Both the position numbers and the translations under genes were made by a program. A model generated the notes under the pieces. The model saw only the letters and a program-made list of their open reading frames with translations. It made no database searches and had not been told where the DNA came from. From the NCBI GenBank assembly GCA_016201905.1, contig JACQBQ010000024.1, positions 1 to 52,918 of the forward strand: a stretch of DNA of 52,918 nucleotides, written 5' to 3'. Source of the DNA: Candidatus Melainabacteria bacterium. Lineage in GTDB: Bacteria > Cyanobacteriota > Vampirovibrionia > 2-02-FULL-35-15. Positions 1 to 52,918 of this stretch are shown here, piece by piece (the first letter of the stretch is position 1; each line of letters begins with the position of its first letter).

Positions 1-102
1 AGATGTACCTTTAAGTCATACTTAGAATGCGCTGTTGTTCGATAGTGCTGCATTCCTTTATTTTACTAGCTTTAAAGTCTAACTTAAGTCTCCATCTAAA
101 AG

Positions 103-519
103 ATGGGGGGTTTTCTCTCATTCCCCGAACTGGATACTAAACTAACAGCTGATGAAATTAAGCAAAGATTGGAAGTTGCTGTAGAATTTGCTGACAGCTT
201 TTCTTTTCAGTATGATAGTGAACCGGTCACTATGCTTGCTACTGCCATAGATAAATCACAATTATTGAACTTAAAAGGAATAAAAGAAGAAGACGTACTT
301 TTTCTAGCTGAAGAATATGATAAATATAAGAGTAGTTTATCTCAAGGTTTTAAATATTTCATGTGGTATCTAGCTTGGAGTTTTGATGAAAGTAAACTTG
401 ATAATTTAGGAAAGTTTATTACAACAACAGCAGATCATCATTTTTCATATGTTGATTTAGATTCTGATGCTTTTAAAAAAGGTGTTAGTTTTGCTAAAAA
501 ATTATTTACTGGTGAATAG
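103..519 (+). CDS. Hypothetical protein, 138 aa
   Basis: I do not recognise this protein. It is acidic and predicted helical, has no signal peptide or obvious membrane segment, and carries aromatic clusters around FKYFMWYLAW (about residues 86-95) and HHFSYVDL. The ATG at 103 is doubtful. It lies in a short hairpin (CCATCT-AAA-AGATGG, 93-107) and has no Shine-Dalgarno sequence, so the real start may be a later non-ATG codon or the gene may be an N-terminally altered copy. It is separated from the next plus-strand gene by tRNA-Arg(TCG) on the opposite strand. Codon use looks like that of the neighbouring genes. Confidence 0.55.
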   Translation: MGGFLSFPELDTKLTADEIKQRLEVAVEFADSFSFQYDSEPVTMLATAIDKSQLLNLKGIKEEDVLFLAEEYDKYKSSLSQGFKYFMWYLAWSFDESKLDNLGKFITTTADHHFSYVDLDSDAFKKGVSFAKKLFTGE

Positions 520-540
520 AGATTATATTTTATTGCTTTA

Positions 541-632
541 GATTTTGAAACGGGATTTGAACCCTAATTCTCAAATATTTGTTTGAGATAAGCTTTAAAA
601 AATGAACTCGGGCCTTGAGGGACTCGCCCCCC
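541..632 (-). other. tRNA 3'-end remnants (old integration scar)
   Basis: Two pieces look like tRNA T-arm/acceptor ends read on the minus strand. One near 550-563 contains GGGTTCAAATCCC. The other, 609-632, ends CCCTCAAGGCCCG. Its 14 bases at 609-622 are identical to the 3' end of the tRNA-like att copy at 23157-23170. Between them is a perfect hairpin, TCTCAAA-TATTTG-TTTGAGA. No full cloverleaf can be drawn. The position just 3' of tRNA-Arg(TCG) is typical for scars of tRNA-targeting elements; that interpretation is inference. Confidence 0.45.
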
Positions 633-652
633 AATTATTGATGCAAGTTTTT

Positions 653-726
653 TAGGCCTTACAGGACTCGAACCTGTAACCCCCTGGTTCGAAGCCAGGT
701 ACTCTATCCAATTGAGCTAAAGGCCC
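653..726 (-). tRNA. tRNA-Arg (anticodon TCG)
   Basis: A complete cloverleaf is visible on the minus strand. The acceptor GGGCCTT pairs with AAGGCCT, the D arm is GCTC/GAGT, the anticodon stem CCTGG/CCAGG has loop CTTCGAA (anticodon TCG, reading CGA), and the T arm is ACAGG-TTCGAGT-CCTGT. The discriminator is A and CCA is not encoded. Upstream on the same strand is a perfect inverted repeat (728-738 with 746-756) containing TATAAT, which may be its promoter -10. Confidence 0.96.
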
Positions 727-780
727 TTTATAATAAACAAGCAGAGTTTATTATAACTCACTAATATGGCGAATGTAGGG

Positions 781-806
781 TTATCACTAAATATGTTTAG
801 TGATAA
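781..806. repeat. AT-rich perfect hairpin
   Basis: An 11-bp perfect stem, TTATCACTAAA (781-791) with TTTAGTGATAA (796-806), has a 4-base loop and is followed by TTTATT. It could be a weak terminator or a binding site. It stands alone between tRNA-Arg(TCG) and the small secreted-protein gene. Confidence 0.5.
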
Positions 807-956
807 TTTATTAACAAGTTTCTACTCTTACAGGACAAGATTACTATAAAAATTTACAAACGATGAATACAGATAATTTAATCACCTTTATGGTGTATTA
901 AAAAAAATTAATGTGAAAATTTAAAATAAAGTGGGTACATAAAAATTGTTTCGAAT

Positions 957-981
957 TGCATGTGTATGTTACATCATGCAA
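957..981. promoter_or_regulatory. Inverted repeat upstream of small secreted protein
   Basis: TTGCATG (957-963) and CATGCAA (975-981) form an inverted repeat 28 bp before the start codon at 1010, within the probable promoter region. This is an operator candidate only. Confidence 0.35.
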
Positions 982-1009
982 ATGTATTTTATTATGAAAG
1001 GAAAATCTC

Positions 1010-1300
1010 ATGAGAAAGTTTACAGGTTTTATAGCTTTGACTCTTGTCGTTTTACTTATACAAGGAACATTTAATTCAGCTTTTGCTGTTCAACACCATG
1101 ATCTAGAGCTGGGATCAGGGAAACTACCAGTACAACACACACTCACATTACAACAGCTACATGCTCAATTACTGCTAGTAATTGCAAGATTACAAAAAGT
1201 AGAAGAAGCACAAAGAACATTAGAAAGATCTATTGCAGAACAAACGAGATCACCAGTAATAGAGAGAAATGCAGAAGATAGAGAATCAAACGATCAATAA
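1010..1300 (+). CDS. Small exported protein with coiled-coil region, 96 aa
   Basis: The N-terminus is a classic Sec signal peptide: MRK, then a hydrophobic run, with a likely cut after AFA near residue 26. The mature part is about 70 residues, rich in Gln, Leu and Glu (about residues 42-80), and looks like a short coiled coil. The tail is polar and disordered. A good ribosome site (GAAAGGA) precedes the ATG, and a textbook terminator follows at 1329-1369, so it is a single-gene transcript. No cysteines or lipobox are present. The function is unknown; an envelope or periplasmic role is inferred from the signal peptide only. Confidence 0.8.
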   Translation: MRKFTGFIALTLVVLLIQGTFNSAFAVQHHDLELGSGKLPVQHTLTLQQLHAQLLLVIARLQKVEEAQRTLERSIAEQTRSPVIERNAEDRESNDQ

Positions 1301-1328
1301 AAAACAATAACTTAATTTATATTTTTGT

Positions 1329-1369
1329 AATTCTCTGTGGGTAGATAGCTCTCACAGAGAATTTTTTTT
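1329..1369 (+). terminator. Intrinsic terminator
   Basis: An 11-bp perfect stem (AATTCTCTGTG, 1329-1339, with its complement at 1353-1363) is followed by eight T residues at 1362-1369. It ends the transcript of the 1010-1300 gene. Confidence 0.92.
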
Positions 1370-1446
1370 GTCTATTGCCTTAATTGCCTATCTTTTAAAT
1401 GATCAATAAATTGAATAGTCCCAGAGCAAAAAGGTTAAGGTTAAAG

Positions 1447-1474
1447 AATTAGATTAAAAAAATTTAATCTAATT
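1447..1474. repeat. Perfect 12-bp inverted repeat
   Basis: AATTAGATTAAA (1447-1458) and its exact complement (1463-1474) are separated by AAAA. The repeat lies 84 bp before the gene at 1558. It could be an operator or an AT-rich hairpin; there is no T-tract that would make it a good terminator. Confidence 0.4.
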
Positions 1475-1557
1475 AGAAATAAAGAAATCATTAATTTATA
1501 AGGCTAGAAGAACACTCAGATATATAATCAGTTAACTATTTAAGGATTATATATTTT

Positions 1558-2154
1558 ATGAATAAAATTAAACTGATTGCCTTCTTATTTCTAGCTCTAA
1601 GTGCGGTTTTCACTACAGTGAGAGGTGCAAGCGCCACATGCTCTATAAGAACACTTAAAAATGTTTGTGATGTATGCGAGGAGAGGGGATTAAAGAAGTC
1701 AGGCTTAAGCACTGATTCACTCCCTGCTGAATATCCAAAAGTAAACTGTCCGGAAGCTTCACTGGCATGCATAAGAACAGATAGTTTTGGGCCTTTTTTA
1801 AAATCAAGTTACACTTTAACTGCCATGATAGATAGCAATGGGGATGATGTTTTATTCAAATTAAATACCTTAAAAGATCCAAGTTCCCCACAAAAATTTT
1901 CATACGATGTAAGATCTCAAAATTTTCGCACGGTAATTCAAAATGGCAGTGGATTTATCATCTATGACGTAGTAAATTTTAACCTGCCGGTATATAACGG
2001 AGAAAATATTCTCTCATATAACTGCATAGGAGGAATCGATAACTCTTCTGTAATAAAGGGTTTATGTTCAACCATTGCAAATAATGGAAATGGAAGTCTA
2101 CAATTATATGGTTTTCAATTTACTGCAATTCCTAATGTAGGACCCCTTCAGTAA
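1558..2154 (+). CDS. Exported cysteine-containing protein, 198 aa
   Basis: The first about 27 residues form a Sec signal peptide with a probable cut after GASA. The mature protein has seven or more cysteines, mostly in the first 50 mature residues ([17 protein letters not shown]), so disulfide bonds in the periplasm or outside the cell are likely. The rest reads as a beta-rich domain with many Asn, Ser and Gly. A ribosome site (AAGGA) precedes the ATG. The 3' end overlaps the convergent adenine deaminase gene by 23 bp. I recognise no family, and nothing here shows a binding partner. Confidence 0.75.
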
Positions 2155-3160
2155 CAAAACTATCAAGCTTTTTAAGCATAGATTGTTTTTCTTTAATATT
2201 TAAGAATGAGGCTTCAAAAGAGTTTTTAGCAAGTTTATAAATATCTTCTTTTTTTAAGGCAAGTGATTCTTGAATAGAAAGAAAATTGTCACCTATATAA
2301 CCTCCAAAATATGCAGGATCATCTGAGTTTACTGTAACTAAAACTCCATAATCCAAGAGCTCTTTTAAATTATGTTCTTCAAGTTTTTTAAATACACCGA
2401 GTTTTAAATTTGATAGAGGACAAACTGTTAGTGGGATCTTTCTTTTTATTATCTCTTCAACAAGATTTTTATCTTCAACACATCTTACTCCATGATCAAT
2501 TCTTGAAACTTTAAGCATATCAAGCGCTTCCCATATATATTCTGCTGGTCCTTCTTCTCCAGCATGTGCCACTGTTAAATATCCAAAAGAGAGTGCTTTA
2601 GAAAAAACATTAGTAAATTTTGATGGTGGGTTACCAAGCTCTGATGAGTCAAGTCCTACTCCAATTATCTTATCTTTAAATGGAATAGACTCTTCTAGTG
2701 TTTTCATTGCAGATTTTTCATCAAGGTGCCTTAAAAAACACATAATAAGACCTGTAGAAATCTTATACTTCTTTTCCCCGTCCTGCAGTGCCCTATAAAT
2801 CCCATTAATAACTGTTTTAAAAGGAACTCCTCTTGTAGTATGTGTCTGCGGATCAAAAAATATTTCAGCATGCAGAACATTTTGAGATTTTAACTTTTCA
2901 ATAAATGCCCATGTCATATCATAAAAGTCTTGTTCCTGTATTAAAACTGCAGCACCTTCATAGTAAATATTTAAGAAAGATTGAAGGTCACAGAACTTAT
3001 ATGCCATATTTAATTTATCCACAGAGCCATATTTAAGAGAAATATTATTCCGCTTGGCAAGCTTAAACATGAGCTCAGGTTCAAGCGAACCTTCTATATG
3101 AACATGAAGCTCTGCTTTTGGAATATTCTGGATAAAAGTTTTCATGCTATTTTTTTTCAT
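2132..3160 (-). CDS. Adenine deaminase (adenosine/AMP deaminase family)
   Basis: This is a zinc-dependent purine deaminase, expected to convert adenine to hypoxanthine and ammonia in the cytoplasm for salvage. The metal site HVH is at residues 19-21 ([10 protein letters not shown]), and the later conserved blocks [24 protein letters not shown] and [11 protein letters not shown] are all present. The blocks [14 protein letters not shown] and SDDPAYFGG are the version typical of the adenine deaminase (Aah1-like) branch rather than true adenosine deaminases; that choice comes from family knowledge. The length of about 340 aa is normal. The start may be Met6 (3145), since neither ATG has a clear ribosome site. 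It lies 15 bp downstream of the heme-oxygenase-fold gene, so the two probably share a transcript. Confidence 0.88.
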
Positions 3161-3175
3161 AGCAATTTTTTTGTA

Positions 3176-3811
3176 TTATAAAGCAAGCCAGGCATAAAAA
3201 ATATCAAATGCTTTTTTTCCACCAGCAAGGAATTCATCTCTATTAACTTTTTGTTCTGTAACAGCTTTAGCAAAATTCATTCGCATTTCATTACGCCTAT
3301 CACCGTAATTATTAAAGAACTCAGCTCCATTATCTGGTCTTAATTGAAGCTTGCTAGCTGCAAGCTTTTCTGCAGTGGCTGTAGCACCAGCTGTAGAGCC
3401 TTCAATCACTGCCATAAACCCTAAGACTTCAGACAATGTCAACAATTCTGGAAGTTCTTTGCAAACCTCTATGCCACCAAGTTTGTCACTGCTAATACCA
3501 AACTTTTTTAAATCTCTTTCAAGCATGGGCAATCTTTTTCTTTGATTAAAATCAATTCCAATGGCATTCCAATCAATGGACTTTTCTAACATAGGCTCTA
3601 AAGCTGCATATAAACCATACATCTTTTTAAGAGCAAGAATGTATTCTTCACAAGTTACATTTTTATCTTCCAGGCATATAAGTAAAGGAATCTCACCAAG
3701 TTTTTTATGAGTCTGGGCATTTTCTTTAAGTAAATCTTTGAACATTGGAGGAATAAATAATTTACCAATCCTTTTACTGCCTATAGCTGTCAATATTCTA
3801 GAGAAATCCAT
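3176..3811 (-). CDS. Heme oxygenase-like protein
   Basis: The sequence matches the biliverdin-producing heme oxygenase fold (HemO/BphO type). A candidate proximal heme ligand is His35 in AQTHKKLG. The block YILALKKMYGLYAALEP (from about 58) follows, then LERDLKKFG, and the distal-helix block VIEGSTAGATA (135-145), where family members have a GStxGG-like motif. Its 211 aa is the usual size. Heme oxygenases open heme to biliverdin, CO and iron; here this could serve iron recovery or a bilin chromophore. No phytochrome gene is in the window. It is first in a minus-strand pair with the deaminase. The second glycine of the usual GG is Ala here, so catalytic activity is not certain. Confidence 0.78.
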   Translation of the reverse strand: MDFSRILTAIGSKRIGKLFIPPMFKDLLKENAQTHKKLGEIPLLICLEDKNVTCEEYILALKKMYGLYAALEPMLEKSIDWNAIGIDFNQRKRLPMLERDLKKFGISSDKLGGIEVCKELPELLTLSEVLGFMAVIEGSTAGATATAEKLAASKLQLRPDNGAEFFNNYGDRRNEMRMNFAKAVTEQKVNRDEFLAGGKKAFDIFYAWLAL

Positions 3812-4029
3812 TTTTTATATCTTAAGTGATTAGCTATTTATATTAACATAGTGCTCTCAAGCAGGACATTGTGGAAAATTAAGAACTACACAAACTATCT
3901 AAGCTTTTTGTGTGATTCACTCACCAAAAAGCGCTGTAACTAAAAAGCGAGTTGCCGCTCAGTTGTTGAGCGAGCCTCGCCTCTAAAGAGGCGGGAGCAT
4001 TCGTGCGAAACAAGCGGTATAAAAATGAA

Positions 4030-4104
4030 CGGGCCCTATAGGATTTGAACCTACGACGCCTCGGTTCGTAGCCGAGTCCTCTATCCAGACTGAGGTAAGG
4101 GCCC
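4030..4104 (-). tRNA. tRNA-Arg (anticodon ACG), left att site
   Basis: A full cloverleaf is visible. The acceptor GGGCCCT pairs perfectly with AGGGCCC, the anticodon stem CTCGG/CCGAG has loop CTACGAA (anticodon ACG, reading CGU and, after A-to-I editing, CGC/CGA), and the T arm GTAGG-TTCAAAT-CCTAT is good. Its 5' 50 bases (4055-4104) recur exactly at 23182-23231, so the gene is one end of the integrative element. The native-looking promoter TATAAT lies beside the other copy, so this intact tRNA would be transcribed from element DNA between 4105 and the integrase. Confidence 0.95.
4055..4104 (-). repeat. attL core: 50-bp direct repeat in tRNA-Arg
   Basis: These 50 bases, which run from tRNA position 1 through the anticodon arm and variable loop, are identical to 23182-23231. 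The bases on either side differ at once (C versus T at the left, T versus A at the right), so the exact repeat is exactly 50 bp. Confidence 0.93.
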
Positions 4105-4169
4105 TTTTGGTTTGCGGTTTTGTAATTACTCTCACTCTTGACGTTGTATGACGCCGTAAAGGGTGTCAT

Positions 4170-5285
4170 ATGTTTGAGCTACTTACTTTAGAAGATATTG
4201 CTAAAGACCTCGGGAAATCGGTCAGAACTATCCAAAGATTAGCAAAGAATGGTTTACTTCCTATAATTACACAAACACGCAAAGGCGGTTTTTATTATAG
4301 CGTACCAGTACAGGCTTACTTAGAATGGAAGAAACAATGGTTTAAAAATAAAAAGGAAGAAAATTATCTGTGTGATAGAGATTTTCTGGACCAACAGCAA
4401 AATGAATGGTTGCTGTGGTGTTCCAAAGGCCTTTTAACAGGAAAACCACTAAGTGAAAGAACTGTTGAAATATACAAATCATACTTAAATCTTTACTGGA
4501 AATTACTTCCCAGGAGATACACAAAAAGTGCATTAATATCTCTTGATTCACTGAGAAAAGTTTTAGTTGGCCTTGATGTTAAAAGCTACAGCACAAAGAA
4601 AAATATTTATGACGCTATCAGGTCATTTACAAAATATTTAATTGCCAGAGGATTTGCACAGTCGGAAATATCAAATGAGCTTCAGAAAATAAGACCAAAA
4701 AGAGTTTACCCACCAAAGCGCTTACACTGTACTCAGGAACAGTTTTATAATCTGGTCAATAGTGCAGGTAAAAAATGTTCGGGTCAATCAAATTATGATG
4801 CAATTTTTACTAAAGCATTAATTATGACTCTTGGCCTTACAGGGCTTAGGGCCTCAGAACTTTGTAATCTTAAAATGCAGGATATAGACTTAATCCAAAG
4901 AAGATTGTTTGTGTTTCTGGGCAAAGGTAAAAAAAGCAGGTGGGTCGGAATTAATGAACAGCTTTATAACCAGCTCATTGACTATTTAAGTGTCAGACCA
5001 AAGACAACACTTGAACAGTTTTTTGTAACTAACTCAAGAGTAATAAATGAGGTAGTTCCACTAAACAGAAAATCCCTTGCACAAAAAATCAGTAGGCTCT
5101 CTAATAGAGCTGGTATAAAAATCAGTGCTCATGGTTTACGCCGAACCTTTGCTACCGTAGCAGCTAATTCTGGAAAGCCAATTAATATAATTTCATTGGC
5201 CCTTGGACACGCTGATTTAAAAACGACACAAGGATATCTGATGACCAGTCAGGATGAGGTTATTAAAGAGATGCAGGGTTGGTAG
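4170..5285 (+). CDS. Tyrosine recombinase/integrase with N-terminal HTH
   Basis: This site-specific recombinase is the likely integrase of the island. Residues 1-57 read as a MerR/excisionase-type helix-turn-helix (LTLEDIAKDLGKSVRTIQR, then a wing with GGFYYSVP). Residues of about 60-175 form a SAM-like core-binding domain, and about 180-371 form the catalytic domain. The active-site set is complete: Arg227 (GLRASEL), a Lys in the beta-hairpin (GKGKKSRW), His321-x-x-Arg324 (HGLRRTF), His347 (LGHADLKTT) and Tyr356. The start codon follows AAAGGG. It sits immediately inside attL and reads away from the tRNA. The fused HTH may let one protein do DNA-bending or excisionase-like work; that is inference, since no separate xis gene is seen. 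Confidence 0.93.
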   Translation: MFELLTLEDIAKDLGKSVRTIQRLAKNGLLPIITQTRKGGFYYSVPVQAYLEWKKQWFKNKKEENYLCDRDFLDQQQNEWLLWCSKGLLTGKPLSERTVEIYKSYLNLYWKLLPRRYTKSALISLDSLRKVLVGLDVKSYSTKKNIYDAIRSFTKYLIARGFAQSEISNELQKIRPKRVYPPKRLHCTQEQFYNLVNSAGKKCSGQSNYDAIFTKALIMTLGLTGLRASELCNLKMQDIDLIQRRLFVFLGKGKKSRWVGINEQLYNQLIDYLSVRPKTTLEQFFVTNSRVINEVVPLNRKSLAQKISRLSNRAGIKISAHGLRRTFATVAANSGKPINIISLALGHADLKTTQGYLMTSQDEVIKEMQGW

Positions 5286-5347
5286 GTGTTTACAATAAGT
5301 TCTACACCTTATTAGCTTAGAAACACTAATATTTCTTAGACTGTGAT

Positions 5348-5626
5348 TTAGGATGAAAGATATTTTGATGCTCTTTTTTGATTGTCTTCTATATTAGAAT
5401 CAATATTATCTATTTTTTCTTTGATTTGACTACTTCTATAAGATTGATTTTTATCCATTTGCTTTAATTGTTCTAATAGTTCTTCATGTTTTTCAATTAA
5501 TTTATCAATAACTCGTTTAACACAAAAAGTGGCTCGTTCTAAACAATGCCCCATATAAATGATTGACATAAAAGCGATTAAAACAAATAAATCGCTATGT
5601 ATAAAATCATGAATCCACTCGTTCAT
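5348..5626 (-). CDS. Small membrane-anchored coiled-coil protein, 92 aa
   Basis: One hydrophobic segment at about residues 12-30 (LFVLIAFMSIIYMGHCL) is followed by a charged helix with heptad-like Leu/Ile spacing (IEKHEELLEQLKQM, then IDNIDSNIEDN). It looks like a single-pass membrane protein with a cytoplasmic or periplasmic coiled coil. AGGAG lies 13 bases before the ATG, a long spacing. It is the last of three minus-strand genes at the left end of the island (order 6562 to 5348). The topology resembles small phage or plasmid membrane proteins, but no family can be named. Confidence 0.6.
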   Translation of the reverse strand: MNEWIHDFIHSDLFVLIAFMSIIYMGHCLERATFCVKRVIDKLIEKHEELLEQLKQMDKNQSYRSSQIKEKIDNIDSNIEDNQKRASKYLSS

Positions 5627-5712
5627 AATTATTTATTATCTCCTAGTGATTTATATCCTCCCACCACTATTTTGTAAATAAGTCCGTTTGGTTTGGTCAT
5701 AATGTCCCTTTA

Positions 5713-6168
5713 TTATTTGTACTGGTAAAACGGATTATCCCAAGGTAACGCCCCAGGATTAAATTGTTGAAAGCGATTGTAGGATTCGTGTCCGTAAACA
5801 TAATCACTAACTGCTGAAGAACCTGCATTATAACCACCACCAATCCCAGGGCCAATAATAATTGGAGCACTGGCTCTTGCAAGTTCTAATTTCCTTTGAT
5901 ATTGACGTTGAGCTAGTAATGCGGGTGATAATTCAGAATCAGCACACCAATAAGTGGCAGCAAATATAGATTGCATAGGATGTTTGGCATCATATGGTGA
6001 ATGACATATAAATTGCCGCTTATCTCTTTCTACCATTTTCTTGTAATAAGCAAGCCGTTTAGTTGCACAAGCCTTTCCATGCATTAAAGGATGAAACAAT
6101 CCACAGTAAGCATAACTTGGCAATGTTACAGCACCTGCTAGGATTACAATTAAAATTAATTTTTTCAT
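5713..6168 (-). CDS. Exported cysteine-containing protein, 151 aa
   Basis: A clear signal peptide (MKKLILIVILAGAVTLPSYA, about 20 residues) is followed by a mature domain with four cysteines (in AYCGLF, GKACATK, FICHSP and YWCADS), probably two disulfides. The C-terminal third is Gly/Tyr/Asn-rich (IIIGPGIGGGYNAGSS) and probably unstructured. A strong ribosome site (AAGGAG, 8-base spacing) supports the start. It lies 16 bp after the 6185-6562 gene, so the two form an operon. The function is unknown; periplasmic or surface location is inferred from the signal peptide. Confidence 0.7.
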   Translation of the reverse strand: MKKLILIVILAGAVTLPSYAYCGLFHPLMHGKACATKRLAYYKKMVERDKRQFICHSPYDAKHPMQSIFAATYWCADSELSPALLAQRQYQRKLELARASAPIIIGPGIGGGYNAGSSAVSDYVYGHESYNRFQQFNPGALPWDNPFYQYK

Positions 6169-6184
6169 AATTTCAACTCCTTTA

Positions 6185-6562
6185 TTATTTTTTTAATTGA
6201 CTATTCGGAATACAATCCAGAACTATATTATTTAATAAAACAAGCCAGCAAGTTACATCTTTTTCTTTATCTTCAAATCTTCCTATTTCTGGAGTAAAGT
6301 GCTTGCTAGCTCCAAACCATTTAAAATTCAGTCGTTTAGTCAAACTTACTTCCTGAACTGTTTGGTGTTTTATTTCTGAATCCAGCCAAGCATCAACAGC
6401 ATCACCTTCGTTATTTGCCTTGGCAATTTGCTGAAGAGCAGAACCCATAAATAAAATCAGCAATAACACAAGAATCATTTTATTTTTGTTTATCTTCCAA
6501 TTCATAGGAGGAAATGTTGCTAATTGTTTATGTGTTTGGTATCCCACGTCATAATTTGGCAT
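6185..6562 (-). CDS. Hypothetical membrane-anchored or exported protein, 125 aa
   Basis: A hydrophobic stretch at about residues 29-45 (MILVLLLILFMGSALQQ) acts as signal peptide or anchor. The start may be the internal Met at about residue 20 (MNWKINKNK), which would give a normal signal peptide. The following domain is polar and ends with CWLVLLNNIVLDCIPN, a possible disulfide pair. It is first of the minus-strand trio and is divergent from the XRE regulator across only 43 bp. That shared region has TGGC/GCCA and CATAATT repeats that could be an operator. The function is unknown. Confidence 0.6.
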   Translation of the reverse strand: MPNYDVGYQTHKQLATFPPMNWKINKNKMILVLLLILFMGSALQQIAKANNEGDAVDAWLDSEIKHQTVQEVSLTKRLNFKWFGASKHFTPEIGRFEDKEKDVTCWLVLLNNIVLDCIPNSQLKK

Positions 6563-6605
6563 TTCACGCCATAATTCTATCGTTTGTCAACTATTCTTAC
6601 AAGTC

Positions 6606-6842
6606 ATGAAGAGAGAATATAAGACAAAATGGGGTAAAAATCTAAGGAAGGCCCGAGTAGAAATGGAATTAACATTAGCAGGAGCAATTAAGCTCTTGTA
6701 TGAAACACACAAGATTAAACTTGACCCAGCTCAATTAGCTAGGGTTGAACGTGGAGAAAGTGATTGTGCAGTTGAAAAGTTTAGAGCTTTATGTGATATC
6801 TACGGAGCTGACCCAAAACAGATTCTGGATTTAAAAGATTAA
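6606..6842 (+). CDS. XRE-family transcriptional regulator, 78 aa
   Basis: This short protein is almost wholly a Cro/CI-type helix-turn-helix: WGKNLRKARVEMELTLAGA, then PAQLARVERGESDCAVEKF, then LCDIYGADPKQIL. The block LARVERGES is the usual recognition-helix end. There is no extra domain, so it is a small repressor or control protein. It has no clear ribosome site and may be expressed from a very short leader. Being divergent from the 6562-5348 operon inside the island, it probably controls that operon or itself; this is inference from position. Confidence 0.8.
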   Translation: MKREYKTKWGKNLRKARVEMELTLAGAIKLLYETHKIKLDPAQLARVERGESDCAVEKFRALCDIYGADPKQILDLKD

Positions 6843-6964
6843 ATCAAATTCTTTCGGATTAAAAATTACCTACTTTGCCTTACTTCGTTTAGCCGATACA
6901 AAAATTTAAAACTAAGTGCTTAAATATATCTGGGTTTTAAAGCCTGTTGAAAAAAGTTTTGAGC

Positions 6965-7162
6965 TTAGTAACTGCCTTCTATGCTGGAGAGAGCTTCAGG
7001 TGTAGTTTCAAGCATTCTTAGTTGTCTTTCAGTAGGAGGAACGCCATATTCAGCTTCATAATCTGAGATTCTAAGTTCATCAGCTTTTTTCATAACTCGT
7101 TGAAATTCAGCTTGTCCTTTGTACGCTGGTACAACTATTCTTTGCTGCATTGAAACTTCCAT
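6965..7162 (-). CDS. Hypothetical protein, 65 aa
   Basis: A small soluble protein with the sequence VPAYKGQAEFQRVMKKADEL in the middle and PPTERQLRMLETTPEAL near the end. It is supported by a fair ribosome site (GAGAGGA, 10 bases before the ATG at 7162). Met5 is another possible start. It is divergent from the large orphan gene at 7337. No family is recognised. Its size and island position would fit an antitoxin-like or accessory protein, but nothing in the sequence shows it. Confidence 0.5.
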   Translation of the reverse strand: MEVSMQQRIVVPAYKGQAEFQRVMKKADELRISDYEAEYGVPPTERQLRMLETTPEALSSIEGSY

Positions 7163-7336
7163 TACTTAATTTCCTCTCAGCTAACGGCTTTGATAGTTAA
7201 TATTTAACCTCATTTCTTAATTGCAATACAGTAAATGTCTCTGATTGTTAAAAAAGTTTATACATGTCTTACAGATAACAACTGACTTTTATGGGGAATA
7301 GTGCACTTATAAAGGGAAAAATGTAACGAAGAGTAA

Positions 7337-8926
7337 ATGACATCACTTGCAATTGAATTAACTGCTCAAAGAAAGTGCGCAGGGCACTTACCTATATTTT
7401 TTACTCCTTCAATAAAAAATGAAGAGGATTTAGAAGCCTACAGAACAAGACAAGAGGAGAACTTTTTACCTGATGAGATTTTAAATGAAGAAAAATTCAT
7501 ATCCCAGAAACATATAACTGCCCGTGTACCTAAAGGTTGTAAACAATTTCCTGATAACTGGGCTAAGAAAATAAAATTAAATCCTGCTCAAAGAGAACAT
7601 TATAAAAATTTATTAGTAGCTCAAGGGCTTACAAAAGAGGAAGCTAAATACACACTGGATGCTGGTAGAGAAAATTTAAAAAGGTCAATAGTTTGGGCTA
7701 CAGAAAATGAAAAATACGGTAGTGAAGCAGCAAGATTTGCAGCAACAAGTACAGTTTTAGGAGTTGCAAAGTCAATTTTTGAAAATACTGAAGCTACTCC
7801 GGCTTTTATAAATACAATGCTGAACGTCCTTCAGGGTTTTACTCTTGGACAAAGAGGTAATCGTCAGTATTACCTTTATGGAAGCAATGATGATGACAGA
7901 GGCGTTTCAGCTTATCAAAGAGAGTATTATGGAAATAAAATATCCGGTGATTTGGCAGAGCTTGCCTGTACTTTTGAAACAAAAGTAAAACCTTATGTTT
8001 TACCGCTATTGGGCTACCTCGAAACTGATAACAGAGATGCAATAGCTTCACTTCTCACACTGCCAACAACACTTTTCTGGCGCATCAGGTATGGTGGTTA
8101 TATTAATCAGAAGTTTGCTACCAACCTGATAACTTACATTGCAAATAAACCGCTTGCTCTTTTAGGAGACAGGGCAAGTCAGAATGCTTTAAAGAACTTA
8201 GAAAAGGATTCTGATATTTTAACCATGCATTATTTGAAGCAAAGATTGAAAGTCTTACTAAGGCTGAAAGAAGGAGAAGCAGTATCAGGCAAAATGTACT
8301 CACTTACAAAAGATTTATTTTCAGATGATATTAACTCTGTAAGAAAATCGGCAGAAATTTTAAATGAAACTTTTGCTCCAATACTTGGAATTGCTGGGTT
8401 CACTTTTTCAGCTTTAGGTATTCCATTAAAAGCAATTACAATTTTTGCAACAGGTGAAGATTTAAACCCTCTTTTAAAAAGAACCATTGATTCATTTTCA
8501 ACCTGGGGAATTGCTACCCAGCAGCTTCTGTACAGTCTCAGATTTAGTGTTATGGAATATGTAAAAGGCAGACAAATTAAAGAAATCATTACTGAAGACA
8601 AACAAATGGACAGCATAAAGAAAAATGAATTACAAAGGCTGGTAGGAGACAGGTATAAACTGTCAGCCTTTGGATTTTTAGCTAATGGTTTAAGCTGTTT
8701 TTTACCTTTAGTTAAGCTACTTGATGACAGTAATCCGTTTTTTAAGGTGTCAAAGTCATTAACCTCTGAAACATCTTGTGGACTAAGCCAATATTTCTTC
8801 TCAAAAAGAAGAGAATTAAAAGCGAGATTTTTTAGAGTTAATAATGCAGAACTGTTTCAAAATACTGAGCCCTCTGTAGAAGAACCACCTCCTCCAAAAT
8901 TAAAACTTTACGGGGGAGAATATTAA
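7337..8926 (+). CDS. Large island-borne orphan protein, 529 aa
   Basis: I do not recognise this protein. The N-terminal about 140 residues are polar and helical (KLNPAQREHYKNLLVAQGLTK region). The middle about 145-330 is helical with many aromatic residues. There are amphipathic or weakly hydrophobic stretches near 350-375 (GIAGFTFSALGIPLKAI) and 440-460 (LSAFGFLANGLSCFLPLVKLL) that could touch a membrane. The tail is proline-rich (EEPPPPKLKLYGGEY). No signal peptide, Walker motif or nuclease motif is visible. It has its own transcript between the regulator region and the convergent DISARM operon, ending 87 bp from drmB. It could be element maintenance or cargo. Confidence 0.7.
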   Translation: MTSLAIELTAQRKCAGHLPIFFTPSIKNEEDLEAYRTRQEENFLPDEILNEEKFISQKHITARVPKGCKQFPDNWAKKIKLNPAQREHYKNLLVAQGLTKEEAKYTLDAGRENLKRSIVWATENEKYGSEAARFAATSTVLGVAKSIFENTEATPAFINTMLNVLQGFTLGQRGNRQYYLYGSNDDDRGVSAYQREYYGNKISGDLAELACTFETKVKPYVLPLLGYLETDNRDAIASLLTLPTTLFWRIRYGGYINQKFATNLITYIANKPLALLGDRASQNALKNLEKDSDILTMHYLKQRLKVLLRLKEGEAVSGKMYSLTKDLFSDDINSVRKSAEILNETFAPILGIAGFTFSALGIPLKAITIFATGEDLNPLLKRTIDSFSTWGIATQQLLYSLRFSVMEYVKGRQIKEIITEDKQMDSIKKNELQRLVGDRYKLSAFGFLANGLSCFLPLVKLLDDSNPFFKVSKSLTSETSCGLSQYFFSKRRELKARFFRVNNAELFQNTEPSVEEPPPPKLKLYGGEY

Positions 8927-9013
8927 GTACAAATCCAACCGCTGATATTAGTTTCATATATGAGAATCAATAAACCGTAAAATATGTTAAAAGCTAACAA
9001 GACATAACAAGGA

Positions 9014-10795
9014 TTAGTTTAAATAGTTACTAAAGAATCCAATCTCTTTTTTATCTGGTGTCCCCAGAAGCAAAGCCCTGTCAAGAAGAAGATTTCTTGT
9101 CTCACAACAGGTTTCAGGCAATAATAAGCATGCATGGCAAGCTGCTAAATTAAGACTTTGAAATCCCTGTTTTGTAAGCTCTATACATAAAGGGTCAGAT
9201 GAGCACCATCTTGCTGAAGCAAGAGCATCTTTAAATATCTTCTGAAAACTATCCTTTTCACCTAATCTTACAAGACCACCTAAAGTCCCATCTGAATCAC
9301 CTTCTGCCGTGTATATTAAAATTCCACTCATTTGCTGACCTGCTCTTGAGCTACAGTATATTTTTTCCTTAAGTGATGAGCTTGAATAGCCACATTCAAA
9401 ACTCAATTGCCTTATTAATATATGTGCAACTGAATGCAGAAGAATATACTCAGCAAGGTTCCTTTCATTCATCCTTACCCTGGACTGAAGTTCTCTTAAT
9501 CTTTCTGATACATCCCTTTTGATAAGCCATTCATTAATATTTTTTTTTGATATCTCAATAAATATTCCTTCTCCCCTAACTTCTATCCCTGGTTTCCATT
9601 CTGTAGAGGAATCCGAGTTGACTGATACAGGTTCTGCTGTTTCATCAGAATCTTCAAATTCATACTGTTCTTCATTCGGAATTACTCTTGTAAAGCCTGT
9701 TAAAACTCTTATCTCACGTAGTCTTTTTATCAAAGAGATTTGACTTATTTCAGTTATTCCGAATTTTATATTTTCCTGGGGGTCAACGTGGAAATCACTG
9801 GAAATCATGTGTTGTTTTTCTACTTTTCCTTTGAATGCCATATACTCTTCAAAAAGATAATCAATATCATCTCTTTGCTTTTTTACTTCAGTTTCAAGAA
9901 GCTCTACTTTTTCCCTTACTTCTTCAATTTTTATTCCGGTACTCTTTGAAATTTCCTTCAATAAAAAATCTCTGTTGGCATCTTCAAGATTACCTGATGC
10001 TGTGGAAATAACCTCAAAGAAACTGGTTTCACGAATTTTTTTTAGATTCTCATCAGTAAAGGGAGGGATATCAATTGAAGAAACCATATTGGGAAAATAT
10101 ACATTGCCTGCTCCCCTGTGTGTAACAACAGCCCTTTCAGCTTCACACCCTTCAATAGTGCTAGACCAGGGTTTATAACCTCTGCAATTAAATTTTTGAT
10201 GTACCGCTGCAGCCATAGAATTTTTTGCTCCGCATTTACATTTGACCATATAACCTGTCAAACCAGAATAATAACCAGTACTAGTAACAGTAATTTCCTT
10301 GTCTTTACCACAATCACCATGGTTTCTGTGAGCCCAGCCTTCCCAGTCAAAATCATCTATATGTCCATCCGGGCATATTAATATAAATCTTGCAGGGTTT
10401 AACTTCTGACCAGTACAACTATCACAATATTTAACTCCTGAAAATCTATTCCTCTCATTTAATTTTGTCCATTTATCAATATGTCTTATTCTATGACATC
10501 TTTTACAGAACAACCACTTGGGAAACAAAACTGCCGGAATGCCTTCCGGACATTCATCATCAGAATCAGATGGTGGAGCCATGAAATATTTAACATTAAG
10601 TTTTCTCTGTAATCTTGGTTCATATATTTTACGTCCTTTGTTGCTCCACTTTTCAATGTTGCATAGCATTAAAGATTCATTTGGAAAATCAATTATTGAA
10701 CCAACACCAAAAGTACTTATAATCTGGGAACGTCTTATGGTTTGATAATTCTTCCCGTATCTGCCAGTGAAAAATTTATTATTTCTTCTCTGCAT
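9014..10795 (-). CDS. drmB: DISARM protein DrmB (DUF1998 domain)
   Basis: The N-terminus RRSQIISTFGVGSIIDFPNES is the typical opening of DrmB-like proteins. Cysteine pairs follow: CKRCHRIRH at about 95, CDSC at about 127 and KCKCG at about 190. The C-terminal DUF1998 part has HSVAHILIRQLSFECGYSS and CHACLLLPETCCETRN, a probable zinc site. Its 593 aa fits the family. In DISARM, DrmB partners the helicase DrmA and the pair loads onto DNA with free 5' ends; that role is established for characterised systems and inferred here. It is last in the minus-strand operon and overlaps drmA by 17 bp, which suggests translational coupling. Confidence 0.87.
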   Translation of the reverse strand: MQRRNNKFFTGRYGKNYQTIRRSQIISTFGVGSIIDFPNESLMLCNIEKWSNKGRKIYEPRLQRKLNVKYFMAPPSDSDDECPEGIPAVLFPKWLFCKRCHRIRHIDKWTKLNERNRFSGVKYCDSCTGQKLNPARFILICPDGHIDDFDWEGWAHRNHGDCGKDKEITVTSTGYYSGLTGYMVKCKCGAKNSMAAAVHQKFNCRGYKPWSSTIEGCEAERAVVTHRGAGNVYFPNMVSSIDIPPFTDENLKKIRETSFFEVISTASGNLEDANRDFLLKEISKSTGIKIEEVREKVELLETEVKKQRDDIDYLFEEYMAFKGKVEKQHMISSDFHVDPQENIKFGITEISQISLIKRLREIRVLTGFTRVIPNEEQYEFEDSDETAEPVSVNSDSSTEWKPGIEVRGEGIFIEISKKNINEWLIKRDVSERLRELQSRVRMNERNLAEYILLHSVAHILIRQLSFECGYSSSSLKEKIYCSSRAGQQMSGILIYTAEGDSDGTLGGLVRLGEKDSFQKIFKDALASARWCSSDPLCIELTKQGFQSLNLAACHACLLLPETCCETRNLLLDRALLLGTPDKKEIGFFSNYLN

Positions 10796-13700
10796 ATTTC
10801 TGCTCCTCTACAACCAATACATCAGGCTCAGCTTCTTTTTGTCTAATCCTACACTCGGCATCTACATTTCTTAAGGAATTAGGAACAAAGAATCTTGCAC
10901 TCTTATCATTCTGGTCTGAAGTAATGAGATGTTTTTTTGTTTTATTGGTAAAGGATACTTTTTCTTCAGGAGCTGAACTTACAAATGATTCCCATTTATA
11001 AACAATGGATTTTAATTCTTCTTTGGCAATCTCATACTCTCTGGCATCAATGTTTTGTATTCTGTCAAGAATAATTGCCGTTATGTTTTCTATATCAGCC
11101 CTGTCCAATTTTATAAAATCCTGCGCACTATCATCTTTTGTAAGTCCTAAAACTTGCCTTACCAGTGTAATAAAAACAGCAGGCAATCCTCTGTCTCTGG
11201 ATGGACTGGCAAATGGAGTCACACTGGTTGGTTCTACACTTTTGTAAAGAGTGTTGTGGTACTGAATAAAATGTTCATAGTGTGACCTGTCTCTTGATTT
11301 CACAGGATTAAATATAGTAAAAACAATCCCCGGATATTTTCGTCCAATACGACTTGATGCCTGAATATATTCTGATGTTGTTTTTGGTTGACCTACTATT
11401 GTCATAAGATTAAGCCGGTCTATATCAACCCCGACAGATATCATATTGGTTGCAGAGACAAGGTCAACGCAGTGATTTTTTTCAGCTGTATATTTCTTTT
11501 CAAGCTCAGATAATATTGCCGGAATTTCCTCGGCTTTTTTCCGGCTTGTAAGCTCCTGCTTATTATTGACAAACCTTTGCTTAACATAAGTTCTTCTTTT
11601 CGACAGATTATTTATCTGCTCCTGAACATCATCATTAATGAATGTATCAAATTTCCCAAGCTCTCTTATGCTATTGAAATATGCAACCAGAGTCCAGTAC
11701 TTATCAATTACTTCTTCAGAAGATTTGATACAGAACACTGTCTGAAGGAGCTTGGCCGCAAGTCTTATTTCAGCAATACTCTGGGTTTTACCCCATGGCA
11801 TAACACCTACATAAATTCGACCAGGAGTACTGTAATCAGTATATGAAAAGAATGAGTCGTCACTTGATAATCCTGGCGGAGGGAATTGTTTTACTTCTCT
11901 ATTATATAAATTTCTGCATTGTTCAATGGAATTACGAATTGTTGCAGTTGAACCAACTATTTTAGGAACAGAATTTTTATCAGAGCTTAATATATCAACT
12001 GCACATTCAAAGAGACCAACCATGCTTCCAAGAGGTCCTGATATAAGATGTAACTCATCCTGAATTATCAGGTCTGGTTTTCTATTTCGTATTTTTCCAC
12101 TGGTGGAAAAGAATATGTTCCTGGATTCTCCCTTTGAGGCAAGAGAAGCAAATTTATCAACTGTTCCAAATAGTAGCGTAGGAGGATTATTGTAGATATC
12201 TTCATCAACTATTATAATTGGCAGAAAATCATTAAAATCACAGTTTTTGTTAGGACAAAACAGCTCAAGCCGTTTTGGTTTTGTTCTGATTCTGTATCCG
12301 AGTGCATCTGCTTTATCCATATGGGTACCGCACCACGGGCAGCTTAACACCTGAAATGGATTTGAATCTGAATAGCCCGTCATAAGTGCTTTCAGCTTTT
12401 CCTCTGCACCACTGCTACCGGATATTGCATTAGGAGTTGAATCTCCACCAATCCAGAGGCCAATTGTAACAGGCTGCTCTCCAAGTCCCTGTTGTCTTCT
12501 TATTCTTTCACAGGCACAAATTAGTGTGCATGCTCTCTGAAACTGTTGCGATGTTAGCAGCCTCAGTGTATAACGCATTATTATTGCAGTTCCACCATAA
12601 TTCTGAAGATAGCTAAGTCGTCTGTAAAAGATATTCAGGGCACAGAGTCCAAGATAGGCTTCTGTTTTTCCTCCTCCTGTAGGGAACCATATCAAATCAA
12701 CTATATTTCTATCGGGAGAATTGTTGTCCTCAACAGAACCAAGTGAGAGAAGTAAAAATGCCAGCTGAAATGGTCTCCATTCCGGTTCACTATGCGCTTT
12801 CTCCTGATAGTATTTTTCTGCTTCAGGCAAAGTATCAGAGAAATTTTTTCTTGTCTTTTGATATTCATAACGAATTCTCTGGTCTCTCATTGTCTGGTTT
12901 GCCAGTTTAAATGCCTTTATAAGGTTTTTGTTCTTTACCAGAAGACTTACCCCATGCTTTATGCGGTCAAATACTTTCTCACACTCAGAAAGGTGTTTTT
13001 CTGCCACAGGTTTAAAAATACCTGGCAGCTGACTTTCTCTTTTATGATTTTCGTCTATCCAGGATTTATATAAGGTACAGAAGTCAAGCAGCCTTTTTGT
13101 TTTTTCCTGGTCATTAAAACCGGAATCATCTGAGAGGTTTTTCATTAAAAGAATTTTTTTTACATCTTCATTAATATCTTTAATATTGAAACTAACCGAT
13201 GGTACTTCCACTACCGGCATGGCAGATGAAAAAATCTTAAAAGCTCTCCCGCCCTTTGAATCTGTCTCCCAACCCGCAGTACATCCATGACCAACTGCAA
13301 AAGACTTTTTGTCCAGATAAAGCATTGTTAATGAAAGCTCTTCCATGTTATCGTAACGGGTTGAGTCACTATATTCAACAAAAACAGGCTTGCCACTAGT
13401 TGTAGATTCTACAAAAAGTTTTACCTGAAAAATGGAATTCTCATATTTGCTTCCTTCAGATGAGTTAATCATTGATATCGTATAAAGAACTTTTTTCCCA
13501 AGAAGTCTGCTCTTTACAAAAAGATTTACATTGTCATCCAGTTTTATAATCCCGGAGGTATTTCTGTTAATTTTGTGCTTAAGATTTTCTATACCCATTC
13601 TCTTTCTTCCTGCTCCGATTCTATCTTTAATTCTGTAAAATACACTGGCAAAAGATTTTAATTTTTCATCTGAGGAGTTTAGGATTTTAATAATATTAGT

Positions 13701-14198
13701 TAGAGCTTCTTTTGAATTTTCCAGGTTTATCGGTTTAATAACATTATTTGAATAAGCAAAACTTTTGCTAAAGTCATCATTATTTAATATTGTTTCAGGT
13801 AGATTGTCACATTTTTCTTCTATTTCATGAATTTCAAGTTTTTTGTATTTTCCATATTGTGCTTTAACCTCAAGTTCTTCTTCCGGGCCTTCAACCATAA
13901 AACTTACACCAAATGCTGATGGATAAAAAGAGTTAAGTGTCGCAGCTGAATCAAGAGGTATTTCATCATCCTCTGCACTACTGACAGATTCTAGGTCCTC
14001 CCCGGTATCCGGAGTCCGTACAGGGCTGTCATCATCTGACAGAATTTCTGTTTCAGGCTCTGCTGGGTAGAGTATTCCAGAGGAATATACACTTAAAGGA
14101 TTTTCATCTATTATTTCTTCATCACCAAAAAGAGGGCCAACCAGCTCTTTATGAGCCTCATTTAATATTTCACTTCTTATCTGAGCATAATCCTTCAT
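10779..14198 (-). CDS. drmA: DISARM helicase DrmA
   Basis: This 1139-aa SF2-type helicase has a Walker A (PTGGGKTEAY, about residue 507), a DEAD-like motif II (IIQDELHLISG, about 711), and a C-terminal helicase domain ending in SVGVDIDRLN and QASSRIGRKYPG (about 930-955). A zinc cluster (CPWCGTHMDK at about 618, FCPNKNCDF at about 653) lies between motifs. The N-terminal 450 residues are a helical and beta region with an acidic stretch near 60-85. DrmA with DrmB is the sensing core of DISARM anti-phage systems. It overlaps the upstream NERD-helicase gene by 29 bp and drmB by 17 bp, so the set is one operon. All catalytic motifs look intact. Confidence 0.9.
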   Translation of the reverse strand: MKDYAQIRSEILNEAHKELVGPLFGDEEIIDENPLSVYSSGILYPAEPETEILSDDDSPVRTPDTGEDLESVSSAEDDEIPLDSAATLNSFYPSAFGVSFMVEGPEEELEVKAQYGKYKKLEIHEIEEKCDNLPETILNNDDFSKSFAYSNNVIKPINLENSKEALTNIIKILNSSDEKLKSFASVFYRIKDRIGAGRKRMGIENLKHKINRNTSGIIKLDDNVNLFVKSRLLGKKVLYTISMINSSEGSKYENSIFQVKLFVESTTSGKPVFVEYSDSTRYDNMEELSLTMLYLDKKSFAVGHGCTAGWETDSKGGRAFKIFSSAMPVVEVPSVSFNIKDINEDVKKILLMKNLSDDSGFNDQEKTKRLLDFCTLYKSWIDENHKRESQLPGIFKPVAEKHLSECEKVFDRIKHGVSLLVKNKNLIKAFKLANQTMRDQRIRYEYQKTRKNFSDTLPEAEKYYQEKAHSEPEWRPFQLAFLLLSLGSVEDNNSPDRNIVDLIWFPTGGGKTEAYLGLCALNIFYRRLSYLQNYGGTAIIMRYTLRLLTSQQFQRACTLICACERIRRQQGLGEQPVTIGLWIGGDSTPNAISGSSGAEEKLKALMTGYSDSNPFQVLSCPWCGTHMDKADALGYRIRTKPKRLELFCPNKNCDFNDFLPIIIVDEDIYNNPPTLLFGTVDKFASLASKGESRNIFFSTSGKIRNRKPDLIIQDELHLISGPLGSMVGLFECAVDILSSDKNSVPKIVGSTATIRNSIEQCRNLYNREVKQFPPPGLSSDDSFFSYTDYSTPGRIYVGVMPWGKTQSIAEIRLAAKLLQTVFCIKSSEEVIDKYWTLVAYFNSIRELGKFDTFINDDVQEQINNLSKRRTYVKQRFVNNKQELTSRKKAEEIPAILSELEKKYTAEKNHCVDLVSATNMISVGVDIDRLNLMTIVGQPKTTSEYIQASSRIGRKYPGIVFTIFNPVKSRDRSHYEHFIQYHNTLYKSVEPTSVTPFASPSRDRGLPAVFITLVRQVLGLTKDDSAQDFIKLDRADIENITAIILDRIQNIDAREYEIAKEELKSIVYKWESFVSSAPEEKVSFTNKTKKHLITSDQNDKSARFFVPNSLRNVDAECRIRQKEAEPDVLVVEEQKYAEKK

Positions 14199-15945
14199 AA
14201 TCTCTTAATTCTACCAATTTTAAATACTGATTTACATTTTCAAAATATTGTTCTTTCTGGTCTTCTTTCAAAAAAAGAAATAATAGACTCTTACATCTTG
14301 TCATTCCTATATAAATTAATGCCCTGCTGCGTTCGTTCTTTAAGTTATCAATATCAAGAAGAATTGTTATTTTATTTTCAAGTCCTTTGTAGACAGGTAT
14401 TGTACAAACAAAAACAGCATTTTCTATATGATTGGTTATATTTTCTTCTGTAAGTTCAGCTAAAATACAGGGCAAATAAATATTATCTCTTACAATTTGA
14501 AGTTCACTAAAAGGAGTTGAGGAAAGTATTGTAATATCACTGGCTGGTATTTTTTCAGTAACAATTAGCTGATGAAGAAGTTTCTGAAGCATAGATGTTT
14601 CTTCTTTTTTATCCTTGTACCACTGAAACTGAACTTTATCACCCTGAATTCTTTTTATACTCTCATTTCTGAACCCGCTTAATATGGACGCCTGAACAGC
14701 TATTTCCCTGGTATTACGACAGTTCAGATTTAGATTATAAATAGCAGTATTGTAATCACTGAGTTTATTTAAAACCTTGTTATCAAATCTTCCGTAAATG
14801 TTCTGCCTCTCCGAATCCATAAAAAATAGCCAGTTTCCATCACTTAGCCCATTTTTTAAAATACATTCAAGAGCATTGAAATAATTTACAGATAAAATAT
14901 CCTGGGCTTCATCTAAAATAAGACAATCATAAAAAGGAGCATTTCTTTTTTTTACAGCTTTCTGGAATAACTCAGGGTAGTGAAGTCCAAAAATTTCCTC
15001 TTTAGGTAAATTAAGTTTCATCAGATTACTTAGCTCTGAAGTAAAATTAGATTTCGCAATTTCTTCATAGAAGTACTTACTGATGGAATTTACAGTAATC
15101 AATTTACCCTCAGCATCTATTTTTTCTATCTCAGATTTTAATTTGATTCCAAGCAGCTTATTAAAACACAACAAAAGTGTTTTAATACCCATATGATAAT
15201 TCCTGCGTGCCTTTTCTACTGCAAGCATGGTTTTGCCTGTACCAGCTGCTCCCTGAAATATAACTCTTTTGTTTTCAGACATATGGTCAAGTGCATAGTA
15301 TTGCTCAGTTGTATAATTTGTAATTTCATCCTCTGTATCTTCAACTTTTTTCCACAGGGGTACAGGGATTTCAAAATCCCCCCTTATATAACCAATAACA
15401 TCTTCAATATTTTTTAGCGTCCCATGTTTTCTGGATTTTTCTCTCCAGTATTCTTTAAGCCTGGCAATATAATCAGAGATGTCATTCTTAATGTCTTTTG
15501 CATCATAAATAATTCTTTTATCCCATTCAGGGGACTCCTGTTCAAATACGATATCAGGGAACATTACTCCAAATCCAAACAAACAGTTGTTTAATTCGTT
15601 GCCAAATTTAATCTTAAGGTCATTTAAGAGAGCAAACATGGAATCAGAAACCTGTCTGAATGGACCCTGCGAATTAGATGTGATTTCACCATAGCGATTC
15701 CTGAAAGTCCATACACCATTTTCTCGTTTTACCTGTCCACCTTTTATTTCAAGACATATAATGCTTTCTTCATCAACCAGAACAAAATCAAGCTCAGCAA
15801 TCCTCTTTCTCTGGTGTCTGGCTAACGCCAGTGAATGTAGGCAGGTAATATTACCAAGTCGGGAGGATGATATAGATTCAAAAATCTTTCTTTCTGCCGA
15901 ACTCTTTATATCACGGTGAATGTAATCTGGTATTAATTTCACCAT
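14170..15945 (-). CDS. NERD nuclease-domain fused to UvrD-like helicase
   Basis: Residues of about 15-130 are a NERD domain: an AERKIFESI helix, RIAELDFVLVDEESIICLEIKGG with the acidic pair and ExK of a restriction-endonuclease-like fold, then GPFRQV. From about 215 a superfamily-1 helicase follows: Walker A GAAGTGKTMLAVEKA (about 230), motif II CLILDEAQDIL (about 343), LNCRNTREIA, and a late block ALIYIGMTRCKSLLFLF. It is expected to unwind and probably cut nucleic acid. It lies 13 bp after drmE and overlaps drmA by 29 bp, so it is an integral part of the operon. It is not one of the standard DISARM genes, and it sits in a locus without drmC; replacement of the DrmC nuclease is inference. 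Confidence 0.87.
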   Translation of the reverse strand: MVKLIPDYIHRDIKSSAERKIFESISSSRLGNITCLHSLALARHQRKRIAELDFVLVDEESIICLEIKGGQVKRENGVWTFRNRYGEITSNSQGPFRQVSDSMFALLNDLKIKFGNELNNCLFGFGVMFPDIVFEQESPEWDKRIIYDAKDIKNDISDYIARLKEYWREKSRKHGTLKNIEDVIGYIRGDFEIPVPLWKKVEDTEDEITNYTTEQYYALDHMSENKRVIFQGAAGTGKTMLAVEKARRNYHMGIKTLLLCFNKLLGIKLKSEIEKIDAEGKLITVNSISKYFYEEIAKSNFTSELSNLMKLNLPKEEIFGLHYPELFQKAVKKRNAPFYDCLILDEAQDILSVNYFNALECILKNGLSDGNWLFFMDSERQNIYGRFDNKVLNKLSDYNTAIYNLNLNCRNTREIAVQASILSGFRNESIKRIQGDKVQFQWYKDKKEETSMLQKLLHQLIVTEKIPASDITILSSTPFSELQIVRDNIYLPCILAELTEENITNHIENAVFVCTIPVYKGLENKITILLDIDNLKNERSRALIYIGMTRCKSLLFLFLKEDQKEQYFENVNQYLKLVELRDYEGLCSDKK

Positions 15946-15958
15946 CTGTTAAGCCCTT

Positions 15959-18712
15959 TTAAAGTAACCTGAATGTTTCATGAACCGGAACTTTTTCAGT
16001 TTCATACGAAATATCTATAAGTTTAGCAATATTAATATATTTTGTAACTTCACTTAGCTTTTCATTCAGCTCAGAAAATAATTCTGTTTCGTTGGCATCG
16101 GCAGTCATTGAAGGATAAAGCAGCTTTTTAACCAGACATCTGCCAAGTTTTATGTGTATTGATTTTAAGGCTACACAGGCAGATTTAACAGACTGGAGCT
16201 TGCTTGTTAACTCTTTATTCCCTGTAATTTTTGCAATTGCATCCAGTGCTTTATACCCGTCTTCAGGTGGTCCAATAAACCTATCATCATCTATCCATGA
16301 CCGTATAGTTACTATTGACCTTTTTACACCAGATTTTTCAAGTTCAATTTTTAATTTTTCAAGATTCATCCGTTTTTCAGTTACAAATTCTTTTAGGACA
16401 TGTTGCCAGAGGTCTGAGAGTTCTATAGTGTTTTTATCTATAAAGCCTTTTTCAACAGCTGCTTCAATAAGCTCCTCAAAAATTTCTTTTCTTGAATCAT
16501 CAAGAAAAATAACATCATCACCTCTTGTAAGTTCCATAACAGGAATTTCTTTTATACTTTCATTTTCTCTGTCAAAAATCTTTACTTTTTTTCCTTTAGG
16601 CAATAATGCGTATTTCCCCCCGTCAAACAATCCGAAAATTGCTTCAACTACTGTTTCTCCTTTTAAACATTCAGGAGATTGAGACCTGGCAATTGCTCTG
16701 AAAGAGTCTTTTAAGGATTCAAGCAGGGTTCTCGACTCCTGGGATTCACTGGTCAGATAATCCTTACCACTTAATGTGTTTTCCTCATATATCCCAAGAA
16801 GGATGCTTCTTACATCATCTCTATTCAGCTCATCCAATAGCTTAAGGGACTTTGTCTGAAACTTTCTATAATCAGAATATTCACAAGGATAAAAGAGCGA
16901 GATTTTCTTTCCGAAGCTGTTTTCAAGAAGTACAGGATTTTCATGAAATGGTGTAAATGAAGTAAACATTGTCAGGTCATAATCATCTGTTTCATTAATC
17001 TCACTATGTGTTTTAATCGTTATGTCCCTAAAATCATGTGATGATAATCCCAGAGCAGCTCTGAAGATTTCTCTGTAGTCAACAGCTCTGTCCCTATTGC
17101 AGACAACCAGACATATTTTCTTATTTTTATTTTTTTTAATTAGTTCAGACGCCTTGCTTAGCTTTGGTGAATCAGTATTAAAATTCTGACTAATCATGAT
17201 TACCAAAGCTCTGGCTTCATTTATGTGTGAATGCAAATCAGGTGACAGATTTGTCTTTTTAAGCTCATTTATTATTACCTTTATATCATTTTCAAACGCA
17301 TATAGTATTTCATTACCAACAATGCAGTGTAATGGAAACGGAAGGCTAAGCATAAAATAAAGAAAGCGGTAAATTCTGAAAACAAAAAAATTTAGTTCTT
17401 TGTGGTTAATTTTATTTGCAAACCGGGACAAATGTTCAAGTACTGATTTAAGTTTGTTTACTGAATCTTCGCTAATCCCCTGAGGATACGATACTCCAAT
17501 CGCTTCATGTTCTGTTACCAGGCTGTTCTTAAGTATCATATTGTGCCTTCGTATAACAGAATCTGAGCTATTAATAAAACCAGATTCCTGCTTCCTGAGA
17601 GAACCCAATTTCCCCGAAGCTAGTTCTGATGATTCTGATATTGAAAGATTACCCTTTTCATTAAACTCTACTGGGATTGTTGGGGAAAGGTTTGAAAGAT
17701 TTTTCAAATCATCACTTAGCCAAAGCCAGGAATCGAAAGGATGCTTCCCCTTCCGTAGTTCATCCGCAAGCTCATAATCTGATGTGTTTAAAAGAATATA
17801 AATATCCTCAATATTTTCCCTCTGGGTAATAATTGACGGAAGGAGACTATGCCCGCTTTTTACTTTTGCAGCTCCGCATACAAGTAGTGTTTTTATATCT
17901 GGATTACTCTTTGATACTTCAAAAGCAACATCCATATCAGTACAGATGTGAATAAAATATTCTCTTTCGGTAAAATCCCTTCCAATTCTCTGAGCCTCAT
18001 CAGGATTAGGGTAATAGGCTATTGAAAACAGGTCTTTCAGCTCAATACCATTCACTGTAAAAGAGGCAAATTTATCCAGCACATCTTTTTGTTCAGCAAC
18101 AATTAATATGCCTGACTGTTTATATAAAGTTTTATCTTCACAAATACCTTTAAAAATACTTTTCAGAACATGTCCCCTTTTTTCGATTAACTCGCTGCCA
18201 GGTAATGATTTTAAATCAATAGGTGAATCAGTAGCAGTTGAGTGAGAAGGATAAAATTTGTGCCTTTCATCTTCATAAATCCAGCTTGCTGTTTCTGAAT
18301 CCTTTCTCTGATTTGTCCTGTAATTAAGTTTATGGTATGTACCTTTGTACCCTCCATACAGGTCATCACTTGTACCTCCATATAATCCCCTCTTGACGCT
18401 GTTATCAACCGTATCTTTTACTAGCACGCATTCGTTGAGCTTTAGTTCATGAGGTTTTTTATCATTAACTATGTTCTTTTTAATATGTGAGAGTCCTGTA
18501 TATATCAAAAAAAGAATGTTAAAGAGTTCGTCATAGGGATGAAGAATTGTAAGCCTTTCTTTTGATTTATTTATTACATTTGCAGAAATGACGTGATAAT
18601 TAACAAGGTCATAAAGATTTGGATTTATTTTTTTTCCGTTAAACCTTATATCCAGTTCTTCAAATTCCGGAGAACTGGTTTTTATAAAATCTATTATTTT
18701 TTGATTAAACAT
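15959..18712 (-). CDS. drmE: DrmE-like protein of class 2 DISARM
   Basis: A 917-aa cytoplasmic protein with no signal peptide and few recognisable motifs. Features seen are an N-terminal helical region with HPYDELFNILFLIYTG (about 58-75), a central segment KKICLVVCNRDRAVDYREIF that looks like a Rossmann-type or helicase-C-like strand-helix, and a later small beta domain (KYALLPKGKKVKIFDRE then LTRGDDVIFLDD). The C-terminal 200 residues are helical. Its size, and its place beside drmA/drmB and a C5 methyltransferase, match DrmE of class 2 DISARM. The name rests mainly on context; I cannot confirm homology by eye. A near-consensus promoter lies 40 bp upstream. Confidence 0.6.
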   Translation of the reverse strand: MFNQKIIDFIKTSSPEFEELDIRFNGKKINPNLYDLVNYHVISANVINKSKERLTILHPYDELFNILFLIYTGLSHIKKNIVNDKKPHELKLNECVLVKDTVDNSVKRGLYGGTSDDLYGGYKGTYHKLNYRTNQRKDSETASWIYEDERHKFYPSHSTATDSPIDLKSLPGSELIEKRGHVLKSIFKGICEDKTLYKQSGILIVAEQKDVLDKFASFTVNGIELKDLFSIAYYPNPDEAQRIGRDFTEREYFIHICTDMDVAFEVSKSNPDIKTLLVCGAAKVKSGHSLLPSIITQRENIEDIYILLNTSDYELADELRKGKHPFDSWLWLSDDLKNLSNLSPTIPVEFNEKGNLSISESSELASGKLGSLRKQESGFINSSDSVIRRHNMILKNSLVTEHEAIGVSYPQGISEDSVNKLKSVLEHLSRFANKINHKELNFFVFRIYRFLYFMLSLPFPLHCIVGNEILYAFENDIKVIINELKKTNLSPDLHSHINEARALVIMISQNFNTDSPKLSKASELIKKNKNKKICLVVCNRDRAVDYREIFRAALGLSSHDFRDITIKTHSEINETDDYDLTMFTSFTPFHENPVLLENSFGKKISLFYPCEYSDYRKFQTKSLKLLDELNRDDVRSILLGIYEENTLSGKDYLTSESQESRTLLESLKDSFRAIARSQSPECLKGETVVEAIFGLFDGGKYALLPKGKKVKIFDRENESIKEIPVMELTRGDDVIFLDDSRKEIFEELIEAAVEKGFIDKNTIELSDLWQHVLKEFVTEKRMNLEKLKIELEKSGVKRSIVTIRSWIDDDRFIGPPEDGYKALDAIAKITGNKELTSKLQSVKSACVALKSIHIKLGRCLVKKLLYPSMTADANETELFSELNEKLSEVTKYINIAKLIDISYETEKVPVHETFRLL

Positions 18713-18752
18713 ATTATTTTATAAGCTGATTAATAAAGCGGTTTGAAAACAG

Positions 18753-18781
18753 ATTATGTGAACTCACTTAAATAGTATCAA
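18753..18781 (-). promoter_or_regulatory. Sigma-70 promoter of the drmE-NERD-drmA-drmB operon
   Basis: On the minus strand TTGATA (18776-18781) and CATAAT (18753-18758) are spaced 17 bp. This lies in the 121-bp gap between the methyltransferase and drmE, about 40 bp upstream of the drmE start. The effector genes may therefore be transcribed separately from the methyltransferase. Confidence 0.7.
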
Positions 18782-18833
18782 CATTAGTTTTATTCGAAAA
18801 TATGCTTATAAATTTTTAATCTTAGAGGGAAGA

Positions 18834-20099
18834 TTATTTCTGATTTTTGGTCTTTTTATGCCTAAATTTAAGAATTGATTTCTTAACCTCTTTTGCAATT
18901 GCTTCAGAAAGCAGGGGGGGAACAGCATTTCCAACCTGAATAAATCTGTTTGTCCTGTATCCTGTAAACCTGAAGTAGTCGGGAAAACTTTGAATTCTTG
19001 CTACCTCTCTTAATGAGAGAGTTCTTGTTTGTTTTTTATCAGGATGAATATATCTGTATCCATCCTTGGACATATGAGCAGTTACAGTATATGCCGGCTT
19101 TGACCAGTTTAATTTTCTGTACTTATCTTTAAAAATATCGCATCTGTATCTTCTGTGCTTTTCAGGAACATCTGCATAGGTACCACCTTCAGGAAGTAAA
19201 TTAAAAATAACTTTATCATCTTCTCTTACAGGTCTGATTACATGGTCATAAATAATGTTTTTTCTGCCATTCTGCATCTCACTTCTCATAAGTTTCTGAT
19301 AACTAGTAGTGCTTTTTGAATTATATTTTTGTTCTTCTGTCAGGCAGGGTGGCTTTCTAAATGGCAAGTCACCTATTGCATCAAAAAGAGTAAAATGACT
19401 GCTTTGCTTATAAGGCCATTTTATTTCATTGCTAACTCTGCTTCCCTGAAAAAATAAACGTCTTCTGGTTTGGGGAACTCCATAATCAACAGCATTCAGC
19501 AGTTTCCTCTCAACTTTATAACCAATCTTTTTAAAATCATTTTCAACCTTATTAGAAAAAATTTCACCATTCTCAGAATAAAAATTTTCCATTCCTGGTA
19601 CATTTTCCATAAGGAAGAATAAAGGTTTTATATCTTCAACAAACCTGATGAAATGCCTATATAGTAGATTCTTATTCCTATGGTATTTATCAAGCATTTT
19701 AAGGTTTCGTATTTTACCTCTGCCTTCAGTTGAAAACCCCTGACATGGTGGCCCTCCTATAATTAAGTCAACCTTTTCAATCCCTATATTTTTAAAGAAT
19801 TCTGACGGTTTTTTTATTCGGGTAATATCCATACAGAAAGTTTTTGCAATGAAATTGCCAGCATATGTTTCACATGAGTATTTATCGCTATCAATTGCCG
19901 CAGCAACAAAAATACCTGTTTGTTCAAAACCAAGACTTAAACCACCAGCACCACAAAACAGGTCAATAGCAATAATTGACTTTTTGTCTTTAATTCTCCT
20001 GTTCCATTCTTTTTCTTTTTCATTAATTTGGGGCTCAAGACAAACTTTACTGCCCCTTAAGCATTTAACCTCATATTTTTTTGTTTTTTCAGTAGACAT
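18834..20099 (-). CDS. drmMII: DNA cytosine-5 methyltransferase (DrmMII)
   Basis: All main C5-methyltransferase motifs are present in order: motif I DLFCGAGGLSLGFEQTG (46-62), motif IV GGPPCQGFS with catalytic Cys119, motif VI MENVPGM, motif VIII QTRRRLFFQGSR, and motif X QVGNAVPPLLSEAIA near the end. It has 421 aa with a target-recognition region between VIII and X. It should transfer a methyl group from S-adenosylmethionine to cytosine C5 in a fixed site and so mark self DNA. Its position upstream of drmE, NERD, drmA and drmB fits DrmMII of class 2 DISARM. A Vsr gene is divergent 73 bp away. The methylated site cannot be read from sequence; a Dcm-like CCWGG is possible. Confidence 0.88.
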   Translation of the reverse strand: MSTEKTKKYEVKCLRGSKVCLEPQINEKEKEWNRRIKDKKSIIAIDLFCGAGGLSLGFEQTGIFVAAAIDSDKYSCETYAGNFIAKTFCMDITRIKKPSEFFKNIGIEKVDLIIGGPPCQGFSTEGRGKIRNLKMLDKYHRNKNLLYRHFIRFVEDIKPLFFLMENVPGMENFYSENGEIFSNKVENDFKKIGYKVERKLLNAVDYGVPQTRRRLFFQGSRVSNEIKWPYKQSSHFTLFDAIGDLPFRKPPCLTEEQKYNSKSTTSYQKLMRSEMQNGRKNIIYDHVIRPVREDDKVIFNLLPEGGTYADVPEKHRRYRCDIFKDKYRKLNWSKPAYTVTAHMSKDGYRYIHPDKKQTRTLSLREVARIQSFPDYFRFTGYRTNRFIQVGNAVPPLLSEAIAKEVKKSILKFRHKKTKNQK

Positions 20100-20172
20100 A
20101 TTCTATTTCACAATTTTATTCGATTGGTTAAAATTATTTACTGTATATAAATAAAATAAGCAAGGACAGATT

Positions 20173-20634
20173 ATGGACGTTCTTACAAAAAAACAGCGTA
20201 GTTACAACATGTCAATGATAAAGTCAAAGAATACTAACCCAGAGTTCCTGGTAAAACAATCGATTAAAAGAAATCGTATAACCGGTGTTTCATACCACCC
20301 TCCTCTACCTGGTAAACCTGATTTAGCTATTAAGAGCAAAAAGGTTGTAGTTTTCATTGACGGCTGCTTCTGGCATAAGTGCAAAAAGTGTTTTAAAGAA
20401 CCTGCAACAAGAAGACAATTCTGGATTAAAAAAATTGAGGGTAATGTTATAAGAGACAAAAAGGTAAACTCTGAACTTGGTAAAAAAGGCTGGAAAATAA
20501 TCAGAATATGGGAACATCAGATACGCAAAGATAAAGACTGTACCTTTATAATAAAAAGACTAAAACAGATTTTACACACTGCAGACACTCGTGCAAAGCA
20601 TGAGAGATTTTTAGGCAATTTGCTATCGATTTAG
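20173..20634 (+). CDS. vsr: Very-short-patch-repair endonuclease Vsr
   Basis: Vsr nicks DNA 5' of the T in T:G mismatches that arise when 5-methylcytosine deaminates. Seen here are the N-terminal block SYNMSMIKSKNTNPEF, the catalytic-core strand PGKPDLAIKSKKVVVFIDG, and the zinc/active-site block GCFWHKCKKC, then FWIKKIEGNVIRDK and GWKIIRIWEHQI. At 153 aa it is full length. AAGGA precedes the ATG. It is divergent from the C5 methyltransferase across a 73-bp promoter region, the classic Dcm-Vsr partnership, here attached to a DISARM-type methylase. Its stop codon lies inside the first unit of the repeat array that follows. Confidence 0.93.
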   Translation: MDVLTKKQRSYNMSMIKSKNTNPEFLVKQSIKRNRITGVSYHPPLPGKPDLAIKSKKVVVFIDGCFWHKCKKCFKEPATRRQFWIKKIEGNVIRDKKVNSELGKKGWKIIRIWEHQIRKDKDCTFIIKRLKQILHTADTRAKHERFLGNLLSI

Positions 20635-20737
20635 TATCGATTTCTTATCGCTTTCATGGTCGATTTTTAGTCAGTTTTTAGACGGTTTTTCTCTGACGAT
20701 TTATTGGCGGTTTTTGTAGACAGTTCTTGTGATGGTT
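20624..20737 (+). repeat. Iteron-like array of ten short repeats
   Basis: Degenerate 9-base units of the form TATCGATTT/RGNCGRTTT start at 20624, 20635, 20646, 20658, 20669, 20680, 20694, 20705, 20718 and 20729. Most steps are exactly 11 bp, one DNA helical turn, with T-rich spacers. Direct repeats in helical phase near a replication gene are typical of iterons bound by an initiator. A function as origin or incompatibility site is inference. Confidence 0.6.
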
Positions 20738-20869
20738 CCACTATGGTTACTCTAAATTGAGAGTTGTAGCACTCTTACAGGCCATCGATGGGTCGTAATT
20801 ATTTTTTCAGGGGCCAACTCATAACAGGTGATACCTTGCTAAGTTCTGGCTTTATTTCTGAGCTATAAA

Positions 20870-20914
20870 ACTAACGTGGTATTTCTTATATAAACCAACT
20901 ACGTTAGTACTAAC
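20870..20914. repeat. Dyad with three ACTAAC half-sites
   Basis: ACTAACGTGGT (20870-20880) pairs with ACTACGTTAGT (20898-20908) apart from one G-T wobble. The overlapping GTTAGTACTAAC (20903-20914) is a perfect 12-bp palindrome. The loop is AT-rich (TTATATAA). It lies in the roughly 640-bp non-coding stretch between vsr and the ribbon-helix-helix gene, which otherwise holds the iteron-like array, a CCATCGATGG palindrome near 20793, and a TTACCGT direct repeat near 21110. It may be part of an origin or an operator. Confidence 0.5.
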
Positions 20915-21214
20915 AGAAAATGGCACTCAAACAAAATAGGGATAAATGTTTGAGCTGTCCCATAAGAGAACTATCGGGACAAAGTAAAGGGACACTTTTG
21001 CAAATACTTTGTAGAGAACAAAACTGTAAATCAATAATACGTATAAAAGCGATAAAATAAAGAATCAGCGGCCAAATATTATTTCCATGACGAACTTACC
21101 GTAAATTACCGTCAAGAATCAGGCTTAGGAAGCGGGTTTCAGAAGGAATCGGAGTGTAAAGAATTGTTTGCATTCAGGATATTAAAAATCGATTTTGTTT
21201 AGTATAGAAGTTGT

Positions 21215-21234
21215 ACTTTCAAGGAATTGAAAGT
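21215..21234. promoter_or_regulatory. Operator candidate before the ribbon-helix-helix gene
   Basis: ACTTTCAA (21215-21222) and TTGAAAGT (21227-21234) form a perfect 8-bp inverted repeat around GGAA, 38 bp upstream of the start at 21272. Ribbon-helix-helix proteins commonly bind such short repeats in their own promoters; the link is inferred. Confidence 0.45.
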
Positions 21235-21271
21235 TTATGTAAAAAATATTTATATTGAAAGGAGGAAAGTA

Positions 21272-21448
21272 TTGGAAAGTGTTTTAAAAACCAAAAAGAA
21301 ACGACCTGAAATCAGAAGCCTTTGCCTTGAAAAAGATATTTGGGAGAAAGCTAAGTCATTGGCCCAAGCTGAAGGACGCTCTGTATCAGGCTTCTTAAGA
21401 GCTATTATCAGACAACTATCTGATAAAAAAAACCTGCTACATAAATAG
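21272..21448 (+). CDS. Ribbon-helix-helix DNA-binding protein, 58 aa
   Basis: The pattern PEIRSLCLEKDIWEKAKSLA (strand then helix A), followed by GRSVSGFLRAIIRQLSD (helix B), is that of CopG/Arc-type regulators. The start is chosen as TTG at 21272 because a perfect GGAGG (21261-21265) lies 6 bases upstream. The longer reading from ATG 21227 would put the ribosome site inside the gene. Small proteins of this type control plasmid copy number or replication genes, and this one precedes the primase-polymerase-like gene by about 220 bp. Its stop codon overlaps a hairpin. Confidence 0.78.
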   Translation: MESVLKTKKKRPEIRSLCLEKDIWEKAKSLAQAEGRSVSGFLRAIIRQLSDKKNLLHK

Positions 21449-21454
21449 CAGGTT
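21431..21454 (-). terminator. Hairpin at the end of the RHH gene
   Basis: AACCTGCTA (21431-21439) pairs with TAGCAGGTT (21446-21454). On the minus strand it is followed by seven T residues, so it reads best as a terminator of minus-strand transcription. On the plus strand a T-run (21465-21472) begins only 10 bases later, so it may also attenuate RHH transcription. Confidence 0.6.
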
Positions 21455-21669
21455 AAAAACTTGGTTTTTTTTCTTCTCAAGTTAATAATACCAAGTATGT
21501 TATAAATTAACATAAAATATTAATTTATAATATGAAATTAAGAAGCTAGGTTAAGAACCTATTGCAAGAAAGCATTGGACTGGATTTGTACCGTACAGGC
21601 ATTGTTCTTGTGGGTAGGTCTTAGCACCTTTAGAAGTATCCCAAATGGGGAAACGCTTTCCATTTAAAA

Positions 21670-22902
21670 ATGGAAGGGGCTCCTTTTACTTGTCAACAGG
21701 TTAAACAAGCTGTGCAATTATACCTTGAGTTGCATGGCCACCGCTATGATTTTAGTTACAAGGTAAGTACTTCTTCTGCACATTGGGAATCTGGCTGGCC
21801 AACTGTAATGCCTGGTTTCAGCGAAAGAAAACAGAGGTCATTCAATCCTACACTTTCAGATAAAGCAATTAAAGATTTATTATTTGGCAAAGAAACAAAT
21901 ATACATAACGGAAATAAGAACGTTCGGATAGGATACGCAAGCTGTAGATTTGGAAAATACACACGCTACTTTGCAATTGACATTGACAATGAACCAGAGA
22001 ACAAATACTACAACATAGAAACAATACACAAAATACTTGAAATAACAAAAAATATTGGTGCTCCACTTCTCATGCAGTCAAGTTATAGCAAAGGGTGGCA
22101 TTTAAGGTGGTATTTTACTGAATCAATTAAAACATGGGACGTAGCTATTTATATTCACAACCTTTTTACAGAAAATGGCTTTGTTATTTCAGACGGTAAG
22201 TTTGAGCTATACCCAAACAGAAAAAGTGAACCACATGCCTTATATCGAGGCTTAAGACTACCTTGTCAAAAAGGTTCAGCATTACTTAGTCTAGAAGATG
22301 GGAGAGTGGTTGCAAGCCCTGATGAAGACCCAGAGATTTTTATAATCCATTGGGCTGAAGAGGTCAGAAAAAACTTAATTGATATTTCAAGCCTTGAATT
22401 TTTAAATGAAAAGAAATATTCCAATCCTAATACTCAAGGTTGGTATGAAAGATGTTTAAAAGCTAAAGAGGTGGGATTTACTGGTCCCTCACAAACCAAT
22501 AAATTACTTGGTGCAGTCGCAGATTATTACAGGGTTTTTAATGGCATATCTGACGTTAGTGAGCTTACAAAAATACTATGTAATTGGATAGATGAAAAAC
22601 ATAATGGGTTTTCAGATGAATACAACCATTCTCCAAAGTCGGCTTACTATTGGTGTAAAAGATGGGCTATATGCGCAATTAAAAATCGAAAGCCACTAAG
22701 TGGAGTAGTCGTGGCTAAGAAAGAAAATAATCATAACAAAGCTAAAGGAGGACAATATGACCACCAGTTAAGTAAATGTATTCAAGATGGGGTCATTAAA
22801 GATGGCATGAGTGTAAGAAAGATAGAAAGACTAACTGGTATACCTAAGAGTGCTATTGGCAGAAGGCTAAAAAGCAAAGTCTTTGCTTTCAGCAACAAAT
22901 AG
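21670..22902 (+). CDS. Primase-polymerase-like replication protein (AEP-type), 410 aa
   Basis: The N-terminal half shows the motif order of archaeo-eukaryotic-primase-like proteins: a DxD acidic motif in YFAIDIDNEPE (about residues 101-110), a lone His motif in SSYSKGWHLRWYF (about 138-150), a third acidic site in KFELYPNRKSEP, and RGLRLPCQKGSAL. The C-terminal part is helical and ends with a probable helix-turn-helix (VRKIERLTGIPKSAIGRRL). Such proteins prime or initiate replication of plasmids and integrative elements. No helicase domain is fused. The ATG sits in a hairpin (CTTCCATTT-type stem around 21657-21675) and has no ribosome site, so translation may be regulated or start elsewhere. 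The 200-bp leader upstream holds no gene. Confidence 0.72.
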   Translation: MEGAPFTCQQVKQAVQLYLELHGHRYDFSYKVSTSSAHWESGWPTVMPGFSERKQRSFNPTLSDKAIKDLLFGKETNIHNGNKNVRIGYASCRFGKYTRYFAIDIDNEPENKYYNIETIHKILEITKNIGAPLLMQSSYSKGWHLRWYFTESIKTWDVAIYIHNLFTENGFVISDGKFELYPNRKSEPHALYRGLRLPCQKGSALLSLEDGRVVASPDEDPEIFIIHWAEEVRKNLIDISSLEFLNEKKYSNPNTQGWYERCLKAKEVGFTGPSQTNKLLGAVADYYRVFNGISDVSELTKILCNWIDEKHNGFSDEYNHSPKSAYYWCKRWAICAIKNRKPLSGVVVAKKENNHNKAKGGQYDHQLSKCIQDGVIKDGMSVRKIERLTGIPKSAIGRRLKSKVFAFSNK

Positions 22903-23040
22903 TAGAGATTTATTTTTGAAGGAACAAGGGAAACCATCTCTACACAAAAAATAATTTAATCTGAGGCCAACCAGAGGCCTTCCGTTAAATAATCTAACTG
23001 CTGTTTGTTACGAATCTTCTACAACGTGCTATTCATGAGC

Positions 23041-23056
23041 CTTTGTAATTACAAAG
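23041..23056. repeat. Perfect 16-bp palindrome near the right island end
   Basis: CTTTGTAATTACAAAG reads the same on both strands. It lies in the 255-bp stretch between the primase gene and the right att copy, which otherwise contains only AT-rich sequence, a stem near 22961-22980 (GAGGCC...GGCCT) and the CGGCGTCA motif. It could be a recombination or regulator binding site. Confidence 0.4.
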
Positions 23057-23156
23057 CATTTACATTACCAGAGAGATTGCATATCATTAGATTGAAGAAA
23101 GGTTATACGACGTCATTCGGCGTCACTAGTGAAAATGTATAAAACTCTTAAACATA

Positions 23157-23231
23157 CGGGCCTTGAGGGATTTGAACCTGTGACGCCTCGGTTCGTAGCC
23201 GAGTCCTCTATCCAGACTGAGGTAAGGGCCC
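23157..23231 (-). pseudogene. tRNA-Arg(ACG)-like att copy with broken 3' half (attR)
   Basis: It is the same length (75 nt) as the intact copy at 4030-4104. The first 50 bases are identical, including anticodon ACG. The 3' 25 bases differ: the T-stem would be ACAGG/CCCTC with only two pairs, and acceptor pair 6 is C-A. So it cannot fold into a normal tRNA. It does keep a good upstream promoter (TATAAT on the minus strand, RC of 23244-23252 region), which is probably the ancestral tRNA promoter. Confidence 0.82.
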
Positions 23232-23258
23232 AAAGCAAAGAGTATTATAGCGTGGTCA

Positions 23259-23816
23259 TTATCTTTTTAGTTCATTGAGTATATTTTTAAACTTTTCTGT
23301 AAAACATTCAGAGAGAGATTTATCAAACTCACCAAGATATTTAAGGATGTATACTTCATCATAATTTTTGTTTTTTAAAAGAATATTTTTTATATCTTCA
23401 AGATCTCTTGCTCTACCTGCAAAGATTTTGTGGATTATTACATCTTCTAAGGCAGCAAAGTTAACCAGAACATTTTTAATTTGTACTTTGTTGGATCTTT
23501 TTATAGCTTCTAGTTCATATGGAGTAAAAGAGAAAATATAATCAACCTTAATGCTAGTTTCTTTATCTATTACAGGTAAAACCATGAACTGGTTTACAAA
23601 ATTAGCAGGATCATCTACAAGGATCTTTAAGTTAAGCTCATTTGTAATATCAACTATTTTTTTGTAGTCATTAGCTCCTAGCCCAAGGGTAATATCAATG
23701 TCTTTGGTAAGCCTTGGCTCGCCATATAAAAGCACTGCCTGACCACCTATAATCATGTACGGTATGCCAAGCTTATTAAGCTTATTAGCTATTGTTGCTA
23801 TTAGTTTTTGGAACAC
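23259..23816 (-). CDS. Nucleotidyltransferase-fold protein, 185 aa
   Basis: The N-terminus has the signature of minimal/AbiEii-type nucleotidyltransferases: IPYMIIGGQAVLLYGEPRLTK with Gly24-Gly25, then the metal pair Asp39-x-Asp41 in TKDIDITLG. A third acidic residue is likely in IKVDYIFSFTP. Later helices (FAALEDVIIHKIFAGRARDLEDI) match the family's C-terminal part. Such proteins transfer nucleotides to tRNA or protein and are common in toxin-antitoxin and abortive-infection loci. It overlaps by 32 bp a small upstream gene, suggesting a two-gene unit. It lies just outside the right att site, only 28 bp from it. The target is unknown. Confidence 0.78.
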   Translation of the reverse strand: MFQKLIATIANKLNKLGIPYMIIGGQAVLLYGEPRLTKDIDITLGLGANDYKKIVDITNELNLKILVDDPANFVNQFMVLPVIDKETSIKVDYIFSFTPYELEAIKRSNKVQIKNVLVNFAALEDVIIHKIFAGRARDLEDIKNILLKNKNYDEVYILKYLGEFDKSLSECFTEKFKNILNELKR

Positions 23817-24006
23817 TGTTTAATATATTTGCAGTTTTAATAGCTAAATCTATATCTTCAAGAGGATTTTTGATTGGTAGAACTCCCAAAGTAACTGCTT
23901 CTTTATACATTTCTTCAAAAAGGAAAAAATTCCTCGCAAAGTCTATTTTCTCCTTTGATATAAAGTTCTCCTCGAACTCTCTATACTTTTTATAGTTTCT
24001 TATCAT
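23785..24006 (-). CDS. Small partner of the nucleotidyltransferase, 73 aa
   Basis: A small, charged, helical protein (KYREFEENFISKEKIDFARNFFLFEEMYKEAVTLG region split by several Phe). Its end overlaps the start of the nucleotidyltransferase by 32 bp, so the two are co-transcribed and probably translationally coupled. The first-gene position and size are those of an antitoxin or accessory subunit, but no DNA-binding motif is visible and I cannot name a family. Confidence 0.62.
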   Translation of the reverse strand: MIRNYKKYREFEENFISKEKIDFARNFFLFEEMYKEAVTLGVLPIKNPLEDIDLAIKTANILNSVPKTNSNNS

Positions 24007-24150
24007 ATTAACTCTTAAAACCTAAAGATATTATACCCATTTTAAGCTATGGTTTAGTTAATTCAGTCCACTCATAGCCCAGCACCAGATGGAAAAGAGT
24101 TGGATAGATTGCATATTTTGTATATCGTTAGATGTTAAGATAAATCTATC

Positions 24151-24183
24151 AATTGTAAAGTTTTTATTGCTGCAATTGTAAAG
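24151..24183. repeat. 33-bp direct repeat, copy A
   Basis: This is the same as 25244-25276 apart from one base (32/33). Each copy holds AATTGTAAAG twice, 23 bp apart. Copy A begins one base downstream of the stop codon of the regulator gene at 24185-25207. Confidence 0.8.
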
Positions 24184-24184
24184 T

Positions 24185-25207
24185 TTAGTTTTTTGCCCTT
24201 TTTATCATAAACTCTACACTCTTAGAAGCATTAATTACTTGAATATTAACAGCACGGTGAGAATTTTTATATACTCTAAACACTTCATCTGCAAAACCTT
24301 GTCCTATAGATTTTACTCCTTTAAAATCTAAAATAATGTGCTTAAAGTTATCAAGTCCAAATAAAAATCTCTTGGCTTCAGAACGGGAAATATAATTATC
24401 TTTATTTTCTGATAGATGCACCATTACTTTTGTTTTATCAAATTCGTAATTTTCTCCACTATACCTGTCAAATAAATTTTTAAGAGTCTTGGTTGATCTC
24501 TGTTTAAGAGTAAACTTAACTTTTGTGCCCTTGAAATATTTTACATCTTTTAAAAAAACATCGTTTTTCTGGCTGTCTATAATTAACTGGAGTTTTGCGC
24601 TTTCTAATAAAAACTTGTCAGCTATTTTTGATGTAAAGAAAATCCCTTGTCCGGAATGATGTTTTGGATCTGTGGTTTGCTTTCCTTTAAGTAATTGTTC
24701 AACTGATTCGAAATGATCTTTAAGCTTATACTTCTTACGAATATTTTCAAAGACCCCTATACCTCTATCTATTACTTCAAATTCAAATTGACCATCTGTA
24801 CATAAAAGTTTTACATTAACAATTTTCGACTTTGAATGGTCTATCGCATTATTTAACATTTCTGTAAAAGCATAATTTGCTATTTTATATGCATTGTTTG
24901 AAAGATTTTTACTTAGTTTTATTTTTAAGGCAGCCTGGCTGAAAACTTTATCCTCATTTAACCCTTTTATTTTGTACTTAGAGATAAAAAGAACAGGTTT
25001 ATTTAAAGACTTTGCATTTGCTTGGGAATACTTAACGTATTTGGCATTATGAGTTGAGCCAACTTTGATAACTTTTCTTTCTGCAATTAATTCACGAAAA
25101 TGCTGGGCAATAGCTTGTCTTGAGATATCAATGAGCTTGTCGATATCTGATGTTCTTATTTCTCCTTTCAAGTTAAGCTGTTTAAGAATAAGTTCTTTGG
25201 TTTTCAT
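24185..25207 (-). CDS. Winged-helix / GHKL ATPase / STAS-like (DUF4325-type) regulator
   Basis: Three parts are visible. Residues 1-60 form a DeoR/GntR-like winged helix (IRTSDIDKLIDISRQAIAQHF). Residues of about 90-245 form a histidine-kinase-type ATPase: N-box EMLNNAIDHS, G1 DRGIG and G2 HSGQGIFFTSKIAD. The C-terminal about 75 residues are a STAS-like domain (RFLFGLDNFKHIILDF then SIGQGFADEVFRVY). There is no histidine phosphoacceptor domain, so it is not a classic sensor kinase. It resembles anti-sigma-like ATPase/STAS switch proteins merged with a DNA-binding head. Repeats containing TTTACA -35-like boxes lie directly upstream, so autoregulation is plausible. It is divergent from the SDR gene at 25332. 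Confidence 0.85.
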   Translation of the reverse strand: MKTKELILKQLNLKGEIRTSDIDKLIDISRQAIAQHFRELIAERKVIKVGSTHNAKYVKYSQANAKSLNKPVLFISKYKIKGLNEDKVFSQAALKIKLSKNLSNNAYKIANYAFTEMLNNAIDHSKSKIVNVKLLCTDGQFEFEVIDRGIGVFENIRKKYKLKDHFESVEQLLKGKQTTDPKHHSGQGIFFTSKIADKFLLESAKLQLIIDSQKNDVFLKDVKYFKGTKVKFTLKQRSTKTLKNLFDRYSGENYEFDKTKVMVHLSENKDNYISRSEAKRFLFGLDNFKHIILDFKGVKSIGQGFADEVFRVYKNSHRAVNIQVINASKSVEFMIKRAKN

Positions 25208-25231
25208 GATATATAAAGAAGGATTTTAACA

Positions 25232-25276
25232 AATTGTAAAGTTAATTGTAAAGTTTTTATTGCTTCAATTGTAAAG
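25232..25276 (-). promoter_or_regulatory. 33-bp direct repeat copy B plus extra half-site (operator candidate)
   Basis: AATTGTAAAG occurs at 25232, 25244 and 25267, the last two inside the 33-bp repeat shared with 24151-24183. Read on the minus strand each unit gives CTTTACAATT, whose TTTACA could serve as a -35 box for the regulator gene (start 25207, with TATATAT just upstream). The cluster lies between this gene and the divergent SDR gene and could control both. Confidence 0.6.
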
Positions 25277-25331
25277 CTTTGGTAACTTTGTATGTAAGAG
25301 TAAAAACAAAAAAGAAATTTAGGTAGCTACT

Positions 25332-26051
25332 ATGGTCCCTAAAAAAATTGCAGTTGTCACTGGAGCAAATAGAGGTATTGGCTTTGAGATTACCAGACAG
25401 CTTGCAAAAAAAGATATCCAGGTTATTCTAACGAGCCGTAATAAAACAAAAGGACTTATAGCAGTTCAAAAACTGCATGAAGAAGAAGGATTAGAAGTAG
25501 TGTTTCACCAGCTTGATGTAACTGACAGCATAAGTATCCAAGCCTTGATTGACTTTATCAAAAAGGAATATGAAAGATTAGATATTCTAGTGAATAACGC
25601 TGGTATCATGCTGGATAAAAATGACTCAGAAAATGCAAGCATATTAAAAACCAAACTTGACACTATTAGAAAAACAATGGAAACAAATACTTACGGACCA
25701 CTTGCTATTTGTCAGGCATTTATTCCACTTATGAAAAAGAACAATTATGGAAGGATAGTAAATATATCAAGTGGTATGGGTCAACTCGAAGAGATGAATG
25801 GAAATTATCCTGGCTATCGTCTTTCAAAAGTTAGTCTTAATGCACTGACAAAAATATTTGCAGATGAACTAAAAGAGCACGATATTTTAATTAACTCAAT
25901 GTGCCCAGGCTGGGTAAGAACAGATATGGGCGGTCCAAATGCTACAAGAAGTATAGAAGAAGGTGCAGAAACTGCAGTATGGTTAGCTACACTTCCAAGC
26001 AATAGTCCAAGTGGTGGTTTTTTTAGAGATAGAAATCTTATCCCATGGTAG
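25332..26051 (+). CDS. Short-chain dehydrogenase/reductase (carbonyl-reductase-like), 239 aa
   Basis: Rossmann-fold NAD(P)H oxidoreductase. The cofactor motif TGANRGIG is at residues 10-17, LVNNAGIM lies near 93, the catalytic Ser is in NISSGMG, and the catalytic Tyr-x-x-x-Lys is in YRLSKVSLNAL. The block INSMCPGWVRTDMGG follows. Its 239 aa is normal for the classical SDR class, and the end (SGGFFRDRNLIPW) is like plant and bacterial carbonyl reductases. The substrate cannot be read from sequence. It is divergent from the winged-helix/ATPase regulator; the shared upstream region carries the AATTGTAAAG repeats. Confidence 0.9.
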   Translation: MVPKKIAVVTGANRGIGFEITRQLAKKDIQVILTSRNKTKGLIAVQKLHEEEGLEVVFHQLDVTDSISIQALIDFIKKEYERLDILVNNAGIMLDKNDSENASILKTKLDTIRKTMETNTYGPLAICQAFIPLMKKNNYGRIVNISSGMGQLEEMNGNYPGYRLSKVSLNALTKIFADELKEHDILINSMCPGWVRTDMGGPNATRSIEEGAETAVWLATLPSNSPSGGFFRDRNLIPW

Positions 26052-26420
26052 ATGCAGTTTTTAATTTATTTAATAGCAACTTTCTCAAGTGCAGACAATT
26101 TTTTGCTTAGCCAAGCGTGTTTAAATCTTGCCCTATAGACATATACCTACTTTGTGTTTCTAAATTTTGCTTGGTACTTTTTCTAAGTGCATCGGCAAGA
26201 TTTATTATTGGCTTATCATTTAAATTATCTGGTGTATTAAAACCTTGTTGTGGAATTATCATGACTCTAATTCTTGGGCTTTCCATTTACATCCTTATTT
26301 AAATAATTTCAAACTCAAACAGGTTATATTTTTATAGGATTCCGGTTATGTAAAGGTTAATGAGCAATAGTACAAATAACCAAATAATAAATTAAATTTT
26401 TCTCATGTAAAAACGGGGAC

Positions 26421-26545
26421 GTTATTGCGAGGAGTCCGCCTAGGCGGACGACCCGCTTCGCCCGCCACTGGCGAGGTTCGCCAAAGGCGACCAGCGAAGC
26501 GAGGCGAGCGTGGCAATCTCAAAAACGCTAAGGAGATTGCTACGT
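26421..26545. repeat. GC-rich palindromic intergenic repeat
   Basis: It stands out from AT-rich surroundings. It contains the perfect palindrome GTCCGCCTAGGCGGAC (26434-26449), the stems CGCTTCGC/GCGAAGCG and TCGCC/GGCGA, and an outer inverted repeat CGTGGCAATCTC with GAGATTGCTACG. ATTGCGAGGAG near its left end and GGCAATCTC at its right are familiar from dispersed intergenic repeats of many bacteria. It holds no coding sequence. Confidence 0.8.
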
Positions 26546-26546
26546 T

Positions 26547-26555
26547 TGATATAAT
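26547..26555 (+). promoter_or_regulatory. Extended -10 promoter of the structured RNA
   Basis: TGATATAAT fits the extended -10 form TGnTATAAT exactly. Transcription would start near 26562. There is no good -35 box at the usual distance, which extended -10 promoters do not need. Confidence 0.6.
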
Positions 26556-26561
26556 TACTCC

Positions 26562-26751
26562 ATAGCTTTTTATTAAATGTAGACAATGGCGTCTCTTAAA
26601 AAAGACAATGGTGTCTTTCAGCTAGGAGGACACATGAGCGTTAGTGCTGTTTTTTGGCCGCAAACTCACCATTCACAAGAAAACTACAGATGCGGCCAAT
26701 TGGTCAACAATGACCTGAGTAAAGAGGGGGCATGCCCCCTCTTTCTTTTTT
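26562..26751 (+). ncRNA. Candidate structured small RNA, about 190 nt
   Basis: Between an extended -10 promoter and an intrinsic terminator lie five hairpins and no ordinary gene. Two similar ones are built on GACAATGGYGTCT (26582-26594 and 26603-26619). A 9-bp perfect stem follows, TTGGCCGCA (26654-26662) with TGCGGCCAA (26691-26699) around a 28-base A/C-rich loop, then GGTCA/TGACC (26702-26715), then the terminator stem. The next gene starts 330 bp later, so it is probably a stand-alone RNA rather than a leader. It does not match a riboswitch I know. It also contains a small reading frame with a strong ribosome site. Confidence 0.6.
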
Positions 26752-26753
26752 AG
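26634..26753 (+). CDS. Possible 39-aa mini-protein inside the structured RNA
   Basis: The ATG at 26634 follows AGGAGGA (26624-26630) by 3 bases, a strong but close ribosome site. The frame runs 39 codons through the 9-bp stem and the terminator to TAG at 26751. The product starts MSVSAVFWPQTHHSQ and ends CPLFLF, with no recognisable domain. Because the frame crosses the terminator hairpin, translation would interfere with termination, as in leader-peptide control. It could also be chance within an RNA gene. Confidence 0.4.
   Translation: MSVSAVFWPQTHHSQENYRCGQLVNNDLSKEGACPLFLF
26721..26751 (+). terminator. Strong intrinsic terminator
   Basis: A GC-rich palindromic stem (AAAGAGGGGG with CCCCCTCTTT, 26721-26744, loop CATG-like centre) is followed by CTTTTTT. 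It ends the structured RNA. Confidence 0.92.
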
Positions 26754-27046
26754 GACAATCTTACACAAACTTGTTAAGAATTAAAAAAATATAACAATTA
26801 TAAAGTACATAAAGTAATTTCTTTTTCTCTCTTACCTATCAGATTTCATACGGAACAAATACAGAGATTAGATGAAACTCTTTTTTAATTTGAATGATCA
26901 TTTACTTTATAGAAGTCAATCTAAAAAAATAAAATTATGAAGTTATTGTTGTTAATTTCCTTACTTACACTATTCTACAAAACTCTGACATAAGAAAAAT
27001 TAATTTGAAGTAAAATATTAAAAACTATACATAAGGGAATAAGTAC

Positions 27047-27066
27047 CCGGCATTTACCAATGCCGG
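27047..27066 (+). promoter_or_regulatory. Leader hairpin before the trypsin-like gene
   Basis: CCGGCATT (27047-27054) pairs with AATGCCGG (27059-27066) around TACC, just 3 bases before the ribosome site TTAGGAGG. It could affect translation start or mRNA stability. A possible promoter (TTGAAG at 27005, TATACA at 27026) lies upstream with a short 15-bp spacing. The stretch 26754-27004 shows nothing I can support. Confidence 0.5.
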
Positions 27067-27082
27067 ATTAGGAGGTTGTTCT

Positions 27083-28075
27083 ATGAAGGTTCCACAAGTA
27101 ATAAAAGCAGCAGTACTTGGTCTAATTGGTACCGGTGTTGCTGGCAATGGATATTTAACTTATCAAAATCAGCTTGAGCATACTCAAACAGTTGAACAAT
27201 TAAAACAAGAATTAAACCAGAGTAATGGTACCGTTCAAAATCTACGCAATACTTTACAAAAAGACCAGACAAGCATGCAAAGTTTATCAACTCAGATCTC
27301 TGCACTAAATAGAGAACTTGGAACCAGGATTACTTTGGATCAAATCATAAGTGCAGTAAGTCAGGTTACACCTTCAACAGTAAGAGTAGAAGGACAAGTA
27401 GAAAGGCTTAATCCATTTACAGGAGAGATACAAAGAGGTACTGTAATTGGCTCAGGTGTGATTATAATCGGTAACCATGGTGAAAGATACATACTTACAA
27501 ACGGGCATGTAACTGAAGGAAGTGAGATAAGGAGAAATGGAACCAAGGATAGTGTTTATCACATAAAGGTCTACAATGGAAGTGATTATAGAAGCCCAGT
27601 TGAGTTTGATGCAGCACCTGTAATTTTATCTAATGGAGAAAGAGCTTATTCTTCGCCCGACAAAAATGATCTTGCTCTTTTGCTAATCCCTCCAAATGTA
27701 GAGCTACCAAGAAATGTTGTATGTGTAAGAATGAGAGATATTACTCAGCATCCACTACAACTAGGAGAACCAGTTTTTGCTATTGGTAATCCATTTGGAG
27801 AAAGAGACTCCGTAAGTTTTGGACACATAAGTCATACTGACAGGCGAGCAGAAGGCTTAAACATAAATCACCACATTCAAACAGATGCACCAATTAATCC
27901 GGGTAATTCTGGTGGTGGATTATTTAGTGTAAGAATTATCGATGGAAGGCCTGTTGTAGAGCTAGTTGGTATAAATACCTGGGGATACAGAGGCAGTGAT
28001 GGTGTAGGTGGATCGATACGTGTTGATTACATACAACAAGTTCTCAGGGGTTGGGGTGTAAGACTGTCTCAGTAA
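27083..28075 (+). CDS. Trypsin-like serine protease, 330 aa
   Basis: An HtrA-type S1 protease without a PDZ domain. The N-terminus has a hydrophobic segment (AAVLGLIGTGVAGNGYL, about 9-25) as signal or anchor, then a coiled coil rich in Gln/Leu (about 31-80). The protease domain has the full triad: His142 in TNGHVTE, Asp196 in KNDLALL and Ser276 in NPGNSGGGLF. The oxyanion and S1 regions (AIGNPFGE, VGINTWGY) are normal. It is expected in the periplasm, anchored by its N-terminus, degrading damaged proteins. Lacking PDZ, it would need another way to select substrates; the coiled coil may oligomerise it. A strong GGAGG precedes the ATG. Confidence 0.92.
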   Translation: MKVPQVIKAAVLGLIGTGVAGNGYLTYQNQLEHTQTVEQLKQELNQSNGTVQNLRNTLQKDQTSMQSLSTQISALNRELGTRITLDQIISAVSQVTPSTVRVEGQVERLNPFTGEIQRGTVIGSGVIIIGNHGERYILTNGHVTEGSEIRRNGTKDSVYHIKVYNGSDYRSPVEFDAAPVILSNGERAYSSPDKNDLALLLIPPNVELPRNVVCVRMRDITQHPLQLGEPVFAIGNPFGERDSVSFGHISHTDRRAEGLNINHHIQTDAPINPGNSGGGLFSVRIIDGRPVVELVGINTWGYRGSDGVGGSIRVDYIQQVLRGWGVRLSQ

Positions 28076-28186
28076 AAGTCGATAAAAGCGTATAACAAAT
28101 AATAGATAGAACATAAAGTCAGAGCTTTTTTGTTACACTCACGATTGCTTTGTTCTAGCTTTTGCAATGACATGAGCATCTTACGC

Positions 28187-28192
28187 TATAAT
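28187..28192 (+). promoter_or_regulatory. infA operon promoter (-10 TATAAT)
   Basis: A perfect TATAAT ends 7 bases before the infA ATG at 28200. TTGCAA at 28162-28167 is a -35 candidate with a long 19-bp spacing. The predicted start of transcription (about 28199) falls at the ATG, so the infA mRNA would be leaderless or almost so. Confidence 0.7.
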
Positions 28193-28199
28193 CATTGCT

Positions 28200-28448
28200 A
28201 TGCCAAAAGACGCAATTGAGTTCGAAGGTATAATTAAAGAATCACTGCCAAATGCAATGTTTAGGGTAGAACTTGACAATGGTCATATGGTATTAGCTCA
28301 TATTTCAGGAAAGATTCGCAAAAATTTTATTAAAATATTACCTGGAGACAGAGTAAAAGTTGAGCTTACACCTTATGATTTAAACAGAGGAAGAATAACT
28401 TTTAGAGTTCAGGAAAAAAGAGGAGTAGTCAAGGAGATAGAAGAATAA
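28200..28448 (+). CDS. infA: Translation initiation factor IF-1
   Basis: This is the OB-fold factor that binds the 30S A site during initiation. The body [20 protein letters not shown], then [23 protein letters not shown] and RGRITFR, is unmistakable. At 82 aa it is about ten residues longer than usual because of a C-terminal tail ([11 protein letters not shown]). There is no ribosome site, and the promoter -10 lies immediately upstream, suggesting a leaderless mRNA. It heads the infA-rpmJ-rpsM-rpsK-rpoA-rplQ operon; the secY/adk/map genes that often precede it are not here. Confidence 0.96.
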
Positions 28449-28472
28449 GACCTAATACGGAGTATTATAAAA

Positions 28473-28586
28473 ATGAAACATAGAGCATCAGTAAGAAAAA
28501 TTTGTGCAAAGTGCAAGATTATCAAGCGCAAGGGAAAAGTTATGGTGATCTGCGAAAACCCCAAACACAAGCAGAAACAAGGGTAA
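28473..28586 (+). CDS. rpmJ: 50S ribosomal protein L36
   Basis: The 37-residue zinc-binding ribosomal protein, translated as [20 protein letters not shown] and ending [13 protein letters not shown]. The four zinc ligands (Cys11, Cys14, Cys27, His32) are all present, so this is the zinc-containing form. It sits 24 bp after infA. The next 145 bp before rpsM hold no gene, only a weak AATTGC/GCAATT stem and AT-rich sequence that may include a secondary promoter. Confidence 0.96.
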
Positions 28587-28731
28587 AACATATAACGTAA
28601 TAATCAATTATCTTCCACAATGTTCATAAAGAAAGTGAAAAAATGTGTAATTGCTTGTTGCAATTGCTTAAAAAAGATAAAATTCTACCCTTGTCCGCTA
28701 ATTTCAATTTAAAATTAATTTCAGGAAAAAA

Positions 28732-29118
28732 ATGGCACGATTTGCAGGCGTAGACTTACCACAAAATAAAAGAACAGAGATCTCTCTTACATACTTATAT
28801 GGGATAGGCAGATCTTTAAGTAATAGAATTTTAGAAAAAACTGGCATTGATAAGAATAAAAGAATGAAGGATCTTACCGATGCTGAGATCAATAAACTAA
28901 GAGAAGAGATTGAAAAAAATCATCAGGTAGAAGGCGACTTAAGAAGAATTGAAGGATTAAACGTAAAAAGACTAACCGAAATTAACTGTTACAAAGGAAT
29001 GAGACACAGAAAAGGCTTGCCTGTAAGAGGCCAAAGAACCAAAACCAATGCAAGAACAAGAAGAGGTAGAAAGAGAATGACTGTAGCAGGTAAGAAACAA
29101 GCTCCAAATGCTAAGTAA
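28732..29118 (+). CDS. rpsM: 30S ribosomal protein S13
   Basis: S13 contacts the tRNAs and the subunit bridge at the head of the 30S subunit. The family blocks are all seen: [21 protein letters not shown], the helix-hairpin-helix [39 protein letters not shown], and a basic tail. At 128 aa it is normal length. It is followed 18 bp later by rpsK. Confidence 0.97.
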
Positions 29119-29136
29119 AAATTAGAGGAATAATTA

Positions 29137-29511
29137 ATGAAGCCAAAGAAAAAAGAAAGAAAAAATATCCCAAGTGGAATTATCCATATTCAGTCCACAT
29201 TTAATAATACAATTGTCACAGCTGCAGACAAAGAAGGAAATACACTTGCATGGTCCAGTGCAGGAGCCTGTGGATTTAAAGGTGCAAAAAAAGGTACTCC
29301 ATTTGCAGCTCAGCAAGCAGCTCAGAGCGTTGCAAGAAAAATCATTGATCATGGTATGAGACATGTAGAAGTAGAAGTGAGTGGACCAGGTTCAGGTAGA
29401 GAAACAGCAATTAGAGCACTTCAATCTGCAGGTTTAAAAGTAACTCTTTTACGTGATGTAACACCAATACCTCACAACGGCTGCAGAGCCCCAAAGAAAC
29501 GCAGAGTATAA
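29137..29511 (+). CDS. rpsK: 30S ribosomal protein S11
   Basis: S11 forms part of the 30S platform near the E site. The blocks [57 protein letters not shown] and the end [16 protein letters not shown] are standard. At 124 aa it is normal. It lies between rpsM and rpoA in the conserved operon; RAGGA-like GAGGA lies before the start (29126-29130). Confidence 0.97.
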
Positions 29512-29559
29512 GACTGAGAGAATTAGAAATTAATAAAAAGCAAAGAGGAGAAGCATAAA

Positions 29560-30567
29560 ATGAGTCAGATAACAATAAAGTGCCTAGAAAACAAAACAAA
29601 CAATGATGGTTCATTGTATGGGAAATTTTTAATTGAACCATTTGACAGAGGTTTTGGTACCACCATAGGAAATTCTTTAAGAAGAATATTGCTTTCAAGT
29701 ATTCCAGGTTCTGCAATTACTGGTGCAAGAATTGAAGGAATAACTCATGAGTTTACTTCCATCCCTGGTGTTGTAGAAGATGTTATTGACATTATGCTAA
29801 ATCTTAAAGGTTTAGTAGTTAAATCTTTTTCAGATCAGCCGCAAACTCTTAGAATATCTGCAAAGGGTCCTACAACCGTTCTAGCCAAAGACATTCAGGT
29901 TCCTGCTGATATTCAAATCATTAACCCTGACTGGAAAATCGCAACCATATCAAATAATGGAAAAATAGACATGGAGATTTTTATTGAGAATGGAGTTGGA
30001 TATATTCCTGCAGACAAACAAAAAACACAAAATAGACCTATAGATATGATCCCTGTTGATTCAGTGTTTATGCCTATTAGAAAAGTTGCATATTCAATTG
30101 AAACAGCAAGAACTCCTGAGAGCACTGATTATGATCGTCTTACTATTGAGATCTGGTCAAACGGTGTTATTGAACCAACTGTAGCTTTAGGTCAAGCATC
30201 TGCAAAACTAATCGAAAAAATGGCACCTGTTGCACAATTTTCTGGTGAATCAATTAGCATTCCAACCAATGTTGAACCAGTTAAAACAGAAGTGATAGTT
30301 GATCAAAGAAAATCACTTAGCATTGAAGAGTTAGAACTTTCAGTAAGAGCTTACAACTGTTTAAAGAGAGCAAACATAAACTCACTAGGTGAACTCTTAA
30401 GTCTTTCATATAATGAACTAATGAATATAAAAAACTTCGGTAAAAAATCTGCTGATGAAGTTTTAGAAAGACTACATGCAATGGGAATGCACCTTTCTGA
30501 CGAAAACATGCCGCTTAATTATCAAGAAGACACAACAAATGTTGAAAGTGAGGCATTCACTGCATAA
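29560..30567 (+). CDS. rpoA: RNA polymerase alpha subunit
   Basis: Residues 1-230 are the N-terminal dimerisation and assembly domain (FLIEPFDRGFGTTIGNSLRR, LSSIPGSAITGARI, EFTSIPGVVEDV). Residues of about 250-320 are the C-terminal domain that binds UP elements and activators (SIEELELSVRAYNCLKRANI, IKNFGKKSADEVLERL). The linker is about 20 residues. At 335 aa it is slightly longer than E. coli alpha because of a short acidic tail. AGAGGAG precedes the ATG. The C-terminal domain could be contacted by the Crp-type regulator encoded at 51.4 kb. Confidence 0.98.
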   Translation: MSQITIKCLENKTNNDGSLYGKFLIEPFDRGFGTTIGNSLRRILLSSIPGSAITGARIEGITHEFTSIPGVVEDVIDIMLNLKGLVVKSFSDQPQTLRISAKGPTTVLAKDIQVPADIQIINPDWKIATISNNGKIDMEIFIENGVGYIPADKQKTQNRPIDMIPVDSVFMPIRKVAYSIETARTPESTDYDRLTIEIWSNGVIEPTVALGQASAKLIEKMAPVAQFSGESISIPTNVEPVKTEVIVDQRKSLSIEELELSVRAYNCLKRANINSLGELLSLSYNELMNIKNFGKKSADEVLERLHAMGMHLSDENMPLNYQEDTTNVESEAFTA

Positions 30568-30581
30568 GTGAATGTATATAA

Positions 30582-30935
30582 ATGAGACACTTAAGAAAGA
30601 GAAATAAATTATCCTTACCTGCTGATCAAAGAAAAGCAGTCTTAAGATCACTTGCTAATTCTTTTTTTAAGACTGGAGAAATCAAAACTACTCTGGGTAA
30701 AGCAAGAGCTTTACAAAGCGAAGTAGAAAAGTTGATTTCACTGGCAAGGCGTGGTGATATGCATGCCAGACGTCAGGCTGCAAGTTTTTTATTTGAAAAG
30801 GAAGTAGTAAAAAGATTATTCAATGAAACTGTTGGTACTTTTAAATCTAAAAAAGGTGGTTATACCAGGCTTATTAAAACTGCACCCAGACGTGGTGATG
30901 CTGCACCGACAGCCATTTTGCAATTAGTAAACTAA
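30582..30935 (+). CDS. rplQ: 50S ribosomal protein L17
   Basis: L17 lines the peptide exit region of the 50S subunit. The opening MRHLRKRNKLSLPADQRKA and the end TRLIKTAPRRGDAAPTAILQLV are diagnostic. At 117 aa it is normal. It starts 14 bp after rpoA and ends 6 bp before pyrD, so pyrD is likely read through from the ribosomal operon. Confidence 0.97.
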   Translation: MRHLRKRNKLSLPADQRKAVLRSLANSFFKTGEIKTTLGKARALQSEVEKLISLARRGDMHARRQAASFLFEKEVVKRLFNETVGTFKSKKGGYTRLIKTAPRRGDAAPTAILQLVN

Positions 30936-30941
30936 CTCTAC

Positions 30942-31889
30942 ATGTCACTTCTAGCCACAAACGTAGGCAATGTTAAATTAAAAAATCCTGTCCTGCTTGC
31001 CTCTGGAACATGTGGTGTTGCAGCACGAGAATTTTCTTCATACTTTAACTTAAGCGAGCTTGGTGGAATAGTTACAAAAAGTCTTGGTATAAGACCATGG
31101 GTTGGAAATCCAACTCCAAGAGTTGTTGAAATACCTAATTGTGGAATTTTAAATTCTATTGGACTTCAAAATCCCGGAATTGAATATTTTGCAAAAAATG
31201 AGTTGCCTTTTTTAACAGAACAAAATGCAACTGTTGTTTTAAATGTTGTTGGTGAAACATTGGATGAATATATTCAAGCAGTTGATTATATTAAAAACAG
31301 GATCTCTGAGTTTTCAGCCATTGAATTAAACTTATCCTGCCCAAATGTAGATGGAGGGCTTGACTTTAGTCAGGATCCAAAAAAAGCATTTACTGTGGTA
31401 AGTGAAATAAAAAAAATTACAAAGATTCCATTATGGGCAAAGCTATCACCAAACATTACAGATATTACAGTAATTGGAAAAGCTTGTATTGATGCTGGTG
31501 TCGATGGTCTTTCTTTAATAAATACAATCTTAGGCTTAGCAATAAACCGCTGGACTAAAAAACCTGTTCTTCCTCGAGGAGTTGGCGGTTATAGTGGACC
31601 AGCCATAAAACCAATAGCTCTTAGAATGGTCTGGCAGACATATAAACAATTTCCTAAAATCCCAATTATAGGAATAGGCGGCATTCATACGACTGACGAT
31701 GCTATTGAATTTTTACTCTGTGGAGCTAGCTGTATACAGGTAGGCACAGCAAATTTTGCAAATCCAAAAGCAAGCATTGAAATAATCAATGGACTTAAAG
31801 ATTACTTAGAAAAAAACAAACTAAGCTCAATCAGTGAAATTGTCGGGCAAGCTCACCAGAATAAAACACCTGTTAGTGCTAGACATTAG
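30942..31889 (+). CDS. pyrD: Dihydroorotate dehydrogenase, class 1B catalytic subunit
   Basis: It oxidises dihydroorotate to orotate in pyrimidine synthesis, with FMN. The sequence shows NPVLLASGTCG at the start, NSIGLQNPG, the active-site cysteine in LNLSCPNVDGG (class 1 enzymes use Cys as base), KLSPNITD, RGVGGYSGPAIKP and the FMN phosphate site IPIIGIGGI. At 315 aa it fits class 1B, which normally works with an iron-sulfur/FAD subunit PyrK; no pyrK is in the window. It is only 6 bp after rplQ. Its 3' end overlaps the convergent protease-like gene by 11 bp. Confidence 0.93.
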   Translation: MSLLATNVGNVKLKNPVLLASGTCGVAAREFSSYFNLSELGGIVTKSLGIRPWVGNPTPRVVEIPNCGILNSIGLQNPGIEYFAKNELPFLTEQNATVVLNVVGETLDEYIQAVDYIKNRISEFSAIELNLSCPNVDGGLDFSQDPKKAFTVVSEIKKITKIPLWAKLSPNITDITVIGKACIDAGVDGLSLINTILGLAINRWTKKPVLPRGVGGYSGPAIKPIALRMVWQTYKQFPKIPIIGIGGIHTTDDAIEFLLCGASCIQVGTANFANPKASIEIINGLKDYLEKNKLSSISEIVGQAHQNKTPVSARH

Positions 31890-33624
31890 ATACACTGGGA
31901 TTATTTTCTGCAATCTTTTTTTGAAGCTGTGAAAGTTCTTCAATAATTTCCGGGTGTTGAATAAAGTAAGAAGTTAATAGTCCTTTAGTAGTTCTATCCA
32001 CATCATACTCTAATTTAAATTTACTTGGATCTATTTCTATATTTATAACTTCAGAACCGCCTTCTGTTTCAACCTCAGCATTAACTTTAATTAAAGTTGC
32101 CTCGTCAGGATTTTCTGTGTTTCCCTTCACACTTAGAGTTTTTATACCTGTTGGTTTAGAAAAAAAAAAGTGTTTTGCAATATAATACTGCCATTTTGAT
32201 TCTGAACTTGGAGTAGCTGGTCTTTGTGTTTTATCTACTTTTTCTTCTCCCAATCCCAGGGCATCGAGCTTTGCTTCAACTTCGTTTTCAGGGACTTTTT
32301 GTTCATTTAATAAAAACACTTTCATGGATTCACGAGCTCTCTGCCTGCTTACCCTTTGAGTAACTTTTTCTACCCCAGCAGGCTCACCATCCCTTATTTT
32401 TGTAACATTTACTCCTTTTTCTTCAAGAAACGGAATTGCTTTTTCCATTCCTACAGAACCAGTCACATAAGAAAGAGGTAGTTTTGTAGATCTAAGATCA
32501 AGTACACCAGCAAGATACCTCAACACAGCAGAGTTATATGTAGTAGGAAGTCCAAGGTATGTAACACCAACGACTTCCCCATCTTTATTACAAAGAAGTC
32601 CTCCTGAGCTTCCATGATCAATAGCATTTGTTGAAATAATTGCTCCATTTAAAAAGTTTGTAAGCGGTTCAACATCAATACCTGCAAGCTGCAAAGATAA
32701 GGCTCTTGTTATCGTAGAAATAAAATTGTCTGCTTTTGGACTGCCTCTACCAAAGACATTTGACAAACCACCCAAAATTATTCCGTGAGCTTCTAGGGCT
32801 TTTCTTATTTTGTTTACTTCAAAATTCGGGTCTAACACTTCACCAAGTGCTAGTGAATTATGAGCTATACCATAAGGATGTCCTATAGAATAAACTTCAG
32901 TCCCTTGATGGGGAACACTATCGGTAATTTTTACAAACGGATATGGATCTTTTGTTTCTGGTAATGCAATCCTTGCAAGCATTAAGTCCTGCGAGGGAGA
33001 CTCAGCAATAATTTCTACCGGAACAGAAACTGTTTCAATCGTATCATTGTTATAAATGCTATAAGGTGAGACCCTTCTGCTATTACCTCTTGTTTTTTCT
33101 TCAAAACTAAACGTAAAAGGAGAAGTCTCATTTTCTCTAGGAGTAAAAACTGTATTTGGTGGTTCTGGTTTTGGAAGAAAAGGGAAATCTGCTATTAACT
33201 TTGCTTCACCTTTTTGACCAAGCAAATCATGCCAGCTTTTAAGATTTCTAAGTACACTTGTTCCTGCTATGAATTCAAAAGGACCTGCTTGCTGTCCAAG
33301 TGCTGGAACATGGTTTACACTTAAAATAAGGCCATCAGGACTAATTACAATTCCTGAACCAGCACCAACATCTTTACCATTTAATACTACTCTTAGTCTT
33401 ACAACTCCTCTTTGAAGCAGTGCTGTCTGTGTATCAGTTCCTATATTTCTTAGAGCTTTTGCAGTTAAGTCTATAGCTTCTGTAAATCTCACTGTTTCAG
33501 TACTATGTACTTCATTACTTGTAAGTCCTGAAAGTGTTCCATCTGTAGGTGGCTTAGAACTAGACTTGTCTGAAGGCAATGAAGACAATATCTTAGGTAG
33601 GACTCTTTGCACCGGTGTAGACAT
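31879..33624 (-). CDS. Trypsin-like protein with long C-terminal extension, 581 aa
   Basis: The catalytic triad can be read as His105 (LSVNHVP), Asp213 (SQDLMLARI) and Ser340 (DHGSSGGLL), with GSGIVISPDGLIL before the His as in HtrA proteases. Two insertions make the domain large: about 115-205, and 255-330 between the EVYSIGHPYG block and the Ser. The C-terminal about 200 residues are charged and not a PDZ domain. No signal peptide is seen, so it may stay in the cytoplasm or leave by another route; the N-terminal 40 residues are Ser/Thr/Pro-rich. AAGGAGA precedes the ATG. The family is S1-like; the role is unknown. Confidence 0.82.
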   Translation of the reverse strand: MSTPVQRVLPKILSSLPSDKSSSKPPTDGTLSGLTSNEVHSTETVRFTEAIDLTAKALRNIGTDTQTALLQRGVVRLRVVLNGKDVGAGSGIVISPDGLILSVNHVPALGQQAGPFEFIAGTSVLRNLKSWHDLLGQKGEAKLIADFPFLPKPEPPNTVFTPRENETSPFTFSFEEKTRGNSRRVSPYSIYNNDTIETVSVPVEIIAESPSQDLMLARIALPETKDPYPFVKITDSVPHQGTEVYSIGHPYGIAHNSLALGEVLDPNFEVNKIRKALEAHGIILGGLSNVFGRGSPKADNFISTITRALSLQLAGIDVEPLTNFLNGAIISTNAIDHGSSGGLLCNKDGEVVGVTYLGLPTTYNSAVLRYLAGVLDLRSTKLPLSYVTGSVGMEKAIPFLEEKGVNVTKIRDGEPAGVEKVTQRVSRQRARESMKVFLLNEQKVPENEVEAKLDALGLGEEKVDKTQRPATPSSESKWQYYIAKHFFFSKPTGIKTLSVKGNTENPDEATLIKVNAEVETEGGSEVINIEIDPSKFKLEYDVDRTTKGLLTSYFIQHPEIIEELSQLQKKIAENNPSVSNV

Positions 33625-33821
33625 AAGTTTCTCCTTAAATATGATTCTTAAAAAAAATTAATCTTATATTTCAATTAGGCCAAATTTCCTACCAAAAAGT
33701 CAAGAGGTAAAAATTAAATTTTGGTCAGTGTCAGTCCTTAACCAAAAAGCATGGGTAATTAACACACTTCAACAATTTATTTGAATATCCTTCTAAAATA
33801 GTTTAGAGGATTAAGAGAAAA

Positions 33822-34715
33822 TTGAGAGAAACCATTATCAAACTTTTCAAGTTACTCCTATGGATATTTCTGTTTTTTACTTTCTTTACATGGTTTTCTA
33901 TAAACTCTTACGCTGCCTCATCCAGCAGTTCATCCTCATCATCTTCAGGTTCTTCACGCAGCTCATTATCCAGTAGTTCATCCTCGTCGTCTTCAGGTTC
34001 TTCAAGAGGTTCTTCAAGCAACTCATCAAGCAGCTCTTCTTCTTCAGGTTCTAGTTTATCCGGCTCAAGTTCTAGTTCTAGTGGACAACCTCTAGACACT
34101 TACATAATTACTGAAGGTCCATTTATTGGAATACAACTCTACGCTACGCAAGGACTACCAGCTGTAAGTTCTCCTTTCAACCCTACCACCAAAGCATCTG
34201 GCACTATTTTTGATGCTGAAATTGAAACAAAACAAATGGGTTGTAGTAAAACACACTTCCACGGAATCTTATTTAATAAAAAAGAGCCATTTCCGTACAA
34301 ATGCGGCTGGGGCAAAGTAATAAAATTTAGTGAAGCTTCACTAAATTTACAAAACATTTCCACAGCAATTAATTCTGAAATTACCACATTTAAAGATATT
34401 CAGATCAATAAAAGAGATGTCTCAGATTTTGCTGGTGCACAAGTTGCAATAGGCTCTGCAATTAATGTGCTAAATAATTTAAATACAGGTGCATCTGTCA
34501 GTAACTTTAGTAATAAAAATAAACACTCGCTAAATCGTAATATAAGCTGTGCGCTTAAAAAAGACAATAAAGCAAAGGGAATAATTGATGATCTTAAAAA
34601 AGGAATGGGACACTTGAATGATGAGAGGCTTGTACGGGGAATTTTAAAAGGTGCCTTAAGGTGTAAAAGAAGCATTATTGAGATGCTTATAAAGTTTGAG
34701 AGTAAAAACAACTAG
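33822..34715 (+). CDS. Exported protein with serine-rich repeat linker, 297 aa
   Basis: A hydrophobic N-terminal segment (LLLWIFLFFTFFTWFSI, about 11-27) ends in a signal-peptidase-like site (SYA). It is followed by a nearly pure Ser/Gly linker from about 32 to 88, then a folded domain of about 200 residues with three cysteines (in MGCSKTH, YKCGWG and ISCALK; a fourth in LRCKR). The start is TTG at 33822, with AGAGGA 11 bases upstream; no ATG fits. The linker is coded by imperfect 48-bp DNA repeats. It is probably a surface or periplasmic protein with a flexible stalk. No family is recognised for the C-terminal domain. Confidence 0.75.
   Translation: MRETIIKLFKLLLWIFLFFTFFTWFSINSYAASSSSSSSSSSGSSRSSLSSSSSSSSSGSSRGSSSNSSSSSSSSGSSLSGSSSSSSGQPLDTYIITEGPFIGIQLYATQGLPAVSSPFNPTTKASGTIFDAEIETKQMGCSKTHFHGILFNKKEPFPYKCGWGKVIKFSEASLNLQNISTAINSEITTFKDIQINKRDVSDFAGAQVAIGSAINVLNNLNTGASVSNFSNKNKHSLNRNISCALKKDNKAKGIIDDLKKGMGHLNDERLVRGILKGALRCKRSIIEMLIKFESKNN
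33923..34018 (+). repeat. 48-bp tandem repeats coding for the serine linker
   Basis: Two nearly identical 48-bp units begin at 33923 and 33971 (CAGYAGTTCATCCTC start), followed by more degenerate copies to about 34080. The 48-bp period keeps the reading frame (16 codons), so copy-number change would lengthen or shorten the stalk without a frameshift. Confidence 0.75.
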
Positions 34716-34763
34716 AATTAATACCTAAGGAACATAATACTCTTCTTAACCGACCAATTATAT

Positions 34764-34783
34764 AGACATAAAGGGCTATGTCT
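34764..34783 (+). terminator. Weak terminator-like hairpin
   Basis: AGACATA (34764-34770) pairs with TATGTCT (34777-34783) around AAGGGC, followed by only a short T stretch. It lies 49 bp after the serine-linker gene. The rest of the 237-bp gap before smc holds AT-rich sequence, with CATAAT at 34920 as a possible smc -10. Confidence 0.45.
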
Positions 34784-34952
34784 TTACAATATATGTAGTG
34801 CATCTGAGTCATTGCTATATATACATGTTGTGTATTAATATATTCTAAACTTGATGGCCAATGCAAGGATAATATGATAAAAATTATAGTCTTATCACAG
34901 TATGAGGATTGAGCATAAACATAATGTTGTTTACTCAGCTTTCACCTAATTT

Positions 34953-37900
34953 ATGAACTCAAAATTACGTTTAAAAGAAATAGAAATAGATAATTTTAAA
35001 TCCTTTGGGAAAAGAACTCTTGTTCCTCTACTACCAGGTTTTACAACAATATCAGGACCAAATGGATCAGGAAAGTCAAATATTATAGATAGCATTTTGT
35101 TTGCTCTTGGATTATCTACATCCAGAACAATGAGAGCTGAAAGACTCCCTGATCTTATAAACAATATCAGTGGGAAAAAAGAGGCTCAGGTAACCATTAG
35201 ATTTACAAATGACAATGAAACTGAAATTGAAGTAACAAGAAAAATCAAAGTAAAAGAGAACGGTTACACAAGTACTTACTACATGGATGGCAAAACATGC
35301 ACCCTGACTGAAGTTCACGATAAGCTCTCAAGTTTCAATGTAAGTCCTCACGGCTACAATGTCGTAATGCAGGGTGATGTTACATCTATCATTACTATGT
35401 CGCTTGTCGAGCGAAGGAAGATTATAGATGAGCTTGCTGGTGTTGCTGACTTTGACAGAAAAATAGAACTTGCTCAGATTGAACTACAGAAAGTTCAGGA
35501 AGCAATTGAAAAAGAAAATATCATAATGCTTGAGCTGGATGAACGTTTAAACCAGCTCCAGGGAGAGCGAAACGAGGCATTAAAATATGCCAAACTAAAA
35601 AACGAGTTAAGAGAACTTGAAAAGCATTGTCTATCAGCAAGAATCCATAAACTTGAAAGCCAGATCAACTCTCTTAAAGAAGAAAACAACTCTCTCAGAC
35701 AAAAAAGAACAGAGTCTATTATCAGACTTGGTCAGATAAATGACGAGATTGAAAATGATAAACAAACTATTGTTGATATAGACAATGAAGTCCAGAAAAT
35801 CACAGAACAAAGTCAAAAAAAGCTTATTGAAGGACTTGAATCAACAAAAATTGAAATCAGCAAATGTCAGTCATCAATTGATTTTTTAAATAAGCAAATT
35901 AAAGACCATAAAGATAACGTTGAAAATCTTGAAGGTGAAATAAAAGCTCTAGATAAAAAAGTAAATGACCTCGAGAGAAAAAAAGAAAAGAACAAAAAGG
36001 AGCAAGATAAAATTGAAGATGAGATTTATAAGTTAAACCAAGGCTACCAAAAGCTTCAGGATAATCTCAAAGCAAAAGGGCAAAATCAAAATCTTTCCAC
36101 GACAAAAATCTTTGAAGTCCAGAAAAAAATAAATAACCTGAAAGCCGATAAAGAAGAGTTTCTTACAAAGCATACAAGACTTGAAGAACAAATCCTGCAT
36201 TTAAAAGAAGATCTGGCAAATACAAAAGAGCAAGCGGAAAAATCACTTGTAGAGCTAAAAGAATTAACTCAAAGCAGTGATTTTAAAAATTCAAAGCTAA
36301 GCCAACTCCAACAAAAACATGTTGCTCTTCAAAAGCACATATCAAAATTAAAAGCAGAAGAAATAGAAACACGTGAAGAGCTAAATGAAAGAATAAAGAA
36401 ATTAGCAAAGCTAGAAAGAGAACTGGACAAATTAGAAGTTCACAAGCAAGTAAGTAAAGAAACAGGGGGACTTGGTGCAGCTGTTGAAACAGTATTAAAC
36501 TCAGGTATAAAGGGAGTTCATGGAACCCTTGCACAGCTTGCATTTGTAGATGAAAAATACAAATCTGCCATTGAAGTGGCCAGCGGAAACAGGCTAAAAG
36601 CGATTGTTGTTGACAATGATTCCACAGCAAGCCAGTGCATAGAGCTTTTAAGAAGCACAAATGCAGGCAGAGCAACTTTCCTACCACTAAACAAACTAAA
36701 ACCAGCTCCAACACTTCTACCGCTTACACAAAAAGGAGGAGTTGGCTGGGCACTAGACCTTATTAAATTTGAAAATAAATACAGAGATGCATTTTACTAC
36801 GCTCTAAGTGACACATTAATAATGGACAGTCTCGATAATGCTAGAAAAAACATTGGTAAAAACCGCATGGTTACACTAGAAGGCGATCTTCTTGAAAAAA
36901 GCGGTGCAATAACAGGCGGCTCTCAAATCAAGTCTACAGTTAGCTTCGGACAAAGCAGCGAGAACGAACAAGAAAGATTACAAAGAGAAATAAAAACTCT
37001 ACAGGATTATGTAACCCAGCTTGAAAATGACTTGAAAGAATTAGGTAAACAAATTGAAGAAGCAAAAGAAGAATTTGATGGCTTAAAAACAGAAATCACC
37101 AAAGAAGAAGCAAACAATTCTACCTTATTTGAAACAATTAAAAAACTTACAAAAACTTCTGAAGACAGCAAACAAAAAGTCAGTGAGCTTGCTTCTACCA
37201 TTGAGACAAATTCAGCTGAGCTTACAAAGTTTGATACTAAAGTAAAAGAAAAAGAACAGGATATAACAAATCTTGAGGTTGAATTACAGCGCATCGCAGC
37301 AGGAGTAAAAGATACCAGTCTGGAAGCACTTGTTACAGAGAGTCAGGATATTGAAGTAAAAATTAAAGAGTTTGAGACAAAGCTACAGGAATTTGTAACT
37401 GAAACAAGAAGTTATTCAGTGGAAGCCGAATTTAATTTAAAAGCAAAAGAGCAATATCAGGAAAAAATAATCAATTCACAAAAAGAAATTGAAAGAATTA
37501 CAAATGATTTACCTACACATGAATCAAAATTAAAATCACTTCAGGAAGAAGTATATAAACTTGAGAAAGAGAGTGAAGGTGAAACAAAACGATTAAGCGA
37601 ATTAAATACAAAGCGTAATGAGCTGTCAAATGGCTTGATGAATAAAGGGGAGCAAAAGGGTGAGTTACAACAGCTAATAGATCAATTAGCTGAAAAAGTA
37701 ACAGCTATTGAAATAAAGCTTCGTGAACTGGAGCCTGATCTAGCAGATTTATCTGCAAAGTTGCAAGAGCAAACACAAAACGAAGAATACAAACCACCTG
37801 AAAATATTGATCTTGAGAAAATAACAAAACAAATTGAAAGTATTGAAAAAAGAATGCGTGCTCTTGAACCGGTTAATATGCGAGCAATTGATGAATACGA

Positions 37901-38492
37901 CAATGTAACTAACCGTCAAAAAGAAATCAAGGATAAATTAGGTTCTTTAAGCGAAGAAAAAGATGCAATAAATTCAAAAGTCGCATCTTATACCGATCAA
38001 AAGAAAATTACTTTCTTCCAGACTTTTGAGGGTGTAAATAAATATTTTCAAGAAATCTTTCACGAGCTTTCTTTTGGGCACGGGGAATTAATTTTAGAAA
38101 ATCCCGAGGATCCTTTCACTGGGGGTTTAATTATAAGAGCACAGCCTCGAGACAAAAAAATGCAAAGGCTTGAAGCAATGTCCGGTGGCGAAAAATCATT
38201 AACTGCTCTTAGCTTTATGTTTGCTCTGCAAAGGTATTCTCCAGCACCATTTTATGCATTTGATGAAGTAGATATGTTTCTGGATAGTTTTAATGCAGAA
38301 CGTCTTGCACAGATGGTAAGAAAGCAAGCATCACATGCTCAATTTGTAGTGGTCAGTTTGCGCAGACACATGCTGGATAATGCTGACCAGGCAATTGGTG
38401 TTACTTTAAGAGCTGATGGATTTACTCAAATAATTGGTGTGCAGCATATACAAAAGAAAATCAAGGAAGAGCCTGAACTTATGACAGCCTAA
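34953..38492 (+). CDS. smc: Chromosome segregation ATPase SMC
   Basis: SMC forms the ring-shaped condensin with ScpA and ScpB that compacts and separates chromosomes. Walker A GPNGSGKSNIID is at 35-46, followed by about 300 residues of coiled coil. The hinge is at about 505-665 (GVHGTLAQLAFVDEKYKSA, then LLEKSGAITGGSQI), then a second coiled coil, the ABC signature AMSGGEKSLTALSFMFAL (about 1075) and Walker B FYAFDEVDMFLD (about 1100). At 1179 aa it is a normal full-length SMC. It has no clear ribosome site. scpA begins 21 bp downstream and scpB overlaps scpA, so all three condensin genes form one operon. Confidence 0.97.
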   Translation: MNSKLRLKEIEIDNFKSFGKRTLVPLLPGFTTISGPNGSGKSNIIDSILFALGLSTSRTMRAERLPDLINNISGKKEAQVTIRFTNDNETEIEVTRKIKVKENGYTSTYYMDGKTCTLTEVHDKLSSFNVSPHGYNVVMQGDVTSIITMSLVERRKIIDELAGVADFDRKIELAQIELQKVQEAIEKENIIMLELDERLNQLQGERNEALKYAKLKNELRELEKHCLSARIHKLESQINSLKEENNSLRQKRTESIIRLGQINDEIENDKQTIVDIDNEVQKITEQSQKKLIEGLESTKIEISKCQSSIDFLNKQIKDHKDNVENLEGEIKALDKKVNDLERKKEKNKKEQDKIEDEIYKLNQGYQKLQDNLKAKGQNQNLSTTKIFEVQKKINNLKADKEEFLTKHTRLEEQILHLKEDLANTKEQAEKSLVELKELTQSSDFKNSKLSQLQQKHVALQKHISKLKAEEIETREELNERIKKLAKLERELDKLEVHKQVSKETGGLGAAVETVLNSGIKGVHGTLAQLAFVDEKYKSAIEVASGNRLKAIVVDNDSTASQCIELLRSTNAGRATFLPLNKLKPAPTLLPLTQKGGVGWALDLIKFENKYRDAFYYALSDTLIMDSLDNARKNIGKNRMVTLEGDLLEKSGAITGGSQIKSTVSFGQSSENEQERLQREIKTLQDYVTQLENDLKELGKQIEEAKEEFDGLKTEITKEEANNSTLFETIKKLTKTSEDSKQKVSELASTIETNSAELTKFDTKVKEKEQDITNLEVELQRIAAGVKDTSLEALVTESQDIEVKIKEFETKLQEFVTETRSYSVEAEFNLKAKEQYQEKIINSQKEIERITNDLPTHESKLKSLQEEVYKLEKESEGETKRLSELNTKRNELSNGLMNKGEQKGELQQLIDQLAEKVTAIEIKLRELEPDLADLSAKLQEQTQNEEYKPPENIDLEKITKQIESIEKRMRALEPVNMRAIDEYDNVTNRQKEIKDKLGSLSEEKDAINSKVASYTDQKKITFFQTFEGVNKYFQEIFHELSFGHGELILENPEDPFTGGLIIRAQPRDKKMQRLEAMSGGEKSLTALSFMFALQRYSPAPFYAFDEVDMFLDSFNAERLAQMVRKQASHAQFVVVSLRRHMLDNADQAIGVTLRADGFTQIIGVQHIQKKIKEEPELMTA

Positions 38493-38513
38493 TAATTTTG
38501 GATCAAAAAAACT

Positions 38514-39506
38514 ATGGAACAAATAGAAGAAAAAAAAGAAAGAACTGATTTTAAAAACGTAAGTGGTGGATTAGAGCTTCTGGTTCAGCTTGCTGAAAAG
38601 GGTGAAATAGATCCTTGGGACATAGATATTATTGAGGTTACAGACAAGTATCTGGCAGCACTTGATAAAAGTCCAAGGGAAAATTTATTAAATGCTGGTC
38701 GTGCGATCTTTTTTGCAAGAGTTTTATTGCGCCTAAAGTCAGATATTCTTCTAAACATCTCTAATGAGACACTGCTTGCAAGTCAACAAACAGAAAATTA
38801 TTTCCCTGAAGATGAACTTTTACAGGGGGAAAATGAGATTCATCTTGATCTTACAAAACTCGAGGGTTTCCTTGTAAGAAGCTCACTGTCAAAACATCAA
38901 AGAAAACGCAAGATTTCTTTAAGTGATTTAATTTTTGCACTACAACAAGCTGAAGAAGAAGAAGAAAAAAGAGCGCTTAGAGCAAAACTTAGAGCAGATA
39001 GAGCATTTAAAATTGTTGTACCGGAAACACCTGACGACATCCTTGAAATGGCACAGGAAGAAGACATTGATGAAGTTGTCGAAAAAATTGAAGCCATAAT
39101 AGAAGAACACTTGACTGATGAAAAACCAATAACCTTAAGCTTTTTAGCTGATATTTTAAACAATAAAACAAAACCATTTATAGCTCTTTTATTTTTAGCA
39201 CACTCTCAAAAAGTAGTGCTTGAACAAAAAGATATGTATGGTGAAGTGTTTATATACAAAGGCGGTACAGTTCTAGAAGAACCCAAAGAAGCAGAAAAAC
39301 AAGAAGTAAAGAAACAAGAAAAAAAGAAAAAAGTAAAAAAGAAAAGTATTTTTGAAAAGATAAAAGAAAAAATTACAGGTGGCAAGGAAAAGGAGATTGA
39401 GACTGTGATTGAAAATAAAGATCTAGTAGAAGTCACAGTTACCGTAAAAGAAGTACAAACTGAGAGTGAGGTGATTAATAATGGAAACAACACCACTAGT
39501 GAATGA
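38514..39506 (+). CDS. scpA: Segregation and condensation protein A (kleisin)
   Basis: ScpA is the kleisin that bridges the SMC heads. The N-terminal block FKNVSGGLELLVQLAEKGEIDPWDIDIIEVTDKYL is typical, apart from a G/P change in the usual FeGPLDLLL motif. The C-terminal winged helix is near 195-250 (VTLSFLADILNN-like, then FIALLFLAHSQKVVLEQ). After about residue 258 there is a 70-residue, Lys/Glu-rich tail (KKQEKKKKVKKKSIFEKIK) beyond the usual 250-aa length. It overlaps scpB by 26 bp, suggesting translational coupling. Confidence 0.93.
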   Translation: MEQIEEKKERTDFKNVSGGLELLVQLAEKGEIDPWDIDIIEVTDKYLAALDKSPRENLLNAGRAIFFARVLLRLKSDILLNISNETLLASQQTENYFPEDELLQGENEIHLDLTKLEGFLVRSSLSKHQRKRKISLSDLIFALQQAEEEEEKRALRAKLRADRAFKIVVPETPDDILEMAQEEDIDEVVEKIEAIIEEHLTDEKPITLSFLADILNNKTKPFIALLFLAHSQKVVLEQKDMYGEVFIYKGGTVLEEPKEAEKQEVKKQEKKKKVKKKSIFEKIKEKITGGKEKEIETVIENKDLVEVTVTVKEVQTESEVINNGNNTTSE

Positions 39507-40266
39507 TGAAAAACAAATCCAAGAAAAAGTAACAGAAAATGCAGAGCAGACGCCAGAACCCTCTAGCCTAGACTCATCCACAGATAATCCTGAAGAAAAG
39601 CTGGAAGAATTAGAAGAAGTAATGGAAGAAACTCAGTCCTCAGTTCTTAATCCTCAGTCCTCAATAAGCGCAATTGCAAGTGCATTAAAATCAGATTTAA
39701 AAGCTCAAGTTGAAGCAGTACTTTTTATAACAGATGCACCTTTAAAAACAGGTGCACTGGCAAAAATGCTAAATGCATCTTATGACGATGTTCAATCAGC
39801 ACTAGTACAATTAATTCAAGAATATGAAGATAGAAATGGTGGTTTAGAAATCGGTACAGATGATGGGTATATTATTCAGGTTAAAACACAATACTTAAAT
39901 ATAGTAACTGATATGATGCCTTTAGAATTAAATCCTGGTCCAATGAGAACCCTTTCAGCAATTGCACTTAAGGAGCCTGTTTTACAGTCAGAAGTTATTG
40001 ATATGAGGGGATCTGGAGCTTATGATCACATCAATGAGCTTGTTGAACAGGAATTAATTACAAAAAAACCTCAGGGTCTTTCTTATATCCTAAAAACCAC
40101 AAAAAAATTCCAGCAATATTTTAGGATGACACCAGATGCAAGTAAGATTAGAGAAAAGCTACAAGAAGAGGCTATAAAAAGAGCTAAAGAAAAGAAAAAA
40201 TTAGAAGAAGAAGCTAGCAATCAAATGCCTGAAGAAAATCAAGAACAACTCCCAGTTACAAATTAA
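39481..40266 (+). CDS. scpB: Segregation and condensation protein B
   Basis: ScpB is the winged-helix partner of ScpA. The core starts near residue 73 (LKAQVEAVLFITDAPLKTGALAKML) and runs to about 225 through GPMRTLSAIALKEPVLQSEVIDMRG and GLSYILKTTKKFQQYF. An acidic N-terminal extension of about 70 residues (Glu/Ser/Pro-rich) and a charged C-terminal tail are extra to the family's usual length. The extension is encoded partly by a CTCAGTCCTCA direct repeat near 39636-39662. It overlaps scpA and ends 24 bp before a convergent gene. Confidence 0.92.
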   Translation: METTPLVNDEKQIQEKVTENAEQTPEPSSLDSSTDNPEEKLEELEEVMEETQSSVLNPQSSISAIASALKSDLKAQVEAVLFITDAPLKTGALAKMLNASYDDVQSALVQLIQEYEDRNGGLEIGTDDGYIIQVKTQYLNIVTDMMPLELNPGPMRTLSAIALKEPVLQSEVIDMRGSGAYDHINELVEQELITKKPQGLSYILKTTKKFQQYFRMTPDASKIREKLQEEAIKRAKEKKKLEEEASNQMPEENQEQLPVTN

Positions 40267-40290
40267 TCTCCCGAGCAATTATTTACAAAA

Positions 40291-40725
40291 CTATTCACTT
40301 GTACAGTCTATATCTACTTCATTGTCACAAGCTAACTGACTTGCTATTGCAATTCTCTGCTCATCTATCTCTTCTTCTATGGACGACTGGTTTGTCTTAA
40401 GAATATTAGTCAATGGTTTAAGTTTTATTATTCTGTGTCCTGAAATTAGTTCAACTGTTTTATCTGGGTTTGACCTGATCTTTAAAAAATCAAATCCATT
40501 TACATTTATATGCAAGCGATGATTAAAAACAATGGTTGAATCATAGACATTTGCATAAACTTCCACAACATAGCTTTCTCCTTGTGCTACTGCAAGGCTA
40601 TCTATTAAATCTACATACTCAACACGATCAAGATCCCTTAAGATTCTAATCATATCTCTTTTTGAGTAAACAATTCCATAATCAACCAAGCAAGAGATTT
40701 GATTTTCAGTATCAGTGTTTTTCAT
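40291..40725 (-). CDS. Hypothetical protein, 144 aa
   Basis: A cytoplasmic protein without signal or membrane segments. The middle (SYVVEVYANVYDSTIVFNHR, then LHINVNGFDFLKIRSN) alternates hydrophobic residues as in a small beta domain. The acidic C-terminus has two Cys. The start follows AAAGATTG-type sequence without a strong ribosome site. It is convergent with scpB. I recognise no family; in size and pattern it could be a small regulatory beta-domain protein. Confidence 0.6.
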   Translation of the reverse strand: MKNTDTENQISCLVDYGIVYSKRDMIRILRDLDRVEYVDLIDSLAVAQGESYVVEVYANVYDSTIVFNHRLHINVNGFDFLKIRSNPDKTVELISGHRIIKLKPLTNILKTNQSSIEEEIDEQRIAIASQLACDNEVDIDCTSE

Positions 40726-40912
40726 TACAATCTTTCTTTAATATTAACCTTTATATTCTACCCTGCTTTCTATAACTAGAACAATTTAAACAATTAAAAT
40801 TCACTTTTATGATTTAGCTCTACGCTGATAAAAAATATAGGATAATTGTTTTATTTATCAATAAGAATTCGAATATTTAAGTACTAGATTCCATTATTAT
40901 CAAAACTCTAAA

Positions 40913-41112
40913 ATGAAGAAATACCCTAAGGAAGATAGGATTTTTGAGTTCTGCAAAGACTCAGGTAGAAAAGAATTGAATAAATTAAAAGTTCTTATCT
41001 GTAAGGGCAAAAAGGGTAAGGTAAAAAAACTGATTTTCACCTTGGGAAATACTCTATTGACATAGATCACAAGTTAGGTTATGAGCCAATGGTTTTTAAA
41101 TTTAGTTTTTAA
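40913..41112 (+). pseudogene. Small gene split by a frameshift in an A-tract
   Basis: ATG 40913 opens a frame coding MKKYPKEDRIFEFCKDSGRK onward, which reads to TAG at 41065. Just after an A7 run (about 41022-41029) the +1 frame continues as a protein-like sequence (DFHLGKYSIDIDHKLGYEP) to TAA at 41112. Adding one A would give a single 66-aa protein. TATTAT lies 12 bp before the ATG as a possible -10. It may be a decayed gene, a phase-variable switch, a programmed frameshift or a sequencing error. It fills most of the 489-bp gap before the sigma gene. Confidence 0.45.
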
Positions 41113-41213
41113 AATTAGATTAATAATAAGCTTGGCTTTTTATTTCTTATGCACCTTTTAGTTTATAAACAGGCTTGTACCCAAGGTTTGTCTATCTTAT
41201 ATAAGAAATAAAA

Positions 41214-42332
41214 TTGAAAACACTAAGCTTCACTAGGGCCGCCCCCGTAGAGATACCTGAAAGAAATGGGTATTTAAATGGCATACATATAAAAAGGGCA
41301 AGCTACATGAACAAAGACGAAGATATAAAAACCGCAAATATTGAGGAAACAGGGTCTGCAGACGAGCTTGTTAATAGCAGCACAGAAAGTATGCTTAGCG
41401 ACGATCTGAGCGAAAATAATGACTCAAAAAACAAGCAGAAAGCCTATACATCCTTAGTTTCATATCTTAAAGAAATTTCAAAACCTCATTTGTTAAAACC
41501 AGATGAAGAATATAAATTGGCAAAAATATACTCTAAAGGTAGTTATACCGATGCCACAAAAAGAGAAAAGAAATCAGCTGAAATTGCTAGACAGAAGTTG
41601 ATTAGGGCTAACCTTAGGCTGGTTGTAAGTGTTGCCAGGAAGTACAGTACTAAAGGACTAGACTTTATGGACTTAATCCAGGAGGGAAATATTGGTTTAA
41701 TTAAAGCAGCTGAAAAATTTGACTACAAGCTTGGTTATAGGTTTTCCACCTATGCTACTTGGTGGATTAGACAAGCAATAACAAGAGCAATTACAGAAAA
41801 GAGCAGGATGATCAGGCTACCAAACTCAGTTCAGGGTGTTTTAGCTAGATTAAAGAAGGTGAAAGAAGTACTCCCAACAACACTAGGAAGGGAACCAAGT
41901 GTAAATGATTTATCTTTAGCAACAGGGCTTTCAAAAAAAACAATTGAAAGAGTTATTAAATCTGAGGCGCAGCCCGTATCACTGGACATGCGAGTTGGAA
42001 ATGAACAGGATTCAAGCTTAGGCGATCTTTTGGAGAATAATGATGAGGCTGATACATTATCTGATGAAGCCTCAGATCAAAAGTTACTTTCAGCCGCAGT
42101 AAATAAGGCTATTGAGGATCTTTTAACTGAACGTGAACAAGAAGTAGTCAAATTAAGATACAGGATTAATGAAGATATAGCCTCTGATAAAGAAAGAAGC
42201 TTAAATGAAGTAGCTAATATGCTAAGCATTAGTTTAGAAAGAGTCAGGCAAATTGAATCGAGAGCAATTTACAAACTTAGAAACAACCTACACGTTAGAA
42301 AATATCTAATGGGCTTAATGAAGGGGAATTAG
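41214..42332 (+). CDS. RNA polymerase sigma-70 family factor (primary-type)
   Basis: It directs RNA polymerase to promoters. Region 1.2/2.1 starts near residue 82, region 2 contains [38 protein letters not shown] and the -10-recognition helix [19 protein letters not shown]. Region 3 is [20 protein letters not shown], and region 4 is [15 protein letters not shown], then [23 protein letters not shown] for the -35. It is a group 1 or 2 sigma. The TTG start at 41214 is uncertain: ATG 41307 would remove 31 residues and is equally possible. The N-terminal about 80 residues are acidic and disordered; the long region 1.1 of large RpoD proteins is absent. Confidence 0.92.
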
Positions 42333-42343
42333 TAAAGTTAACA

Positions 42344-42367
42344 CTTGCTGCAATTGTAAAAATTGTC
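42344..42367. repeat. Partial match to the AATTGTAAAG repeat
   Basis: TGCTGCAATTGTAAA here is shared with the 33-bp repeat at 24151-24183, 18 kb away. It lies between the sigma gene and tRNA-Ala. It may be a regulator site or a repeat fragment. Confidence 0.35.
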
Positions 42368-42383
42368 TGGCATAAGAAAAACA

Positions 42384-42456
42384 TGGACCCAAGGAGACTT
42401 GAACTCCCGACCTCTTCGTTGCGAACGAAACGCTCTACCAACTGAGCTATGGGCCC
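42384..42456 (-). tRNA. tRNA-Ala (anticodon CGC)
   Basis: The cloverleaf on the minus strand has acceptor GGGCCCA/TGGGTCC, which includes the G3-U70 pair that marks tRNA-Ala. The D arm is GCTC/GAGC, the anticodon stem TTCG/CGAA has loop TTCGCAA (anticodon CGC, codon GCG), and the T arm is GGGAG-TTCAAGT-CTCCT. The discriminator is A and CCA is not encoded. Confidence 0.96.
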
Positions 42457-42571
42457 GAAAAATAGCATCATATACATAATAGTTTTTATTTATTTGTTTT
42501 ACTTCCTTGGCCAGAGAAGTATTTTTACTCTATACTATTAAGTTGTTACTGCAAAGAGCTTAAGTAAATAC

Positions 42572-43885
42572 ATGGCAGAATATTGTAAGGTTTGTGGGAT
42601 AAGTTTAAAGGCTAACAATACAGTCGATTATCGGCCTGGCTCTTGCCGTGACTGTGAACTGGAAAGAAAAAAACTTTATAGCGGTTTAACAATGGACTTT
42701 GGCTCCAGTAAAAGTTCCAAGAAACTAAAAAAGAAAAAAGAAAAAAAGAAAAAAGCTAAATTAAAGATTAAACTTAAGCGCGGGAAAAAAGATAAAAAAC
42801 TAGCCAAGAAATTAAAGCTATTAAAATCAAGATTTAAAAAGCAAAAGCTTTTAAAAATAAAGAAACTAAAAGCAAAAAAAATGGTTCAGCAAAAAAGGCT
42901 GGCAAAAATACGTCTTGAAAGAGAAAGAAAAAGAAAAAGACTAAGAACAAAAATCGAAAAGTTAAGAAAGCTACGTGCAAAGAGAGCATTAAAACTAAAG
43001 CTACAAAAAAGAAGACAAAAAGATACAGAACGCAAAGCACGTGAAAAACTAAAACAAAGAGTTAGAAAAGCCAAAGAAAGAGAAAGAAAGCTTCTTCAAA
43101 AAGAACGCGAACGTCTAAAAAAAGAAAAAGAAAAACTGCGACAATTGGTCCGTCAGGAAAAAGAAAGAGTCAGAGCTGAGAAGCGTGCTGAAAAGGAAAG
43201 AGTTCGTACTGAAAAGCAAAGAGTAAAACTAGAAAAGCAGCAGGAAAAAGAAAGACTAAAGAAAGCAAAAGAAGCAGCCAAGCTTGCACTGATACAAGCC
43301 AGAGAAGCAGCAAGACAGGCAGCTCAAGAAGCACGCAGGCTAAGAGAAGAGGCTAAAAAGCCACCGATTGTAAGCATTGTAACTAAAGTAAAAGAAATGG
43401 AGTTACCTCCAGATGTAAAAATAATCGGAGTTAATCCAAAAGAAAGATTAGTTAGAACACCCCAGCCAACAAAAATAATAGATCCTAAAAACCCAGCCAG
43501 CATATCTGGTACAAGCTCTTCATTACTTGAATCTGCAACGATAATTCCAGCAAAAGCCAATGTAAAAGAGGAAAAAGATATCTTAAAACAATCCTTAAGT
43601 GCTCAACACAATGAAACAATTCAAAAAGAAGTTGAGAAATTACAAAAAGATACAGATCCTATAATTGATCGATATAACCCTTACTCACAGCAAACCAGCA
43701 ATCCAACTTCATCACGGACACCATCTCCAACACCATGGCTTGCACCAAGTTTTTCAATAGTAAAAGGAGATTTTAAAGAATCAAAGCAAGAAGAAGGACA
43801 AGGTGCACTAGGTGGTCTTTCTGATCAACAGGTAAAAGACATAATTGAAAAAATTAAAAACGAGCATAAGCGTAAATCTACATAA
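42572..43885 (+). CDS. Highly basic coiled-coil protein with N-terminal zinc ribbon, 437 aa
   Basis: The N-terminus has a four-Cys zinc knuckle: CKVCG at 5-9 and CRDCE at 25-29. Residues of about 45-255 are an extreme Lys/Arg/Glu-rich helical stretch that reads as one long, positively charged coiled coil (for example ERERKRKRLRTKIEKLRKL). After about 265 the protein turns into a Pro/Ser/Thr-rich, probably disordered tail with ARTPSPTPW-like sequence. No signal peptide is seen. The charge suggests binding to nucleic acid or another polyanion, which is inference. It precedes the secretin cluster by 111 bp; a shared transcript is possible. Confidence 0.75.
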   Translation: MAEYCKVCGISLKANNTVDYRPGSCRDCELERKKLYSGLTMDFGSSKSSKKLKKKKEKKKKAKLKIKLKRGKKDKKLAKKLKLLKSRFKKQKLLKIKKLKAKKMVQQKRLAKIRLERERKRKRLRTKIEKLRKLRAKRALKLKLQKRRQKDTERKAREKLKQRVRKAKERERKLLQKERERLKKEKEKLRQLVRQEKERVRAEKRAEKERVRTEKQRVKLEKQQEKERLKKAKEAAKLALIQAREAARQAAQEARRLREEAKKPPIVSIVTKVKEMELPPDVKIIGVNPKERLVRTPQPTKIIDPKNPASISGTSSSLLESATIIPAKANVKEEKDILKQSLSAQHNETIQKEVEKLQKDTDPIIDRYNPYSQQTSNPTSSRTPSPTPWLAPSFSIVKGDFKESKQEEGQGALGGLSDQQVKDIIEKIKNEHKRKST

Positions 43886-43996
43886 TACAGATAATCGTTC
43901 AAGATAAACAATTAAGAAATAGGATATACATCAACTAAGTGGAACCTTAAGTTAATTACATTGTCTATTTTTTTGTTATTTAAAACCAGATAATCA

Positions 43997-45685
43997 ATGA
44001 AAAAGATAACAAAAAAAGTTTATTTATTTTGCGCGACTATTATTTTATTATTTTTTGCTCCGGTTAATGTAATAGCTAAAGACTTTGATTTTGCTCTGGG
44101 TCCTTCAATTGAAAGTGAAGTCGGCAAAGACATATTGCAAGTTCCAAAGAAAAAAGAAGAAGCAGTTGAATTAAAAGCAAAAACTGAGCAAAAAAAAACT
44201 CAGCCAAGCGAGGACTTAGTAACTTTTTCAGCTAGAAATATTGCGATTAAAGATGCCTTTGCAACACTTGCAAGGATTAGTGGAAAAAGTATCTCAGTCG
44301 GGAGCGATGTAAGAGATGATGAAACAATCTCCGTCATAGAGATTCAGGATCAACCTTTTGAAGAAGCTTTTTTTAGTCTTATAGATGCAGCAAGAGTGAA
44401 CTATACAACAACAGGTAACAGCTACACTGTAGTAAGAGGCGGTACAGTAAATCCAATTATGATCTTTGGTTTGGGGGCTACAGCCATTGATAAAAGTCTT
44501 CCACTGCTTGAAAGAAGAGCTGATATTTCATATGACAATCAAGATTTAGCTACACTTTTAAAAGACCTGGCAAACAAATTTGGAATTGATGTTGTTTTAA
44601 CTGCCGTGCCAACAGAACGTGTAAGTTGTCGTGTTCGTAACCTAAATATAGAGGAAGCTTTAAAGCTGGTTTTAAGTGGTACATCATTTGATTACACGAC
44701 GTCCGGTGAAAATGGGGATACTTATATCATCTACAATCGCCTAAACAAAAACTTTACTGTAGGTCAAGAAAGTAAAATGTTTTTACTTATGAACCTTGAG
44801 GCAATGGACGTTCAAGCACTTTTGCCAGTAGAAGTAAGAGCAAATGTAAGAATAAGCAATGATCAAAACTCAATTATTGCTGATGGTTCACCAAATGATT
44901 TAAAAAGGATTGAGGAGTTTCTTGTAAGAATCGATAAACCACTACCACAGGTAGAACTTGAGCTAAAGCTAATTGAAGTTCAGAAAAATGCCACCTTAGA
45001 CTTTAAGCTCTTCAAAGACAGCGGTTTTATAATTGGACAAATTAAAAAAGGTGTGACTATATTTGATTTTAGTCCTGATCTATGGAAAATATTTAATAAA
45101 CAATTAACCTACCTGGAAAAAGCAGGACTTGCACAGGTAAGAGCATATCCAAAACTTCTTTCATTGTCTGGAAGAACTGCAATGATAAATATTGACCAGG
45201 ATACAAACCTTGTCCTTGGTGCAGCTACTGGGCAAGGACAACAAATTGGTGTTGTTGCAACTCAGCAATTACAAAGAATTACTGCAGGTACTGCTCTAAG
45301 CATTACTCCAATTGTAGGAACTGGTGGACTAATTACTGCAAAGATTCAGATTGAGGTCTCAGATAATTCTGGTTCAACCACACAAAATGGTGTAACTGTT
45401 CCAAAAACTACTACAAGAAGAAGAATCAATGCTGATGTTCAGGTCCGTGATGGAGAAACCGTTGCTATCGGCGGACTAATTATTGATAATAACTCTGTAG
45501 ATAGAACAGGACCACCTTTCTTGACAAGACTCCCATATATTGGAGATTTAATTAGCAATAGAACCCGTCAAAAGAACCAGAGCGAGCTTATTGTTTTAAT
45601 TACACCAACAATAAGAAACATCCCTGAAGAAAATGTTACAGCAAAAGAAGATAAGAGTGTAGTAATTACAGCACCAAGCGGATAA
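43997..45685 (+). CDS. Secretin (PilQ/GspD family) outer-membrane channel
   Basis: Secretins form multimeric outer-membrane gates for type IV pili or type II secretion. A signal peptide covers about residues 1-27. Two N-domain repeats follow (FSARNIAIKDAFATLARIS at about 74, ISYDNQDLATLLKDLANKF at about 175), then a NolW-like domain (NLEAMDVQALLPVEVRANV, about 265). The secretin domain has VRAYPKLLSLSGRTAMI and VAIGGLIIDNNSVDRTGPP, ending LPYIGDLISNRTRQKNQSELIVLITPTI. At 562 aa it is on the short side of the family, lacking AMIN domains. No pilMNOP genes are in the window, so pilus versus secretion cannot be settled. It is followed 9 bp later by a helper-like gene. Confidence 0.92.
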   Translation: MKKITKKVYLFCATIILLFFAPVNVIAKDFDFALGPSIESEVGKDILQVPKKKEEAVELKAKTEQKKTQPSEDLVTFSARNIAIKDAFATLARISGKSISVGSDVRDDETISVIEIQDQPFEEAFFSLIDAARVNYTTTGNSYTVVRGGTVNPIMIFGLGATAIDKSLPLLERRADISYDNQDLATLLKDLANKFGIDVVLTAVPTERVSCRVRNLNIEEALKLVLSGTSFDYTTSGENGDTYIIYNRLNKNFTVGQESKMFLLMNLEAMDVQALLPVEVRANVRISNDQNSIIADGSPNDLKRIEEFLVRIDKPLPQVELELKLIEVQKNATLDFKLFKDSGFIIGQIKKGVTIFDFSPDLWKIFNKQLTYLEKAGLAQVRAYPKLLSLSGRTAMINIDQDTNLVLGAATGQGQQIGVVATQQLQRITAGTALSITPIVGTGGLITAKIQIEVSDNSGSTTQNGVTVPKTTTRRRINADVQVRDGETVAIGGLIIDNNSVDRTGPPFLTRLPYIGDLISNRTRQKNQSELIVLITPTIRNIPEENVTAKEDKSVVITAPSG

Positions 45686-45694
45686 AAATATATT

Positions 45695-46426
45695 ATGAAA
45701 CATCAAAAAAATAAGCTTATAGCCACATCAGTGATTGTTCTTTTATTTGCTACTTCAATAACCCATGTTAATTCTGAAGATGCTAAACAAGCACCTGAAG
45801 TGAAAGACAAAAAAAGAGGGTTTTTCTCTTTTTTACACAGAGAAGACAAACAAGTACAAGATTTTATTGAAAAGCAAAAAAAAGAACTTGAAGATTTCAA
45901 AAAAAAGAGAGAGGAAGAAAAGACAAAGGAAAAAAACATTGAAAAGAAAACCCTGGAAGAAACTACAAAAAATCAATTCATTGCAAAAGAAGAAATAGAC
46001 AAGCGTAATAAGGAAATCCAAAAAGCAAAACATACAGACAAAGTTGTTGAAGTATATACTAGCGAGGAAGATCCTCTTTACATACTAGAAGCAGAAGTAC
46101 TCGATACTAAGACAAAGTTTCTAAAATTAAGGAATGTTGACTTTAAATATAAACTTAGGATTCAAAACCAGACTCCAAAAATAATTAGCTCAGCTTTAAT
46201 CATTTGGGAAAGAAAGATCCCTTTTACTGAATCTTTAACAATTAACAAGGAAACAAAAATATCAAAACCAATAATACCTTATGAAAAAAGGTTAGTAGAA
46301 TACAATGACATTGATTCTAAAAGACAGGGAGAAACATACAGGGTAAAAATTGCCAAGGTTACATTTGAAGATGGTACCCAATGGAAAAATCCAATTCTAT
46401 ACAAAATGGGCTCCAGAGACAATTAA
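45695..46426 (+). CDS. Exported protein in the secretin cluster, 243 aa
   Basis: It has a signal peptide (MKHQKNKLIATSVIVLLFAT, cut near residue 27), a Lys/Glu-rich coiled coil (about 50-115), and a C-terminal beta-like domain of about 115 residues (YILEAEVLDTKTKFLKLRN, then SSALIIWERKIPF, then YRVKIAKVTFEDGTQW). It starts 9 bp after the secretin, so it is in the same operon and probably a periplasmic partner of the channel. It carries no lipobox cysteine, so it is not a classic pilotin. The function is inferred from place only. Confidence 0.75.
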   Translation: MKHQKNKLIATSVIVLLFATSITHVNSEDAKQAPEVKDKKRGFFSFLHREDKQVQDFIEKQKKELEDFKKKREEEKTKEKNIEKKTLEETTKNQFIAKEEIDKRNKEIQKAKHTDKVVEVYTSEEDPLYILEAEVLDTKTKFLKLRNVDFKYKLRIQNQTPKIISSALIIWERKIPFTESLTINKETKISKPIIPYEKRLVEYNDIDSKRQGETYRVKIAKVTFEDGTQWKNPILYKMGSRDN

Positions 46427-46483
46427 TAATTTTCAATTGCCAATTTTAATTCTTTAACCTATGCTATAAAAAGGATAGGGGTA

Positions 46484-49276
46484 GTGCTTGTGGCAAATAA
46501 AAACGTTAGAAACACATATGGAATGACGTTACCGTTTGCACTGATACTGACTTTTATATTTTCATCACTGGTCGGGGTTTCATATTTATTTGTTTCAGTA
46601 AACTTGTTTCAAATGCAAAGCAGTATACAAGGACTGCAGGCAATCTCAATAGCTGAAGGTATAAATGAAAGAGTAAAAGCAAGGCTAAACACAAAAACTA
46701 AAATTCGACCCTCACCAAACCAGGAAGAAAAGCTTAAAGATAGTACAGGAAATGAAGAAGAGCCAACTGATGAAGAGGATTTAGCATCTGATGAGTTCGA
46801 TGAACAAACAGAAGATTTTGATGAATACTATGCAGATGAAATATTAAAAATCTCAAGGTACATTACTTTTAGAGAACCTCCTGAGCAGCCAAAAAAAAAT
46901 ATTGACACTGGAGACCAAGCCAGAGCTGGTGAACAATCTACCAATCAATCTCAAGATACAGGAGCACCACAAGAAAATAGCCCGCCAAAGCCAGAAGCAT
47001 ATGTTGAAATGATCGGCAGTATAGATATACCACGTGGAACAACTCTAGAAAAAGGAATAATGATTGTTGTTTTTAAAGATGAAAAAATAAATTTAAAACT
47101 AAATGATATTGTCCCAGAGCAAAATCAACTATTCAAGGAAAAATTGCCAATACCTGTAATTAAATCCTTATCTCCAAATTATAGTGAAACAAATAAAAGA
47201 GGCAGCTTTGTTGTGCTTGGCAAAAATATTTCTTACACTCAGAAAGCTAGATTTAATAATAAAGATATTTACATAGAAGATATAAAGTCAGGTCCAAGTG
47301 TTGAATTTTTGGTAAGTCCTGATGTAATGCCAGGACTGACGAAATTTTACTGGGAAAGCACACCGGCAGAATTTTATATAATCCCTGCTTTTGACGGCAG
47401 TATAAGGCCAATTATCAATGAAATTAGAAGCAGTGATGAAAATCAACTGCTAGATGTAAAAGCAGGGCAAAAGCGATTACAAGTTAAGATTTCAGGGGTT
47501 GATCTCTATTTAAAAAAGAGCCCGCCTGTGGTTATTCCTGACGTTGTTGGAATCATCCCAAAGGTTAGTGAATATCTGCCTGGTGGGAAAGAAATTACAG
47601 TTACCCTTGACATTGATAAGATAGTTGAGCCTGGTTCTCATTCACTAGTTGTTGCTACTGAAGGTGGCTTGTCTAATTCTTGGCTTTTTAATGTTTTGCC
47701 TCCTGATGAACAAGTGGAGGCAATTTCGGCAAACACTGCCCTTGTAACATCAAGCATTACTCTTTTAGATATTAGGGTTGTAGAAAATCTTCTCCCATTG
47801 ATAGATGAGAATGAGGATAAGGGAGATAAAAAATCACAAAAAGATTCAAAGGATAACACTGCAGATAAAGATATTGACTCAGAAGATGATGTTGATTTAG
47901 ATAATGAGGGCGACAGTAAAGAAATTTCTGAAGGTGAAAAACTTAGTCCATTTGCAAATGTTGATTTAGAAACTGTTTGGTTTTTACAAACCAGTGCAAT
48001 GATAGGAAAAACCACAAAGACTGTTAGCGAAGTTGTTCACCGTGACATCCCAAACGTTAATGCTGCAGTTATTACCAATGGTGAAATAACATTTGATGGG
48101 GGTGGATATCAAATAATTGGTTCGACAACTGCCATGACTAAGCTTATTGAGCCTACATATATTTCAAATACAGTACTTTCAGTAGGTGGACCGCCTGAAG
48201 AGTCTGATGAAGCTGCTAAAGCAGTCCCTGAGCCAGCAGGCAGAGGAAAAAAAGAAGAAGATACTCCAAAATCTCCTGGGGATCTTGGCTTTACACCTGG
48301 ATCGCTTGTTGCTGTATATAAAGAAGGGGAAAGAATTAGCGATCTTGACTACTCAGTTATAAGTAATGTCGGCAGAGACACAATTAAACTTGTACCACCA
48401 GGATTAATGGACTTTCATTATGAAGGTGATTTAGTTTTTCAGTTCATACCACCAATTATTGCAAAAGAAAAAATTACAGATGAAGAAACACAAAAGCATA
48501 TTATTCCAAAGGATTTTTCAATTGGCATTCTTAACTATGCAAAATTCAACAATATTTTTAGGTCTAACCTGGAACAATTTGCTGAGTTGGCAGACCTCTA
48601 TACAAACGACACAACCGTACCAAAAGATGAATATGGACTTGGTGTTGGGTATATGGGCTTGAGTTATATTGATGGTACACCGACTTACGATAACAATAAT
48701 GTTCTTGCCGGAAAAGGTGTTTTAATAATCGATACCAGAAGTGATAATCAAGGCAGACCAGCAGGCGATGTTGAAATCAGTGGAGATAGCAAAAATCCTG
48801 TTGATCTAAATGGAATTGTTTATGTGCACGGAAATTTAAGAATAGAAGGTAATGTAACTATTAATGGCGCTCTTATAGTAGATGATGAATCTCGTGGGAA
48901 AATCCAGGTTGCAAGTAATGCGCTGGGTATGATTACCTGGGATCCAAGAGCAATTAAACAAACAATTTTAAGTATTCCATTTACTACAAAATCAGGCACA
49001 GTAATGATTTCAAATAAACCTATTGATCTAACTGGCTATATCTTAAGTGGCAAAGATACTCAAACAGCTCTTGGCACAAGTAGTGGTAATGTTCAAGCTC
49101 AAGTACAAAGCAGTCAACCAAGTGCTACATCTACTGAAGAAACATTAGTTGAAGCTACGAGTGTCCCTCCTAATGAAACCGAAAAAATCCCGGATGAGAA
49201 AAGGCCAATCATTGAATCACTCCCGGTCAGTCCTGGTGGAAAATCTGCTGAAGAAGAACTGATAGATCTTTTTTAG
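46484..49276 (+). CDS. Large membrane-anchored envelope protein with pilin-like N-terminus, 930 aa
   Basis: The N-terminus (NTYGMTLPFALILTFIFSSLVGVSYL, cytoplasmic basic head then one helix) resembles PilX-type pilus-assembly proteins, which keep the hydrophobic helix. An acidic disordered region follows (about 75-175), then IPT/TIG-like beta segments (VIKSLSPNYSETNKRGSFVV at about 225 and a second near 320), a further acidic linker (about 440-485), and a bactofilin/PilX-like repeat domain near 775-800 (NGIVYVHGNLRIEGNVTINGAL). The tail is Ser/Thr/Pro-rich. GTG at 46484 or 46490 is the start, with AGGGG upstream. It is third in the secretin cluster. A surface or pilus-tip role is inference. 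Confidence 0.72.
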   Translation: MLVANKNVRNTYGMTLPFALILTFIFSSLVGVSYLFVSVNLFQMQSSIQGLQAISIAEGINERVKARLNTKTKIRPSPNQEEKLKDSTGNEEEPTDEEDLASDEFDEQTEDFDEYYADEILKISRYITFREPPEQPKKNIDTGDQARAGEQSTNQSQDTGAPQENSPPKPEAYVEMIGSIDIPRGTTLEKGIMIVVFKDEKINLKLNDIVPEQNQLFKEKLPIPVIKSLSPNYSETNKRGSFVVLGKNISYTQKARFNNKDIYIEDIKSGPSVEFLVSPDVMPGLTKFYWESTPAEFYIIPAFDGSIRPIINEIRSSDENQLLDVKAGQKRLQVKISGVDLYLKKSPPVVIPDVVGIIPKVSEYLPGGKEITVTLDIDKIVEPGSHSLVVATEGGLSNSWLFNVLPPDEQVEAISANTALVTSSITLLDIRVVENLLPLIDENEDKGDKKSQKDSKDNTADKDIDSEDDVDLDNEGDSKEISEGEKLSPFANVDLETVWFLQTSAMIGKTTKTVSEVVHRDIPNVNAAVITNGEITFDGGGYQIIGSTTAMTKLIEPTYISNTVLSVGGPPEESDEAAKAVPEPAGRGKKEEDTPKSPGDLGFTPGSLVAVYKEGERISDLDYSVISNVGRDTIKLVPPGLMDFHYEGDLVFQFIPPIIAKEKITDEETQKHIIPKDFSIGILNYAKFNNIFRSNLEQFAELADLYTNDTTVPKDEYGLGVGYMGLSYIDGTPTYDNNNVLAGKGVLIIDTRSDNQGRPAGDVEISGDSKNPVDLNGIVYVHGNLRIEGNVTINGALIVDDESRGKIQVASNALGMITWDPRAIKQTILSIPFTTKSGTVMISNKPIDLTGYILSGKDTQTALGTSSGNVQAQVQSSQPSATSTEETLVEATSVPPNETEKIPDEKRPIIESLPVSPGGKSAEEELIDLF

Positions 49277-49342
49277 CTTATGGGTTTTACAGTATGGTAT
49301 AATCTTTTTTTTATAGATAGTTAAGTTATGACCGGAGGATAT

Positions 49343-49738
49343 ATGCAAGTTACTTTATCACTACTAAGAAATCAATTTGAAAATTGGAAACATTTAAATA
49401 AAGATTTAACTCCACAGACTGTTCATGATACATTTGTAAGCACAAGTGTAGGCAAACTATTACCGCCAAAAGAAGCTCAAGTATTAGTACAAAGTCAAGA
49501 AGATTTTAAACCTGTCAATGTAGATGGAGATCCTGTAGATAAAGACACTTTAGTAAAAGAATTAAACAATGAAAAGTATAGATACTTTTATGTAGTTAGA
49601 ACTGGTGACAATGAATTTAATATCTACCATACAAGAATGTTTTTAGATATGGAAGGAACAAGACCAGCAATTGACTTAGAGCATCCTCTTAAACCTTTTC
49701 AAGAAGGAGATAATAGGAGAGTTTATCTTTTATCTTAG
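49343..49738 (+). CDS. Hypothetical protein, 131 aa
   Basis: The start is placed at ATG 49343 because GGAGG (49334-49338) lies just upstream; the ATG at 49328 has no ribosome site. The protein is soluble and has two charged halves, with KLLPPKEAQVLVQSQEDFK in the middle and YRYFYVVRTGDNEFNIYHTR later, an alternating pattern as in a small alpha/beta domain. It overlaps the convergent FabG-like gene by 4 bp. No family is recognised. Confidence 0.65.
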   Translation: MQVTLSLLRNQFENWKHLNKDLTPQTVHDTFVSTSVGKLLPPKEAQVLVQSQEDFKPVNVDGDPVDKDTLVKELNNEKYRYFYVVRTGDNEFNIYHTRMFLDMEGTRPAIDLEHPLKPFQEGDNRRVYLLS

Positions 49739-50562
49739 ATACTTCCTATCATCCCACCAGCTACTGTAAGCACTTGCCCAGTTACATAAGATGCTAAATC
49801 AGATGCAAAAAATAAAACTACTTTAGCTACATCTGTAGGCTGTCCAAGATCTCTATTTAAGCCGGTTTGTTTCTGTAACATTGTAATCATTTGCTTTTGT
49901 TCTTCTGGAATTCCAAAATCTTCACCTGGTTTTCTAGTCTGAGTAAGCCTTGTTTCTATAACACCGGGTGCAACAGCATTACAGGTGACATTAAATCTTG
50001 CCCATTCCTTTGCAACTGTTTTTGTAAGTCCAATTATCCCTGCTTTGCTTGCTGCATAATTTATCTGACCAGCATTTCCGGTAGTACCTGACGTAGAGGA
50101 TATATTAATAATCGATCTTGTTTGTGTCTTTCCTGATTTTTCTTCTTCTTTTTTAGCAGCATCCCTCATGTACGGTGATGCAGCAAAAACACAATTAAAA
50201 GTGCCAGTTAAGTTTACACCTAAAATAAAATTCCAATCCTCAAGTGACATTTTATGGATGACTTTATCATGAGTTATTCCAGCTATATTAGCCAATATGT
50301 CTATAGAACCATTGCCTAATTTTTCTGCTGCTGTTTTCATTACATTTGTACAGTCGTCTTGCTTAGTAACATTACAGGTAAGCCCTATTACATTTGCTCC
50401 AAGAGATTTAACTTTTGACACAGTTTCACCAAGCGGCTCTCTGTCAAGATCGCAGAGTAAAAGTTTTGCACCTTCTTTTGCAAATAAAATAGCTGTAGCC
50501 TGGCCTATTCCACGCCCTGCACCTGTTATTACTGCTGTTTTACCTTTTAATAAATCTGACAT
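49735..50562 (-). CDS. fabG: 3-oxoacyl-ACP reductase-like SDR (FabG type)
   Basis: A classical SDR: cofactor motif TGAGRGIG near residue 13 of the form starting at 50562, LANIAGITHD, catalytic Ser in NISSTSGTTGN, and Tyr-x-x-x-Lys in YAASKAGIIGLTK. The blocks FNVTCNAVAPGVIETRLT and SYVTGQVLTVAGGM are typical of FabG, which reduces 3-oxoacyl-ACP with NADPH in fatty-acid synthesis. The start is placed at ATGTCAG (50562); an ATG at 50583 lies next to a TATAAT box. At about 275 aa it is longer than the usual 245 because of an insert with EEEKSGKTQT near 150. It could instead be a related SDR outside lipid synthesis. Confidence 0.85.
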   Translation of the reverse strand: MSDLLKGKTAVITGAGRGIGQATAILFAKEGAKLLLCDLDREPLGETVSKVKSLGANVIGLTCNVTKQDDCTNVMKTAAEKLGNGSIDILANIAGITHDKVIHKMSLEDWNFILGVNLTGTFNCVFAASPYMRDAAKKEEEKSGKTQTRSIINISSTSGTTGNAGQINYAASKAGIIGLTKTVAKEWARFNVTCNAVAPGVIETRLTQTRKPGEDFGIPEEQKQMITMLQKQTGLNRDLGQPTDVAKVVLFFASDLASYVTGQVLTVAGGMIGSI

Positions 50563-50682
50563 AATTTTCTTATTATATATCATTGTATGAGGTATGCCAT
50601 GGCACGCCTCTACCGAAAATCTTTACTCTTAACGTTTGATACAAACTTTTATTCTAAAATATAACTCTAAGGAATAAAAACC

Positions 50683-51441
50683 ATGCCACCAAAAAAATCA
50701 AAAGAAGAAATTGAACAAGAAATAAATGAGAACATAGCAAAAAGAATTATTGAACCAATTGTTCCAAGTGTTGAGTTAATTCAACGTACAGAAAACATGA
50801 AATATTTAATCTGGCGTGCAGCTAGGGTTTGTTATTCTACAAAAAGCATGCCCGAACTTGAGGAAGAATGGAATGAAACCCCGGAAGAAAAAAAGACAGG
50901 ACTTGTAATTGGTTTAATTGAAAGAGGACACAGAACAACTTACAGTCACACTAATTTTAGTTATGTAATCGTATGCTCCCGTGTTGTAAGCCATCAGATA
51001 GTCAGGCACCAGGTTGGTGTAACCATTGATCAGGAATCACAGAGATATGTGCCATATGAAACTGGTTTCAGGTATATTCAACCAGAAGGTGTAGATGATA
51101 ATTCCTTTAAAGGATTGATGGAAAAATCGCATGATCAGTACATGAAGCTCTATAAAGAATATAGATTGAGCGGTTTGGGTAAAAGAGAATCAGCAGAGTT
51201 AGCACGTTATGTACTTCCTTCTGCTATATCTACTAGAATGGTTTGCACAACATCACTTGCTGCACTTATTCATTTAAACAATGTACGTGTACAGGGAGAT
51301 ACAGGCAGGCCACAGGGAGAAACCCAGGTTGTTTGTCATGAAATGGTAAGACTTGCTAGAGAAGCAGAGCCTTGGTTAAAACCAGCATTTGAAAAAAAGA
51401 AAAAGAAAGAAAAAGAACAGGAAGAAACAAAAGTAAACTAA
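50683..51441 (+). CDS. thyX: Flavin-dependent thymidylate synthase ThyX
   Basis: ThyX makes dTMP from dUMP using FAD and methylenetetrahydrofolate. The core is present: RAARVCYSTKS, LIERGHRTTYSHTNFSYVI, then the signature region RHQVGVTIDQESQRYVP (108-124), LPSAISTRMVCTTSLAALIHL and QVVCHEMVRLAREAEPWL near the end. The usual RHR-x7-S motif reads RHQ with eight residues before Ser119, a variant. At 252 aa it is normal, with a charged Lys/Glu tail. It is followed 5 bp later by the Crp/Fnr regulator, so the two are co-transcribed. Confidence 0.92.
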   Translation: MPPKKSKEEIEQEINENIAKRIIEPIVPSVELIQRTENMKYLIWRAARVCYSTKSMPELEEEWNETPEEKKTGLVIGLIERGHRTTYSHTNFSYVIVCSRVVSHQIVRHQVGVTIDQESQRYVPYETGFRYIQPEGVDDNSFKGLMEKSHDQYMKLYKEYRLSGLGKRESAELARYVLPSAISTRMVCTTSLAALIHLNNVRVQGDTGRPQGETQVVCHEMVRLAREAEPWLKPAFEKKKKKEKEQEETKVN

Positions 51442-51446
51442 AAATT

Positions 51447-52169
51447 ATGGCTATATCAACATCAATAATAAATAAAATTGCTCAGGTTTCATTGTTTCAG
51501 GATTTAGGACCTGCACAACTTGAAGAGATTGCACTTATGTGCACAAGGAAAATGTATCAGCCACAAGCATCCATTATTATAACTGAAGATGAAGAACATT
51601 CTTTTTATATAATCAGCCAGGGAACTGTTGTAGTAAAAGCATTTGATCCAACAATGAGAGAAAAAGTTTTAGCTTATTTAGAACCTGGAGATTTTTTTGG
51701 GGAAATGGCAGCAATAGATTCAGAGCCAAGATCTGCTGATGTAGTTGCAGGAAATACTGAGGTAGAAGTTCTTATTTTTCCTCAAAAAGACTTTCAGGAA
51801 ATTTTACAAAATTATCCGTCAGTTCATTTAGCTCTTAGTAGAGAATTCTGCAGAAGGCTAAGACTTTTAAACCACAGATTAAGTAGTGTTTCACTCCCAG
51901 CCAGTGCAAGAATTGCAAGATCACTTATACTTATTGCAAATGAGCATGGGAAGATGACAAAAGAAGGACTGCTGTTACCAAAACTCACCCAGAGCGAGAT
52001 TGGTAAAATGTCAGACTCGCCCCGTGAAACAGTGAATAGAGCGTTCAGCGAACTCCGAGATGAAGGGGTAATAATTCCTACCGAATCAAAACAAATCCTA
52101 ATACCAAGTATGGAAAAAATAGAAGAGTGGATTAAAACAAAGTCTGGAATTGCCAGCTCAAAATTTTAG
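51447..52169 (+). CDS. Crp/Fnr-family transcription regulator
   Basis: An N-terminal cyclic-nucleotide-binding-fold domain (about 10-135: HSFYIISQGTVVVKAFDP, then LEPGDFFGEMAAIDSEPRSADVVA) is joined to a Crp-type winged helix (LTQSEIGKMSDSPRETVNRAFSELRDEGVI). The block GEMAAIDSEPRSADV is close to the phosphate-binding cassette of true cAMP binders (GELALID-x-PRSA). No Fnr-type cysteine cluster is present, so an oxygen-sensing iron-sulfur centre is unlikely. At 240 aa it is normal. It shares an operon with thyX and overlaps the convergent thioesterase gene by 4 bp. Confidence 0.9.
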   Translation: MAISTSIINKIAQVSLFQDLGPAQLEEIALMCTRKMYQPQASIIITEDEEHSFYIISQGTVVVKAFDPTMREKVLAYLEPGDFFGEMAAIDSEPRSADVVAGNTEVEVLIFPQKDFQEILQNYPSVHLALSREFCRRLRLLNHRLSSVSLPASARIARSLILIANEHGKMTKEGLLLPKLTQSEIGKMSDSPRETVNRAFSELRDEGVIIPTESKQILIPSMEKIEEWIKTKSGIASSKF

Positions 52170-52579
52170 TCTAAAGTTTTTGCCCGTTTTATTTTTTTAC
52201 TTGGAAAATTTTTAATCACCCAGATTCCTTGAGCTCTTGCAATTTGTTTTTTGCTTTTTGTTTCAATTCCACCTTCAACAAAAGCTAAGGTACTTCCCTT
52301 TTTAATTAATTTGCCATAAGCAAAAACTGTTTCACCAGGAAATACAGGGTACAAATACTGCACATTTAATTGAGCAGTTACACACCATTCACCCTCTTTT
52401 AAAACATTAGTTACAGCACCTGCTAGTGCAATATCGCATAAGGTTGCTAATACTCCACCATGAACAATACCACCATAGTTTAAGTGTTTAGGCTTAACAC
52501 TTAATTTAAACTTGCAATAACCTTTTTTTGAACTTAGAAGCTCAACACCTAAATCTCTGTCAAAAGTATTTTTAGCCAT
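52166..52579 (-). CDS. Hot-dog fold thioesterase (PaaI/YbgC-like)
   Basis: The sequence LNYGGIVHGGVLATLCDIALAGAV carries the HGG-x-x-x-x-x-x-D motif of PaaI-type acyl-CoA thioesterases, followed by the beta strands CVTAQLNVQYLYPVFPGE and AYGKLIKKGSTLAFVEG. At 137 aa it is the usual single hot-dog domain, which works as a dimer or tetramer to cleave acyl-CoA thioesters. The preferred acyl group cannot be told. The region from 52580 to 52745 upstream shows no gene; it contains T-rich runs. Confidence 0.88.
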   Translation of the reverse strand: MAKNTFDRDLGVELLSSKKGYCKFKLSVKPKHLNYGGIVHGGVLATLCDIALAGAVTNVLKEGEWCVTAQLNVQYLYPVFPGETVFAYGKLIKKGSTLAFVEGGIETKSKKQIARAQGIWVIKNFPSKKIKRAKTLD

Positions 52580-52754
52580 AAGTTTTTATAACCGCTCCAT
52601 AATTTGCTCTAGCTAGTATATTTTAGCCTACGCAAATTATTTCGCTTTGTTTCGGTCAGTTTTAACGACATTTCGGTTTGCTGCTTAAGAACAAACCTAC
52701 ATTAGAGGACACAAATAGTGAAGACAATACAATTAAATTTTCTCACTTTTATGT

Positions 52755-52782
52755 TTGCAAACACTAACACTTAGGGTATTAT
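52755..52782 (+). promoter_or_regulatory. Promoter of the SAM-riboswitch leader
   Basis: TTGCAA (52755-52760) and TATTAT (52777-52782) are spaced 16 bp, giving a start near 52790, about 30 bases before the riboswitch. Confidence 0.65.
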
Positions 52783-52821
52783 ATTAAACGGATCCTGTTT
52801 ATAAGCACAAAATAAGTTGAA

Positions 52822-52918
52822 AGCAGGCTTATCCAGAGTAGCAGAGGGACTGGCCCAGTGAAGCTACAGCAACCTTTCTTTTTAGGTTCAGACAAGCTGA
52901 ACCTTCCTGCTGACAATA
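52822..52918 (+). ncRNA. SAM-I (S-box) riboswitch, cut by the window end
   Basis: The conserved S-box blocks are seen in order: CTTATCCAGAG (from 52828), GGAGGGACTGGCCC in the form GCAGAGGGACTGGCCC, GTGAAGCTACAGCAACC, then the P4 stem GGTTCA/TGAACC and CTTCCTGCTGACAATA. The 3' half of P1 and the expression platform lie beyond the window. It binds S-adenosylmethionine and should switch off a methionine or SAM biosynthesis or transport gene just downstream. Confidence 0.92.

Follow-up and report, generated by a model that had tools for sequence, protein, structure and literature searches.

The stretch analysed here (52,918 nucleotides of a Melainabacteria-lineage genome, hereafter the window) contains a gene for a predicted regulator lying between two near-identical 33-bp direct repeats, and the question it raises is what these repeats do. 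The sequence-only reading had placed one copy after the stop codon and the other in the promoter, and had proposed either autoregulation from both sides or a small cassette inserted by duplication. Direct reading and a repeat search bear out the two copies, which are identical at 32 of 33 positions and contain AATTGTAAAG units 23 bp apart (Table 1). The 23-bp arrangement described earlier holds in both copies, but a third unit on the 5' side had been missed, and the spacings of the 5' array are therefore 23 + 12 bp. The best explanation of the locus, which we consider probable, is a single-chain, ATP-binding autorepressor that would act on two-turn box repeats in its own promoter.

Table 1. 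Position of the regulator, its predicted sites and neighbouring genes in the window
Feature	Position	Strand	Basis or remark
Regulator gene, 340 aa	24185..25207	(-)	ORF, Pfam, AlphaFold, Foldseek
Winged helix-turn-helix of regulator, N-terminal	about residues 1-60		below Pfam cut-offs
GHKL ATPase domain of regulator	about residues 85-235		
DUF4325 STAS-like domain of regulator, C-terminal	about residues 255-340		
5' operator (predicted), two CTTTACAATT units 23 bp apart, regulator promoter	25244..25276	(-)	same layout in L004, L006
Third 5' operator unit (CTTTACAATT), 12 bp from second	25232..25241	(-)	kept in L004, L006
3' operator (predicted), two CTTTACAATT units 23 bp apart, 1 nt past stop	24151..24183	(-)	L005 pair at same place
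Degenerate third copy of two-unit element (likely, unproven)	42328..42361	(-)	between end of sigma-factor-like gene and tRNA-Ala
Candidate regulator promoter, TTTACA-18-TAAAAT, TG before second hexamer	25223..25252	(-)	promoter scan, weak
Possible promoter TTTACA-16-TAACAT toward 73-aa ORF and nucleotidyltransferase	24132..24159	(-)	9/12 match, not above chance
73-aa ORF overlapping next gene, possible downstream target	23785..24006	(-)	no Pfam match
DUF6036/AbiEii-like nucleotidyltransferase gene, possible downstream target	23259..23816	(-)	ORF, Pfam
Divergent SDR oxidoreductase gene, sharing its intergenic region with the 5' operator	25332..26051	(+)	ORF, Pfam

In Pfam, the regulator matches HATPase_c_2 (E 1.4e-7, 32 bits against a cut-off of 27.4) and, at its C-terminus, DUF4325 (PF14213; E 5.1e-13, 49 bits against a cut-off of 23); its helix-turn-helix (HTH) stays below the cut-off, with HxlR as best match (0.0038). 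The AlphaFold model, built on a 27-sequence alignment (mean pLDDT 83, pTM 0.59), begins with a helical part that carries a two-strand wing, continues with a Bergerat-type domain and closes with an alpha/beta domain at the C-terminus; it fits the domain order wHTH-GHKL-DUF4325. Foldseek searches against the PDB gave SpoIIAB chains as top matches (E 3.9e-6), and the pNOB8 AspA winged-helix protein was among the weaker matches. A structure search recovered the STAS-like fold of the C-terminal domain only weakly. The N, G1 and G2 boxes of the GHKL domain are intact: E116, N119, N120, D147, G149, G151, G186 and G188 are invariant in all 27 aligned sequences (the window protein and 26 others, 28-64% identical to it). 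No histidine phospho-acceptor domain (DHp/HisKA) was matched in Pfam at E values up to 1, and a two-component sensor histidine kinase was rejected on this ground. Pfam and AlphaFold agree here with the earlier description of a DNA-binding head fused to a GHKL ATPase and a STAS-like domain, with no phosphoacceptor histidine. By hand alignment, the acceptor serine of SpoIIAA corresponds to Q303 (26 Q and one P in the 27 sequences), which would exclude canonical phosphorylation in cis; this reading stays a hand alignment, as hhalign of the DUF4325 profile against SpoIIAA did not align the domains, and a single-sequence structure of the DUF4325 domain, used for residue mapping, gave no usable alignment. 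The protein also matches phrog_3364, a phrog of unknown function.

A family set was collected by protein alignments, which gave some ten relatives from the class and some 20 contigs of IMG/VR. A contig scan with a single sequence as query found the G010 ortholog only, and tblastn of phage and plasmid records with the window protein and L009 gave no match. In two genomes of the same family (L004 and L006, 57-59% identity), three CCTTACAATT units stand at the same place with spacings of 24 + 12 bp. The wider set was examined with a motif-free test, which takes the best 9-mer self-match at each offset within 150 nt upstream of the start codon, in 22 non-redundant members including the window, the others being relatives and diverse prophages with 28-59% identity. 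A self-repeat of at least 8/9 at offsets of 21-24 bp occurs in 17 of the 22 members against 16 of 124 control ORFs (Fisher p = 2.5e-9), the start codons having been chosen by hand and the controls being a modest set drawn from the same loci. The offset peak is sharp at 22 bp (11/22 members, 4/124 controls). Markov-resampled upstream regions gave on average 2.3 and at most 6 members with a repeat in 300 runs. The excess persists when members are collapsed at 60% identity (15/20 with the repeat, p 3e-8) and at 50% identity (11/15, p = 1.7e-6). Five of the 22 members miss the 8/9 threshold, some of them having looser repeats.

The repeated words differ between lineages. The word is GTTGACAAT in L008 and L009, GTTTACAT in L033, GTTTACAAAA in L047 and GTAGCAAGT in L050, with a family box consensus of roughly TTKACAAT. 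No array is farther than about 100 nt from the start codon; L035 and L036 have three units at -64/-42/-20, and in L033, L034 and L045 a unit overlaps the start codon (ATG). Near-exact pairs (20-25 bp, at most one mismatch per unit), where found, occur only at the regulator's own promoter in loci of 4-11 kb; the exceptions are the window, with its 3' pair in addition, and L005, which has its promoter beyond the contig and shows a 3' pair only. L035, L038, L045 and L055 have no pair at this stringency, and looser ones are present in L035, L045 and L055. Since the near-exact pair is the only one in its locus, autoregulation seems to be the common rule. The two-turn repeat upstream of the gene is thus a predicted family-wide operator, and this prediction is what is new here. 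In L041 the N-terminus is an Xre-type HTH (Pfam HTH_31), and no unit pair is found at 21-24 bp; L041:4716-5807 appears as a natural domain swap, with HTH_31 ahead of the same GHKL-DUF4325 module.

That the regulator's own HTH reads these boxes is best supported by the correlation between the two. Among 18 members, HTH distance follows box distance (Mantel r = 0.34, p = 0.0002), the distance over the rest of the protein gives r = 0.09 (p = 0.25), and the partial correlation of HTH and box is r = 0.39 (p = 0.0002), for boxes that were hand-picked from the self-repeat output and not blind to the protein alignment. The same layout in distant bacteria and prophages, and boxes that track the HTH, mean that the wHTH-GHKL-DUF4325 protein very probably controls its own production. 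In the recognition helix (about residues 30-42 of the window protein), His/Tyr goes with ACAAT boxes in most homologs when compared by eye, with L047 and L029 as exceptions; this pairing is a possible specificity rule.

In the mechanism we propose, the winged helix would bind the box units of its own promoter. As these recur about every two helical turns, successive boxes may be filled by several protomers on the same side of the helix, which would cover the -35/-10 region and prevent transcription; that they repress, and do not activate, is our inference. DNA binding or oligomerisation may be gated by nucleotide state through the SpoIIAB-like GHKL ATPase together with the STAS-like domain, much as in the switch of an anti-sigma kinase and its antagonist but within one protein, and some signal would release the promoter. 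Through the 3' pair the regulator probably also keeps down, or insulates, the transcription unit that follows, here a putative target made of the 73-aa ORF and the DUF6036 nucleotidyltransferase. Against this, the candidate promoter in that direction does not exceed chance, and in L005 the pair after the stop faces a tRNA gene and not a nucleotidyltransferase. At the sequence level, the architecture, the intact ATPase motifs, the conservation of the putative operator, its co-variation with the HTH and the uniqueness of the sites are seen directly.

The closest published logic is that of CapK and CapS (Controller of associated/adjacent pathways; Chambers et al., EMBO J 2026, PMC13373217), where CapS represses its own promoter and the operon downstream until a GHKL kinase, activated by single-stranded DNA, releases it. 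Both systems combine an anti-sigma-kinase-like GHKL domain, a STAS domain and a (winged) HTH, act on their own promoter and on a second downstream site (predicted in our case), and are tied to phage defence and mobile DNA. However, CapK (HTH-STAS-GHKL) and CapS (STAS-wHTH) are two proteins, whereas here one chain has the order wHTH-GHKL-STAS-like; CapS has a conserved phospho-acceptor serine, for which our hand alignment, which the profile comparison could not confirm, would place Q303 at that position; and the CapK/CapS sites are TTAA palindromes, in contrast to direct box repeats at about two turns. No CapS-like gene lies next to the regulator, whose neighbours are the 73-aa ORF with the nucleotidyltransferase and the SDR gene, and the neighbours of the other homologs are unrelated. 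With a single chain, another domain order and no adjacent capS, the regulator is therefore not a member of CapK/CapS. The SpoIIAB/SpoIIAA and RsbW/RsbV switches resemble it in the GHKL domain, whose best PDB match is SpoIIAB and which keeps the N-box Glu and Asn, and in the presence of a STAS-like domain. They differ in that the regulator has no known sigma-factor partner, has the antagonist-like domain in cis and brings its own DNA-binding domain. By its C-terminus, above the curated cut-off, it belongs with the PF14213 DUF4325 proteins, a family without known function; in a literature search DUF4325 was found only as an annotation label in two tables, and no description of the architecture or of the operator was found.

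These results predict which DNA the wHTH-GHKL-DUF4325 subfamily binds and how its sites are laid out (upstream of the start, with about 22 bp from box to box), and they pair HTHs with boxes from many lineages. A reporter could therefore be used to test directly for binding, for an influence of ATP and for the signal that induces the gene. If the protein works like CapK/CapS in one chain, anti-sigma partner-switch logic would reach self-contained, phage-carried repressors. It may be, and we suggest it tentatively, that there is a broad and largely unstudied class of one-protein ATP-gated autorepressors of this architecture, encoded by solo genes of prophages and chromosomes, holding a CapK/CapS or anti-sigma switch in one chain, acting on tandem boxes two turns apart and sometimes mobile as a single-gene cassette with direct repeats at its ends.

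Autoregulation from both sides, as first proposed, fares well at the promoter, where the repeat is family-wide and the boxes track the HTH; the 3' side, however, is a local matter. The syntenic locus L005 (regulator, tRNA-Arg and an adenosine deaminase 72% identical to that of the window) carries, immediately behind the stop, two exact units at a distance of 23 bp, L004 has a single degenerate unit there by eye, and L006 has none. The 3' site is an elaboration common to the window and this one syntenic ortholog. Of the 13 spacer bases, 12 are the same in both window copies (probability by chance 2.5e-6), whereas orthologs do not conserve the spacer; one copy was therefore recently duplicated or homogenised from the other. 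Since the pair after the stop in L005 has a different spacer, the 3' position predates this recent homogenisation.

These observations bear on the cassette reading, in which the regulator and its operator move together and the window 33-mers are an insertion scar (a target duplication) rather than two working operators. Flanking direct repeats were sought by BLAST of 500-nt upstream against downstream flanks (E below 1e-6) and found in three of 24 members against none of 108 control ORFs (Fisher about 0.005, computed by hand from the counts). Besides the 33-bp repeat of the window they are 46 bp long with 89% identity in L026 (159-204 and immediately past the stop, where the repeat takes in the beginning of the next gene) and 39 bp with 85% identity in L043 (4681-4719 and 42-80 nt after the stop). 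The three repeats differ in sequence, and those of L026 and L043 lie just outside operator and gene and are unrelated to the operator. The L043 repeat holds ATGTACGGAG-like units 22 bp apart, perhaps the operator of another regulator. The regulator is sporadic, being present in 7 of 60 relatives, and in prophages it stands as a solo gene, between two tail genes (L049), beside an exonuclease (L042) or beside an integrase (L035). Flanking repeats and solo placement in prophages therefore suggest that operator and gene can move as a unit. On the other hand, 21 of the 24 members have no such flanking repeat, no recombinase is attached to the gene, no empty site was seen, and the window repeat is the operator itself, with a pair also present after the stop in L005. 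The earlier idea of a cassette arising by duplication thus finds partial support in the duplicated or homogenised window copies and in the two homologs with unrelated flanking repeats, but as an account of the 33-mers we find the insertion scar rather doubtful.

It is also unlikely that the regulator is mainly a local controller of a neighbour, either the SDR gene or the nucleotidyltransferase, with autoregulation secondary, as for CapS with its adjacent immune operon. Of the two operators, one does share its intergenic region with the divergent SDR gene and the other precedes the 73-aa ORF and the nucleotidyltransferase, and CapS likewise binds two sites, in its own promoter and in that of the next operon (PMC13373217). 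However, no neighbour is conserved: the homologs lie beside an outer-membrane-like gene or a transporter (both judged by eye), tRNA, tail genes, an integrase or an exonuclease, and elsewhere pairs are found only at the regulator's own promoter. The SDR gene was set aside as a conserved target, as no ortholog was matched in ten same-family genomes in a search run without a positive control. The 73-aa ORF and the nucleotidyltransferase (23259-24006) resemble a toxin-antitoxin pair.

An apparent integrative island occupies positions 4030-23232 of the window, with tRNA-Arg(acg) copies at both ends (62/64 bp identical), an integrase (4170-5285) and a DISARM-like set (9014-20634) of DrmB, DrmA, a NERD-helicase, a DrmE_C protein, a DrmMII-like methyltransferase and Vsr. 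In the syntenic L005 the tRNA-Arg adjoins the adenosine deaminase without an island. A link between the regulator and DISARM was rejected because the regulator gene is not within the island, whose limits are set by the tRNA-Arg duplication, and because the island contains no unit pair with at most one mismatch per unit. A 410-aa ORF of the island (21670-22902) has no Pfam match and at best weakly resembles a primase-polymerase family (E 0.055).

Returning to the autorepressor reading, its boxes might be mere promoter elements and not a binding site for the regulator, as a -35 and a -10 hexamer with 17 bp between them would also stand 23 bp apart, start to start. The unit resembles both a -35 (TTTACA/TTGACA) and a -10 (TACAAT) sigma-70 hexamer, so promoter elements could be part of the signal. 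A promoter scan found 12 promoter-like sites against 11.1 expected by chance; the candidate at the regulator takes the second operator unit as its -35 and has the third unit in its spacer, and the candidate toward the 73-aa ORF uses the last 3' operator unit as a possible -35. Yet the repeat is found in 13% of control genes of the same loci against 77% of members, one and the same word is repeated, often three times, its sequence follows the HTH and not overall kinship, and units such as CCTTACAATT and GTAGCAAGT are poor fits to either hexamer, which makes this reading very improbable.

That the repeats are a common dispersed element (REP, MITE or IS end) can be practically dismissed: in spite of one degenerate third copy, the genome-wide count that the sequence-only reading had proposed found the exact unit pair (8-18 bp between units) only at the two window places, both at the regulator, in 2.28 Mb. 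Allowing up to 3 mismatches at a spacing of 23 added only three further places, one of them overlapping the 5' array. A search for a trans regulon in this genome gave no further unit pair.

The partial match noticed earlier near 42344 is real: it is a 16-mer without mismatch, of which base composition predicts 8e-5 in the window, and it forms part of the degenerate copy, which by eye consists of two units (8/10 and 9/10) at 24-bp spacing. TTGCTGCAATTGTAAAG with at most one mismatch occurs at three places in the genome, all in this contig and one of them this copy. For this search the reversed-pattern control has little value, since the forward word is much like a common codon run, and the operator-like third copy is therefore taken as likely but unproven. 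Single 11-mer sites are present elsewhere in the genome at C12:120808 and C40:11962.
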